Origin: Bemisia tabaci
Taxonomy: Eukaryota; Arthropoda; Insecta; Hemiptera; Aleyrodidae
Length of the DNA: 64,000 bases
Direction: 5' to 3'
NCBI RefSeq assembly: GCF_918797505.1
Contig: NC_092796.1
Location: forward strand, 58,806,851 to 58,870,850
Part shown: piece after piece, positions 1-64,000 of the stretch
How positions within the stretch are numbered: position 1 is the stretch's first letter
How the letters are laid out: each line of letters begins with the position of its first letter
Made by a program: the position numbers and the translations under genes
Notes under the pieces: model-generated
Told to the model about the DNA's origin: nothing
The model's input: only the letters and a program-made list of their open reading frames with translations
The model's database searches: none

Positions 1-11
1 GGCGATGAATT

Positions 12-148
12 GGACTGCATTCTGCAATTAGGAACTAAAATTTCTGGCTCTGTACAGGAACAACGTATGTGCCATTAGATTCCCTATGCACAAATGTGTT
101 TTTGCGGATGATGCAGAAATTGTTGTTCCAAATTGCAAAATGAAGTCC
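12..148. mobile_element. GGAC-family foldback MITE, copy 1 (GGACTGCATT subfamily)
   Basis: The ends are inverted: GGACTGCATTCTGCAATT at the left and AATTGCAAAATGAAGTCC at the right. It is about 137 bp with no coding capacity. The left flank is AATT. Similar copies lie at 237-371, 3122-3259, 4990-5126 and 34077-34211. Confidence 0.75.
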
Positions 149-236
149 AAAAATTGGATTTACCTAACTTTTTTGTGACTTACGGAATATCCAAGCAAAT
201 AATTAGCTTGCATCGAATATACATCAAAGGTCGATT

Positions 237-371
237 GGACTGCATTTTTCGATTGAGAACTACGATTTCTGGCTTAGTTTAGGAACAACGAATGTGCCAT
301 TAGTTTCCCTATGCACAAAAGTTTTTACAAATGAGACAAATATTGTAGTTCCGAATTGCAAAATGAAGTCC
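237..371. mobile_element. GGAC-family foldback MITE, copy 2
   Basis: Same terminal inverted repeats and internal words (for example TGTGCCATTAG followed by TTCCCTATGCACAAA) as copy 1, about 90 bp downstream. Non-coding; the small ORF over it is not a gene. Confidence 0.75.
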
Positions 372-376
372 AATTG

Positions 377-1085
377 GAATTACCTAACCTTTTTTGCAAG
401 TCACACCTCCCAGTTTAGAGCAAAAACTGTTGCAAGTTGCTTCTTATTTCAGTGCATGCATGGTGATTCCGTGACAATTTTGAGAACGGAGAAAAAACTA
501 CGTTGTTTTGAACGCAAAATAAAGTTCTGCGTTGATTAATTTTTCCCCATTATCATCACATTATAGACGCTCTTGTTTCTGGAACATTCTGGAACAGTTC
601 ATTTAGAAATTCCCTCTCTTTTTTGCCCCTCCCCAAAGGGTTTTGGGTTAAGTATTTTTCTTTTGTTTTGAACTTTTACGGACTTTTACCCCTCCCTTCC
701 CCCAAAAAATACATCCTCACAGCGTTCTTTTCGTTTCTTATTGTTTACACAATTTAATCCTTTCTGATTGTTTTGTAGTCTCGAAGTTTCTCGAAGAACA
801 GAACAGGGATTTTCAAATCCTGTTTACAATAAAGAGGTCCCTCCACCTCAATGGAACAAAAGGGATGCATTTTTGTCCTTTTGTTCCGTAAAATTCGGGT
901 TTCCCCCCACAGGACAACGAGGAAATAGTTTCTAAATTACATCCTAATTGCAGGAGGGGTCAGCAGAGGGGGGTGGGAATTTTGGAGGAGGCTACAGACC
1001 AACCGAGCTTACAAAAGGGAGACCCCTTCCCTAAAGTTCAATCAGTGTGAGTTTAGAAAGCGAAGAAGTTCCATGGGTGAACAGG
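377..1085. other. Intergenic, nothing recognised
   Basis: AT-rich single-copy-looking DNA with some C-runs. No gene, RNA or clear repeat border was seen. Confidence 0.5.
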
Positions 1086-1089
1086 TCAA

Positions 1090-1176
1090 AGGGTCAGTGG
1101 TTCAGTGGCTTACTTGTTCAGTGCTTCAGTGCTTTAGTGCTTCAGTAATTCAGTGCTTCAGTGTTTCAGTGGTACA
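1090..1176. repeat. Minisatellite of CAGTGCTTCAGT-like units
   Basis: About eight imperfect 8-10-bp units built on GTTCAGTG/GCTTCAGT run in tandem. Confidence 0.7.
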
Positions 1177-1301
1177 CTGCAGTCAGCAACCGGAATACCA
1201 ACATTTGTAGTAACTCAATCTGGATTAAGCTCCTAATATGTAAGTGAACCTTATAGCTTACTCATACCCTCTATTTTTATACACTTGAAATTTTGAATTT
1301 T

Positions 1302-1594
1302 GAATATACCTAAAAATTATAATTTATGAGCGAAAAAATTTCAATTTGAAAAATGACTGCTTTATTTAACTTTGAAAAATAAAAATTAAAAATTTGAAAA
1401 TTCAAAATTTTAAATTTTTTATTTTTCAAATTTTTATTTTTCCAATTTAAACATTTCAAATCAAAATTTTTAATTTACAAATTTCAAATTTTGAATTTTC
1501 AAATTTTTAATTTTTATTTTTCAAAGTTAAATAAAGCAGTCATTTTTCAAATTGAAAATTTTTCGCTCATAAATTATAATTTTTAGGTATATTC
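1302..1594. repeat. AT-rich foldback of about 290 bp
   Basis: GAATATACCTAAAAATTATA at the left is the inverse of the right end, and the arms stay complementary nearly to the centre (around 1430). The interior is AAATTT-rich. Probably a MITE, but no transposase relative or target duplication was identified. Confidence 0.75.
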
Positions 1595-1777
1595 TATAGT
1601 ATTTTATCATTACTATGGCCGTACCAGGTTTAAATTTTTATGAATCATCGTTTTAGGTACTCGTATTCTCAGAAAAAAATAAAGGAAAAAAGAAGAAAAA
1701 TAAATAAAAAAGGAAAAAGGAAAGTAATAATATTTTATTCCAATTCATTCGAATTCTATGGATCAACAGTATATTAA

Positions 1778-2224
1778 GGTGATTCGATGGACGCCATATT
1801 TTGTGTCAGAACGGCATGCGATATATCGCATCAATTAGTTCCATTTGTTTAGGTACTTGTCATTTTTCTCCAATTTTGAGATCGCAATTCTGTTGTCAGG
1901 AGACTAAGGTACTACTCACTTATCAATTTTAACGAAGAAATTCAACGTAATAAAGGCGTGGTTTTTTTTTTTTAGAGAGAAAATATCGCATTCGAAAGCA
2001 GTTTCGATATCAGTATCGAATGCGATGTTTTCTCTCAAAAAAAACCACGCCTTTATTACGTTGAATTTCTTTGTTAAAATTGATAAGTGAGTGCTTTAGT
2101 CTCCTGATGACAGAATTGCAATCTCAAAATATAGAAAAATGACGAGTAGCTGAAAAAATGGAACCAATTGATGCGATAAATCGCATGCCATTCTGACACA
2201 AAATATGGCGTTCTTCGAATCACC
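1778..2224. mobile_element. TTAA-type palindromic MITE, copy 1
   Basis: The element starts GGTGATTCGATGG next to TTAA and ends in the inverse CACC followed by TTCA, a decayed TTAA. The arms are complementary through the centre, with the word AAAGGCGTGG mirrored on both sides. 447 bp, no ORF. TTAA targets are typical of piggyBac-like and some Kolobok transposases; none is present here. Confidence 0.85.
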
Positions 2225-2238
2225 TTCATTGTTGGCAG

Positions 2239-2912
2239 TGGCTGATTGGCCGCAAATCCAAGTTATCTCTAGAAACAACTGCTCCTCTACAAGTCAATGT
2301 TGAGGCCGGTTTGGAGTTATGGCTGCCAGTTGTGGGGCTGTGCAGCCAAGTCAAATTTAAAAAAGATAGAAGTCATACAAATGAAAATATTACGAAGCAT
2401 TTCAAAAGCCAGATGGTATAGAGGAACGCGGATATTCGCGCCGACCTCAACATTGATTCTGTAGAGGACTACATAACAAAAATGTACAACTCTTACGAAA
2501 CTAGGCTGCATAGTGCATAGAAGCGCTTGCGCTTCTGGAAAAGGACCAATGCACCCGAAGATTAAAACGTCGCAAACCCACGAGCTTGGAATTCAGGGGT
2601 CTCAAAATTATCCTTCTTTTAAACTGACGGGCCTCCTTGTGCTCTTCGAACGCAATCAGGGGCTCTTGGCATTTGACCGGGTTCTCACCGCATTCCATGT
2701 CAAAGCAAAAGACATTTTTACTTTGAAGCAAAATTGTTTTATTTTTCCCTCCTCATTTTTCAGAGGTTGTATTTCTCTCCATATAAATTAAAAAAAAATG
2801 TGTGTAACCTAGTATAAGTTTATAAGTTAAACCCAAGTTTTTTAAAGATGTATCTTACATCTAAAAACATTCTGTACATATTATAACTTTTGTACAAATT
2901 AATAAAAAACCT
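2239..2912 (+). pseudogene. Jockey-like LINE remnant, end of reverse transcriptase ORF plus 3' UTR
   Basis: Translated in shifting plus-strand frames, 2239-2600 gives WLIGRKSKLSL, then LLYKSMLRPVWSYGCQLWG, IEVIQMKILRSIS, SVEDYITKMYNSYETRL and finally TRRLKRRKPTSLEF. This is the post-polymerase tail of Jockey-clade LINEs (YG-QLWG, RRLKR-KP motifs). There are at least two frameshifts and an in-frame stop near 2461, so it is dead. An AT-rich 3' UTR with an AATAAA near 2900 follows. It starts directly after MITE copy 1, which may have inserted in it. The upstream polymerase domain is absent. Confidence 0.75.
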
Positions 2913-3121
2913 TCATTGTTTTCCTGCAATTTGCACAGATCTACACAACCAAAAAAACCCTTAGATTGTGAAAACTTTCTTGAATTCTTGAGTAATTTTC
3001 AGCGCTTATTCTGAAAAAATAAACGAGAATCAACCAACCCTCAAAATCGCAGATTTTTTAATAGAAGTGAACATTCGTTTGGTTAAAGTTTAAAAGTAAT
3101 CAAGCAAAGTATTTATTAATT

Positions 3122-3259
3122 GGACTGCATTTTGCAATATGGAACCATAAATTCTAGCCTGGTTTAAAAACAACGTATGTGCCATTAGTGTGCACTATGA
3201 ACATACGTGTTTTTTCAGATGGGCCAGAATTTATAGGTCCAAATTGCAAAATGTAGTCG
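3122..3259. mobile_element. GGAC-family foldback MITE, copy 3
   Basis: GGACTGCATTTTGCAAT at the left and the inverse at the right, with AATT directly outside both ends (4-bp target duplication). Confidence 0.8.
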
Positions 3260-4020
3260 AATTGTCTAATCGCTCTCATGCTTTTTGACTTATATTATTG
3301 CTATTTTTCTTTTATGTCATTTTTTTGCATTGTTGAATCTTGAGTAATTTTCATCGCCTAGTCAAAAAAATAAACGAAATCAAAATCTCAGAATTTTTAG
3401 AAGAATGTCATATTTGCTAGGTTAAAATTGATTAATAATCAATTCAATTATTCATTAATTTCCCAATTATTTTCATGCTTTTAGACTTTTAATAATTCTT
3501 TTTTTAATTTTGTTTGTTTCAGGTCATTATTTTGCATCCAGAATCGCATCAATATACATCGATTAAATAAAAAATGCGCAACTACACCTCCACGTTTGAA
3601 AATCTCCGATGGTGTTCCACTTTCAGAAAAGAAAAGTAACCGAGGAATCTCCCTCAAATTCTCCGTAAATATTATAGAATGAGTGAAAAACTCATATTAA
3701 TGAAAAACTGCTGATTAGTTCTGGTTGAAAATAATAAAACAAGAGCAGAGATTTGCGACGTCACAGTCAAAGATAAGTATTTTCAAACTTTAGCTTTCGA
3801 TATTCGAACTCTCGTTAAAGTTTTAGTGAAAAAAAAATTGCGCACAGGCTATAATTTTAATTTACATTAGATCTTTAGCAGCTCTGCTTCCCTCATTTTT
3901 CTATTTTTCCAGATCGGCAAAACAGTAATGAAGTTTCCGGCATTTTGCTTTTTGAATGAAATCAACTTATTTTATGGGACTAAATTTTTATTTTTCCTCT
4001 TCAAAAGCTTCATGCTAATT
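3260..4020. other. Intergenic, nothing recognised
   Basis: AT-rich non-coding DNA. No repeat ends or coding signal found. Confidence 0.4.
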
Positions 4021-4440
4021 TTTATTTCTCCTTTCTCGTGTATTTATCTCTTCTAAATTGACAAGAGACAGGGTCAGAGCACAAGCTACTTTCAGCATAC
4101 TGATCGCGGATAAAATTGCTTTACAGAATTGGTAGTTTTTCTCAAACATCATATTACCTTTTCTCTCCGTGTTTTTTTCAAATCTTTATCATGTTTTTTC
4201 TTTATCTATTTCTTTTTACATCGATAAGAAACGAACACAGTGAAAGTTGTTTCATCTTCTTTCATTTTTTTTTTCTTTTATATATTCTAAATACCTCAAA
4301 CTAATTTTCCATTTTTTCTTCTTCTTTCAGATTGGCAAGAAACGGGTGCAGTGAAAGCAGTTCATACCTAATCTTATTTTGCTCTCTTCATTTTATTTCG
4401 TAACTACCTCTTATCAATTTCTCTTTCTTTATTTATTCTT
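4020..4440 (+). repeat. Degenerate tandem repeat with AAGAAACG and CAGTGAAAG words
   Basis: Pyrimidine-rich stretches (TTTTTCTTC type) followed by TTGACAAGAGACAGG, GATAAGAAACGAACACAGTG and TTGGCAAGAAACGGGTGCAG recur about every 110-160 bp. A related word, GGAAAGAAACGAAGACG, lies near 5820. The units look like pyrimidine tract plus acceptor-like CAG, but no coding exon is supported. Confidence 0.4.
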
Positions 4441-4475
4441 TCTTCCATCTTTCATTAGCGTCTCCTCTGAAGACC

Positions 4476-4625
4476 CAGATACACCTGCGAATTAGAAGCG
4501 CTTGTTGAAAGTGAAACACCAATAGGAAAGGAAGATTTTGATAGCTAGACGTCGAGCGATTGAAATCCCAGTTTCCTATTGATGTTTCACTTTTAACAAG
4601 CGCTTCTAACTTGCAAGTGTATCTG
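4476..4625. mobile_element. 150-bp foldback MITE with CAGATACAC ends
   Basis: The left arm (CAGATACACCTGCGAATTAG...) is mirrored by the right arm ending TGTATCTG; both arms contain AGAAGCGCTTGTT. Loop near 4545. No ORF. Confidence 0.8.
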
Positions 4626-4664
4626 CCACTTTACACCATTTGCAGTTGAAGTACATATTGTAAT

Positions 4665-4789
4665 TGGACGTATTTCTGTCAAACGGAACTATGTGCCCCA
4701 GGACATGAGCCCTGAGACCCATAAAAATACATGCATAACAGGGCTCACGTCATAATGCACATATTTCCGTTTAACAGAAATACATTTGA
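4665..4789. mobile_element. GGACG-type foldback MITE, copy 1
   Basis: AATT then GGACGTATTTCTGTCAAACGG at the left and the inverse at the right (CCGTTTAACAGAAATAC). A second copy is at 57372-57493. Confidence 0.75.
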
Positions 4790-4989
4790 TTGAAACTACT
4801 AATTCTTTTTCCCTCACAAAAGCACTTACCTGCAAACTGCTAATATTTCTGAAATAAGACAAATTATCAATTCCTCTACTGTACAGCATGGTCCAATTTA
4901 GACGTATCATAAAGTCACATTTTGATCATTGAATCGCTCATTAATGATGTTTGATATTTTAAGTATTTAAAATCAGAACAATTATAATT

Positions 4990-5126
4990 TGACTGCATTT
5001 TGCAATTTGGAACTATAAATTCTGGCTTATCTGAAAAAACACTTACGTGCATAGGGAAACTAATGGCACATACGTTCTTTTTAAACCGGGCCAGACTTTG
5101 TAGTTCCAAATTGCAAAATGCAGTCC
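4990..5126. mobile_element. GGAC-family foldback MITE, copy 4
   Basis: The left end (TGACTGCATTTTGCAATTTG) has lost one G. The right end is ATTGCAAAATGCAGTCC. Flanked on both sides by AATT. Confidence 0.8.
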
Positions 5127-5224
5127 AATTATGCTGCGTTCAAAAAGCCACTTGAAATGACTAATTATTTGCTCACAGAATAAATAGCTCAGGAGAACAA
5201 ATAGCGTAAAAACAATTGCACTAA

Positions 5225-5642
5225 GGTGATTCGATGGACGCCATATTATGTGTCAGAGCAACATGCGATATCGCATCGACTGGTTCCATTTTTTCAGCTA
5301 CCCATTATTTTTCTCGAAGTTTGAGATCGCAATAATGTTGTGAGGAGACTGAGGAATTAACTTAACAATTTTGACAAACAAATTTTACTTAATAAAGCCG
5401 TGGTTTTTTTAGAGGAAAAATATCGCACTCGATACTGATATCAAAACTGCACTCGAGTGCGATATTTTCTCTCTAAAAAAACCACGCCTTTATTAAGTTG
5501 AATTTGTTTGTCAAAATTGGTGAGAAAATTCTTCAGTCTCCTGACAACAGAATTGCGATCTCAAAATTCGAGAAAAATGACGAGTGGCTGAAAAAATGGA
5601 ACTAATCGATGCGACACAAAATATGGCGTCCATCGAAACACC
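5225..5642. mobile_element. TTAA-type palindromic MITE, copy 2
   Basis: GGTGATTCGATGGACGCCAT at the left, the inverse at the right, TTAA at the right border and CTAA at the left. Central palindrome around 5430 with TATCGCACTCGA words. Confidence 0.85.
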
Positions 5643-5949
5643 TTAAGTTCCAAATATTTGCACGGACTGAATTTAGCATTAGAAAAGAAGAGGTATGAGT
5701 TTTGACAAATATATTAAGCAAAAATCAAAACTAATTTGTTATAAAAGTTTTTATTTTGTAGTTAGGTTTAGGTTAAGAACTAATCATTCCTTTTTTTTTC
5801 TTCTTAGTCTGTTTCAGGTCGGAAAGAAACGAAGACGATGGATGCTCCGCATGTTGAGTCATTGAGGACGGAAGTAGTGCCCTCCTAAATGTGTATTATT
5901 TCCATATAATTTAGAAAGTAGTAATTACTAGTATGATTGAAATTCAGGT

Positions 5950-5985
5950 AGAATTCCAAGATACTTATATCTTGGAATTCTACAT
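5950..5985. repeat. Short perfect hairpin at a LINE break
   Basis: GTAGAATTCCAAGA and its inverse flank an 8-base loop, exactly where recognisable LINE coding begins. Confidence 0.6.
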
Positions 5986-6475
5986 TGAACCTTGGCCAGC
6001 ATTTTAAAAGTAAAAAAGAAAATGCAAAAAGGATAATAAGTAACTTTGATTCAATAATCTTAAAGAATGAGGTCCCTGCTAAGTCGAAACTACACATTTT
6101 TGATGCGGTCATTAGAAGTAGCATAAGTTATGGAGCCCAAGTATGGGGATGTAAAATGTACTGTGATGTAGAAATTTTGCAAAAATATTTTTTAAAAAGG
6201 ATATTTTGTTTGCCAAGGCATACTCCTGATTATGTATTGTATCTAGAAACGTGTTTGTTCCCTCTTTTTGTGTATACGCTCGAGTTACATTTATGGTATA
6301 AAAATAGATGCCTTGAATTAGAGCATGATAGATACCCGAGGTTTTTTATACAAGAAATAATAAAAAGAAAAGTATTTTGGTATATGGATTGGACATTATT
6401 GGCGAGAGAATTCAAGATCCCGATTAACGAGATAACAAAAGCGGGCAGTAATGTGCAGGAATTAGTCAATACTAG
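5985..6475 (+). pseudogene. LINE reverse transcriptase fragment (post-RT part)
   Basis: The conceptual product (about 163 residues) contains AVIRSSISYGAQVWGCK, LQKYFLKRIFCLPRHTPDYV and YLETCLFPLFVYTLELH. These match the region between the polymerase thumb and the C-terminal zinc finger of non-LTR retrotransposons. The first codon is TTG and no real start exists, so the 5' part (endonuclease, polymerase core) is missing. Coding breaks off near 6475 at a GC-hairpin cluster and appears to resume at 7744, so one LINE was probably split by a 1.3-kb insertion. The clade is uncertain (Jockey/I/CR1-like). Confidence 0.75.
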
Positions 6476-7743
6476 CCGTTCTGGGCGCGCTTCGCGCGCC
6501 CGTCACGTCTAGCCGGGGGGCTGCGCCCCCTGGACCCCCGGTCACTCGCTACGCGAGTGACATTCGGCTCGCTTCGCGAGCCGATTTTGTAGTGGTTGCG
6601 AATTTTTTATCACTTTATTAAGAAGATTTCATAAAAAACATTATTAAATTTTCACTCCACAATTAACTTGTAGAATAATAATGACGGGGCAAGAGATAGA
6701 CTGTATCTTGAAATGGACGGTTCCCACTTAGCAGAAACAGCCAACACCACGAGTAAGTGAGGAACCATCTTTAGCCACTTTTTTTTTTACTTTTCTGAAA
6801 AATATTACTGAAATTTTAGTTGCGCTTCCTTAAATGATAAGTATTAATATAAATTTCCCTTTTTTACAGTGTTGTTAAAATAATAAAAAGTTACCCAGCG
6901 GGAAATTTCATTTATATTCCCGGTGGGCCTGCTACTCAAAATTTGATTTGCCGTTATTCAATTGAGCTGGGCCTAAGAAATCCCACAAAACCCATTAAAT
7001 TTACATTGACAGGTCGAAAGTTCGTCTTATGACGCACAATGTTAAACAGCGAATTTATTGTGTCGCCAGACGACACGTCCTGCAATACGTCATCATTGAA
7101 GCTGGATTCATGCTTATTTTATCAAAAATATCCTCAGAGAACAAAGGATAGGAAAAGAAATATTAGAACAGAAAGGAAAAGAAAAGACAGAAAAACGCAG
7201 AAGAGATTCAAGAAAAGCACAGTATAACAGAGAAAAAAATATAGAAAAATAACAAAGAAAATGACTCCACTAGGGTAATCTGAGCTCAGCTGCGTGTGAG
7301 CATGAGCAAGATAAAATAAAACACCGAGGAGATTTAAGAAAAACACAGCAGAGAACCAAGGAAAACACAGTAAAGCAGAGAAAAAGTACAGTCAAATAAA
7401 TAAAGAAAATTACTATCGAAGAAATTCTAATCATTCGGAAAATAATTCGCTGGCGTAATCTATGCGTTGCGTGGGAGCATGAGCGAGATTTGTCATCAAC
7501 TGACCGCTGGCCGCTAGGTATGTACCCTGGTACCTGGGTGGGCGAGCGACAATGCGTAAGCGGTGGCATGGTTCGATTGACAGAGGAAAGGGGAACGGTC
7601 AGACGTAGGGGAAAGGTTCAGGCTGAACCGTTCAGCACAGCGCAGCGTCAGTCACCGGGTGGGGAAGAGAGGCGGGGAGGGGACACTTCCCCTCGAGTGA
7701 AATAGAAAAAGGCAGAATCCTTCGAAGTTTATATTAATGAATA
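6476..7743. mobile_element. Unclassified insertion splitting the LINE
   Basis: It lies between two co-linear parts of one LINE ORF (5985-6475 and 7744-8172). The left end is the GC-hairpin cluster. The interior has purine-rich A/G DNA (7130-7410) with repeated GAAAAACACAG-type words, the palindrome-like GTACCCTGGTACC and a GC-rich right part. No transposase ORF is supported and no target duplication is clear. The exact ends are inferred from the LINE. Confidence 0.5.
6483..6583. repeat. Cluster of four GC-rich hairpins
   Basis: Perfect inverted repeats follow each other: 6483-6501 (GGGCGCGC, loop TTC), 6516-6530 (GGGGGC, loop TGC), 6541-6561 (GTCACTCGC, loop TAC) and 6565-6583 (CGGCTCGC, loop TTC). 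The flanks are AT-rich. Likely one terminus of the element that split the LINE. Confidence 0.85.
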
Positions 7744-8484
7744 GTGAAAAGTAAGTTGCGTGAATCATATCTGGATAAGTTATCAAACAGCCGCACTCGT
7801 CTCTTGTATAAGGAGATACAGCTAAATGATGAACTTGAAAAAAATTACCTATATGAAACTGGACTTAAAACATCGGAAATTGTATGGATATTCAAGGCAA
7901 GAGGGGAACTTATTTATCTTAATAAGTACTCGTTTAATACTGAAAGTAAACAGTGTTCACTTTGTAACTTAATGGAGGAAGAGAGCACTTTTCATTTTAT
8001 CGCAAAATGTCCGATATTGTCGCCTTTCAGACGTTTGTATTTTAAAAAGGAAAAGCTGGATAAACTAGAGTTTTTAAACTTATTTAAAAAGGAGAATTTA
8101 AGAAAGCTGGCATTCTATTGTAAATACGCGTGGAATTATCGTTACGATCTTGTGCAAGAATTTAATTATTAAGGCGGTACAGCACTGTAAATATTAAATG
8201 AAATCTTTTTAGAAATAATTTTTAGAAACTTTTGTAAGTATAAATGAAATCTTTTTAAAAATAATTTTAGAAACATTTGTAAGTATTGTACTTTAAGAGA
8301 AATTTTAAAAAGTGTGTTTTTATTGAAAACTATTTGTATGAAAGGAGATAAATATTTATAAATGGAAAATTTAAATTATAAACATAACCTCACCCAGACG
8401 GTGGTCCTTCCACCACGGGATTATAGCCATCAGGAATTTGAATGTAGCCAATTATTATTTAATAATTTTTTAATAAAGGCTGAT
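7744..8484 (+). pseudogene. LINE ORF C-terminus with zinc knuckle, plus 3' UTR
   Basis: Reading 7744-8172 (TAA stop) gives about 142 residues: LRESYLDKLSNSRTRLLYKE, then CSLCNLMEEESTFHFIAKCP, the CCHC-type knuckle that ends many LINE ORFs, then FRRLYFKKEK and the terminus. It continues the fragment at 5985-6475. The 3' UTR repeats the motif AAATCTTTTTA-AAATAATTTT-AGAAAC twice, ends with an AATAAAGG signal near 8474 and runs into an ATT microsatellite tail. It lacks the upstream domains and is not functional. Confidence 0.75.
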
Positions 8485-8526
8485 TATTATTATTATTATT
8501 ATTTTTTTTTTTTTTTTTTTTTTTTT
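8485..8526 (+). repeat. (ATT)n tail and poly-T junction
   Basis: The LINE tail (ATT)n runs into about 22 T. Read on the minus strand this is the poly-A/TAA end of the R4-like element, so it is the shared junction of two retroelements facing each other. Confidence 0.7.
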
Positions 8527-8638
8527 GTAACTCAGAAGAGGGAACACTTCCGGCACAAGTATTACTGACGGGCCACAGGCCAAAGTCAGTAACACATACT
8601 ATCTTGCTTGAAAAAAAGGGTAAACGTTATTTTAAAGT

Positions 8639-8693
<55 letters not shown>

Positions 8694-11600
8694 AAAAAAA
8701 TTAAATTTTAAGCGAAATCAAAAAAATTATTCGATATTAAGAAACGACCTGACAATACTTGACGTGCTTATAACGACGGACTTCTGCATTGAATGAAGCA
8801 GGTAACTGTTTATTCCGAGGTCTCGAAGATGTTGAACTAAACTTTTTGGAACTATCCCCGTTACTGACATTATCAGGGGCTTGATACAAACAATATTCAG
8901 GTTCCATAATCGCTTCATTTCTGCAGCTAAGGGCAGATATTTTACCATCTTTTCCTGATACTTCAGCTCCAAGTTATGATTATTAGGGATGCTAATATCA
9001 ATGATGTAAGCGGTGCGATCTCGCTTATCAACAAGCACTATGTCCGGTCTGTTTGCCATGATGGTTTTATCGGTTAGGATCGGGTTATCCCAATAGAGCC
9101 GGAAGCGCTGATTCTCCAGGACCGTGGCTGGGCAATATTTGTAGTAGGGTTCAGCAGTATCACATAGTTCTCGATCGTTGGCCAGCGCTAGATGTATAAT
9201 TTTAGCCATGTTGTTATGCCGCTCGGTATATTCCTTCCCTGCAAGCAATGCGCAACCAGATGTAATGTGATCTATTGTCTCGGATGCAGCATTACACTTC
9301 CTACACTTATCGCTCTCGATCTTCTCCTTCAGTATATATCTCTTGTAATTCCTGGTACTGATCACTTGGTCTTGTATTGCGAGAACAAATCCTTCCGTTT
9401 CTGGATACAGCTGCCCTTTCGATAACCACAAGAAAGACTTTCCTTCACTAACATGATCCTGCGCAACTGAATGATAAAAGCGTCCATGCAGCGGCTTGGA
9501 GGCCCATGCCTCCAACTGGCCAGCAACTGGGTCTGAGGGTTGTTCTTCATTCAGATCGTGACAAGCGAGGCGCAAAGGCGTGTAGGATTTATCTATGGCA
9601 TTTACTGCAGCGTGCAAAGTGCTGTCGTTTCTACTGAGGAAGTAATTTCGCAGGTTACGGACTTGGCTGTGGCAGACCTCCTTCACATCAAGGATACCTC
9701 TTCCCCCCTGTTTGCGGGGGATGTGTATTCTCTCCTTCGCGGCTCTTGGGTGATGCTTATTCCACTTGGTCATCAAGGTTCTGACTTTCCTATTAAGCCC
9801 CTCAAGCTCCGTGTCAGACCATGGGACAACGCCAAATGAGTACGCTAACGCAGGAATGGCGAAGGTGTTGATTGCCTTGGTCGTATGTTTTGAGTTTAGA
9901 GAGGTCTTAAGTATCGCACTCAGCCGATCAACGAAGGTGTTAACCAGGTGCTCTTTGACTCTCACCTTCTGGATGGAAGAGCTCTGCCACATTCCAAGGT
10001 ATTTATAAGCATCCTCCATTGTCAAGCTATTGATGACGTCACCAGAATTGGTCACAAAACCATCCTCCCGCACTATAACGCCGTTTTCTATATGGAGCGT
10101 CGCGCATTTAGGTACTCCAAGCATCATGCCAATATCATCACTGACCTCTTCAATCACCTTGAAAAGTTGATGCAACTGGTCTCTTTGGGATGCATAGATC
10201 TTAATATCATCCAAGTAGGCTAGGTGGTTGATGACGTGGAGTACTTGTCTGTTCCGACGCAGAGGGAACCCTACCTTCATCTCTCGAATGCAATTTGAGA
10301 GGGGATTGAGGCCTAAACAGAACCACAATGCACTAAGACTGTCACCTTGAAAAATACCTCGCAGGATGTGGATGACCTCAGTTTCCAATTCACTCGCCGA
10401 TCCTTGTATTATGATTCTGGTGCGCCAAGATGCCAAAATGCTCTTCAGGAAATGAACAATGACAGGATGGACTCGGTAGATATTTAAAACGTGAATTAGC
10501 CAGCTGTGCGGCATTGAATCAAAAGCTTTTTTGTAGTCGATGTAACCCACATGTAAGTTACGACGTTCCTTTACAGCCTGCTTGAGCACAACCGAATCAA
10601 TTATTAACAGCTCTTTGCACCCGAAGCTTCCCTTGCGACACCCTTTCTGCTCTTCACACAAAATTTTCCACTTAGCTACATGTCTCCCAATTAATCGGGT
10701 TACAATGGATGTGATGACTTTATAGAGCGTGGAGAGACATGTAATCGGTCTATACTCAGATGGGTCCTTCGAATCGCCTCCTTTATGTTTCGCAAACGTC
10801 ACTCCTTCAGTCAGAAATATCGGCATTTTGTCAGGATGAGTAATAATATCTTGAATGCTTCTTGAAAGCTGCGTATGCACACATGTTAACTTTTTCAGCC
10901 AGAAATTGTGAACTTTGTCTGGTCCGGGAGCCTTCCAGTTATGAATATGCAAAGTTGCTCTCCGCACATCTTCCTTAGTGATTTCAACCTCACCTTCATG
11001 TGTAATGTGGGCATGACGCACTGTTTCCTGCTCAATCCAAGGAGCTGTGCTATTATGCTCCTTGGCCTCTGACCAGATGGATCGCCAAAATCGCGTTACG
11101 TCATCTTTCGATGGGATTTCTTCGGGAGCGTTTCTCACATCCGCGGCGTTTCCCATCCTTCGATAGAAGGCTCTCTCATTACGCTGAAACAGAGCATTAT
11201 CTAAATGGCGCTGGTATGATTTTTTATATCTTCTGAGTCGGGCAGCTTGAACTTTTAACTTCTGCTTCAGTGTATCAAGATGGGTTAAAAGGTTTTCCTC
11301 ATTCACATGGGCCATCTTCGCCCTTAACCTCTTTGAGGTATTCCCCTTGACACACTGGGTGACTCTCCCAATCTCCTGCCTTAGGTTGGCCACTTTCCTT
11401 TCAATCCTAAGTTGCCATCTTGGTGCATTCAGTTTGATTCCCCTACGCCCATGATTTGTGGGGCCTTTGACGGCTTGTGTTATCGCCTGAGCTGCACAAT
11501 AGATGATGCAATGAACTTCCTCTAACGTTGATTCTTCACGAATGTGTGCTGGTATAATTCGGTTCATCCTCTCAATACACGCGAACAACTTAGGAGTGTA

Positions 11601-12507
11601 AGGAAGTTTTGGCAGTGACTGTCTAAGATTTGGACTGACTCCTTGCCATTTGATCATTTCAGCAATAAATGCAACCTCTAGCGTATCAGCTTTGATAACG
11701 TTCTCGTCAGCAGTATCAGTTGCACACTCATCATGCTCCGCATGTACGATGCCTTCATCAGTGTGTAATCCCGGTACAATGTCTCGCTGTTCCACCGGAC
11801 CGTCTGTGCAAGAAACTGACGCGGGATCAGCCTCTAGTACGTTTTCTTCGTCTTCACATTCACCGCGAGAAATTTCAAGTTGGACTTCATCTTTGATATT
11901 CTGCAGATCATCAGCAGACATTTTACAAGACTTCAGTATCACTCGCTTTTGGTCCATTAGGCGCTGCTCTGAGACATTTTTGCAGTCAGGGAATCTATCA
12001 AGAAAAAGTTTCCGCATTTCCGCCCGGTATCCAGGAATCGTTTCCATTTTAGACGCGAGGTAATAACAACGCATGACGTGTTGATTCATGCTTAGAGTCC
12101 AAGCCATGCGTTGCCTGAGTTTCCCTGCTTTAGTGGTCGTCGGCTGACTAGTCGACGAAACACTTGGAGCAGGGTTGGTATTGTTGGTTGGCCGTCGTGC
12201 CATACACTGGGACGATCCACGACCATCTTCGTTCCCAGCGTGGGGACTATTATGCGCGCCATGTTCCCCAACCCTTGACGCGACCGAGGCTCTTCTTTTA
12301 TCGTCTTGTGCAAGAAGATCACTGACTGGGGGCTGCAAACCCCCAACCAGGGATGCGCAGCTGGTTTTTCAAGTTGGGACAAGCACAACTCTACTTCCTC
12401 GGACGCCCCTGGCGATGTTTTGGCCACGAGGATGCCCAGCCACTTGCTCGGGTACCGCGGGGTCGCCAGCCCTCGAAAGGGCCTCCCGTACGACATTGAG
12501 GTCGCCC
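8504..12507 (-). mobile_element. R4/Dong-like non-LTR retrotransposon, copy at contig end A
   Basis: It runs on the minus strand from the N gap (5' side) to poly-A beside a TAA repeat (3' side), with one long ORF (8727-12338) and a 3' UTR of about 200 bp containing a roughly 47-bp A/T homopolymer (8650-8690). The Bombyx R4-clade element Dong is known for TAA-repeat targets, which fits its site in the ATT tail of another LINE. The 5' end is cut by the gap. The second copy shows the 5' end meeting (ATT)n at about 18186. Confidence 0.8.
8727..12338 (-). CDS. R4/Dong-like retrotransposon polyprotein: reverse transcriptase with restriction-like endonuclease
   Basis: An intact 1203-codon ORF copies element RNA into DNA at a nicked target site. 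The N-terminal 300 residues are hydrophilic, without a zinc finger that I can see. Basic helices follow at about 300-400. Reverse transcriptase motifs: NWKAPGPDK (about 466-474), YIDYKKAFDSM (about 597-607, catalytic Asp), FQGDSLSALWF (about 665) and AYLDD (about 707-711, catalytic Asp pair). A knuckle CRKCNAASETIDHITSGC lies at about 1011-1030, followed by RPDIVLVDKRD-YIIDISIP at about 1095-1117, the PD-(D/E)XK endonuclease signature of RLE-type LINEs. No AP endonuclease is present, which separates it from Jockey, RTE and CR1. Length and layout fit the R4/Dong group better than R2, which has N-terminal zinc fingers. Start chosen as the only Met before the conserved part. Apparently intact. 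Confidence 0.9.
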   Translation of the reverse strand: MQPPVSDLLAQDDKRRASVASRVGEHGAHNSPHAGNEDGRGSSQCMARRPTNNTNPAPSVSSTSQPTTTKAGKLRQRMAWTLSMNQHVMRCYYLASKMETIPGYRAEMRKLFLDRFPDCKNVSEQRLMDQKRVILKSCKMSADDLQNIKDEVQLEISRGECEDEENVLEADPASVSCTDGPVEQRDIVPGLHTDEGIVHAEHDECATDTADENVIKADTLEVAFIAEMIKWQGVSPNLRQSLPKLPYTPKLFACIERMNRIIPAHIREESTLEEVHCIIYCAAQAITQAVKGPTNHGRRGIKLNAPRWQLRIERKVANLRQEIGRVTQCVKGNTSKRLRAKMAHVNEENLLTHLDTLKQKLKVQAARLRRYKKSYQRHLDNALFQRNERAFYRRMGNAADVRNAPEEIPSKDDVTRFWRSIWSEAKEHNSTAPWIEQETVRHAHITHEGEVEITKEDVRRATLHIHNWKAPGPDKVHNFWLKKLTCVHTQLSRSIQDIITHPDKMPIFLTEGVTFAKHKGGDSKDPSEYRPITCLSTLYKVITSIVTRLIGRHVAKWKILCEEQKGCRKGSFGCKELLIIDSVVLKQAVKERRNLHVGYIDYKKAFDSMPHSWLIHVLNIYRVHPVIVHFLKSILASWRTRIIIQGSASELETEVIHILRGIFQGDSLSALWFCLGLNPLSNCIREMKVGFPLRRNRQVLHVINHLAYLDDIKIYASQRDQLHQLFKVIEEVSDDIGMMLGVPKCATLHIENGVIVREDGFVTNSGDVINSLTMEDAYKYLGMWQSSSIQKVRVKEHLVNTFVDRLSAILKTSLNSKHTTKAINTFAIPALAYSFGVVPWSDTELEGLNRKVRTLMTKWNKHHPRAAKERIHIPRKQGGRGILDVKEVCHSQVRNLRNYFLSRNDSTLHAAVNAIDKSYTPLRLACHDLNEEQPSDPVAGQLEAWASKPLHGRFYHSVAQDHVSEGKSFLWLSKGQLYPETEGFVLAIQDQVISTRNYKRYILKEKIESDKCRKCNAASETIDHITSGCALLAGKEYTERHNNMAKIIHLALANDRELCDTAEPYYKYCPATVLENQRFRLYWDNPILTDKTIMANRPDIVLVDKRDRTAYIIDISIPNNHNLELKYQEKMVKYLPLAAEMKRLWNLNIVCIKPLIMSVTGIVPKSLVQHLRDLGINSYLLHSMQKSVVISTSSIVRSFLNIE

Positions 12508-13007
12508 NNNNNNNNNNNNNNNNNNNNNNNNNNNNNNNNNNNNNNNNNNNNNNNNNNNNNNNNNNNNNNNNNNNNNNNNNNNNNNNNNNNNNNNNNNNNN
12601 NNNNNNNNNNNNNNNNNNNNNNNNNNNNNNNNNNNNNNNNNNNNNNNNNNNNNNNNNNNNNNNNNNNNNNNNNNNNNNNNNNNNNNNNNNNNNNNNNNNN
12701 NNNNNNNNNNNNNNNNNNNNNNNNNNNNNNNNNNNNNNNNNNNNNNNNNNNNNNNNNNNNNNNNNNNNNNNNNNNNNNNNNNNNNNNNNNNNNNNNNNNN
12801 NNNNNNNNNNNNNNNNNNNNNNNNNNNNNNNNNNNNNNNNNNNNNNNNNNNNNNNNNNNNNNNNNNNNNNNNNNNNNNNNNNNNNNNNNNNNNNNNNNNN
12901 NNNNNNNNNNNNNNNNNNNNNNNNNNNNNNNNNNNNNNNNNNNNNNNNNNNNNNNNNNNNNNNNNNNNNNNNNNNNNNNNNNNNNNNNNNNNNNNNNNNN
13001 NNNNNNN
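12508..13007. other. Assembly gap of exactly 500 N
   Basis: A round-number run of N marks a scaffold join of unknown size. The sequence before it ends in GGTCGCCC. The sequence after it starts with the equivalent of position 7407. Confidence 0.99.
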
Positions 13008-13365
13008 AAATTACTATCGAAGAAATTCTTATCATTCTAGGAAATATACTTCGCCTGGCGTTAATCTATGCGTTGCGTCCGGGCAGCATGAAGCGAAGAT
13101 TTGTCATCCACACTGCCCTCGCTGGCCGCTAGGTACCCTGGTACCTGGTGTGGGCGCGCGATCCATATGCGTAAGCGGTGGCCTGGTTCTTCGATTGTCA
13201 GAGGGAAAGGGGAACGGGTCAGGACGTTACGGGGAAAGGTTCAGGGCTGAAACCGTTCAGCACAGCGCCAGCGTCAGTCACGGGTGGGGAAGAGGCGGGG
13301 AGGGGACACTTCCCCTCGAGTTGAAATTAGAAAAAGGCAGAATCCTTCGAAGTTTTTATTACTGA

Positions 13366-13803
13366 TAGTGAAAAGTAAGTTGCGTGAATCATATCTGGAT
13401 ATAGTTATCAAACAGCCGCACTCGTCTCTTGTTTAAGGCGATTACAGCTAAATGATGAACTTGAAAAACATTACCTATATGAAACTGGACTTAAAACATC
13501 GGAAATGTATGGATATTCAAGGCAAGAGGGGATTACTTATTTATTCTTAATAAGTACTCGTTTAATACTGAAAGTAAAACAGTGTTCACTTTGTAACTTA
13601 ATGGAGGAGAGAGCACTTTTCATTTTATCGCAAAATGTCCGATATTGTCGGCCTTTCAGACGTTTGTATTTTAAAAAGGAAAAGCTGGATAAACTAGAGT
13701 TTTTAAACTTATTTTAAAAAGGAGAATTTAAGAAAGCTGGCATTTCTATTGTAAAATACGCGTGGAATTATCGTTACGATCTTGTGCAAGAATTTAATTA
13801 TTA
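13366..13803 (+). pseudogene. LINE ORF C-terminus, noisy second copy
   Basis: Equivalent of 7744-8172. Single-base changes break the frame several times; only a 70-codon stretch with CSLCNLMEE stays open (13505-13717). Probably a sequencing-quality artefact and not a separate locus. Confidence 0.8.
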
Positions 13804-14149
13804 AGGCGGTACAGCACTGTAAATATTAAATGAAAATCTTTTTAGAATTAATTTTTAGGAAACTTTTGTAAGTATAAATGAAATCTTTTTAAAAATAATT
13901 TTAGAAACATTTGTAAGTATTGTACTTTTAAGAGAAATTTTAAAAAGTGTGTTTTTTTATTGAAAAAACTATTTGTATGAAAGGAGTTAAATATTTATAA
14001 ATGGAAAATTTAAAGTATATAAACATATCCTCACCCAGACGGTGGTCCTTCCACCACGGGATTATAAGCCATCAGGAATTTGAATGTAGCCAATTTATTA
14101 TTTAATAATTTTTTAATAAAGGTTGATTTATTATTATTATTTTTTTTTT

Positions 14150-14279
14150 TTTTTTTTTTTTTTTTTAGTAATCAGAAGAGGGACACTTCCGGCACAAGTC
14201 ATTACTGACGGGCCACAGGCCAAAGTCAGTAACACATACTATCTTGCTTGAAAAAAAGGGTAAACGTTATTTTAAAGTT

Positions 14280-14311
<32 letters not shown>

Positions 14312-17300
14312 TAAAAAAAAAAAAGAAAAAAAAAATTTAAAAAAAATTAAATTTTAAGCGAAATCAAAAAAATTATTCGATATTAAGAAAACGACCTGAC
14401 AATACTTGACGTGCTTATAACGACGGACTTCTGCATTGAATGAAGCAGGTAACTGTTTATTCCGAGGTCTCGAAGATGTTGAACTAAACTTTTTGGAACT
14501 ATCCCGTTACTGACATTATCAGGGGCTTGATACAAACAATATTCAGGTTCCATAATCGCTTCATTTCTGCAGCTAAGGGCAGATATTTTACCATCTTTTC
14601 CTGATACTTCAGCTCCAAGTTATGATTATTAGGGATGCTAATATCAATGATGTAAGCGGGTGCGATCTCGCTTATCAACAAGCACTATGTCCGGTCTGTT
14701 TGCATGATGGTTTTATCGGTTAGGATCGGGTTATCCCAATAGAGCCGGAAGCGCTGATTCTCCAGGACCGTGGTGGCAATATTTGTAGTAGGGTTCAGCA
14801 GTATCACATAGTTCTCGATCGTTGGCCAGCGCTAGATGGTTATAATTTTAGCCATGTTGTTATGCCGCTCGGTATATTCCTTCCCTGCAAGCAATGCGCA
14901 ACCAGATGTAATGTGATCTATTGTCTCGGATGCAGCATTACACTTCCTACACTTATCGCTCTCGATCTTCTCCTTCAGTATATATCTCTTGTAATTCCTG
15001 GTACTGATCACTTTGGTCTTGTATTGCGTGGAACAAATCCTTCCGTTTCTGGATACAGCTGCCCTTTCGATAACCACAGAAAGACTTTCCTTCACTATAA
15101 CATGATCCTGCGCAAACTGGAATGATAAAAGCGTCCATGCAGCGGCTTGGAGGCCCATGCCCTCCAACTGGCCAGCAACTGGGTCTGAGGGTTGTTCTTC
15201 ATTCAGATCGTGACAAGCGAGGCGCAAAGGCGTGTTAGGATTTATCTATGGCATTTACTGCAGCGTGCAAAGTGCTGTCGTTTCTACTGAGGAAGTAATT
15301 TCGCAGGTTACGGACTTGGCTGTGGCAGACCTCCTTCACATCAGGATACCTCTTCCCCCTGTTTGCGGGGGATGTGTATTCTCTCCTTCGCGGCTCTTGG
15401 GTGATGCTTATTCCACTTGGTCATCAAGGTTCTGATCTTTCCTATTAAGCCCCTCAAGCTCCGTGTCAGACCATGGGACAACGCCAAATGAGTACGCTAA
15501 CGCAGGAATGGCGAAGGTGTTGATTGCCTTGGTCGTATGTTTTGAGTTTAGAGAGGTCTTAAGTATCGCACTCAGCCGATCAACGAAGGTGTTAACCAGG
15601 TGCTCTTTGACTCTCACCTTCTGGATGGAAGAGCTCTGCCACTTTCCAAGGTATTTATAAGCATCCTCCATTGTCAAGCTATTGATGACGTCACTCCAGA
15701 ATTGGTCCACAAAACCATCCTCCCGCACTATAACGCCGTTTTCTATATGGAGCGTCGCGCATTTAGGTACTCCAAGCATCATGCCAATATCATCACTGAC
15801 CTCTTCAATCACCTTGAAAAGTTGATGCAACTGGTCTCTTTGGGATGCATAGATCTTAATATCATCCATAGTAGGCTAGGTGGTTGATGACGTGGAGTAC
15901 TTGTCTGTTCCGACGCAGAGGGATACCCTACCTTCATCTCTCGAATGCAATTTGAGAGGGGATTGAGGCCTAAACAGAACCACAATGCACTAAGACTGTT
16001 CACCTTGAAAAATACCTCGCAGGATGTGGATGACCTCAGTTTCCAATTCACTCGCCGATCCTTGTATTATGATTCTGGTGCGCCAAGATGCCAAAATGCT
16101 CTTCAGGAAATGAACAATGATCAGGATGGACTCGGTAGATATTTAAAACGTGAATTAGCCAGCTGTGCGGCATTGAATCAAAAGCTTTTTTGTAGTCGAT
16201 GTAACCCACATGTAAGTTACGACGTTCCTTTACTGCCTGCTTGAGCACAACCGAATCAATTATTAACAGCTCTTTGCACCCGAAGCTTCCCTTGCGACAC
16301 CCTTTCTGCTCTTCACACAAAATTTTCCACTTAGCTACATGTCTCCCAATTAATGGGTTACAATGGATGTGAGACTTTATAGAGCGTGGAGAGACATGTA
16401 ATCGGTCTATACTCAGATGGGTCCTTCGAATCGCCTCCTTTATGTTTCGCAAACGTCACTCCTTCAGTCAGAAATATCGGCATTTTGTCAGGATGAGTAA
16501 TAATATCTTGTGAATGCTTCTGTGAAAGCTGCGTATGCACACATGTTAACTTTTTCAGCCAGAAATTGTGGAACTTTGTCTGGTCCGGGAGCCTTCCAGT
16601 TATGAATATGCAATGTTGCTCTCCGCACATCTTCCTTAGTGATTTCAACCTCACCTTTCATGTGTAATGTGGGCATGACGCACTGTTTCTGCTTCAATCC
16701 AAGGAGCTGTGCTATTATGCTCCTTGGCCTCTGACCAGATGGATCGCCAAAATCGCGTTACGTCATCTTTACGATGGGATTTCTTCGGGAGCGTTTCTCA
16801 CATCCACGCGGCGTTTCCCATCCTTCGATAGAAGGCTCTCTCTCATTACGCTGAAACAGAGCAATTATCTAAATGGCGCGTGTATGATTTTTTATATCTT
16901 CTGAGTCGGGCAGCTTGAACTTTTAACTTCTGCTTCAGTGTATCAAGATGGGTTAAAAGGTTTTCCTCATTCACCATGGGCCATCTTCGCCCTTAACCTC
17001 TTTGAGGTATTCCCTTGACACACTGGGTGACTCTCCCAATCTCCTGCCTTAGGTTGGCCACTTTCCTTTCAATCCTAAGTTGCCATCTTGGTGCATTCAG
17101 TTTGATTCCCCTACGCCCATGATTTGTGGGGCCTTTGACGGCTTGTGTTATCGCCTGAGCTGCACAATAGATGATGCAATGAACTTCCTCTAACGTTGAT
17201 TCTTCACGAATGTGTGCTGGTATAATTCGGTTCATCCTCTCAATACACGCGAACAACTTAGGAGTGTAAGGAAGTTTTGGCAGTGACTGTCTAAGATTTG

Positions 17301-18186
17301 GACTGACTCCTTGCCATTTGATCATTTCAGCAATAAATGCAACCTCTAGCGTATCAGCTTTGATAACGTTCTCGTCAGCAGTATCAGTTGCACACTCATC
17401 ATGCTCCGCATGTACGATGCCTTCATCAGTGTGTAATCCCGGGTACAATGTCTCGCTGTTCCACCGGACCGTCTGTGCAAGAAACTGACGCGGGATCAGC
17501 CTCTAGTACGTTTTTCTTCGTCTTCACATTCACCGCGAGAAATTTCAAGTTGGACTTCATCTTTGATATTCTGCAGATCATCAGCAGACATTTTACAAGA
17601 CTTCAGTATCACTCGCTTTTGGTCCATTAGGCGCTGCTCTGAGACATTTTTGCAGTCAGGGAATCTATCAAGAAAAAGTTTCCGCATTTCCGCCCGGTAT
17701 CCAGGAATCGTTTCCATTTTAGACGCGAGGTAATAAACAACGCATGACGTGTTGATTCATGCTTAGAGTCCAAGCCATGCGTTTGCCTGAGTTTCCCTGC
17801 TTTAGTGGTCGTCGGCTGACTAGTCGACGAAACACTTGGAGCAGGGTTGGTATTGTTGGTTGGCCGTCGTGCCATACACTGGGACGATCCACGACCATCT
17901 TCGTTCCCAGCGTGGGGACTATTATGCGCGCCATGTTCCCCAACCTTGACGCGACCGAGGCTCTTCTTTTATCGTCTTGTGCAAGAAGATCACTGACTGG
18001 GGGCTGCAAACCCCCAACCAGGGATGCGCAGCTGGTTTTTCAAGTTGGGACAAGCACAACTCTACTTCCTCGGACCGCCCCTGGCGATGTTTTGGCCACG
18101 AGGATGCCCAGCCACTTGCTCGGGTACCGCGGGGTCGCCAGCCCTCGAAAGGGCCTCCCGTACGACATTGAGGTCGCCCCTGAGGT
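14150..18186 (-). mobile_element. R4/Dong-like retrotransposon, noisy second copy with intact 5' end
   Basis: Same element as 8504-12507. Its 5' terminus reads directly into (ATT)n at 18184-18203 on the plus strand, giving the microsatellite border on the other side. The 5' UTR of about 170 bp is GC-rich (18010-18180). Confidence 0.8.
14373..18009 (-). pseudogene. R4/Dong-like polyprotein, frame-broken second copy
   Basis: It spans the same start (MQPPVSDLLAQDDKRRASV) and stop as the intact ORF at 8727-12338 but is 25 bp longer, and many small indels break it into pieces (for example 15408-15869, 16993-17448 and 17496-17717). Fragments still show KAPGPDK, DYKKAFDSMPHS and CRKC-H-C. Because the indels are spread evenly and mostly lengthen runs, I infer read errors and not evolutionary decay. 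Confidence 0.85.
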
Positions 18187-18297
18187 ATTATTATTATTAT
18201 TATTTGTATGATTGAAATTTTATCCAATCAATTTTTAATTAATTTCATTCATAAAATCCATAAAAATAAGTATATTTTAAACGTGTCGTATCCTTAA

Positions 18298-18659
18298 GAT
18301 GATTCAACGGACGCAATTTTTAGTGCCAGAACGACGTGCGATACATCGAATCGATTTGTTCTGAAATTTCAGCTACCTGTCATTTTTTTCGAATTTTGAG
18401 ATCGTTCTTCTTTTGTCATGAGTCTGAAGAATTCATATTCCAAATTTGACAAACAAATTCAACGTAATAAAGGCGTGGTTTTTTTAGAGGAAAAATATGG
18501 CATTCGATACTGACACCGAAACTGCACTCGAATTCGATATTTTTCCTCTAAAAATACCGCGCCTTTGTGAAGTTGAATTTCTTTGCGAAATTCGGTACAT
18601 GAATTCTTCAGTCTCATGAAAAGAGAAGTGAGATTTTAAAATTCGCAAGAAATGACTAG
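18298..18659. mobile_element. TTAA-type palindromic MITE, copy 3, left part
   Basis: Follows TTAA (18294-18297), starts GATGATTCAACGG and contains the central palindrome (18470-18560) and most of the right arm. It stops at AATGACTAG, where the 15-kb element begins. The missing 80 bp lies at 33714-33793. The two parts sum to 442 bp, the family's full length (439-447). Confidence 0.85.
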
Positions 18660-18670
18660 CCCATGTAGCA

Positions 18671-18800
18671 GAACTGAAATCTTGATTGGTGATAAATTGC
18701 CCATTTATGACCCATTTATTGGAAACCAATAATATTGCCACAAAATGGACATATTTTAGGAATTTAATTGCCATTCAATTGCAATTTAATTTGTGTTAAT
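18671..18800. repeat. Left subterminal repeat region of the 15-kb element
   Basis: Contains words such as GATTGGTGATAAATTG, CCATTTATGACCCATTTATTGG and ACCAATAATATTGCC, which match the ATTGG-AATAAA/TTTATTGG words at the right end (33480-33700). In En/Spm such subterminal repeats are binding sites for the TnpA protein. Confidence 0.5.
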
Positions 18801-19079
18801 CTTATTATCATATGATATTGCTGATTTGTTGCTATTACTTGTACGATGATATGGCAAACCGATTTGCGATGAAACTTCATCTACATTCATCAAACAGGGC
18901 TGATCTAGGCTGAGCCCCTGCGTGACATAATTTAGGAGTAAATTTGAGGTTTGAGGAAAATTTAGGTGCAATTTTTTTTACCTTCAATAATTTAAGTTAA
19001 TTCGGATCTCCGTAAAATTTCATCTCGCAATGTTCTAGCATGTTACAAAAAATAAACCCTCGTCTGGTGATGAAAAAGA

Positions 19080-19270
19080 CAATAATCCGACAACCACGGA
19101 CGGCGCCTCGCAGCGGTGAGGTGGAGGGTGGAGGGGGATTGTGCACATGCGCATGCGCCGCGCCACATACCGGCACCTGCAACGGTCTGATCCATCCAAG
19201 ATGGCGAATTTCACTCTCTCGACTTACGAAGCAACAGCCTCGCGGTACATCCAGTAGTAGTGAACAATTT
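19080..19270 (+). promoter_or_regulatory. GC-rich promoter-like region
   Basis: A GC- and CpG-rich island in AT-rich DNA, just upstream of exon 1 of the second gene. TGCGCATGCGC (19148-19158) is a perfect NRF-1/Ewg-type palindrome, and CCAAGATGGCG (19196-19206) is a YY1/Pho-type site often placed at housekeeping transcription starts. No TATA box seen. The ATG in the second motif opens an 18-codon upstream ORF if it is transcribed. Confidence 0.5.
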
Positions 19271-19444
19271 AGGTGATCGGAAGTTTTTGATTAGAGATTA
19301 TGGAAGAGTTTTGAAACTGTTGAATGTAAATTCTGAAATGAAGTCGTGATACGTGTCGTGTTAGTTCTAATTGAGGTTTATATCGAAAGTTATTTGTGTC
19401 CCGTTCCTGTTTTATCCCACGTCATCGTGAAGGCACTCTAAGTC

Positions 19445-22400
19445 ATGGCATCTTCCTCATCTTCGAACATTCTGAACAAGGTTAGTATGAGTGAGCTAAA
19501 ATCTTTCTCTTTCAACCCAATCAAGTTAATACTGGATTGCACCATTACGCCGCCTACTCCTTCAAACTTCACTTTACCGCTGGTTTTTCTTGGAGTCAAA
19601 TAAAATTATGTCTCGGTAAATCACCCAACTCTTCCCTGCTCGTGGCAGAACATCGAACAATCCATCCTGGGAGTTGGTGTTGTTTATGTTGTAATTCTAA
19701 CGAATAATTCCAAAAATGGTCAAATGAAACGCACGGTTTACTTGGTGATGCCACTGCAAAGGATCATCACTCTGTTTTCAGTGATAAATGCTTCGGAAGG
19801 AAGCTGAACAAGCCACAATATCAGGCACTGAGAATACCTTACCGATGAGACTCCTACGAACCATTACTATTGTCTAACAGTAGTTTGTCTGAAGTGGATT
19901 CCAGGCGTTGCAACTCAGTTTGATGGGATTTTGTTAAATTTCAATAGTCTAATTTAGTGGCTGCGTCATTTGATATAATATCGAACCCTTGGCTCAAGTG
20001 TGAGCGAACTCGAAACTTGTTTCTGATTCACGCCCTTTGCGCCATGACGATAAAATGCATCCAAGTGGTCATTACAATCTAACTTTCTCGTGTTTAATGA
20101 GTCTTTAATTGATTTATGACCAGTCAATGACTAAATTCTAATAATCTTCACATTCCATCACACATGTCCTGATCTAAAGGGATTTTTCCGTTGGCGATAA
20201 CACTTTCTTCTCAGGAGAGAAACTGGAGCATTTTTTGAATTATATTAATGGAAGTATAAGACATTTCTTAATACTAACATGTTAAACGTTAACTTCACTC
20301 ATGGTGCAAGTTTTGTTTTGTCATTAAGTACCTACGATATTTTTTTTTTTTTTTTTTTTTTTTTTAAGTGCTAGATGTTTAATCTAATGCTCAAACAAAA
20401 GTTAAAATGTTTACCTTTTGTAAGTATTACAGGATCCTCTTTGTGTTTACAGTGTCTATTGGTATAATCTCTGATACTTGGGTAATATTTAGATCTCACC
20501 TAACCTGGCACAAGCAGAAATAAATTTCCCTATGATATTTGAATCAGCAAGCTAAAATTCTAACTGCGAGCTAAAACAAACCGTGTAGATGTCCTAAGAT
20601 TTTTGCAAGGACAAATACGACTGTTCCTTAATTTTGTTCTTTTATTTCAGTCTTCTCATCACACCTAACATGTCAGACTCGTCAGACAGTAGTCAATCGG
20701 GGGGCAACCGCCATCAAGGCCTCAAACATCTAACGCGTTCGGGGAAATGGAAACGCCTTCGACGACAGTCTGACCAACAAGATAGCTCACTCAACATGAC
20801 TGCGGAGTCAACCAAGTCGGATTTTTCCACGACAACATCCGATGCTACATCGCACAATTTCTCTGGAATAAGGCAACAGTCGAGTGATTCCCCAGAGCCT
20901 GCTCCTGAATCACCTTCTGAACATTCATTCTTTGCTTCCTCTCCTGTTGGTGATGTTCCCATGCCACCAATGCCCAATCTTCCTCCTAGTCCTCCCATCC
21001 TCATTCCAGGTGATATTAATCCCCCACACCCTTTTGGTAACGATGATGAGAGTGGTGCTGATGATGATAACAATGTCGACGATGATATCAATTTTGACGA
21101 TGATAACAATGTTGACGATGATTTAGTCAATGATGATGATAGTAATGTTAGCGATGATAGTTTTGGTGAGATTGTTGATGATGTAATTTTTGATTCAGAT
21201 CAAGATAATGAAGTTGACGATGATGTTGAAGAAGTTGAATTTGATGCTGTTAAAATGCTTGAAGAGAGGTTACGTGTTTGGGCTTTAGAGCAGAATGTTA
21301 CACACAAAGCTTTAAGCAAACTTTGTAAGTTGTTAAGAAGTGTCCATCCTGAATGTTATAGTAGGCTCCATGTTGATGCTCGGACGATCTTAAGAACCCC
21401 TGTTGAAAAATTGGACCCCATCCCAGTCCATCCAGGACATTCATTCAAAGTTGGGCTTAAGAATCAACTTGAGCTAGTCGCGCCATTGCTTCCAATTTTT
21501 ATCACAGAGCTCTTTGCATTGTTCGGCATGGATGGGCTGAATGTCTCTGAGAGTCCTCCCTCTGAGACATGGCCCATCATGGTAACGTTCCCAGGAGTGA
21601 AAGAGGTGCTAAATAGGGTGTTTCCAATTTTGGTGTACTATGGGTCTAGTAAACCAGCTAGTTGTGAAGCCTTCCTGCGTCCTTTTGTCGATGAGCTGCT
21701 AGAGATTTTAGAAAATGGATTTGTTTACGGTGAACGCACCATCAGATTCAAAACAATTGCATTTTGTTGTGATGCCCCTGCGAAAGCATTTATACTAGGA
21801 ATAATGGGACACAGTGGCTATGGGTCGTGTACTCGTTGCATTGTTGATGGTAATCATGTTATGGGCCATAGAGTTTTCTTGGAATTTGACTGTCAAGCCA
21901 GAACTAACATTGGTTTTCGAACAAGAGAATATCCTGCCTTTCATCATGGTCCAACTCCTTTGGAGGAAATTGAGTCTTTGGACATGACTTTGGATATTGT
22001 ATTAGATGTTATGCATCTAATTTTCATTGGTGTACAGAAATCATTACTGACCACTTGGAATAGTGGGGGTGTAGGTCTCATGTTGTCTCCCATGCTACGA
22101 GGGAGACTTTCGGATACTTTGATTTCGTTGCGGCGTCATGTGCCTAGCGACTTCCCTCGGAAACCTCGGCATTTAAAGTCTGCCGCCAATTGGAAAGCGA
22201 CTGAATCTAGGTTATTCCTCCTTTACTTGGGCCCTGTTGTGCTAAAGGATATTTTATCTCCTGAGAAATACAATCACTTTTTATCGCTGCATATAGCATG
22301 TATAATTTTGTTCAATCCTTCTTGGTGCTGTCAAGAAGAAGGGCGGCAGTACGCACGTCAGCTGTTGCACCATTTTGTGAATGAAACCAGAGTACTGTAT

Positions 22401-25400
22401 GGAGACCATCTTATTGCCCACAATTTCCACAATCTTTTGCATGTGGTCGATGACGCTGATCGATTTTTCTCCAAATGCCCAAATTTTACGCTTCAAATGA
22501 TCTCTGCTTTTGTGTTTGAAAATTACTTGCGGCTGTTGAAGAAGTTACTCCGAGGGCCCACCAAGAAACTGCAACAACTGGCTAGACGTTTAGGTGAACT
22601 ATGTTCCCCCAAGTATTGTAAAATGTACAGACCATCCTCACAGCAGGTTCTGCAATTGCAGAAGCAGCATCACGATGGCCCACTCCTTCTTGCATGTCAG
22701 GGTCCCCAGTACAAAAAAATCAAAATTCCTGATAAATTTGAACTTTCGGCAGACTCAGTAGCTGACTGTTACTGTGTTTTAAATACTGGTACTGTTGTCA
22801 TGGTTGAGAATATCGCCTTTTGTCGAGTTTCTGGAGAAGAAGTGATTATTGGCAAAGAAGTTCTGCAAGGAAATGATAGCATTTACCCTCACCATTTTTT
22901 GAGCAGCAAATCATTGGGAATTTTTGAATTTACGAGGCTCAATAGGCGTAGACAGTTTTGGCCTGTCTCCAGAATCACTCAGAAGTGCATGGTCTTGCCT
23001 AGTGGGGATAGCTTCATTGTTTTCCCTCTACTCCATACACATACCCCTACTTAAACTTGTTCTCCGCTGCTATGGAAGCTGAATAATGTATTCAGGAACT
23101 AAGGAAGAAATGATTTTACCTATTTCCTTGTACCTATCTAATGTTGTTTTTCTTACCGTGTTTCCTTCCATTATTCATTTTGTTTTATTTACCCTTCTCC
23201 ACTCGCTGTTGCTCTTATTTTTTGAGCTTTCGTCGGTGCAAAAGTAAGCAATCTTTCTTGAAAAATAAATCACTTCCAAATAAAACAATTTTTCTACATT
23301 GTTTTAATTGGAAGCAATTCATTTTTTTAAGTATTATACATAATATTATATAATACTACGAAAAATCGTATGATATAATATTATGAATTTTTTTTATTAT
23401 TAAATTGAATTGATTTACCTAATTAGTCAATGCTGATTCTTTCATCTCTCTACGTTAAATCATGGTCACATTCAAGTGGAACTTCTGATAAACAAGTAAA
23501 TAGTGAAGGGCTCATTCATTTTTTAAGTCCACACCCTTAAGTTTTTTTAAAATGATAAACACTAAACTATGGTTGGTCTTTGGTACCTAAAAGGAAATAA
23601 ATCCATGTGAAATATTTTTTCTTCGCGTGGTATCTTCCGTATGCTTGAAATGGTTTTTTACATGTTTGGGTTTTTCTTTCTTGTGTGTCATTTTTTCACC
23701 CGTTTGAGAGAATTTTTTATTTGTTTGGTGAAATTCGAGGTGCACTACGATAATATTTTAAATATACTTTTCAAAGTACCTATACTTTCTACTTTCCTTA
23801 CCGGCGACAAAATAATATTAGCAAAGAATCGATTGCTCGAACGATTCTAGGTGGCAGTAGCCACCCCAACCCAATCCTGAAAAACTCCATCTAAAAAATT
23901 GACAAAAAAAAAAAAAAAAAAAAATTAAAATAAATCAAATGATAGGCCAAATCTTAGCCTGCAATTTAGTAGTTTGGCAACAGTTGCTGGTCTAAGAAAG
24001 AAAACCAAGTGAAGTAATATTTTACAGACTGGGAGAAAATTCCCACATACGTATGCGAAGAAAATCTCACAGGGGGAATAAATATTTCACATAGATTTTT
24101 TCTCTTTCAGGCACAAATAACTAACCATACGAAACTCACACGCAATAATCCTTGGCAGGAAATAGCACGAGAGTTGTAGAGAGAACATACTGTCCATTGC
24201 ATTTTCCTGTATTATCAAGAATGCAGGAAGCTCTTAAATAAGCCTTCAAAGATAAATTATAATTTGCCTTTGCTGAAATCAGATGTTTTGCTATAATTGC
24301 TTCTATAGGTAAAACAACGTGTTTAACTCTTTCCTCCTCCAAAAGTTGTACGTTTTCTTTCGGAAAGGTAGCGTAGCGCGCCTGAATGACTACCATCGCC
24401 AAAAACAGCGCGTTTAAAGTTCCCGTCCCCAAACACAGCGCGCTTAAATTACTTGCAGCATGAAATTCAGCCGAATTCCTCATCGCATTTGCGCTTTATA
24501 AATAAGTTGTCTGCAAAACCAATCGAGATGAGTGAAAAAAAGCACTCCTTAATTCTTACTCGAGCGGCAACGTGATCATGATCGCAAGATCGAGGACATT
24601 CTGCACCCCTGTGTAAAATAACTATACTTACTTCTCGTTGCAGGGTCCTAAGCCACTGTGGTGCATCGTGAAATTAATGGACACCGGGGAATTAGATGTG
24701 CTTCCCAACAACTGGATCTTAGTCGGAGAGGGGAAATCGTACTACCCAGTCGGAAATCGTACCCTCGTGAACAAATTTGCAAAAACCTGCGAAGACCCAC
24801 ATGTAAACCGAAATCTTGAACTCGGAGGTGTTGAATGGGACCTGGTTGAAATCGAAATCCTTAAGGAAGATATAGGTAAGAAGTAGTTTTGAAATAATTA
24901 CTCCTCAAAAGTAGGGCACATAATTAAGGGAAGGAAAACAGTGAGCTAATACAAAATGTCAAGTTGTTAAATAGTCATTGAAAAGGTGGAAAAGTCGGAA
25001 AATTTCGCCTGACCGTGAAACGATGGAGAAAAGTCAAATAATTTCACCCTAGAATTCTTACTTTGGTCGAGTGTGAAGTAATTAAGTTTGTAATTTTCCA
25101 AGACTGAGTGCCTTAAAAATCTTGATATGAAACATTTTTATGAGACATCTTACTTAAAAAGCATTGTAAATTCCGGGTATTTTATGTTCACCCAGATAAG
25201 CCATAGCACAGTCAGGTTATTTTGCAATGTATTAAACTTGCCACTTTGTGATACCTGTTTTTGGCTAAAAGCAACAACAACAACAAAACTTATTTCACCT
25301 GGCTGTATGTTGGAACCTTTTGGTTGAACTAGAAGGGTGTATTGAGGAGAAGTATTATCTTGAGTCTGGTCTGGTTAACCCAATTTTTTTTCTACTAAAA

Positions 25401-28400
25401 GACTTATTTTTGTGTTAGTCATCAAGTAACTCTTCATTTCAAGCAAATTATGCGAATTTTGAGTTTTCCTCTCACTTTCATTTTAAATTAATTTTTTTGT
25501 TTTTTTTTTTGTTTGTTCTTCTTGGTAGATGACTTCACGAAAGCCATGAAGGATGCAATCAGGGCGACTCAAGGAAAAAGACCTTCAGCTGAATCCGAAA
25601 AAGATGTAGGGAGAGGGAAGAGGCTAAAGAAAGTGAAAAAACTTTTCTCTTCTGAATCAGATCGGGAAAGTTCATCAGCTGAAGGTAGAAAGGAACCCAT
25701 AAGCAGCAAAAGACTGAAAAAAGTACAAAAACTCACTTCCTCCGAATCGGAAGATTGCGAAAGCTTATTAACTGAAGGTAAAATGCAACACAAGCAGCCG
25801 ACAAGCAGCAAGAAAATGCAGAAACCTATACCGCCCATTAAACCTTCCTCCGTACCGACTATTCCTACATGTTTTTTAGCCCCCAAGCATAAGAAACCAG
25901 AATCTGCTCCCAAAAGTCCAGAAGTACCTCAATCTTTCGAGGAAAGTACATCCATCCAATCGACCGAGGAAAGTACACCGAAGAGACCGTCATCATCCAA
26001 ATCTAGGAAATGTAGACAAAGGCAAAAAAAACATAAATGTGCCGTTTTGAATCCCATCACAATTGAAGAATTGGCTCATGCGCAATGCATGCTGTCAAGT
26101 AAGTCTCATGAATATTTTTAGAATTTTTTCTTGATCTGTGAGCAATAGCATTTGCTCAATTTTAAATGAAATTTGCTATTATTTATTAGTCCAAAAATTT
26201 TGAATTTTCAGAGTTCTTGCATTGTTCACATAGCTGTAGTTTGAGTCAAAGTCGTTGTACAGAAGTCATACCTGTCCCCACAGAAAGCTTCTTTTGTATT
26301 CTTTCCTGTCATCCACTACTGATACATTTTTGGACCTAAAGTCATTCTGACCACATTTTCATTTCAAACGGTTTAGACCTGTGATCCGAAACGATAAAAA
26401 TTGGTATTTTTCTTTTAATCATCAATTCAAGAAAGTTTTCACGAAAAGTTTGCTGTTTGAGGATGCACTGATCATCACATTATTGAATTTTTATATTCTT
26501 CAGTTTGAAACAAAACATTTTTACACTTCAGCATGACGTATCCTCTATGCATTCTATGCATCATTTAAAATAAATTTCATACCAGGGTTCCAGTTATCGA
26601 GCGTATCTTTTATGTGTAAAATAATTATGATTACAGGAGAGTTCCAAAAACTCAAAGAAATGTTGCAGAAATCCATGAGCGAAATCATGGATCGGCTGGA
26701 TGAGCTGCTTCGAAACAGTCAGGAGACTTCTCAATCAGATGATGATGAAAGTAAAGCAAAAATTCAGGAATTACTGAAGGATGCGCCCTTCAAAACAAAA
26801 GAAGCCTTCAACAGCTTTGACAAAACCTTATCTGAAACCAGTGATCTCGTGGCTGGGTTGGTAAGTGTTTTGGTCAGTCTTCTGTCAATCAAATTTTTAA
26901 ATGCTTGGAGGGGATCTGAAGTATTTGGATATGTTTTAGGCTAATAGTCAAAGTAGGCATTTGGTCAAACTTTTGAGAATAACAAAGTTTTAACATAAAA
27001 GTTACAAAAAATTCTCAATGTTTTAATGTTCTGAACAAATATCTCCTTCATGTTGAGATTTTTCATGGAACTGTATCATTTAATCGATTCCTGTTAAATT
27101 TTCGAATTTAAAATTGTAAATATTTCGTATTTTATGCGATATCATTGTTCATATTCGGTATAGACATTTCTTAAACGGTTCCCGAAATTGTTTAGAATGC
27201 AGCTGAGAATCCTTGTTTGCATTAAATTGAACCATCATTATTAACCGCATTGAACTGGCAAAATTCAGTTAAAGATTTTTAATTTCAATATGATTGAGAA
27301 TACTTGCTCAGGCGTTTCACAAAATGCCTGATTTAACATTTGGTCTACGACAAATGTAAGTCCCTTTAAATCCCCCCTTTTTTTCTTTTTTAAATTTAAT
27401 TTTTTTATCATTTGGATGGGTCATGATTAAAGCTTCTTGACACGGCTCTGGTTTTAAAAATACCAAACCTGAGCCGTGTCAAGAAGCAAGACGATCCAGG
27501 TATATCAGAGTGCAATTATGTACAAGAAAGGCAGACCTTCATTAATATGTGTCCAAAACCGATAAATGCGCACACATGTTTGCAATGTTACGAACTTCCT
27601 GTCATAATTTATGTTTTCATAGAGAAACCTTTCCTTCAAACTTCCACGATTTTTCTTTATTATAAGCAAATTAAACTGTAGAAATTATTACAGTTGTACA
27701 TTCTTATTTATCGTGAAAAACTTTATGAATTTAAGCTTAAGAATCCATCCTCAGAAATTACAGTCACCTCTGCCTTTAAGCTTGAAGAATTCGCCCTATC
27801 GACTTCTGCAGAATATGTTGTAAAGCAGTGTCTCATTCGCATAATTTTGCTATTGCAAGTACACATACATAAAGTCGCGATTATAGCGCCGCCTCGCGCT
27901 CTGCGACGCCCAATCGCCATTGCCCCCTATCCTCCCAGAGATCATCAGGCAATTGGCACCTTCTGATCTCCTCCTCCACCCCTTGTCGCCAACCTTTCAC
28001 AGGACGTCCACGCCGTCGCCTTCCGGGAGGAACCCAATCGAAGACCTGCTTGGGCAACCGATCATCTGCCATCCTTCGCACATGTCCATACCAGACCAAC
28101 TGCTTGGACCTGATATCGTGCACGATGTCCTTTTCCACACCCATTATCTCGCGTACCCTTTCATTGCGGATACGCTCTCTTCTCGATATCCCAGCAGACC
28201 TTCGCCAAAAGTCCATCTCGGTTGCCCTAAGCATGTCTTCAGTTCTTTTCTTAAGTTGCCAGACCTCACTCCCGTAAGTTACGATACTCTTCACGATGAC
28301 GTTGTAAATTTTCCTTTTGGTCTCCTTGGAGATACTCTGGTCCCAGAGAACCCCATTTAGCATCGCGATAGCTTTCCTGCCTTGCACATTCCGATCTTTA

Positions 28401-31400
28401 ATGGCCCGATCCAAATTTCCGTCCTTAGTTAACCAAACTCCGAGATATTTATACTCTTCACAGTCCAGGATCTTCCGGCCATCCTCCAGTTCAATGCTTT
28501 GCTGATCACCACCGATAACCAACTTCTCCGTCTTAACCACATTTACTTCCATTCCCCACTTTCGGTATACTTCCACTAGCTTCCGCGTCATGTAATTCGC
28601 ATCTTCTTCGTCCTGAGCTATTACCACCTGATCATCAGCAAAGCACAGAGTATAAAGGGTGCCATCTTCACGTAGCGGGACGCCCATTCCCGAACAGCAT
28701 CTTTTCCATTCCTTTAAAACTTCTTCCAGGTACACTTTAAATAAGGTTGGCGACAAACAACACCCTTGTTTCAGTCCTTTAGTAATTAAAAACCCCAACG
28801 ATAACTCCCCATGCGATTTAACCCTAGAGAAAGCCCCACCATAAAATTCCTTAATAGCACTAATTAGTCCCCCACTAAAACCCCTTTTGTTCAAGGCTTC
28901 CCAAAGTTTCATCAATGGCACACTATCGTAAGCTTTCTGGAGATCCACAAACACTAGATGTAATTCCTGGCCAACTCCCTTCTTTTTCTCTATGACGTGG
29001 ATGATGGTAAATAAGTGATCAATCGTTGACCGACCGGCTCTGAAACCTGCTTGCTCTTCCGCTTCATGTTCTTTCCACTCCTCTTCAATTTTTGCTTTCA
29101 AGATTTTTCCATACACTTTGCTCAGGGTACCTGCAACCGACAGTCCTCTATAGTTATCACACTCATCTTTTCTACCCTTCTTCTTGTATATAGGTGACAC
29201 CCAAGACTCTTTCCATTCTGTCGGTACCTTTCCACCGTCCAAGCAATCTTGCATCAGGTATCTCAACCGTTGAAACAGCTTGCAGGTTCCACACTTGATC
29301 AACTCAGCAGGGATATTTCCCGGACCTGGAGCTTTATCGTTCTTCAGCTCTCGTACGGCCTTTACCACGTCCTCCATATGGATCTCCAAGTTATGATTAT
29401 CGTTAGTATACTCCAAGCTTACGCCTCCATCTTGAAATTCAGGTCGCCTTTCTGTCAGTAAATTTTTAAAATACCCCTCCAGTTTATCAATGGATATCGG
29501 AGATATTAAGTCACGCTTCATGTCCATTCGCAGCCCTTTCAGCAACTTCCAGCTCTCAGTGCTTTTCCTTCCTCCTATGTACGTGTCTATTTTGTTACAG
29601 CTCCTCTCCCAAGATTCGTTCTTTTTCTTGGTTATGAGCCTTCGTACCTGCGTCTGAGCTTTTTTATACGCCTCTTTGTCTTCTGTTTTTTTAGAGGAAA
29701 GGAACTGATGATATTTTTTCCGTTTCTCCTGAATCTCCTTCTCAATTTCTTCGTCCCACCAGTAAGGTTTTTCGCTAACTTTCCTATCATCAGCGACACC
29801 AAGAGCTTCCATTGCTGCCGAGTGAATGCAATCCTTCAGGAACTGATACTGCTGTTCGGTATCACCGTCCCTTGATTCGCCCAACTTCTCATCCAAGCGC
29901 TTTCCATATAAAGCCCTTACACTTGGATGCTGCAAGCTGTCAATGTTATAGTTTACAAGCTTGACACGATCTTTTTGTTGGTGAACTTCTTCCTGTGCTT
30001 GCCTGGTCTCCTGGCTCCCTTTCACTGGGAAAGCTATTTTCGCCCCGAGGAAATAATGATCACTGCCGCAGGAAAGACCTCTCCACACTCTAACTTGCTG
30101 AATCTTCATTCCCGTGTCTTGTCTGACAACCACATAATCAATGATTGATTTCAATCCGCGAGTAGACTGAACCCAAGTAAATTTATGGATATCCTTGTGT
30201 TGGTAGAACCCATTGAGCACCTTCATGTCCATTGAGATCTCCCAACACAATGATTTCCCTCCTGGATCCAATCTTACCAATTTCCTCGTTCAATTCTTCG
30301 AAAAATTGGTCCTTCACTGCGACAGTGGAATCATCGTTGACTCCATACACTCCCAAAATGGTGATTTTATGGCCAAACACTGTCATATTCATCTTTATCA
30401 TTCGGGGGTTAACAGCTTCCCATGTAGTGATGCACTTCCGTAGGCTCTTGCGAATAAGAATTGCAACACCCTGTTGAGCTCGCTGATCTTTTTCCACGCC
30501 ACTATAAAACAAATCGTATTCCTTTACACTTACAGAGCCTTGTCCTTTCTTCTTCGTTTCTGTTAATACCGTGACATCAAATCCGCGACTCCCTATCTCC
30601 GATACCACTTGCGTCATTTTCGTAGAAATTCCTTGTACGTTCCATGTTCCAAAAACCATCATCCGTTTACGTAATTTTTTCCGATAAATCCGTTTATTTC
30701 CATTTGTACCGAGGCAATTGTTATTGGGTCTTTTAACAGTATTCCTTTTTCCGAGTATCGGGGAGTTAGCCCGATGACTCAACCCCCAACCTGGAGGACC
30801 GGGGTTTGATTTCGGAGTTTCCTCTCCTAGACAGGTTGCTTCCACTACAGCTGAGAGCCCTGTCTGCCCTTCCAATGGGTGGTTCATACGCCTTGAAGCC
30901 GGTGACCATCTCCACTACCCCATGAGGCAGGGGTTACCAGCTGGGGTCCGCAGGATTGCTAAACCTGTGACATCAGTCCCCCATACGGCTATTGCAAGTC
31001 CCTTCTCTATAATCATGTCATTAGACTCCTCATCAACTTTAGGTAGAATGAAGTTTCATGAAATTTTTTATTACGCAAACACCAATGCTTTGTTTCTTTT
31101 GTACATACCCCAGGTTCTACACTTCAATAATATTATTCAAAGCCAGAACAAATTGTCCCATGCTGCCAGGACTATCGTTCGGCAAGTTCTTAGTGAAGAG
31201 CTGCAGAAGGAGTCTTCGTGGATGGGGCTAACTTCCGACAAAGAGGGAGAGCTGAAACTTGGATTTGGCAGATCAGTATTCTGCAATTCAGTGCTAATGA
31301 GTAAGTTCGCATTATTATTAATTCTCTCATAATCCTCCTATGATTTCACTTTCAGAAGGCTTCTTAAATTTAGAAATCAATGCATCTGAAATGTTAATTT

Positions 31401-31810
31401 TTAGTTACTGAGTTCCCAAAGGTGTATACAGTCAAAATGTATAAAATCGCACTCATCGGTCAACAATCGCTCGCTCCTTGAATCACAAGGAACCCGTTAC
31501 ACTGCGTTACGTGGGAAATAAAATAGCCCTGATTCCAAGACAAGCTTTGACTCGAGAGATCTATTTTTGCAGGTTGGTTTAATGTCACTCTCGTAATCAT
31601 TTTTGAACATGTTCCCTCACAATTGGTTTTTTTTTTTTTTTTTTTTCTATTTTAAAATTTGTTTTTGTATTTTCAGAAACATTGAAAAGATCGAAGAAAT
31701 GGAAAAATGACAACATCGAAACGCTTGTCAAAGACACCATCTCAAACATGCTAACAATGTCGCAGTCTCTGAAGAAAAAGCCAAGTGCGGCCAAAGCAAA
31801 ACCCAAATAG
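19445..31810 (+). CDS. Six-exon gene of the 15-kb element; 460-aa protein with DUF4806-like C-terminus (putative TnpA-like partner)
   Basis: Exons inferred from GT-AG borders and frame: 19445-19480, 24644-24875, 25529-26098, 26637-26860, 31114-31300 and 31677-31810 (TAG). They sum to 1383 bases, 461 codons, and all phases match. Residues 1-12 are MASSSSSNILNK. About 13-89 form an N-terminal domain (LWCIVKLMDTGELDVLPNNW). About 90-280 are Lys/Ser-rich with repeated KRLKKV-KL-SSESE, probably nuclear. About 281-355 form a predicted coiled coil (FQKLKEMLQKSMSEIMDRL). About 356-460 resemble DUF4806 (VLSEELQKESSWMGL...LGFGRSVFCNSV); a BEN-like fold is the alternative. Intron 1 contains the transposase ORF; intron 4 contains the RTE LINE. 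By analogy with En/Spm TnpA it may bind the subterminal repeats; that is inference. Expression is untested. Confidence 0.65.
19481..20650 (+). other. Intron 1 of the second gene, part before the transposase ORF
   Basis: Starts GTTAGTATGAG. AT-rich, with a T-run of about 25 at 20341-20365, and ends in TTCTTTTATTTCAG, a good acceptor 19 bases before the transposase ATG. An alternative transcript could join exon 1 here; exon 1 would then add a 17-codon upstream ORF ending in TAA before that ATG. Confidence 0.45.
20670..23054 (+). CDS. En/Spm (CACTA/TNP2)-like transposase, 794 aa
   Basis: An uninterrupted ORF; the start is MSDSSDSSQSGG just after a consensus 3' splice site (20650). Residues 1-125 are Ser/Pro-rich, and about 126-190 are Asp-rich repeats. 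The catalytic region follows: TWPIMVTFPGV, VYYGSSKP, FCCDAPAKAF (Asp near 368), HSGYGSCTRC (zinc-type Cys pair near 387-390), DIVLDVMHLIFIGVQKSLL (Asp near 446), FPRKPRHL, NWKATESRLFLLYLGPVVLK and HNFHNLLHVVDD. This is the layout of the animal transposase-domain proteins related to TNP2 of CACTA elements. DxP(A), CxxC and DxMH are the recognisable signature; I did not place the final catalytic Glu. It lies on the same strand inside intron 1 of the neighbouring gene. AATAAA signals at 23264 and 23279 could end its transcript. It looks intact and potentially active. Confidence 0.8.
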   Translation: MSDSSDSSQSGGNRHQGLKHLTRSGKWKRLRRQSDQQDSSLNMTAESTKSDFSTTTSDATSHNFSGIRQQSSDSPEPAPESPSEHSFFASSPVGDVPMPPMPNLPPSPPILIPGDINPPHPFGNDDESGADDDNNVDDDINFDDDNNVDDDLVNDDDSNVSDDSFGEIVDDVIFDSDQDNEVDDDVEEVEFDAVKMLEERLRVWALEQNVTHKALSKLCKLLRSVHPECYSRLHVDARTILRTPVEKLDPIPVHPGHSFKVGLKNQLELVAPLLPIFITELFALFGMDGLNVSESPPSETWPIMVTFPGVKEVLNRVFPILVYYGSSKPASCEAFLRPFVDELLEILENGFVYGERTIRFKTIAFCCDAPAKAFILGIMGHSGYGSCTRCIVDGNHVMGHRVFLEFDCQARTNIGFRTREYPAFHHGPTPLEEIESLDMTLDIVLDVMHLIFIGVQKSLLTTWNSGGVGLMLSPMLRGRLSDTLISLRRHVPSDFPRKPRHLKSAANWKATESRLFLLYLGPVVLKDILSPEKYNHFLSLHIACIILFNPSWCCQEEGRQYARQLLHHFVNETRVLYGDHLIAHNFHNLLHVVDDADRFFSKCPNFTLQMISAFVFENYLRLLKKLLRGPTKKLQQLARRLGELCSPKYCKMYRPSSQQVLQLQKQHHDGPLLLACQGPQYKKIKIPDKFELSADSVADCYCVLNTGTVVMVENIAFCRVSGEEVIIGKEVLQGNDSIYPHHFLSSKSLGIFEFTRLNRRRQFWPVSRITQKCMVLPSGDSFIVFPLLHTHTPT
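23055..24643 (+). other. 3' UTR of the transposase ORF and rest of intron 1
   Basis: AATAAA at 23264-23269 and 23279-23284. An AT palindrome-like stretch with ATAATATTATA words is at 23330-23390, and an A-run is at 23906-23924. A minus-strand 115-codon ORF (24136-24483) has no recognisable domain and is not called. The region ends in CTTCTCGTTGCAG, the exon 2 acceptor. Confidence 0.5.
27432..27487. repeat. Perfect 17-bp hairpin in intron 4
   Basis: GCTTCTTGACACGGCTC and its inverse flank a 22-base AT-rich loop. Function unknown; perhaps a very short MITE relic. Confidence 0.8.
27881..30280 (-). pseudogene. RTE-like LINE, reverse transcriptase part of the ORF
   Basis: 799 codons open. Starting in the last part of the endonuclease (VLNGFYQHKDIHKFTWVQS, IDYVVVRQD), it runs through RT motifs NDKAPGPGNIPAELIKCG, YKKKGRKDECDNYRGLSV, EEQAGFRAGRSTIDHLF, LVFVDLQKAYDSV (catalytic Asp), GLKQGCCLSPTLF and LCFADDQVVIAQDEEDA (catalytic Asp pair). 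It ends with the RTE-type tail QLVWYGHVRRM...LPKQVFDW, an Arg-rich GRRRRGRP stretch and a final helix. The domain itself is uninterrupted. It is out of frame with the endonuclease part upstream, so the element as read cannot make one protein. The Met start of this frame is incidental. Confidence 0.88.
30183..30887 (-). pseudogene. RTE-like LINE, apurinic endonuclease part of the ORF
   Basis: About 160 residues of an exonuclease-endonuclease-phosphatase domain follow a 75-residue N-terminus: MVFGTWNVQGISTKM, VTVLTETKKKG, GVAILIRKSL, ITILGVYGVNDDSTV and EIIVLGDLNGHEG. After DLNGHEG the frame runs into nonsense, whereas the overlapping frame resumes at the region before the final catalytic His segment. 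Compared with related endonucleases, roughly 25-30 residues are missing, so a small deletion with frameshift lies near 30225-30240. It resembles the proteins often labelled craniofacial development protein 2-like. Confidence 0.87.
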
Positions 31811-31944
31811 TGTCACCCTGCTCTCAGTCGTCAGTCGCTGCTCTGTGATTATTTATAGATAGGCATTTTTTTAGATGGCCTTTTTTCTCTTTTTCTGCAT
31901 TTTCCTCCTTTTTATTAGTATTTTTGTCAATGAACAGCTCTTTC

Positions 31945-32790
31945 GCTTTTCTCTTTATCTTTTTATTTGTATTTGTTCAAATTAACAGACCTATTGCTGC
32001 TGTTTAATTCGCAGCTCCCTTTCACTATTCTCTAATGGAGATGTTGCATGTGTGAGGGATTTGCAATTTGACTGTTGTTTCCTACGTAAAAGTTTGCGAG
32101 AAGCACGATGGTGCCACTGGTTTTCTCTGAAATGGATGTTTCAGGAGAAAAAGCTCTCAAAGTGAGGCCAAAATGGAGGGGATATCCCGCCCTACCCTGA
32201 GAGTCCACCTCTCCATCAAAACGAAGTCTCCATGCAAAGATAGGGAGCAAATACATTGACAGGGCTGCCACTTCATTTGGGGACTCCAAAACTGAAAACA
32301 CGGCAACCCTGCTAATGTATTTGCTCCCTATCTCTGCATGGAGAGTTAGTTTTGATGTAGAGGTGGACTCTCAGGGTAGGGCGGGATATCCCCTCCATTT
32401 TGGCCTCACTTTGAGAGCTTTTTTTGAGCTTGGGAGATGATTTCAGAGAAAACCAGTGGCGCCATCGTGTTTCTCGGTTTCTCGCGAACTTTTATGTAAG
32501 AATCAATGGTCAAATCGCAAATCCCTCACACATGCAACATCTCCATTAACAGCCCTATCGCTGCTCTAATTAATTATAGTGAAGCATTTTCGGTCATTTG
32601 TTCCTCTTTATTTAAATTTATCTTCTTTTTATTTGTTTTTGTTCAAATTAACAGACTTACTGCTGCTGTCTAATTCGCAGCTCCCTTTCGCTATTCGCCA
32701 ATCAGCAGCCCTACAGCTGCTCTTTATTTAAGCAGCCCAATAGCTGCTCTCTAATTACCTGCTCTCCAATCAATAATTGTGGAGCATTCT
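31945..32790 (+). repeat. Duplicated GCTGCTCTAATTA-rich 3' region
   Basis: A roughly 90-bp unit (TTTTATTTGTTTTTGTTCAA, then TTAACAGAC, CTGCTGTCTAATTCGCAGC) occurs at 31945-32034 and 32605-32697, on either side of the 512-bp foldback. Short AGCAGCCCTA-AGCTGCTCT units continue to about 32790. Confidence 0.65.
32035..32546. mobile_element. 512-bp foldback MITE with TA target duplication
   Basis: ATGGAGATGTTGCATGTG at the left and its inverse at the right, with TA immediately outside both ends (32033-32034 and 32547-32548). The arms stay complementary almost to the centre (words TTTGCTCCCTATCT and GAGAGTCCACCTC mirrored). It sits 225 bp after the stop codon of the second gene, probably in its 3' UTR. 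TA suggests a Tc1/mariner-type mobiliser. Confidence 0.85.
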
Positions 32791-32904
32791 TGGCCCCTTT
32801 TTTCTATTTTTCTAAATTTATCTTCTTCTAGTTTTTTCAATAATGGTTAGACATTTTTAACCACTTTTTTCTATGAATCTGTCACTTTGATTGTTACCAT
32901 TTGT

Positions 32905-32960
32905 TGTATGTAATATTATAATTCATCGTAATATTATAATATACTGAATTTTTTTAAAAA
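32905..32960. repeat. AT hairpin with TAATATTATA words
   Basis: GTAATATTATAATTCATCG faces its inverse. The same word pattern occurs at 23330-23390 behind the transposase ORF, so it may be an element-specific transcript-end signal. Weak. Confidence 0.4.
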
Positions 32961-33479
32961 AAAAAAAAATAACGTTTTTACTTTACCTACTACGACCATA
33001 TCATTTTCATGAAATTATTTTTAAATTTATTACATAGTAAAATTTTTCCCCCAAAATGTAAGGAAAATTTTGAAATTCATTACATATGACACTATATCTC
33101 TTCCGCAATACATGTCTATTATCTTCAAGAGCATTTTATGCCTTTCTTAGTAAGTAAGCAATAATGTAACTCGCCCAGAAGATATTCGCAGTTCCACAAC
33201 AGTGTTTTTAAATGAATCGTTTTCCCCGGCATCTAAAAATAAAAATATGTCAATCAAAAAACTTGAAGTATTATAAAAACGACTACTACTTTTTCAGGGA
33301 GGAAAGACTAGACCTAGGAAAACGATTCTTATAAATTTACTGTTGTGCGTATCTTTGGGGCAAGTCAAGTTAACTTCCTTTCCTTTTCTTTTTTTGACTC
33401 TATTAATCCTCAATTCTTAGTATTCTTTGCAAGTTTTGCAGGGAGAAACTATTTTCAACCTGATACAGGGGACAAAAAA

Positions 33480-33702
33480 AAAGTTGAGATATTGATGGTT
33501 TATTGCTGTTTTATTACCAACATATTCCAATTTCATTGCAATTCGATTGGCAATAAAATGGACAAATAATTGGTCGACCGATGATTCCCGGATTGGTCGA
33601 TTATTGGCAATAAATGACCAATAAATGACCAATCGATGGAAATCAAATTGGAATAAAATTGGAAATAAATGATCAATATATTGGCAATCATCTTTCAAAT
33701 TT
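33480..33702. repeat. Right subterminal repeats of the 15-kb element
   Basis: Repeated words ATTGGCAATAAA, AATAAATGACCAAT, AAATTGGAATAAAATTGG and ATATTGGCAATC occur at least eight times in 220 bp. They match words at the left end. Confidence 0.6.
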
Positions 33703-33713
33703 TGCTACATGGG

Positions 33714-33793
33714 AGTAGCTGAAATTATGAAATGAATCGATGCTATATATCGCACGTCGCTCTGACACAAAAAATGGCGTCCGTCGAATCACC
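33714..33793. mobile_element. TTAA-type palindromic MITE, copy 3, right part
   Basis: Begins AGTAGCTGAAATTATG and ends GGCGTCCGTCGAATCACC before TTAA (33794-33797). It is the missing end of the MITE at 18298-18659. Confidence 0.85.
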
Positions 33794-33914
33794 TTAACTT
33801 GAATGCCCTCAGCTGTTTAAAGGGATATAAGAAGTATTTGCTATTCCTTCCAGTTCTGCGCATGGTTCTCATTTAATTCAGTCAAATAATATTGCATTTA
33901 ACTGGGAGAAATTA

Positions 33915-34044
33915 AACTGCATTACGCAAAAATAAATTATCGTTTTCGGTTCACCGTAGAAAAAACACGAGTTTCATTTTTCCAACATAAGTAGGTGAAT
34001 TTTGAAGAGCCAAGAATATTAATTCCTTTTTGCGTAATGCAGTT
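33915..34044. mobile_element. Foldback MITE with AACTGCATTACGCAAAAA ends
   Basis: Inverted ends of about 20 bp; related in word order to the GGACTGCATT family but diverged. Confidence 0.6.
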
Positions 34045-34076
34045 CAATTACTACAACTGAATGCAAACTTGTAATT

Positions 34077-34211
34077 GGATTACACTTTGTAATAAGGAAC
34101 CATTATTTCTTGCCAATTTAAGAAATAACACACATGCCATTGGTTTCCCTATTCAGATATGTGCTTTTATGAGAGCTAGAGATAGTGGTTTCTCATTGCA
34201 AAATGTAATCC
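34077..34211. mobile_element. GGAC-family foldback MITE, copy 5
   Basis: GGATTACACTTTGTAATAAGG at the left, the inverse at the right, AATT and AATG outside. It contains the family word TGCCATTGGTTTCCCTAT. Confidence 0.75.
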
Positions 34212-34559
34212 AATGATGTTGCAAGTCCAAAGAGAGTATGAAACTGCAATTCAAATTAAAATTTGGAAAAATAACGTTTGATTCATTATGGCATAATGCA
34301 TCGACTAAAATCTTGGCGAGAGAGAACTGGACACATTTAGGCTAGAAGCAACTATGTTGAAGGCAAATCCTAAGCACATAGTTCTTTTTAGCATACATGG
34401 GTCCAACTAATTTAATTGCTAATAACAAGAAAACTTCTAATTATAATGAGGGGTTTAATAGAGAATTCTAAAAGCCAGTTTTGTCACCCATTGCAAACCA
34501 TACTAATAACTCTCGATCTATCTTGTTTGTTCCAGAAGATGCGGCAGAAGAAGCGGGGG

Positions 34560-34815
34560 CTTTGGGGGAGGGCTCGCTGAGGGGGGAGATTCCCGGGGAA
34601 CGGGGGGTTCGTGGGGTTGGGAAGAACCGCGAGACGAGGATTCCCAAAGGGGGGAGGGTTCCCGGGGAAAGGGGGGCTCGTGGGGTTAGGGGCGGAATCG
34701 CGGAGTAGGGTTTCCCAAAGGGGGTTCCCGGGAGAGGGGGGACTCCGTTGGGTTTATGTAGGATCGCGGAGCAGGGTTTCCAAGGGGGGAGGGGCCGCGG
34801 AGTAGGATCACGGGG
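34560..34815 (+). repeat. G-rich minisatellite, about 70-bp unit
   Basis: Three to four imperfect units with words GATTCCCAAAGGGG, GGTTCCCGGGGAA, GGGGCTCGTGGGGTT and ATCGCGGAG. The open frames across it come from base composition and are not called. An acceptor-like TTGTTTGTTCCAG precedes it (34523-34535). Confidence 0.65.
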
Positions 34816-34829
34816 GGAGGACTAGGGTT

Positions 34830-35169
34830 TTTTTTTTTTTTTTTTTTTTTTTTTCTCCGCGACTGGCTTGCTGAGATCCTCCGGGGCGTTACGTCCCGGG
34901 GTCTGCCGTCGCCGGCAGGGGCGCCCGCCGGGACCCCGTGGGTCCGTTGGGTGCCCCTGCCCCCGACCCCCCGCGAGGGGGGTCACTTTGCCCCCCCGCA
35001 AGGGGGGGCTTTTTGACCCCCCTCGCGGGGGGTCGGGGGTGGGGGCGCCCAGCGGACCCTTATGGGGTCCCGGCGGGCGCCCCTGCCGGCGACGGCGGCT
35101 CCGGGGCGTTACGCCCCGGAGGATCTCAGCAAGCCACGAGTGGAAAAAAAAAAAAAAAAAAAAAAAAAA
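34830..35169. repeat. GC-rich giant hairpin flanked by poly-T and poly-A
   Basis: About 25 T, then GGCTTGCTGAGATCCTCCGG and a GC-rich arm, centre at about 35000 (GCCCCCCCGCAAGGGGGGGC), then the inverse arm (CCGGAGGATCTCAGCAAGCC) and about 26 A. The arms are some 145 bp, highly complementary and full of CpG. No coding function. Confidence 0.85.
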
Positions 35170-35241
35170 GGGAGGAGGTGGGAAAGGAACCGGGACGCTG
35201 GAAGCCGGGGTTGGGGGAGGCCGCTGCTGGTGGACACCGTC

Positions 35242-35520
35242 GTACCGGGATCGTCGCATTTTTTTTTTTTTTTTTTCCTTCTTTTCTTTCTTTTCTTTTT
35301 TTTATTCTCTGTTTCAGGTGCTGCCGCTGGGTGCCATCGTACCGGGATCGTCGCATTTTTTTTTTTTTTTTTTCCTTCTTTTCTTTCTTTTCTTTTTTTT
35401 ATTCTCTGTTTCAGGTGCTGCCGCTGGGTGCCATCGTACCGGGATCGTCGCATTTTTTTTTATTTTTTTTTCCCCTTCTTTTCTTTCTTTTCTTTTTTTT
35501 ATTCTCTGTTACAGGTGCTG
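35242..35520 (+). repeat. Three 97-bp tandem units, each with a splice-acceptor-like sequence
   Basis: GTACCGGGATCGTCGCA occurs at 35242, 35339 and 35436. Each unit continues with a long pyrimidine tract ending ATTCTCTGTTTCAG (TTACAG in the last) and then GTGCTGCCGCTGG. After the last unit a short exon-like stretch ends in AACCGAAGGTAAGA (donor-like) near 35550. Confidence 0.8.
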
Positions 35521-36244
35521 CTGCTGCTGGATCTTCCCGCAACCGAAGGTAAGATACTGTTTTATTCCTCCTCCATAATCAGTTGCGGAGGGCGCTACTT
35601 TCGTCTTCTGCGGGCACAGCTGTTTTTAGGAGTATCAAAAACGGTATGGAGAAGTGACAGGTGGAGATGCATCGGCGTTGGTGAGTGTATTTTTTTGTTT
35701 CCTCTTCCCCTTTCCCTTTCCCTCTTCCTCTTTCCTCTCCCTTTTCCTCTTCCCTCTCCCTTTTCTTCTTCCCTTCCCCGTGGATTAGGGCTCTTGGCGA
35801 CACCACGTTAAAAAAAACGCGCCGTAAGCTCTACCTCTAGGAGCAGCACCGTATCCTCTACCTGATCGGGCTTTCCTAAGGTGGTGTGGAAACGAGCTTG
35901 TCAAAATATGTTCCTCTATTCCTCCTCTGAGTAAGTAAAATCAAAACCTGAGAATCTTTTCATCAAGTGCTTTTTTATCTTTTTTATAGGGAGAGCATAA
36001 ATTCAAAACCTGGCAAGTGCCCCCAGGTGTTGCTACGATTGAGCACCAGTTTCTATAAGGTCAAAGTTCATAGAACATTTCTTCACTAAAATTTAATGAA
36101 GGGAAGTATTCAGGTCCTTTTACGCTACGGAGCAAGATGCACAATTTTAGCAATACCGGATGACACTTTCCAGATTTTGAATTTCCACTCTTCACGTATC
36201 AATGGCTAAAGGCGAAAAAGTAAAACCTCAATTGTAACGCTTAA

Positions 36245-37114
36245 GGTGATTCGGCGGTTGTCATTTTTTGTGCCAGAGCAACGTGCGATACATCGCATCA
36301 ATTCGCTCCATAATTTCAGCTACTTGTCATTCGTTTCGAATTTTGAAATCACACTTCTATTGTCATGAGACTAAAGAATTCATGTATCCAATTTCACAAA
36401 GGAATTCAATGTATTAAATGCGTGGGTTTTTTAGAGGAAAAATATCGCATTCGACTGCACTTTCGATATTAGTATCGAATGCTATATTTTTCTTAGTCTC
36501 CTTAGAATTCTTTAGTCTCATAATGACAACAGCAGTGCGATCTCAAAATTAAACAAGCAGGAAGCTCCAACGCATTCGCGTCGGAAAGCGGCTCTGGCGA
36601 CGGTAGGTAGTTGTTACGCGTTTACGGTTTCCTTGGTAACCTTTGTTTGCTATCATCTGATGTCGAGTAGTATGACTAGGAAGCTCCAACCACGGCATTC
36701 TTCGAAAAAAGCGCGAAAACTTATAGATTTGAATTTTCAAATTTTAAACGTAAAGTACATTTTTTCCAGTGCGAGATTAAAGCACAGACCCGTTTTGAAT
36801 TATTGACAGTATCACCATGATTCCAAAAATACACTACACAACATAGCATTCGCTCACAGGAAAAAGATATCAATTAAAATAAAATCAGTCCCCCCTAAAC
36901 AGCAGAAAATGGCGCCGATTCCCATCAACCAACACGCGGTCTCTCCAATGTAACATGGTCCGTTGATACTCCCCAGCTGGGACCGTCCGGAATAGCAGCT
37001 CTAGTGCAAGCACCAGAGCCGCTAAAAAAAATGATAAGTACCTTAAATTATGAAACGAATTGATGCGATATATCTTTCGTCTCTCTGGCAAAAAATAGCA
37101 ACCGTCGAATCACC
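36245..37114. mobile_element. TTAA-type palindromic MITE, copy 4, interrupted
   Basis: TTAA lies directly outside both ends (36241-36244 and 37115-37118). The ends are GGTGATTCGGCGG and the inverse. About 470 bp of unrelated DNA (about 36556-37030) interrupts the right arm; its nature is unclear. Confidence 0.8.
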
Positions 37115-37187
37115 TTAAAAAACGTCCGACTCGATCTTAATCAAAGAAAACCAATTTAAATGTTTCATTGCAATGGAGAATTTGTAT

Positions 37188-37505
37188 GGGTCTGAAATTT
37201 GATGAATTTCGTGTTTAAGTGGAATCTACAGATTGAACTAAACACAAGGATACCCTTCATTCGTAAATTGAGCAATTATTAGAGGAGATATGATAAAATA
37301 ACCGATTCTGCTAAAATACATGTGTTTAAACGGGAAATGCCGCCAGATGACGTCACTAGGCGGTGCATTTTCTCCTTTTTAAATATATTTTTATACTATT
37401 TCCTATATCAGAAAAAAATTATGAAAAATACTGTGAAATCAGCTCTTTAAGCACTTTTAGATGAAACAATAAAAAAAATTCGTGCAAATGCTCCATTGGC
37501 TGTGA
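37188..37505 (+). repeat. Dispersed repeat D1, copy 1
   Basis: Words TCTGAAATTTGATGAATTTC, GGGAAATGCCGCCAGATGAC and ACTGTGAAATCAGCTCTTTA recur in the same order at 48012-48325. No inverted ends seen. Confidence 0.75.
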
Positions 37506-38280
37506 TTTATTTAGAGAAAGCGATGAAAATATACAGAGAATTTCAATAGGATCTAGTGGTTGGTCATCCTTGAAAACATTAAAAAACATTGAAGACTTTT
37601 ATCATCGTAATCTGAAAAACGCATTTCCGATTTTTATCAATGCGTAACCGTCAATAGAAAGCGAAACATTAGTCGACGAAAACAAAATGTTTAGTGGAGC
37701 AATTTTTGTAGAGTTCCTTTGAATAATCAAAAATGGAGAATCCCACATATAATTTGGTTGAAAAATGAGAATCCCGCATATAATTTGGAGACATCTAAGA
37801 GCATTTTCTCTTTTTTTTCGTCTTACAAATTTTAAGATCTAGGCCTGCTTATTTTTTTCGCAAACTTACCCTCATTCTCGTACCTTCAATTCACCGATAT
37901 TCCCTAGTATTAGGTTAGTTGCTCCAGGTGTTCAGACGTAGAAAAAAAAGGAGATTGTTGCATTTTTAGGATTTGTTTACCCCTTGACGTAGGTAGGTAC
38001 TATAAGGCGTCGATATTCCAGCAAAATCCGAAATTCAAAGTATGTAAAATGGACTATATCGTCCGTTCTCTTTGCTCAATTCAATTCAAAATATAATTTC
38101 AAATAATTTATATGGAATAATTTTTTCTATAAAATACACCAGTCTCAAGAAAATCGATGATGAAAAGCGTCTGTCCCTACTTACGTTTTCGAGAAGCCTC
38201 AAGATGCCCGAAATGCGACCACCTCCTTTTTTTCTCTACGCTATTCAGAAGGTTCAAGATTATAAATTGGCAAACACAAT

Positions 38281-38705
38281 AAGGCCTTGTTTCCACGAGC
38301 CGTTTCACGAGATTTGTCCCAGGGAAAAATCCCACTTTCGAAGTTGGGAAAAATACTGAGTTAATCAATATTTTTCCCAGTACCAAGTATGGCACTTGTA
38401 CTCCTAGGACCCACTGAGAGAAGCAGAAGAAGTGAAAACGAATTGTGCGATATTTTATTCATTACTACATTGTTAATGTTTGTTTAGTTAAAATAATGTG
38501 TCTAATTGTCAATTGAGTGCAATTATTATTTTAATCCCGGTTAAATACTCGACTTTAACCAATTTATCTTCCCGCGAAAACTAGTCGCAGGACTGTATGA
38601 GCCCCGTCCCGTGGAGACGGTAACTGGGAAAAATCCCAGAAGTTTCATTCCTGCGATTCGAACTTGGGACAAATCCCATGAAAACGTCCCGTGGAGACAA
38701 GGCTT
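38281..38705. mobile_element. Foldback MITE with AAGGCCTTGT ends
   Basis: The left end AAGGCCTTGTTTCCACG and the right end CGTGGAGACAAGGCTT are inverse, each followed inward by GGGATTTGTCCCA-type words. TA outside both ends fits a Tc1/mariner-type target. Confidence 0.7.
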
Positions 38706-39341
38706 AAGGTTTGTCCAAACGTTAAGTTTCTACATCCAATATTAAAGAAGATACCGCTCATCAAAAAAAATTCGAAGTGTGACGTCATCACCGCAAGATT
38801 GCATACTGCATGAATCCTTCTTCCTTGGCTTCATATATCGCCGATACACCCATATACACCCGTGTGTATTGGTTGCATAACGTGAAACATGGATGAAACA
38901 GTGTGGAAGATACCACGGTATGCACTGCCACGGCTATACCTCGCCGTTAATACCTCCGTTATTGTCGGACGTAGAAACTTGGCGTTTGAACTGATTTTAT
39001 TACATTCCTCATACATTTGAATAACCTTGAAATGTATGAGGAATGTAATAAGATCAGTTCAAACGCCAAGTTTCTACGTCCGACAATAACGGAGATATTA
39101 ACGGAGGTATAGCCGTGGCAGTGCATACCGTGGTATCTTCCACACTGTTTCATCCATGTTTCACGTCATGCAACCAATACACACGGGTGTATATGGGTGT
39201 ATCGGCGATATATGAAGCCAAGGAAGAAGGATTCATGCAAGTATGCAATCTTGCGGTGATGACGTCACATTCCGAATTTTTTTTGATGAGCGGTATCTTC
39301 TTTAATATTGGATGTAGAAACTTAAAGTTTGGACAAACCTT
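38706..39341. repeat. 636-bp foldback with AAGGTTTGTCC ends
   Basis: Near-perfect inverted arms of about 310 bp meet near 39020 (AAATGTATGAGGAATGTAAT mirrored). Directly adjoins the preceding foldback. The small ORFs on both strands are arm mirror images and are not called. Confidence 0.85.
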
Positions 39342-40007
39342 ATTATTTTTCAACCTTATTTTTGATAGTAAAAAAAGCAAAGCCAAAGTTTGTGTGCACG
39401 GTGCTATCTTCCCTCTAATTTATTGATGAATTAGCCAATCAGAAAACGTCATTGGAAGAGCCAAGATGATATCATCTTGGCCAGAAACTTGATGTTTGAA
39501 CTGAACTAATTACTTCCCGCTAATCTATAAACTTAAACCACGGGAACAGGATTCTGTGAGGAGCGTAACTGGCCTATTCATGTTTTAGGGAACATGAGAG
39601 GTCCTATGAAACGTTTTCGATCATAATGGATAAAGTATTGATCAGCTTTTAACAAACGATATTGCCAAAATACGACTCCGACGACCTACGCGAAGCTGTG
39701 AACTCTTGATTCGTGATCATGGAAGAAACGTTAAGTTGGCGCGAAGCTCCGCACTTAACGCTAACAAGCTGTCGTATTATTTAAGAGGGAAAACCCAAAA
39801 CCCGGCCAGGCGTTGAATTTCTGAATCTGGTGAGGTAATCTACAACTCGCAAGGGTCCCTATCATCTTTAACGGGTCAATTATTCAATACAAAATATCGA
39901 CAGACGATAGGTTAGAAGTGAAAATCTAAAAAGGCATTGTATTCTTTTAATATCCAAGACAGAAAAAAGAAAGAGAGGAAAGAAAAGGCGTTCCTTCGAG
40001 TCACTAC

Positions 40008-40258
40008 TCTGCGGTGGTGAGGAAAAACGCATTTCGACCCTTTAGGCGTTGCCAAATTTTCTCGATAAATTGCGAATTCGTTGGAAAACTGTGGATATTT
40101 TTCTCCCAGTTTTTCACAGAATGCCATTCGCAATTTAATCTACAGTATCTGAAAAGTTCAAGGACGTTTCTTCAGAGCTCTCCGTAAAAAAGGCATTATA
40201 TCGGAGGAAATTTGGCGACTCTCGAATGTTCATACGATGCTTCACCTTAGCATGGCAG
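40008..40258. mobile_element. TGCCGTGCTAAGG-family foldback, copy 1
   Basis: The left arm has GAGGAAAAACGC and GTTGCCAAATTTTCTC; the right arm is the inverse, ending CTTAGCATGGCAG. Diverged. A poly-T of about 44 follows (40264-40308). Confidence 0.65.
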
Positions 40259-40261
40259 TTT

Positions 40262-40317
<56 letters not shown>

Positions 40318-40329
40318 TCTTGAATTACT

Positions 40330-40671
40330 ATATGTTGGATTTTGTAGCCAACGTGCGTTCAAAATTGAGCATAAAGCTGAAAATCTCAATACAGACGAGG
40401 GAAAAAGCTCGTTCGAGCACAATTTTCCCTCAAAGAGATGTGCTGTTTGGAGCGACACTACTTACGTCCATTTCAGGGAGGCAACAAGGCCCGCCAAGGC
40501 CGAAACGCGTCTGTAGTTGCCTTCCTGAATGGACGTATCTAGTGTTGCTCAAAACAGCACATCTCTGTGAGGGAAAACTGTGCTCGAACGAGCTTTTTCC
40601 CTCTGTATTGAGATTTTCAACTATGTGCTGAATTTTTAACGCACGTTGGCTAAAAACTCCAACATACTGTC
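40330..40671. repeat. Foldback with TATGTTGGA ends
   Basis: The arms mirror from TATGTTGGATTTTGTAGCCA to the inverse (centre near 40500); both contain GAGCTTTTTCCCTC-type and AGAGATGTGCTGTTT-type words. Confidence 0.8.
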
Positions 40672-40734
40672 GTACGAGTGCGTCTACCGCAATCAGTTTG
40701 TGTTGTTGATTACTCTTTTTGAGGTTGCACAAAG

Positions 40735-40815
40735 GCCCATTGTCCACAAGGAAGTTTGAAATCCCCGAAAGTAAAAGTTTCCACCTATCACCGACAGGCC
40801 AGTGGGGTCTCTTGT
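40735..40815. repeat. Dispersed repeat D2, copy 1
   Basis: Words ATCCCCGAAAGTAAAAG and AGGCCAGTGGGGTCTCTTG match 60510-60595. Confidence 0.65.
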
Positions 40816-40979
40816 CTCTGTGCAGCTCGATGGACAGCAGAGCTCCCAGACGCAGAGTTATAACATCGACACCTCGGAAAACTCCAAGATAACATTGCCG
40901 TAAGTACCAAAGAACACCGGGAATTTTGTGCAAAGCGCAGCATGGAGATCACGGAGTTTGGAACGTTTGAAGGAAGATG

Positions 40980-42690
40980 GCGATGTAGACATAAATTAAG
41001 GTGGGTTCCTGAGGGGTGGGACATTTTGTCAACCCGCACACTATGCATGGCTGAAGCGTCGCGTCGCGTCGCCTCGGTGTATCTTGTCCGAAATCTCAGC
41101 ATTTTCAGGGGATCGCGGCGGAACAATGCCTCGGGTGTTGCGGTGCGCGACGCGGGTTTCGATCACAATGGCGGGTTTTTGCCGGCTGAAGTGAAGGCAG
41201 GCAAGGGCAAGACTAAGTGCATTATGCGAAATTATGTCGACGAGCGCTTTCTAACCTGAGTTGCAGTGCGCAGCTGCCGATTCGGAGCCGGCACACCGAT
41301 TTACTCGACCCGGAGGAGGAAGATTCCTGCAACCTTGGCAATCCCCCTTCCGGGAATTATAATAACGTCACTTATCACCGAGGTTTTCGTGAGATCTCCC
41401 GGAAACAATTGCACAAGCGCGTTGCGTTGGTCCTAGACCGGCAAATAACTCGATTAATTTAAGTGGGTTGTACACAATTCAATTTCCTTCGAATTCTCCT
41501 TGTATCGGTATGTTTTGTCTGCCTACGCTTTGCGTTCATTCCGTAGATTTAAGCGCGCATGCAGAATACAGATCAAACGTGGTAACCGAGTTTGTTCCCG
41601 AGCAAATGACTCATTCGGAACAGGGCTTGTGGTTCCATAGGTGGGTTCCATACGAACCGGAAAAGGGAAAAGGTTCCCCCGAAAGGGCTCGAAAGGGAGG
41701 GGGATGGAAGGGCGGTCTGGGGGCTCCCCCTGGAAAATTGTCGAAATTTTAAAGCATCTTATATGCAGTTTGAGTCGAATTCTTCCTGAATAGGTAGGTA
41801 ATTACAAAATATCAGCGATCCTCCTTTCTCTTTCCTCCTTCCCTTCCTTCTTTCTTTCTTCCCTTTTTTCCGACGAGTGAGGCCTTCCTGCATCCTTTTA
41901 TGCGTGGTTCATCCGATGTTGATTAGATTTCACAAATCTCAAGTTGTTTAATACTCTGTAAAAGATGTTTTATTTCTGTGACATTTAAAGAAAAGATTAT
42001 CCTTAAAGTGGGAAAATTATGGAGCGTGTTTAAGGGGTTACTCTTTCCAATAATATAGAAAAAAAAAGAAAGTGAAATTTGAATCAACTGAAGCCATTTA
42101 CATGAATGTTATCGTGTTCACAACATATTTGCTGACAGAAACTGTCTGATATGATAACTATATTGGCGACGATACCACTATTCGACCACGTGGGAACTCG
42201 CGTTGCCTACACTAAAAATTGAAGGCACAGTGACATGACGTTTAGCCGTTCGGTGAAAAGCTGAGATATGAGTTCGAAATAATTGGAATTTTGCTCGACT
42301 TATATGAGGAGAGATTTTGAGCGGCGGGCAGTCGGAATTTGTTTTTTCCCCTGCCAGAGTCGCCCTCTTCCCGTGCATCATCGGATTTTTTGACATGCGA
42401 GCATATAAAATCGAGCACAATGGGGGAAAAGGGAAGCACACAATTTTGAAATACAAGAGGTACAGAAAAGGGGGGAAAGCGGGCGTTCACGGAGGTGCGT
42501 CACGTCACGCCACGTTGTGCGTATATTTCGGGGCAACGAATTGGGCCTGCCGATAAATCTGCCGAAGGAAAACAGACTGTAATGTAGTTTGAGGGTGGAC
42601 GGAAAAATACGGACGGACATCAGGAGCCGGCGAGAGGCGTTGAAGTGTAGAGCGAAAGAAACTCGGCCTGGCGACGGACCCAAGGAAAAA
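40980..42690. other. No gene recognised
   Basis: Mixed composition with moderately CpG-containing patches (41060-41420) and open frames up to about 105 codons, none with a recognisable motif, start context or splice support. Pyrimidine tract at 41820-41870. Confidence 0.4.
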
Positions 42691-42693
42691 CTA

Positions 42694-42985
42694 GAGTCCC
42701 TTTATACTGAGAGTCAAGACAATTCGGCTCATGGATGTCACAAACGGGAATAAAGATTACAGAAATTGAACGTTTTCGTAATTTGATCGGCCATTCTCAA
42801 TGCCTTTTCGTTCCTCTCATCGTTTGTTCCTTGCCGAACCCGTATTTCCCTGGTCCATTCCAGATTATAATCTTTGCAATTGGTGAAAATGTAATCTTTA
42901 TTCCCGTTTGTGACACTGTGGAGGCCTAAAATACGGGAACCAATCAGAAATGGATTCAAATTGTCTTGACTCATAAAGGGACTCT
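42694..42985. mobile_element. Foldback MITE with GAGTCCCTTTAT ends and TA duplication
   Basis: GAGTCCCTTTATACTGAG at the left and the inverse at the right, with TA outside each end. The right flank is the start of a TGCCGTGCTAAGG-family foldback (GGAAAAACG). The left flank is also GGAAAAAC. Confidence 0.75.
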
Positions 42986-42987
42986 AG

Positions 42988-43535
42988 GAAAAACGTCGCA
43001 CGAGCATTCGAATGTTGCCAAATTTCCTCTTGTAAAATATGAATTTTTGAAGAAAGTTATAAAAAATTGTCCTTAAGGTGATTCGAAGGACGCCTTATTT
43101 TGTGTCAGAACGGCATGCGATATATCGCATCAATTGGTTCCATTTTTCAGCTACTTGTCATTTGTCTCCAATTTTGAGATCAATTTAGAGGAAAATATCG
43201 CATTCAAGTATGGTTTCGATATCAGTATCGAATGCGATGTATCTCTCTAAAAAACCATGCCTTTATTACGTTTAATTTATTTGTTTAAATTGGTAAGTGA
43301 GTGCTTTAGTCTCCTGACAACAGAATTGCGATATCGCACGCCGTTCTGACACAAAATATGGCGTCCATCGAATCACCTTAAGATTTTCAGAGACTTTAGA
43401 TCAAATTACGAGGAGCTTTCTCTGAAAAATTGACGGAAAACTAATTGCGGAGTCCTTCGAAAATGCGTGTTTTTTCAAAGAAAATTTGGCAACGTCTGAG
43501 GGCGCATACGGCGTTTTACCCTAATGCGGCAGTGT
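42988..43535. mobile_element. TGCCGTGCTAAGG-family foldback, copy 2, split by a TTAA MITE
   Basis: The left arm (GGAAAAACGTCGCACGAGC) and the right arm (ACGGCGTTTTACCCTAATGC) are separated by MITE copy 5 (43077-43377). Without it the element is about 245 bp. Confidence 0.75.
43077..43377. mobile_element. TTAA-type palindromic MITE, copy 5, shortened
   Basis: TTAA on both sides (43073-43076 and 43378-43381). Both arms carry internal deletions (301 bp versus about 445). Nested in the preceding foldback. Confidence 0.85.
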
Positions 43536-43629
43536 GGCGGTGGCGAAGCTGCTCGATGCGTGCGGGACGGGATGAAGATGAGATTCGAAGGTGTACTCAC
43601 AAGCGGCTCAGTGCGGCTCGCTTGTTCTC

Positions 43630-44940
43630 CCGTGCTGAGGAAAACGTTGTACAGGGTGAGCGAAAAGTCCCCGACCCCCCTCTAACTTTTGAACGAATTG
43701 AGCTAGGGAAATGAAACTTTGGGAATGTTCCTATCTCAAAGGGGACCATCTTTTGGGGGGGTCAAAATTTTGGTCCCCCCCTCAGGGGGGGACGGGGGCC
43801 CCCCAACTTTTTTTTTTCAAATGGCAACCCCTATCTTGTGATACCTCATTCGAAAGAGCATAAAAAACTAAGAATTTTGGCGCAAACCGCAGATCAATAT
43901 CTTAATTTTTGACCGAGTTATGATAGGTCAAAGGTCAAATTTGACCTATTTTCAAAAAATCATAACTCCGGTTCAAATTATCGTAAAGAAAAAAATAAAA
44001 CGGGAAAATTTACCAAATTGTGTCCGCTTTTAAGTAAAAATTGCAAAAATCACTTCGATTTAATTTTAAGGGGGGGGGGGGGGCTCGGACCCCCAAATAC
44101 GTCAATTCAAAGGTCATTCAATTTTCCCGCGAAATAAGCCAATTTCCCCTGGATTTGCCTCCACATTATCTCAGTAAGGTCAAAATCAGTTCAACATTAC
44201 GTTGGCAAGTCCCCAAATTTCGGGAAAAGTTAAAAAAAAATGATATTCAAACGGTTAAATTTAATTACCTTAAATTTTGTTTTTTTAACTTTTCCCGAAA
44301 TTTGGGGACTTGCCAACGTAATTTTGAACTGATTTTGACCTTACTGAGATAATGTGGAGGCAAATCCAGGGGAAATTGGCTTATTTCGCGGGAAAATTGA
44401 ATGACCTTTGAATTGACGTATTTGGGGGTCCGAGCCCCCCCCCCTTGAAATTAAATCGAAGTGATTTTTGCAATTTTTACTTAAAAGCGGACACAATTTG
44501 GTAAATTTTCCCGTTTTATTTTTTTCTTTACGATAATTTGAACCGGAGTTATGATTTTTTGAAAATAGGTCAAATTTGACCTTTGACCTATCATAACTCG
44601 GTCAAAAATTAAGATATTGATCTGCGGTTTGCGCCAAAATTCTTAGTTTTTTATGCTCTTTCGAATGAGGTATCACAAGATAGGGGTTGCCATTTGAAAA
44701 AAAAAAGTTGGGGGCCCCCGTCCCCCCCTGAGGGGGGGACCAAAATTTTGACCCCCCCAAAAGATGGTCCCCTTTGAGATAGGAACATTCCCAAAGTTTC
44801 ATTTCCCTAGCTCAATTCGTTCAAAAGTTAGAGGGGGGGTCGGGGACTTTTCGCTCACCCTGTATGAACCTTCAGACGTTGCCAAATTTCCTTTGAAATT
44901 CATGCTTTGGAAATCATGAAATTTGACACGGAAACACCAA
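43630..44940. mobile_element. TGCCGTGCTAAGG-family foldback, copy 3, split by a 1.2-kb foldback
   Basis: Left part CCGTGCTGAGGAAAACGTTG-TA; right part TA-TGAACCTTCAGACGTTGCC. Joined at TA they read as the family's left arm. The remainder decays after about 44940. Confidence 0.7.
43652..44862. mobile_element. 1211-bp near-perfect foldback with CAGGGTGAGCG ends, TA duplication
   Basis: CAGGGTGAGCGAAAAGTCCC at the left and its inverse at the right; arms of about 580 bp are almost identical over their full length, with the centre near 44258. TA at 43650-43651 and 44863-44864. No transposase. Termini and TA target fit Tc1/mariner-type elements. The high arm identity suggests recent formation or strong conversion. 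Confidence 0.9.
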
Positions 44941-45141
44941 TATTTAAAAAACACAAATTATATTATCATTCTCCTTTGATAAAATTGATACATATTTCTT
45001 CCCATCAATTTAAATGAGAATAATCAATGCAGAGTGTGCTAAAATTTCAAAATCGTGAGTTAAAAAACGCTATCTATGCGAGTATAAATATTAAAGCCGA
45101 ACAGAGCAGAGCGGCGTGCTGCCAGCGCGAGCGGCTCACTG

Positions 45142-45213
45142 GCGCCTACAAACCTAAGTGGATACTTCACGCATTGCACAATGCTTGAAGTATCCACTTA
45201 GGTTTGTAGGCGC
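45142..45213. repeat. 72-bp palindrome with TGGCGCCTACAAAC ends
   Basis: TGGCGCCTACAAACCTAAGT and its inverse with a few loop bases. Relatives occur near 49125-49180 and 57545-57665. Confidence 0.85.
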
Positions 45214-45419
45214 CAATGCGCGTTCCGCGCTGGCTGCCCGCCCGCCGTGCGGCGGCGCCTGAAGCAACTATTTCACAACAGAAGTGTTGTACAGTATTAT
45301 GCGAAATTGAACGTATTAAGAATGTCAGGCATCCTTTAAAAGTACAGGTCTTTCCTCGCAAAATAAATCAAGATACTTATCGTACACAGGAAAAACCTAA
45401 GAGCCTTTAGCTGAGGCAA

Positions 45420-46970
45420 AAATAGAGGTTCATCCGGTTCAGGTGTAACAAGGTGGGAATTTCTTGAAAGATAATTAAGTCCTGTTACACCAAAGAGGTG
45501 TAGAGAATTTTAGTGAATTTTATCTCATGAATTGACGCTCCCCCATTTTTATCAAAACTCTCAACTATTTGTTACCTATTCTCCGTTGGGCCAAACAGAC
45601 AAAACAAAAAAACAAGCAAACCCTCATTCTTCCAAGACATTATACATTTTCATCCAAAAACGTCGTGAGCAATTGTCGTTTGTATTTACATGTGGGCCAA
45701 TTAACTTTGGGTCTCAACTGGTACGTGGACCAAAACTCCCGTGCCGAAAAAAAACGCGTGGACGTAAATTACTGGAAAAAACAGGTGCGCAGACAAAAAA
45801 TCGTTGGCGAAATGTCCTATAACCGAGGGTTCAGGAAAGCGTTAAGTTGTTTTTTTGAAAGCCGAACACGTCCAGGAGGAAATTTTATATTGGATTCAAA
45901 ATGAATTTCGATTGAATATTTCCCATGAAATAAATTCCCTTTAAGTCAGGTTGGAATCATTTCGAATACAACTGGGCATGTCCTCTTCGTGTGTTTTGTG
46001 TGTCTCCACACAAATTTTTTTGCAAGAAACATGGAAAGCCAATTAACTGTGGCCCAGTGTGGATACTGTCACTATCAACAAGGTAAAAGCTTACGATGGA
46101 TGCTTTTTTCATGAGCGGAATGCACTTTTTCGGCGCAAAACCACGGGAAAGTCGTGAGATTGAAACTTCCACTAGTTCCAGGGCATGCAATTTAGGAGGT
46201 CTGATGATGAGACCGGGGACCAACTTTAATAATGCTTTTGATGCTTTATTCACGACGGTCTTTGCCGCATAAAATCAATGTCCGAGCGTAATTTTGATTT
46301 CTATCAATATTCATGGGGGAGAGTTTGTTTAGGTCACGTAAACAGAATCAAGCTCCGTGCGCAATTATTCTGAGTAAAGGACTAGGAAATAGTGGGGAGG
46401 CATAATAAACTTTATACACGATATACCGAGAGCCGAGAGCGGCAAGGATCTATACAATTAAACGTGTTCACGATATGCGGACTAGCGTCAACAGGTTACT
46501 GGAATCATCGATCCTCGGACGTAAGGGCGTATCTAGATTTTCACGCGAGCCTTATTTTACACGCCAAGCTATGAATTCTGGGGCTCATGGGGAAATCGAG
46601 ATAGGTCCTTACGTTAGAGGAGTGACGAAATTTGATCCTGTGCACTGGAGGTCTCAGCTCATTTGTAGCACGCAATTCTTTTTTTCCAGTATGCGTTCTA
46701 TCTATAGAATTTAAAAACGGGTTTCCATTAGATGAGTGCAATTAACCTTTTAGCCCGAATTTCACGAATCTAATTGTACGATTAGGTAAGGTTTTTGGTT
46801 ATAGGGCTCTCAATTTTCATTTTCGTCAGTCTATTTAGTCAGAGGAGCTTAATAAAATCCATATACATATGATACGCAGATTGTGAAGTTAGGAATGTGT
46901 TTCAGAATTTCCTGATGCGCTCATCGTGATTTTTCAGCCACTTTGCTTCAACCTTTGCTTTGAGACATAA
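45420..46970. other. No gene recognised
   Basis: Open frames up to about 110 codons, none with a recognisable domain. No repeat ends seen. Confidence 0.4.
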
Positions 46971-46972
46971 CG

Positions 46973-47225
46973 GGACCACGTTAAGCCAAAAGGAACCAAG
47001 CCACATCGCCTATCGCCAAATTTAATCTGACAGTTCAATTTTTTATATGGAAACGGTTGGGCGGATTTTTGTACAAATTTCAGTGAGTTTTCTGCATAGT
47101 ACGAAGCAAATACCTCAAAATTTTCAAAGGAATCCGCACAAACGTTCTCTTGTTAAGAATTAAACTGTGCAATTAAATTTGGCAATAGCTGATTTAGTTT
47201 GGTTTCTTTCGGCTAAACGCGATCC
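46973..47225. mobile_element. GGACCGCGTT-type foldback MITE, copy 1
   Basis: Left GGACCACGTTAAGCC, right the inverse GGCTAAACGCGATCC. Both arms hold AAAGGAACCAAG and TTTGGCAATAGCTGAT-type words. Part of a small ORF (47167-47541) starts in it and is not called. Confidence 0.7.
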
Positions 47226-47229
47226 AAAT

Positions 47230-48010
47230 CTGTTTTTGGCTCTAGCTGAAGTTTGCAACATGCAACATGCCTGTTACTATGACATTATAGCAAATAACCT
47301 AAAAGTTAGTTGTCATCCTTTTTTCTCCATTGTTCCAATGAAAATACATTTTTGCATGCAGTTTGTACGTGATAGTGTTATTATTTCTGAAGGTAAGAAA
47401 ACATGCCCAGCCCATTCTCAAAATGAACCCCGCAGATTGCTCGATTGCTCACTCGCGATGCTTCCGGATGGAATCCTGGATGATAAGTTTGACAACCTAG
47501 GAGAGATTTCCAATTTGTTTAACTTAAGCACGGAGTTTTAAAGGGATCATTAAAAGCTTGTAGAATGGATAGTAACACCTGCCGAAGATCCTCGACTGGA
47601 GCACTTCCATCCCGAAGTTAATCGGTTCGTAATTCAATGAAACCCGGTGCTCGCGCCACGCCAGGCCGTCCCGATGCCGGCCGTCTCGCTTCAATCGGCC
47701 CGCAGCAGCGCGCCACCGCAAAACGTTAAACATAAAAAAAGCTCACCGTTCAATCACTCGCGCCGCTATTTTTCCCCGAGCTTCGACTTTTATTCATCGT
47801 CCCCCGTTTCCGGAGTTTTCCGCCCGACGATAATTCGAAATGCTTTATTCCATTAAATCATTTAACAGTGTTTTTTTATAATCGCGTTCGAGAGGGGAAT
47901 ACGCAGCGAGTTTGAAAGGTGAAGACTGAGGGTCTCGAAGTGCGCTCTGACTCAGATTATGCGTGTTCCGAAATCGAACTCAAGCCGATGACTCAGAATA
48001 GAGAATTTGC
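47230..48010. other. No gene recognised
   Basis: AT-rich, then a moderately GC-rich patch (47640-47720). No motif or repeat end seen. Confidence 0.35.
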
Positions 48011-48011
48011 A

Positions 48012-48325
48012 GGTGTCTGAAATTTGATGAATTTCGTGTTTAAATGGAAACTACAGAGTAAACTGAACACGAGGCTACCTTTGGTTCATGAATTGAACAT
48101 TTTTTGGAGAAGATAAGAAAAAATGATCTAATCTGCTTAAGTACGTATGTTTAAATGGGAAATGCCACCAAATGACGTCAGTATGCAGTGCATTTTCTCA
48201 CTTTTAAATCTATTTTTATACTATTTCCCACATCAGAAAAAAATCATAAAAAATACTGTGAAATCAGCTCTTTAAATACTTTCAGATGGAGCAATACAAA
48301 ATTTGCACGCAAATTTTCCATTGAA
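48012..48325 (+). repeat. Dispersed repeat D1, copy 2
   Basis: Same word order as 37188-37505 with scattered substitutions. Confidence 0.75.
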
Positions 48326-48379
48326 TTGCTTCCTCGCAAATATGTCTCTTCATTCATAAAAAAAGAAAAAAACAAGCGG

Positions 48380-48585
48380 AAAAGCTATACTACGCTCGTA
48401 TCAGAGTAGCACTTGGCTGTTTTCTTTGTAGGCGCGTTTCAAAGTTCCCTGAAGATGAAAACCAACGTTGAGTGAAAGAACTCGCCTCACCAAAATGTCC
48501 TCTATCAATTTCGAGGAAAGTACACTACCGTTAAAAAAATAAATTACAGAAAAACGAGTATCGTTTTCCGCTTTGTAATGCCGCA
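48380..48585 (+). repeat. Dispersed repeat D3, copy 1
   Basis: Words GGCGCGTTTCAAAGTTCCC, GTGAAAGAACTCGCCTC and TAAAAAAATAAATTACAGAA recur in order at 54215-54415. Confidence 0.75.
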
Positions 48586-48848
48586 ATCAGACGCTGAATT
48601 TAGCAGCTGAATGTGGAAGTCAACAGTCATCGCCCAACGGCTGAAATTTAGCAAATTCGAGTTATTTTCATCCAGATATGTATCAAATCTACTCGAATAG
48701 TTCAGACAAATTCAAAATTGGTCCGATTGTTGCTGAGAATCGTTGCTGAATTTTGCGCGTCACGCGCAAAATTCAGGCATCGGGCAGATGACTTCCACAT
48801 TCAAGCCACATTCAGCTCCCACATTCAGCGTGTGATTGCAGTGTGATA
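48586..48848. repeat. Foldback with AATCAGACGCTGAAT ends
   Basis: The left AATCAGACGCTGAATTTAGC and right ATTCAGCGTGTGATT are inverse; TGTGGAAGTCA is mirrored by TGACTTCCACA. Confidence 0.7.
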
Positions 48849-48863
48849 TTCGAAGCATAAAAT

Positions 48864-49112
48864 GGACCACAATAAGCAGTAAGAACTACGCCACATCAGC
48901 TGTTTCCAAATTCAATCGGACAATTTAGTTTTTTACATGAAAACGGTTGTGCAGACTTTTGTGCAAATTTCAGTGCATTTTCTGCATAGCACGAAGCAAA
49001 TTCCATAAAATTTGCAAAGGAATCCGCATAAACGTTCTCTTAAAAAACATTAAATTGCTCAGTTAAATGCAAAAGCTAATGTAGCTTGGTTCCTTTCTGC
49101 TGAACGCGGTCC
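48864..49112. mobile_element. GGACCGCGTT-type foldback MITE, copy 2
   Basis: GGACC at the left, GAACGCGGTCC at the right, AAAT directly outside both ends (4-bp target duplication). Confidence 0.75.
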
Positions 49113-49119
49113 AAATTGC

Positions 49120-49185
49120 GCACCGTAGTGAACGCGCAATGTGTGAAGTATTCCTACAGTCTTGTAGGCGCTCATATGATTTCCG
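49120..49185. repeat. Half copy of the CGCCTACAAG palindrome family
   Basis: GTGTGAAGTATTCCTACAG then TCTTGTAGGCGC, as in the right arm at 45142-45213. Confidence 0.6.
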
Positions 49186-49436
49186 CGCCACACTGTGTTT
49201 TTCGCGATTAGTTTAACTCGCGGAGTCAGCGTTTTCCAACTTGTTACGACCATTAGGTTCGACCAACATGGTCAGATGTTGGTAAAAACATTATTTCTAC
49301 GTAGTACTAACATGCTCGTTCTTAGCATGGCTCTGTCTTTAGCTTGCTATCAAACGTGATAATGAAAAATACCGTGAAGTGATTCAATGATGGCATGAAA
49401 CAACTACGATTTCCCAGATAGTGAGTCGGTCAACTT

Positions 49437-49692
49437 TACCATGCTAAGGAAGAACGCCGTATGAACACTCGAAAGTTGCCAAATTTTCTCCGATAAAATG
49501 TTTATTTTGGAGGAAAAGTTTCGATATTTTTCCTTGAAATTTCCAGACTTTTTAGATCGAATTCCAAGCAAAATTACCTGAGAAATCGGAAGGAAAATAT
49601 TCACAAATTGTCTTGAAAATTAGTGATTTGTCTAAAGAGATCTGGCAACGTCTGAAGGCTCATACGGCGTTCTTCCTAAGCACGGCAGAACT
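49437..49692. mobile_element. TGCCGTGCTAAGG-family foldback, copy 4
   Basis: CATGCTAAGGAAGAACGCCG at the left and CGGCGTTCTTCCTAAGCACG at the right. Both arms contain TTGCCAAATTT-type words. Confidence 0.85.
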
Positions 49693-49699
49693 GGGGAAA

Positions 49700-50420
49700 C
49701 CACTTTCGGAACAATAAACTTTCTACGAATAAAATAAATGAATATTGTTCCTTTTTTAAATTAATTAATCAACATGAATACTCACAAAAGCGTTCGGTAG
49801 TATTGGTTGCAAGTGTTTTCTTACCTGTAAGAAGAAATAACACACTTTAATTGAGAGGAAAAAATGAGTCTCCACTCTATGAATTTGAGTGAGTTTGGAT
49901 GAATTATGTGTATAAATATTTATTGCATACTTCTACCAGCCGCCAAAAATGTTTTCATTTTAAATAATTTTTTTTTCCTTTATTGATTTACTCAGATTAT
50001 ACAAGTCTTTCAACAGTCAAAGTACCTATACTAGAGCTTCATTGTTATGAGGTGGATAATTTTAAGTTGCATGCCTTGTAGGGAAAGTGATGGAAGTGTC
50101 ACATCATGTGCCCCTGAACAGAATCGAATTCAATTATAACTAAAAGAGCATTACACTTGAGAGCATATCATGCATTATCATTTTCATTGAATTTTTAATG
50201 TTGATCAAACCGTCAATCGCGCATGGAGCTGCGCCACGACTGACTGAAAATTTGTGATCAGTTCAGGGATGAGTAAAAAACTCGGCTTGATATATTAGTT
50301 AATACTTAATACTGATTTTTTACTTGCATCAGTCTGGATTTAAACCGTCCATTTTAATTTTGATTAGCTAATCCTGAAATTATCACGAAGTCTCCGATAT
50401 TTAAAAACAGGACCCCCATT
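49700..50420. other. No gene recognised
   Basis: AT-rich, no repeat borders seen. Confidence 0.4.
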
Positions 50421-50427
50421 TTTACCG

Positions 50428-50452
50428 CCGGGGGGGGGGGGGGGGGGGGGGG
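50428..50452. repeat. Poly-G tract
   Basis: About 24 consecutive G. Length is likely unstable and error-prone in assembly. Confidence 0.8.
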
Positions 50453-50454
50453 GC

Positions 50455-52240
50455 GCTTCGAAGTGATAGAATTCGGATTCCGCGGGGTCAATGCTCAATT
50501 CAACTCCGGTTCTGGATTTCGTGCGACCTGAAATAACCGAGAAAAAAACCCGGTGCGTCCGGGCCATCCTGTGCACCTCTCAAAAATATTCCAGTCTATA
50601 TTTCCATCAACGGGAGTAAAAGCAACAATGAACGTTCGATTCAAATATGAGATAAAAACTTGAGAGAATGAATGCGAAAAAACGAGCTCCAAACGGAGAC
50701 TCGGCTCGGAACATCCAGCACTTCGGTAAATCAAACTATAGTGAAAATGGAATTAAGTATATTTACACATCAGTCCCGACGATTTCGAGCATATCGCCTC
50801 GCTTTTCTCGTGAGCCAATCGATGTATTGAACGACGGTTATATCAATATTGAAAGCCGTGTTGACGATTTTCATCTCCTCGGTCTTTGATTCCATCTTGT
50901 ATTTTTTTTATCCCGAGAATGTTTAGAGTTCTTTTAGCGACAAAAAAACAATGAAAAAATGGTTCCATGCTCATGTTTAAACATGGACGGATCCATAAGG
51001 AGGCATACGCTCTCCTTCCTCTCGTTCGCACGAAAAAGGGAGGAAGACAAAAGGAAGGAAGGAAACAGGAAGGAACGGAGGAGAGAAGAAAGAAGGACGA
51101 TTGTATTTGGTAATTATTCATGACGAAGTTGACTTGAAATGCATATTAGATCAATTGCGAGGCGTGAATGATCGATTATCATATTTCCCCATTTGGAGCC
51201 ATGGTGAAGAATCGATTATTGAGGTGTTCGTCGATAACACCCTGTTTATCGATACTTTTTCATAGGTTCAAATGGCCAGATCAATCGATATATCGCAAAT
51301 CACGCCACGCCATTATAGATGCTAAAATGTTGTACATTTCTGGGATCCCCAACCCCCTTCCGTCCCCTCCTTCAAAACGCGTGGCTCTGCCTTTTGAGGA
51401 GATAGGTCAAATAGGCTTCACCTAGATTATGGGTAACATCTCCATCCAGATTAGGACCTAATATTTCGTAATTCGGAAAATCTAGACTCATTTTAATATC
51501 CAGGCTCACAGTCATTTTTTCCGTGGAAAATGTTTTAATTTTTCCTCTCAAAATTTGGGCGACAAAACATTGAACTTTCAAGATTTAGTGTAGAACTGAA
51601 ATAAAAGCTTTTGTCAAGTAGACTCGCTTCCCCCGACTAAAGTTCTATTCCTTTTTGTTAACGCATTAAATGTAGTCGATTTAAACGGCGGAATAAAAGG
51701 AGCTGGATAATGAAGGCAAATCGCTGCTGTCTTCAAAAAAGAGCCATTGATGAATATGAAGTGGAGTACGTTTCAAACTATGCTACAGGCTTTGACAGCG
51801 GTAATTAGAGCGTTTATTGAATATCCTGATTAACGGGTGTCGTTACGCATCGATGATTATACAACTTCTAATCGAGACTCGCAGGGACGCAAATAAAAGT
51901 CTAATTATGATCAAGCACCCGCCAAGTTGTCACATCGAACGGATAAATCACTGATTCCTCGCTTTGGAAAGTTTCAAGGGGAGAGAACCCTCTCGGCTTT
52001 AATCCCTGGAAATTTGAAAAGCCTGTGTCCTCAAAAATCCCTCTTATGTCTGCGGACAGTAAATATCTATATATAATATCTCTCTATTCTCATACGATCA
52101 TTTTTTACGATCATTATTACCCCGATGGACGGGGTGAGGAAAGGGAATAAGACGATCCATGGGCTGTGGTGAGGAAGGGGAGTTCAAAGTCCAACTTAGG
52201 AAATTTCAATTTGCTCCTCCGGGAGATTTCGACGATTTCG
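50455..52240. other. No gene recognised
   Basis: Small open frames only. A purine-rich GGAAGGAAGGAAACAGGAAG stretch lies at about 51040-51095. Confidence 0.4.
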
Positions 52241-52267
52241 CTGGGAGCGAAGTAGCCTCTAAGGGCG

Positions 52268-52300
52268 CGCAGCGGCCAGGGGGCGGAGCCCCCTAGTCTA
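52268..52300. repeat. GC hairpin with AGGGGGC stem
   Basis: AGGGGGCGGAGCCCCCT is a perfect hairpin preceded by GGGCGCGCAGCGGCC. It resembles the second hairpin at 6516-6530. Confidence 0.7.
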
Positions 52301-52599
52301 TAATAAGCACATATGTCTATAGATGACCGTAAATTCTTAACTTACTACAGAAAAAGAATAGAAGCTAAATAACAAATATATTGTAACAAAAAAACAACAA
52401 AAAAGTGAGAGAACCGCATCCTCTTTAACTATTCTCGAGTTTCAAGCAACTAAGCAAGTTTTCTCCAGCTATCCGATCGTTTGTTCTTGAGAGACGATAA
52501 TGCTTACCACACACAGATTCAGATAAGAGGCATAATACCGGAACATATTTGGTTGACTGCAATTTTTTTTCATTTGCATTTTTTTTGCAAAGTGAAGTT

Positions 52600-52642
52600 T
52601 TTTTAGAAGTGTATGCATAAAATTTTGCATACACTTCTAAAA
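52600..52642. repeat. Perfect AT-rich hairpin
   Basis: TTTTTAGAAGTGTATGCA and its inverse with a short loop (TAAAATTT). Confidence 0.8.
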
Positions 52643-52644
52643 AT

Positions 52645-54210
52645 GGTTCCACGGAAGTTTTAAAGTCAGTTCTAGTCAATATAAGTGCGGAAATGGAGCT
52701 CGAGTCCACGCCGAATATAATTACGCTCTTTTAGACTGCGGCAGAAGATCAACGATTTCGACTAAGCATTGTAAGTAAATGCAAGAACCGAAGATGGCGG
52801 ATCTTTTGTCTTCTGTCACAGTCCATAAGTACATGAAGTTATTTGGCGTTGACTCTATGAGGGCTTAAATTAGAAAATTGCATTGCCACAAATAGAGAAT
52901 AATGACCTCTTTTCACGAATCGTAAAAATGACAAAAATGAAGACGGATTCGAGCGTTCTATTCTGGGTTGCAGATAGTATAAGTAATAATCACGTAAACC
53001 CTCGTCGCTCTCAAACTATAGCTCATGGTCGCTTTATCTAACTTTTCTTTCTTTTTCATCATTCGGTTTTCTTAGCAATCCTGGTTGAGCTTAATGACGC
53101 ATTTGTTATATTATTTTAAAAATTATATAGTCTATTTCTTTTAGAACTTCCAAGGCAGTTTTGTTGTTAAAAATACAACGTTAAATGCTCCTCGTCATGC
53201 AGGGAAATTTTTCTGACTGGTATCCTCTTTTTAGTATATTTCCTCCATTAAAAATGATTCAAAATAAAATGCGACGGTTTCTAACCTGATTGCTATTGAA
53301 TTGATGGAAAACTAGTTTAGTGCGAATGGATAAGGCTTTTCGTTGATTAATTAATGTGTCAAACGCAAACTTAGTGTAAAAAACCTGTCCGGATCCCTCC
53401 TCCTCGAGGCGAAGCATTCGAACAGGGTGCTTAATGAGTAACTGAGTCGGGCTAAGCAAATTTGACAACCGTTCCAAACCTATCCTCGGAACTTGATTAA
53501 CACGAGGATTTGTAGAGATGGAAAAGAGGAACGAGGAAAGAGGGCCGAAATGTAGGAGGAGGGGGGTGCGGGGGAGTCAGGTTCGCTCAATACTTCAGGC
53601 ACTAAATTTGGATCAGTGTTATTTGCGTGACAAGAGTTAAATAAACAAATACGAAGCCGTTGCAGCGATCACTGTTTCTCAGGAGCTTTTCCTACGTTAC
53701 CGAGATGGTCTATGGAAGAAAATTATTTAGCTCCTCCAAAAGATGCGAGCTGAATTTTTCGGATGATATTTACGAGAGATATTCATCGGAAGTCTCGCGA
53801 TTAAACGCCACGGAACACATAACTAAAGTACTTGTATAGCGAGAGTGTAGACAGGTATGAAACTCCGAAAATCCATCGGGCCTTCACCGATGCCCCAGCG
53901 AACAAAAATAGGGCCCAAAAGGGCAGCCAACCTATGAATTCAAATTATCCAGAACCATTTATTATTATATTTGTCACGACCCATCGTTTGCAAAGCACGT
54001 ATTTGACATAGTTTTTGCATGAATTTTCTCATTTTTGCGGAAGAACGCACATTTATGAACATTCTTAGCCATCTTATTTTGAATTGGAATCTAGATTGGC
54101 AGTGAAATTTTATGGGTCAAAGGGCTGGCTACCCTCTTAGGCCCTAAGCCCTCCATGAAGCAAGCTGTCTATACTCTCGATATACAGGTGCTCTATACAC
54201 AAAACAAGCA
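52645..54210. other. No gene recognised
   Basis: AT-rich, no open frame with a recognisable motif. Confidence 0.4.
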
Positions 54211-54214
54211 GGGA

Positions 54215-54415
54215 AGCTCTAATATGTTTGTATTAGAAAAGCGCTCAGAGGTTTTCCGCCCAGGCGCGTTTTTAAGTTCCCCGAAGAAGAAAAGCAACAT
54301 TGCGTGAAAGAACTCGCCTCGTTAAAATTTCAACTATCAGTTTTTGAGAGAAGTACCCTACCATTAAAAAAATAAATTATAGAAAAACGATTATCGTCCT
54401 CCGCTGTTTTATATC
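54215..54415 (+). repeat. Dispersed repeat D3, copy 2
   Basis: Matches 48380-48585 in order, with more divergence. Confidence 0.7.
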
Positions 54416-54902
54416 AGAAGCATATAAAATAAAGGTATAATAGATAAATCTTTTCTAAATATGTGAGGCCTTTTCCACCATCTTGTTGTTGGGCCGGTGA
54501 GCCATTTGAACGCATTGCATTTAGTATACTATAATTCTTAAGGCAGATCGAACTCAAAAAGAGCTCACTATCGGCTTTAATTGCTCTGAAAAGGTCTCGA
54601 TGTTCTAGACTTTGGTGAGAGATTTTTCGGAGGAAAGGTCGTCTTTATTGATAATATTCTCCCATTTTTCCCTTTTTCTATTTTTTCTCACGTGCTGTTA
54701 ATGGTAGAAGATCGCAACGATGTATCAATTCCATTTTTCTCACGAGTAATTGGTGTCAATTTTCAATCGTAGCAATACCTTTTTACTAATTCTCTCAGGT
54801 TCAGTTTGGTAAACTGATTGGAAAATCAATCAATCAATCTGATGCCTCCAAAACTTCCAAAACTATCAGCACTTAAATATTAATAACTATATTACTTTAT
54901 GT

Positions 54903-54990
54903 ATATATTATTCTACCTCTCCTTCTCTATTGCTAATGATTAATATATATATTATTCTACCTCTCCTTCTCTGTTGCTAATGATTAATAT
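54903..54990 (+). repeat. Two tandem 43-44-bp units
   Basis: ATTATTCTACCTCTCCTTCT then TTGCTAATGATTAATAT occurs twice with one substitution. Confidence 0.85.
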
Positions 54991-57365
54991 CTTTTTTAAT
55001 TATAGATTTACGAAAGCAGTGATCAGTTGATCAGTTTGCGAGCAAAAACATACAAAAGAAGATAAGAAAAGAGTCTGATTCTCTCTCTTTCCAAGATCGA
55101 TCTTCTTCTTGATGCACATTTATCTGTAAAAAGGAATTTATCTATGATCAGGCAGGATAGAACTTTGCTCTGAAAATATGAATATTTGGCGACCGCGGAC
55201 GTGGAATGAAAGATTGCGTAAACTTTTCTGCCGTTGAAGAGTAATAACGAGATCCCAGCAAATGCTGAGCTTTTACATTGCTTCCAATAGAACGAACAAT
55301 TTCGTCGCCATCCCTCGCTACCTGCAACTAACTTCATAATAATTTAATTATTTACTACTTCAAAACCCATTTATTCGTCCTCGATATCGGGCCGAACGAG
55401 TAGCGAGCGGACTACAAATACAATTTCATAACGTATGAAACATTATAGGCTCCGAGTTAGGAAAACTACTTATTATCTTTAGAAATTAATTGATGCTAGT
55501 CTATTGCGTTAGAAATGCGAGGATTATTTAAACAACCAACAAATACAGAAAATCGATTGTTCGAGAGGAACCATAACTTCACTGTGTCGTCGATATGATA
55601 GGGCACGATCGTTGTCTATAAAAGTTGAATGCGGTCCTGAGATATTTGCGACGATGCAATTTGTCAAATATCGTTAAATATTCTATAAAATTGGCAACTT
55701 CTCAGTAGTTCATATGATTGTAATAATTTAATTTTATTTTATTTTATTTCATTTCATTTATTTATTATGAGTATTATAATTCTTATTTTTTTTACTTGTA
55801 AAATCCATAATGCGTAAAATGTTCGAGAAATTGTGCTGAAATTGTTTTTCTGAAATAATTGTGCCCTTTTTTTATCATATAATTGCGGATGGTCCTGAGA
55901 ATAGAACAATGTACTTATGGGCAGCTTCAAATGCAACACGCCTTTTTCTCATCTTGGGGCGCGATCTCTGACTCAATTTCGTTATTATTCGGACTTGACA
56001 TTTCCAGAAAAAGTGCTCTTTGTTATAGAAACATATCATACTAAAATATGAAAGCAATTATAGCTACGGGAGGTTTGACCGTTTTTACATTAGGCTCTTT
56101 AGGATGCATGAAAAATGTAATTAACATGATGACGAGGATACATGCGCCGCTTAATGATTATTACGATTACAATGATGATTATATTCATGATTATGGCGAG
56201 GAAGTTCTTACATAGAATTTCTTCGATGCGCCATGGACTTTAATACCACTATTCAAACTCCGAGGAATGCGCAATTGCATACCTACCTGAGTTAAGGCGA
56301 ACAAAACTTTTCTGCGCTCAAGCACATCCGTCGCTTTCCATCATTATCAAGAAGCTAATGATAAGGGATTGTGAAGCCAGGAGTACGAAACGGAAATAAA
56401 ATATCGTGCAATCGTCCCGCATCGGACGGTCAAAGCAGTATTCGGTCAGGAAAGTCATAGATTCACCAGAACGACCTTTGCTTTGATGGATAAAATGGCA
56501 TTCGCATCAATATTCCTAAGCGTATCACATCAGCTTTCCCGGAGGCGTGCAAGTAATGTGTGGTATTATTTTCTTTTATGCCTTTGCGGGGACAAGGACG
56601 TGTATGGAAAAAAAAGAGATGCTAACTTAACATCTCTTTTTTATGAAAGGACTGCTAACTTGGCAGTCCCGTTTAACGCAGAAGAAATATAGCATGTTCT
56701 TTTTCAAACGTTCTGAGGGTTACTTCGGAATTCTTCAATGCAGAAACACCAAGTTGCGAATGAATCCTATATTACAGAAAGGGCACAATCGACATCCAGA
56801 GACCAGATAAAAGGGGGAAGGAATAAAAAATTATGATGAGAGGGGAGACGAGTCCCCCCCTCCCCCGCTTATAATCTGTAAGTGACGGGAGGGGGTTTGA
56901 CCTAACTTCGATAGAATCTGACGCAAATCAAATTGCAGCACAGAGTTGAGCTTTACCGTAGGATCGATTATATTTTTGTAAATTTTTAACCATGGTAAGC
57001 CAAAAATATTCATACAATATTCAAAGAAGGTAAATTCGAAACACAAATTCACCGGTGGCATTCATAATGATTTAAAAAAGAAGTCTGATGTTGTTTCATG
57101 GTTTGTACATAAATCGTCGTTCCCCGAACGAAGGAACGTAGCTCCATTCCAAGGTTGCAAAGTTGACGCAAACAATTCAGTTTTTCACGCGAAAGTACCC
57201 GCGCAGTTTTTATCTAAACGTTTTCTGATTTCTGCATGGGATCAGGAGAAAAATCAGTGAAATTTTCAGTCAGACACTTCTAAAACTCCCATAGTAAAAA
57301 CTCACTTTGCGCAGGAGAATTTGGCAACAGTAAAATTTAGTTACACTCTTTTGTGAGGGTAACGA
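54991..57365. other. No gene recognised
   Basis: AT-rich with small open frames. An AGAGATGCTAACTTAACATCTCT hairpin-like stretch lies at about 56615-56637. Confidence 0.4.
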
Positions 57366-57371
57366 CGAATT

Positions 57372-57493
57372 GGACGTATTTCTATCAAACGGAACTATCT
57401 GCATTAAGACATGAGCCCTGAGACCCATAAGAATATGTGCATAACAAGGCTCATGTCATGATGCACATAGTTCCGTTTGCTAGAAATACGTCC
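57372..57493. mobile_element. GGACG-type foldback MITE, copy 2
   Basis: GGACGTATTTCTATCAAACG at the left and the inverse at the right, AATT outside both ends. Internal words CATGAGCCCTGAGACCCATA match 4665-4789. Confidence 0.85.
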
Positions 57494-57497
57494 AATT

Positions 57498-57895
57498 GGA
57501 CCGCGTTTAGCGGAAAGGAACCAAGTCACATCAGCTATTGCCAAATCTAACGCATGTTAGCGCCTGCAAGACTGTAGGAATACTTCACGCATAGCGCGCC
57601 GTGTACCGCGGTGCGTGCTCAACTCATATTAGCGCCCATGAAAGACCGCGTGAGTACATCACGCATTACGCGTTTGCTCCTTTCGTTTGGGAATTTAACC
57701 GAGCAATATAATTTGTTACAAGAGTGCGTTCGTACGAATCCCTTTGAAAATTTAAAGGAATTTACGTACTATGAAGAAAATTCACCGAAATTTTCACCAA
57801 AATCCGCACAACCGTTTTCATTTTATTGATACAGTCGCCCAAATAAATTTGGCAATAGCTGATGCGGCTTGGTTCCTTTCTGCTGAACGCGGTCC
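57498..57895. mobile_element. GGACCGCGTT-type foldback MITE, copy 3, with insertion
   Basis: Starts right after the AATT shared with the previous MITE and ends GAACGCGGTCC. The left arm is interrupted by about 120 bp related to the CGCCTACAAG palindrome family (57545-57665). Confidence 0.75.
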
Positions 57896-58182
57896 AATCG
57901 TTCGTGCGTAATGGATGTCCAATTGTCCATATCACTCAAAGGAAAATGGCGCGCTGATGAAGGCCCGAGGCTTTCTCAGGCCCGCAAACGACATGAAAGA
58001 CGATTCGCTGCACCGTTACACCTTGAAACCAGTCTTAAAACCTGAAAAGTTTCAATTGGAGGCAATTCTCATCGTTATGAAGAGCCAGGTAAAAAGAGAC
58101 TTGGTCCTTATTCGGGGAATGCAGTCCAATTATCTGTTTTCCCTTTCGGAGCGCGGCGGTTACCCTCCCTCTCACGGCCGCG

Positions 58183-58432
58183 CTAAGTAAAAACGCCGCA
58201 TGAGCATTCGAATGTTGCCAAATTTCCTCTCTGAAAATATCAAATTTTGATTACGGTTATGAATATTTTTGGCTTGAAATTTTTAGAATTTTTAGATCAA
58301 ATCACGAACAAAATCATCTGAAAAATCTAAGGAGAAATATTCAAAAATTTTCCTGAAAATTCGTGATTCGTCGAGGGGAATTTGGCAGCGACTGATGGCT
58401 CATACGGCTTTCTTGCTTAGGACGGCAGCTCA
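58183..58432. mobile_element. TGCCGTGCTAAGG-family foldback, copy 5
   Basis: GCTAAGTAAAAACGCCGCAT at the left and the inverse at the right (CATACGGCTTTCTTGCTTAG). Confidence 0.8.
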
Positions 58433-58655
58433 TGGCGCTCATTTACTCGGGCGCTTGTTTGTTTGTTTATTTATCTGGAGGAGAAAAAGTGGCTGAGGCG
58501 GCGAACGGCGTCCTTACAACATCGGGACGAGTTACGAGTTCAACTTGGAGCCCGGAGGGAGATAATAACACTTTTTGGATGAGGGATGTAAAATTTCCCC
58601 TCAAACTGAAACAGGAGGGCGGAACAAGTCGGAAACGAGAAGGAAGCTTACTGCC

Positions 58656-58735
58656 GCGCTGAGGAAGAACCCAGTATGAGCATTCGAGAGTTGCCGAATT
58701 TCCCGGAATAAAACATGTATTTGTGAGGAGAGTTA
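58656..58735. mobile_element. TGCCGTGCTAAGG-family foldback, left arm only
   Basis: GCCGCGCTGAGGAAGAACCC, GAGCATTCGAGAGTTGCC. The right arm is absent; a different foldback follows. Confidence 0.65.
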
Positions 58736-58742
58736 TGCATAT

Positions 58743-58998
58743 CGACGGTGAAATTGCAAAAATGGTTTTGCGATTGCGGCGTTTCAAAATCTCGCTAATA
58801 ATTTATATTTTAAATTTGACCGAACCAATATCATGACTTGAATTTTTCACAGAATATTATTGAAAGAGAAGAAAAATCACTGAAATTTTAAACAAAATTA
58901 TGTTCAGTAGTTCTCCGTGTAGAGAATGAAATATGACAGGGAGTCTGCAAAACCGCAAACCAAGATTTGCATTTCTGTAGTTTCGCCATCGATGTTTT
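58743..58998. repeat. TCGACGGTGAAA-type foldback, copy 1
   Basis: ATCGACGGTGAAATTGCAAA at the left; GTAGTTTCGCCATCGAT at the right. A better-kept copy lies at 61417-61673. Confidence 0.65.
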
Positions 58999-59002
58999 CC
59001 CT

Positions 59003-59408
59003 TGAAAGGAGGCGTATCGATGAGGGTCATTTTTGGGCCTATCCTTAATTTCCGCAACACTACGATTTTTTTCTCATTGGATGTCTATATTTTACGGGGC
59101 GTGTCACGATTTGTTAATTTTTGGTCTCTTCTCGGGTATGATATAAGGGCTTCAAAATGGATCTTAATGCCGATATTGACGAAAAATGCGAGTTCCGCCG
59201 ATTTGCGATCGATTGCCGAAAAATCAGCGCATTTATTGCCAAAATCGGTCTTCAGACCTATAAAAATGCCAGTATTAGACTCGAAAATGACCAAATTCAG
59301 ATGCATTCCGTAAAATATAGACCTTTAACAAGCAAAATATCGTCGAGTTGAAGAAATTCAGCTAGGGTTGGCCCAAAAACGGCCCTAATCGATACCTCTC
59401 CTTTTCAG
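59003..59408. repeat. Foldback with AAAGGAGGCGTATCGAT ends
   Basis: The inverse right end is ATCGATACCTCTCCTTTT. TTTTTGGGCC and GGCCCAAAAA are mirrored. The internal arms are diverged. Confidence 0.7.
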
Positions 59409-60022
59409 ATACTTCAGATCAAGTTATGAGGAGAATGGGTCACTAAACCTTGTTTTTTTATTTAAAATTCTGAAAGCACCATGTTAGTAGATTATAAGGG
59501 GTGATTTGTTGCGTATATTTGGAGCCAAAACCCTGAACACGCTTGCCAAAAAAAGTCCGAAGGCTCAAGGGTTTTTCAAACGCGCCGGAACGGCGGGAAA
59601 ATGATGGATGTGATGACAACGGCAGTTAAATCGCTGTCTCCTCTCATTTTTCACCAATGTTTGTTAAAATTAAACGTAATTTAATGTAGAACTGTCGCTT
59701 TTTCATTGCAGATAACATGAACGAGATTCGATTCTTTGACGTGAGAGATATAGTTTTCGACTTTCCTATTATTTTTATATGTATACGAGGAGTAGAAACA
59801 CATTTGACGGAAGTCGTAGAAAACCGGAGCGTTTTATGTTTGCAGAAAAGTTGCTCTCTTTGAACTGCCCATTTTTTGGATTCCAAGTTTTTTTTCGCAT
59901 TTTTAATGTGCGCATCGTGTCCTATCGTCATTGACCCCCAGAAAAAGTTATTCGCGAGTCAAAATTCGTTTATGGTTTAGTGACCCACTCTCCGAAAAAT
60001 CGGAAGAAAATACGTTATTTAA

Positions 60023-60461
60023 GGTGATTCGATGGTCGCCATATTTTGTGTCAGAACGGCATGCGATATATCGCATCAATTGGTTCCATTTTTTCAGCTA
60101 TTCGTCATTTTTCTCCAATTTTGAGATCGCAATTCCGTTGTCAGGAGACTGAAGCACTCACTTACCGATTTTAACAAAGAAATTCAACGTAATAAAGGCG
60201 TGGTTTTTTTAGAGAGAAAACATCGCATTCGATGCAGTTATCGAAACTGCACTCGAATGCGATGTTTTCTCTCTAAAAAAACCACGCCTTTATTACGTTG
60301 AATTTCTTTGTTAAAATTGGTGAGTGAGTGCTTCAGTCTCTTGACAATAGAATTGCGATCTCAAAATTGGAGAAAAATGACGAGTAGCTGGAAAATGGAA
60401 CCAATTGGTGCGATATATTGCATGCCGTTCTGACACAAAATGTGGCGTCCATCGAATCACC
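60023..60461. mobile_element. TTAA-type palindromic MITE, copy 6 (best kept)
   Basis: GGTGATTCGATGG at the left, the inverse at the right, TTAA on both sides (60019-60022 and 60462-60465). 439 bp; the arms are highly complementary, with the centre at about 60245. Confidence 0.9.
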
Positions 60462-60509
60462 TTAAGCACTTTCAGGTGAAGAAATAAAAAATTTGCTTGC
60501 AAATTCTCC

Positions 60510-60595
60510 ATTGTCCATAAGGAACTGCTGAATCCCCGAAAGTAAAAGCTTTCACCTGTCACCAAGAGGCCAGTGGAGGGTTTCTTGTCTCTAGT
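60510..60595. repeat. Dispersed repeat D2, copy 2
   Basis: GAATCCCCGAAAGTAAAAGC and GAGGCCAGTGGAGGG match 40735-40815. Confidence 0.65.
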
Positions 60596-60604
60596 CATAA
60601 TGTA

Positions 60605-60672
60605 GAATTTGTATTTTTTGAAGGAGATTCGGCAACGTCTGAAAGCTCATGCGGCGTTTTTCCTTAGCATGA
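60605..60672. mobile_element. TGCCGTGCTAAGG-family foldback, right end only
   Basis: GGCAACGTCTGAAAGCTCAT then GGCGTTTTTCCTTAGCATG. Confidence 0.65.
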
Positions 60673-60994
60673 CGGAGCTCATGCGTGAGAGCGTGTCCGC
60701 GTGTCTCCGCTCAAAGGCGCGATATTGGATGCCGGGGGAGGCGGCCTCTTCCTTTTAATTTGACGACACGTTGAGGAGGAATAAAAAGTTTCCGCCATCA
60801 GTGCTTCGACTCCGCAAAGAAGTAGGAAAGTAGTATCAAAGAAAGTAAGAAGCGCAGTTGTCAGCGTGTCGTAAAAAACAACGGCTTTCCGCTTCCCTCC
60901 GCTCTCTCCCCGAAATATGCCGTGAGAACTTTTTTCCCATCAAGAAACCACGTCAGACGGAAGTCGAATGATACAAGTTGCTTTTCACTTTGCT

Positions 60995-61230
60995 GTGCTG
61001 AGGAAAAACGCCGTATGACACTCGATAGTTGCCAAATTTCCTTCAATAAACTGAATATTTTTAAGGAGGGTTATGAATATTTTCTCTTGAACGTTTCGGA
61101 TTACTGGATCTGATTGCGAATAAAATTTTCTAAAATTTGGAGAAAAAAATATTCACAGATTTGTATTTTAACAGAGGAAATTTGGCAGCGTCTGAACGCT
61201 GATACAACGTTCTTCCTTAGCACGGCAGCA
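60995..61230. mobile_element. TGCCGTGCTAAGG-family foldback, copy 6
   Basis: GCTGTGCTGAGGAAAAACGC at the left and ACGTTCTTCCTTAGCACGGC at the right. About 236 bp. Confidence 0.85.
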
Positions 61231-61416
61231 TTACGCAGGCTATTATGGGTTTACCAAAGGATGAGGGAAGGATTCCGGGGGGGGGGGGGGGAGAAAGTAG
61301 GGATTTCCGGACTGTGGAAATAGATGCTTAGGAGAGTAGTGGAAATTTTTTAGTAAAAACTTGAAGGGAGCAAAATCGACGCAAATAGGATATGGAGTTT
61401 ACACACGTTTGCTATT

Positions 61417-61673
61417 TCGACGGTGAAACTACCAAACCACGTATCTCGGTTTGCGACGTCGCAGACTTCCTGTCATACATTATTTTTTAAATGAAAAACT
61501 ACTTAACGTCTAGTCTTGAAAATTTCTGTGATTTTTCCTCTTTGTGCGGAGAAAATTCTGTGAAAATTTCAAGGAATGATATTGATTTGGTCGACTTCAA
61601 AAAAATAAAATGCGAGCGTAGATTTTTAACACCGCAAACGAGATACGTGGTTTGGTAGTTTCACCGTCGATTT
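61417..61673. repeat. TCGACGGTGAAA-type foldback, copy 2
   Basis: TCGACGGTGAAACTACCAAA at the left, with its perfect inverse of about 30 bp at the right (TTTGGTAGTTTCACCGTCGA). The interior is diverged. Confidence 0.8.
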
Positions 61674-61747
61674 GCCTTCAATTTTCGAGTCAGGCCAAAA
61701 AATGCCCTTCAGTAATTTCCTCCAGGTTCCTCCGCACAAAAATATTT

Positions 61748-62085
61748 CTGAGGGTATGGATTCGATCAACATGAATCGATCGGAAAATAAAAACGTGAAT
61801 TGGTCGTGACGTGAACCGATCGACATATTTTTGTAAAACCGGTATCGATTCGATCGAACGATGAAAATAATAATCGATCGACGTGACTCGATCGACAAAA
61901 TTAATTGTCAATCGATTCACAGCTGTTTCGATCAATTCTAGGATTTGTTGAAGGACCCATGGGCCTATCGATCGACTTAGGGATTTGTCGATCGATCCGC
62001 GGTTGTCGATCGAATCACGTCGATCGGTTCACGTTTTTATTTTTCGATCGATTCATGTTATCCGAATCCGCATACCCTCCAAATA
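61748..62085. repeat. Foldback rich in TCGATCGA words
   Basis: The ends GAGGGTATGGATTCG and the inverse enclose arms with at least ten TCGAT/GATCG words and AAATAAAAACGTGAA mirrored. No ORF. Confidence 0.75.
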
Positions 62086-62390
62086 TTTCGTATTAGACTT
62101 CGTACTTAAAAAAAAATTATGAAAATGAGATTCTCGCGGGCTTTGATAAACGGCTGCATCTCCTTTGAGCCACTGCACCAACAGGTATTATAGTAAAGTA
62201 GTTTTCGCAGAACGTACAAAATAACCGCGCTGGTTATAGCCGAGAGCAGCTAAAAAAGCGTTATGTAAGGCTATGTGGCTTTAATGTCCATTGAAACCTT
62301 GACTGAAGTGCAATTGTTCTCTTAAAACAAAAGTTTCTCCGCTTGGAGGAAAATTCTCATTTGAAGCACGAATCCATTGATGCTACATAT

Positions 62391-62650
62391 GGACCGCGTT
62401 GAACAGAAAGGAACCATGCCACATCAGCTATTGCCAAAGTTATTTGGACAATTTAATTTTTTACGAGAGAACGTTTTCTTTTGCACGGATTTCTTTCGAA
62501 AATTATAGGGCATTTGCTTCGTACTATGGAGAAAATCCACTAAAATATGCACGAAAATTCGCACAACCGTTTACGTGTAACAAATCAGATTGCCCGACCA
62601 AATTTGGCAATAGCTGATGTGGCTTGGTTCCTTTCTGTTTAACGCGGTCC
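62391..62650. mobile_element. GGACCGCGTT-type foldback MITE, copy 4
   Basis: GGACCGCGTTGAACAGAAAG at the left and its inverse at the right, ATAT directly outside both ends. Best-kept copy. Confidence 0.85.
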
Positions 62651-62654
62651 ATAT

Positions 62655-63620
62655 ATACTGTTTGGGGTGAAATAGTATGTCTGACCGATCAGAGAGGCAA
62701 CCAACGGCCCGTTTCGGGCCATATTGTCCCATCACAAGCCCAGAATAGGGTCTTAATTTCTCTCGTTCCACTCTCAAAAGGAATCCTTGGTTGCCGTCTC
62801 GATATTTTTGCGGCAAATTGGATATCCTCATAGGAGAAATTATGCGTTTTGATGAGCTTTTTCTCTCTGTGGTTGGAATATAATTTAATATCATCGTTTT
62901 TTTGCAGCAAACTACAATACTCGCTCCTGTTTTATTTAAGACGAATACCTGTCCGCTGTGACTCTGCGGGTAATATTTTGTCATTGTCGCTGGATTGAAT
63001 GAACTTATTTAGAAATTGATATTTCTTGCATGATTGAAAATTAGAAAGTGATTTTAGTGCAGTGTCTAGAGACCATTCCGAAATTATAGCACATCAGTAT
63101 TACGAGGAGAAATATTTAATATTTCACTCGCGTCTCCTTTTCTGTTGTCGCTGAATAAATCTTGAGCGTGTAAATCGCCTTCAATTTGAAAAGATACCAC
63201 CGAACATTGCATACGTGTTCGAATAATTGCGTCACGACATATGACTATATCCTGACTAAACGAGCGGTTACGAGCTTCCATTTTCCCCCATTCCCCATGC
63301 TTCTCCCATTTCCTGGTCGTTGAATATGTATCACTGATGTTTAATTAGTTACAGGTGAAGAGTTGAGTGTGTTTAAAGGGTGCGAAACGGCTCGTGTTCT
63401 TTCGCCACCATATTTTTAGTTTTTTGTTCGATAACCACACAAAGTTCCTGACCTTCTAATGATTTTTAGAAACTTAGGGAATATCTGGAGAAGTTAAGAG
63501 TGATAAAAGGCGAATATTTTTGGGCTATCGATCATCATATTCATCCATACACATTGGGAGCAGTGCTGCCGAATTGCATTACTCTATTACCTGATCACTT
63601 TCACACATTCCATCTGTTAC
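62655..63620. other. No gene recognised
   Basis: A 137-codon minus-strand frame partly overlaps the preceding MITE; it has no recognisable domain and is not called. Confidence 0.4.
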
Positions 63621-63621
63621 A

Positions 63622-63875
63622 ACTAGCGCATTATGCAGAAAGGAACTAAGTTACATCAGTCATTGTCAAATTTCATCGGATGATTTATTTTTTTTATACA
63701 AAATAACAGTATTATATAGATTCTCTTTTTCAAGGGCTTCTTCACTTGACGTGAAGCAAATGCCGTAACATTCTCAAAAAAATACACACAGCCATTCTCC
63801 TGTAAAAAATAAGTTTCTTGGTGAAATTTGGTAATGGCTGCGATGATATCGGGTTCCGTTCTACTAACGCGGTCC
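63622..63875. mobile_element. GGACCGCGTT-type foldback MITE, copy 5, left end decayed
   Basis: The right end CTACTAACGCGGTCC is clear. The left (TAGCGCATTATGCAGAAAGG) is diverged. Confidence 0.65.
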
Positions 63876-64000
63876 TATTACTAAGCAAATCTGCAGATTA
63901 ATTATCACAAGGGTATTAATAAATCAAGTATTACTCACACATTCTTACATGTGAGCTTAGAGTATTAGAATCTCACGATTTAGTGATCATTAAAACGGAA

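What the first reader, a model, noticed from the sequence alone, without database searches (positions are those of the whole stretch)
18660..33713. A 15-kb En/Spm-like DNA transposon carrying two genes, delimited by its insertion into a MITE
Seen: perfect 11-bp inverted termini CCCATGTAGCA sit exactly at the break of one MITE. Between them are a TNP2-like transposase ORF and a six-exon gene, both intact in frame. Known: CACTA/En-Spm elements in plants carry such a gene pair; full-length two-gene versions in insects are far less described as far as I know. Inference: this is one autonomous, possibly active unit, about 11.4 kb before later insertions.
Basis: partly seen in the sequence, partly recalled or inferred. 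Interest (0 to 1): 0.92.

Follow-up and report, generated by a model that had tools for sequence, protein, structure and literature searches.

The report
Whitefly two-gene CACTA-type jumping element
A 15-kb transposon of the whitefly Bemisia tabaci, sitting inside a hairpin repeat that is likely a smaller mobile element, carries two predicted genes, one likely a cut-and-paste transposase whose tail is predicted to fold like a chromatin-reading BAH domain, and it shares its ends with near-identical 3-kb copies elsewhere in the genome.

Summary
Perfect 11-bp inverted ends (CCCATGTAGCA, 18660-18670 and 33703-33713) bound a unit inserted into a MITE-like hairpin; leaving out one copy of a 2-bp AG repeat gives a gapless 143-bp alignment to the hairpin's other arm. 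The host is Bemisia tabaci. Other genome copies start at the same terminal base (15 of 16 other left-end matches; 22 of 26 right-end). Ten are 3.03-3.05-kb siblings, median 99.5% identical; 9 of 12 complete siblings have 2-bp duplications. CCC ends with a 2-bp duplication mark TRC elements, the animal branch of CACTA, already known from Tribolium and Aedes (PMC1636069). The 794-aa protein has the CMC residues (D288, D368, C387-x2-C390, H587-x3-H591, E617) and a RAG1-like predicted core. Gene 2 is predicted to be spliced around it, so the transposase lies in its first intron, as in maize En/Spm. New here: the transposase tail (about 659-785) is predicted to be a BAH fold, and gene 2 ends in a sub-threshold DUF4806-like region. 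Neither function is tested; activity is unknown. A well-supported new TRC family with an unusual predicted chromatin module.

The parts
18294..18659 (.). left part of the MITE-like hairpin that was the insertion target
   Evidence: arms 18379-18507/18528-18656 and 18294-18376/33715-33797; gapless alignment across the site
18658..18659 (.). target-site duplication AG, left copy
18660..18670 (+). left terminal inverted repeat CCCATGTAGCA
   Evidence: 15 of 16 other genome matches start at this base
18660..18804 (+). left terminal region shared with the 3-kb siblings (about 145 bp, 87-89% identical), with 11-bp periodicity in the first 110 bp
19445..19480 (+). gene 2 coding exon 1 (12 codons), predicted also to be the leader exon of the transposase transcript
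   Evidence: GT donor after AAG, in frame with exon 2; not in the annotated protein P0023, which starts at residue 24
19481..24643 (+). predicted gene 2 intron 1, which contains the whole transposase ORF
   Evidence: possible acceptor for a transposase exon at 20649-20650 read from the sequence
20670..23054 (+). transposase ORF, 794 aa: CMC-type DDE core (about residues 191-657) plus BAH-like C-terminal domain (about 659-785)
24644..24875 (+). gene 2 exon 2
   Evidence: P0023 identity from residue 24
25529..26098 (+). gene 2 exon 3 (Lys/Ser-rich)
26637..26860 (+). gene 2 exon 4
31114..31300 (+). gene 2 exon 5 (DUF4806-like region spans exons 4-5)
   Evidence: PF16064 15.4 bits against cut-off 25
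31677..31810 (+). gene 2 exon 6 with stop
27861..30999 (-). later LINE insertion in gene 2 intron 4 (ORFs of 799 and 234 aa), including one copy of its 12-bp duplication
32033..32548 (.). later hairpin (MITE-like) insertion downstream of gene 2
   Evidence: inverted arms 32033-32102/32479-32548 and 32148-32269/32302-32423
33401..33713 (-). right terminal region shared with the 3-kb siblings (about 315 bp, 94% identical), strong 11-bp periodicity in 33514-33693
33703..33713 (-). right terminal inverted repeat
   Evidence: 22 of 26 other genome matches start at this base
33714..33715 (.). target-site duplication AG, right copy
33716..33797 (.). right part of the interrupted hairpin

Best explanation
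Bases 18660-33713 are a DNA transposon of Bemisia tabaci with CCC ends and a 2-bp target duplication (TRC type, CACTA/EnSpm superfamily), inserted in a likely MITE, that is predicted to move by cut-and-paste with its own DDE transposase and would likely need a second, differently spliced protein to bind its ends. Shown: boundaries, target duplication, open reading frames, sibling copies with the same ends, and 11-bp periodic sequence at the right end (weaker at the left). Predicted from sequence and structure models: the catalytic residues, the RAG1-like core, the gene 2 exons, and a BAH-like C-terminal domain on the transposase. Inferred: one promoter left of 19445 feeds two splice forms; exon 1 joined to 20651 would give the transposase message and exon 1 joined to 24644 the gene 2 protein. 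The gene 2 protein would act like plant TnpA on the 11-bp subterminal units, and the BAH-like domain would contact nucleosomes at the donor or the target. The 3-kb siblings would be mobilised in trans by this or a lost related element.
Against: No RNA evidence for either splice form; the annotated gene 2 protein starts at an internal Met and omits exon 1. Pfam Transposase_21 is below its cut-off. Only one copy of this transposase was found. The left-end 11-bp signal is weak once all lags 5-40 are allowed (81 of 1000 shuffles; rank 162 of 6328 stretches), and the right end's 11-bp word occurs 4 times there but 0 times at the left. Foldseek alone gives the BAH-like tail no match at E <= 0.001 (best 0.024), and no BAH Pfam match appears. 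Three of 12 siblings lack a matching 2-bp repeat (two of these three are duplicates of each other), and 3 of the 15 fetched have no right end within the 10 kb taken.
Confidence: 0.85

Rival explanations
1. The element is an immobile relic whose two genes now serve the host (domestication); the 3-kb siblings were moved by another, lost autonomous element.
For: Single copy of the transposase found; gene 2 is annotated as an ordinary protein gene; siblings differ from this element by about 11-13% (left) and 6% (right) at the ends while being about 99.5% identical to each other.
Against: Both perfect inverted ends and the 2-bp duplication are intact; dispersed relatives of the transposase keep open frames (25 of 57 others span 600 or more residues without a stop), with three equal-scoring pairs on different contigs, which is transposon-like.
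Confidence: 0.2
2. Gene 2 is a captured or host gene that happens to lie inside the transposon, not a transposition protein.
For: No homolog other than itself passed E 0.01 among 5897 candidates scored and no Pfam family reached its cut-off.
Against: Its predicted first exon lies left of the transposase ORF, so the two genes interlock as in En/Spm; accessory proteins of TRC and plant CACTA elements are reported to be poorly conserved (PMC1636069; PMC2613891).
Confidence: 0.25
3. The transposase tail is only a generic beta-barrel and reads no histone mark.
For: Best Foldseek E is 0.024; the WFYRPE-type stretch that I recall from BAH domains is not seen in it (read by eye).
Against: All 50 rows listed for the isolated domain are BAH-containing proteins (the tool re-aligns only Foldseek's top-ranked chains and lists 50 entries), and the full-length model gives the same result for this stretch (13 of 13 rows).
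Confidence: 0.4

Closest known systems
TRC elements (SmTRC1; Tribolium castaneum and Aedes aegypti TRC; Spongebob in Hydra)
   Same: CCC-starting ends, 2-bp target duplication, tnp2-like transposase; SmTRC1 has alternatively spliced transcripts and a second, poorly conserved protein. The first 11 bases agree with the Tribolium end at 9 of 11, and the first 10 with the Aedes end at 6 of 10.
   Different: Larger (15 kb, about 11.4 kb without later insertions, against 5.2 kb in Tribolium and 9.2 kb in Aedes), with a predicted six-exon second gene enclosing the transposase; a BAH-like domain is not mentioned in the parts of those papers that I read.
Maize En/Spm and other plant CACTA elements
   Same: Transposase reading frame inside intron 1 of the accessory gene (predicted here); short-period subterminal repeats (12 bp in En-1, about 11 bp here).
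   Different: Ends CCC not CACTA, duplication 2 bp not 3 bp; no plant accessory-protein family reached its cut-off in gene 2.
RAG1 / Transib
   Different: About 10-12% identity; TRC-type ends; a BAH-like tail on the same chain (RAG uses a PHD finger on its partner RAG2, recalled).
DUF4806 proteins (PF16064)
   Same: Positions 7-71 of the 90-position profile align to the C-terminal part of gene 2.
   Different: 15.4 bits, below the cut-off of 25, and the last of the five weak hits by E-value.

Membership tests
TRC group of CACTA/EnSpm | terminal inverted repeats beginning CCC | tested here: met
   CCCATGTAGCA at both ends and in sibling copies
TRC group of CACTA/EnSpm | 2-bp target-site duplication | tested here: met
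   AG at this site; 9 of 12 complete siblings
TRC group of CACTA/EnSpm | Transposase_21-type transposase | tested here: inconclusive
   Only sub-threshold PF02992: 15.1 bits against 28.6; 7 of 23 aligned members match it at E <= 1, 15 match DUF1258 and 13 DUF4218
TRC group of CACTA/EnSpm | phylogenetic grouping with SmTRC1 | not tested
   No SmTRC1 sequence was fetched
[quoted passage not shown]
   D288, D368, C387-x2-C390, H587-x3-H591, E617; definition from PMC12730594
Plant-type CACTA (strict) | CACTA ends and 3-bp duplication | tested here: not met
   CCC ends, 2-bp duplication
En/Spm-like gene organisation | transposase ORF inside intron 1 of the accessory gene | tested here: met
   exon model, (predicted, no RNA; exon 1 is not in the annotated protein)
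En/Spm-like gene organisation | alternatively spliced transcripts from one promoter | not testable with these tools
   no transcript data
BAH domain | BAH fold | tested here: met
BAH domain | methyl-lysine reading (aromatic cage) | tested here: inconclusive
   cage residues not mapped; no WFYRPE-type stretch seen by eye
DUF4806 | score above the Pfam cut-off | tested here: not met
   15.4 against 25 bits

The most novel reading that the evidence does not exclude
Arthropod TRC transposases carry a built-in BAH chromatin reader that steers excision or insertion to marked nucleosomes, a single-chain counterpart of the RAG1 core plus RAG2 PHD reader, while a fast-evolving DUF4806-type protein encoded around them plays the TnpA role.
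Probability: 0.3. Interest if true: 0.75.

Novelty: new variant of a known kind. Interest (0 to 1): 0.5.

Why it matters
In the papers I saw, insect TRC elements are described from termini and transposase similarity. Here one complete insect unit can be read, with both genes interlocked as in maize En/Spm, exact ends confirmed by sibling copies, and a predicted BAH domain joined to a RAG1-like transposase core. If that domain reads histones, target choice of a RAG1-related transposase could be tested in a single protein. A full unit with many short passengers also gives a test bed in whiteflies for trans-mobilisation.

Tried and rejected
Chance inverted repeat: rejected, because other genome copies share the terminal base. 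3-bp plant-type duplication: rejected. Simple internal deletion derivatives: the 3-kb siblings share only about 145 and 315 terminal bases with this element; in the 12 complete copies nothing else between the ends matched it at E <= 1e-5, nor its two proteins at E <= 1e-3, and the one copy read for ORFs has no ATG-started ORF above 85 aa, so they are not plain deletions of this copy. Related loci in viral contigs, bacterial genome contigs and, for gene 2, plasmids: nothing confirmed. Solved-structure sequence searches: nothing at the default cut-off. Rfam and tRNA scans of the window: 0 hits. Exact repeated subterminal words of 7-10 bp are not clearly above shuffles (65, 27, 49 and 247 of 300); the periodicity test is, at the right end. 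The test whether gene 2 or DUF4806 relatives sit beside the other transposases failed, because the genome search for P0023 and PF16064 did not complete. No report of a BAH domain on a transposase was seen in the titles and abstract openings listed for BAH domain + transposase + transposon (9 papers), and none of the 4 papers holding 'DUF4806' has a title on transposons; these papers were not read.

Full report
Observation. The two ends are real: CCCATGTAGCA occurs exactly at 18660-18670 and, inverted, at 33703-33713. They sit at the break of a palindromic, MITE-like hairpin; I did not look for other copies of that hairpin. Joining the flanks and leaving out one copy of AG gives a gapless 143-bp alignment with the hairpin's other arm, 81% identical. 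The insertion therefore duplicated 2 bp.

Host and copies. Gene 2 is identical over residues 24-460 to a protein annotated in Bemisia tabaci, on a contig of the same length as the window's contig. In that genome (610 Mb, 151 contigs) the first 301 bases give 17 matches, the window itself and 16 others, of which 15 start at base 1. The last 301 bases give 27 matches, the window and 26 others, of which 22 start at base 1. These are lower bounds by the tool's own statement. I fetched 10 kb at all 15 left ends that start at base 1; 12 of 15 have the right end inside, 3 (L012, L021, L023) do not. Ten of the 12 are 3,029-3,054 bp long, with median pairwise identity 99.5% (lowest 99.1%); two are longer (4,377 and 4,594 bp). 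Nine of 12 carry a matching 2-bp flanking repeat and none a 3- or 4-bp one. Their ends are 87-89% (left, 140-146 bp) and about 94% (right, 314-316 bp) identical to the window's element; nothing else between their ends matched it, and the copy read has no ATG-started ORF above 85 aa. So a family with these ends moved recently, while this exact transposase was found once.

Second gene and layout. Exon 1 (19445-19480) lies left of the transposase ORF and exon 2 (24644) right of it, with GT-AG sites and an unbroken frame of 460 codons. The transposase ORF thus lies in predicted intron 1 of gene 2, as described for maize En/Spm (PMC2613891, passages). A possible acceptor at 20649-20650 just before the transposase ATG would let the same first exon lead its message. 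The annotated protein omits exon 1, so the junction is a prediction. Gene 2 has no other homolog at E <= 0.01 among the 5897 candidates scored. Its C-terminal part scores 15.4 bits to DUF4806, below the cut-off of 25, among other weak hits; I had this family in mind before the scan, so it is a lead only. Rapid divergence of the second protein is suggested for SmTRC1 too (PMC1636069, passages).

Subterminal signal. Both ends show an 11-bp period: lag-11 self-match 0.56 at the right end (0 of 1000 shuffles, also over all lags 5-40; rank 4 of 6314 stretches of the window) and 0.42 in the first 110 bp (2 of 1000 at lag 11, 81 of 1000 at some lag; rank 162 of 6328). The right end holds 4 near-copies of one 11-bp word, the left none, and exact repeated words are not clearly above shuffles. 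The right-end signal is solid; the left is modest.

Placement. CCC ends with a 2-bp duplication mark the TRC elements of the CACTA superfamily (PMC1636069, passages and sections 5 and 6; used as criterion in PMC4298943, passages). The Tribolium TRC end agrees with this one at 9 of the first 11 bases, the Aedes end at 6 of 10. Strict plant-type CACTA features are not met. Other animal CACTA elements with 2-bp duplications but CAC ends are known (PMC6004678, passages). A Bemisia repeat survey lists CACTA among the currently most active superfamilies (PMC9017028, one passage); another lists CACTA in its table with a first count of 134 (PMC9143410, one passage). Passages of PMC4158355, PMC4455052 and PMC2884549 were also seen and changed nothing.

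Verdict. A complete, well-delimited TRC-type transposon: a new family of a known kind, made more interesting by a predicted BAH module on a RAG1-like transposase. Activity, splice forms and chromatin reading remain untested.

Noticed in passing
window 27861-30999: LINE with open frames of 799 and 234 aa (minus strand) inserted in gene 2 intron 4 with a perfect 12-bp target duplication; looks recent.
   Followed up: partly
window 8727-12338 and 14832-17448: A 1203-aa ORF that looks like a reverse transcriptase (by eye) and a broken second copy of the same protein a few kb away, same strand.
   Followed up: no
window 12508-13007: A run of 500 N next to the first of these ORFs.
   Followed up: no
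L009-L011, L013-L020, L022: Near-identical 3-kb family (two copies 4.4-4.6 kb long) whose interior does not match the 15-kb element; origin of the interior unknown.
   Followed up: partly
L018 and L019 (G000:C2, about 43.96 and 41.68 Mb): Two identical sibling copies with the same left flank, probably a segmental duplication, so not independent insertions.
   Followed up: no
one search places, e.g. G000:C4:14897182 and G000:C10:20037154: Several other related transposases in Bemisia with open frames, including three equal-scoring pairs on different contigs, suggesting more recently mobile families.
   Followed up: no
window 32033-32548: 516-bp hairpin just downstream of gene 2, flanked by TA by eye.
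   Followed up: partly
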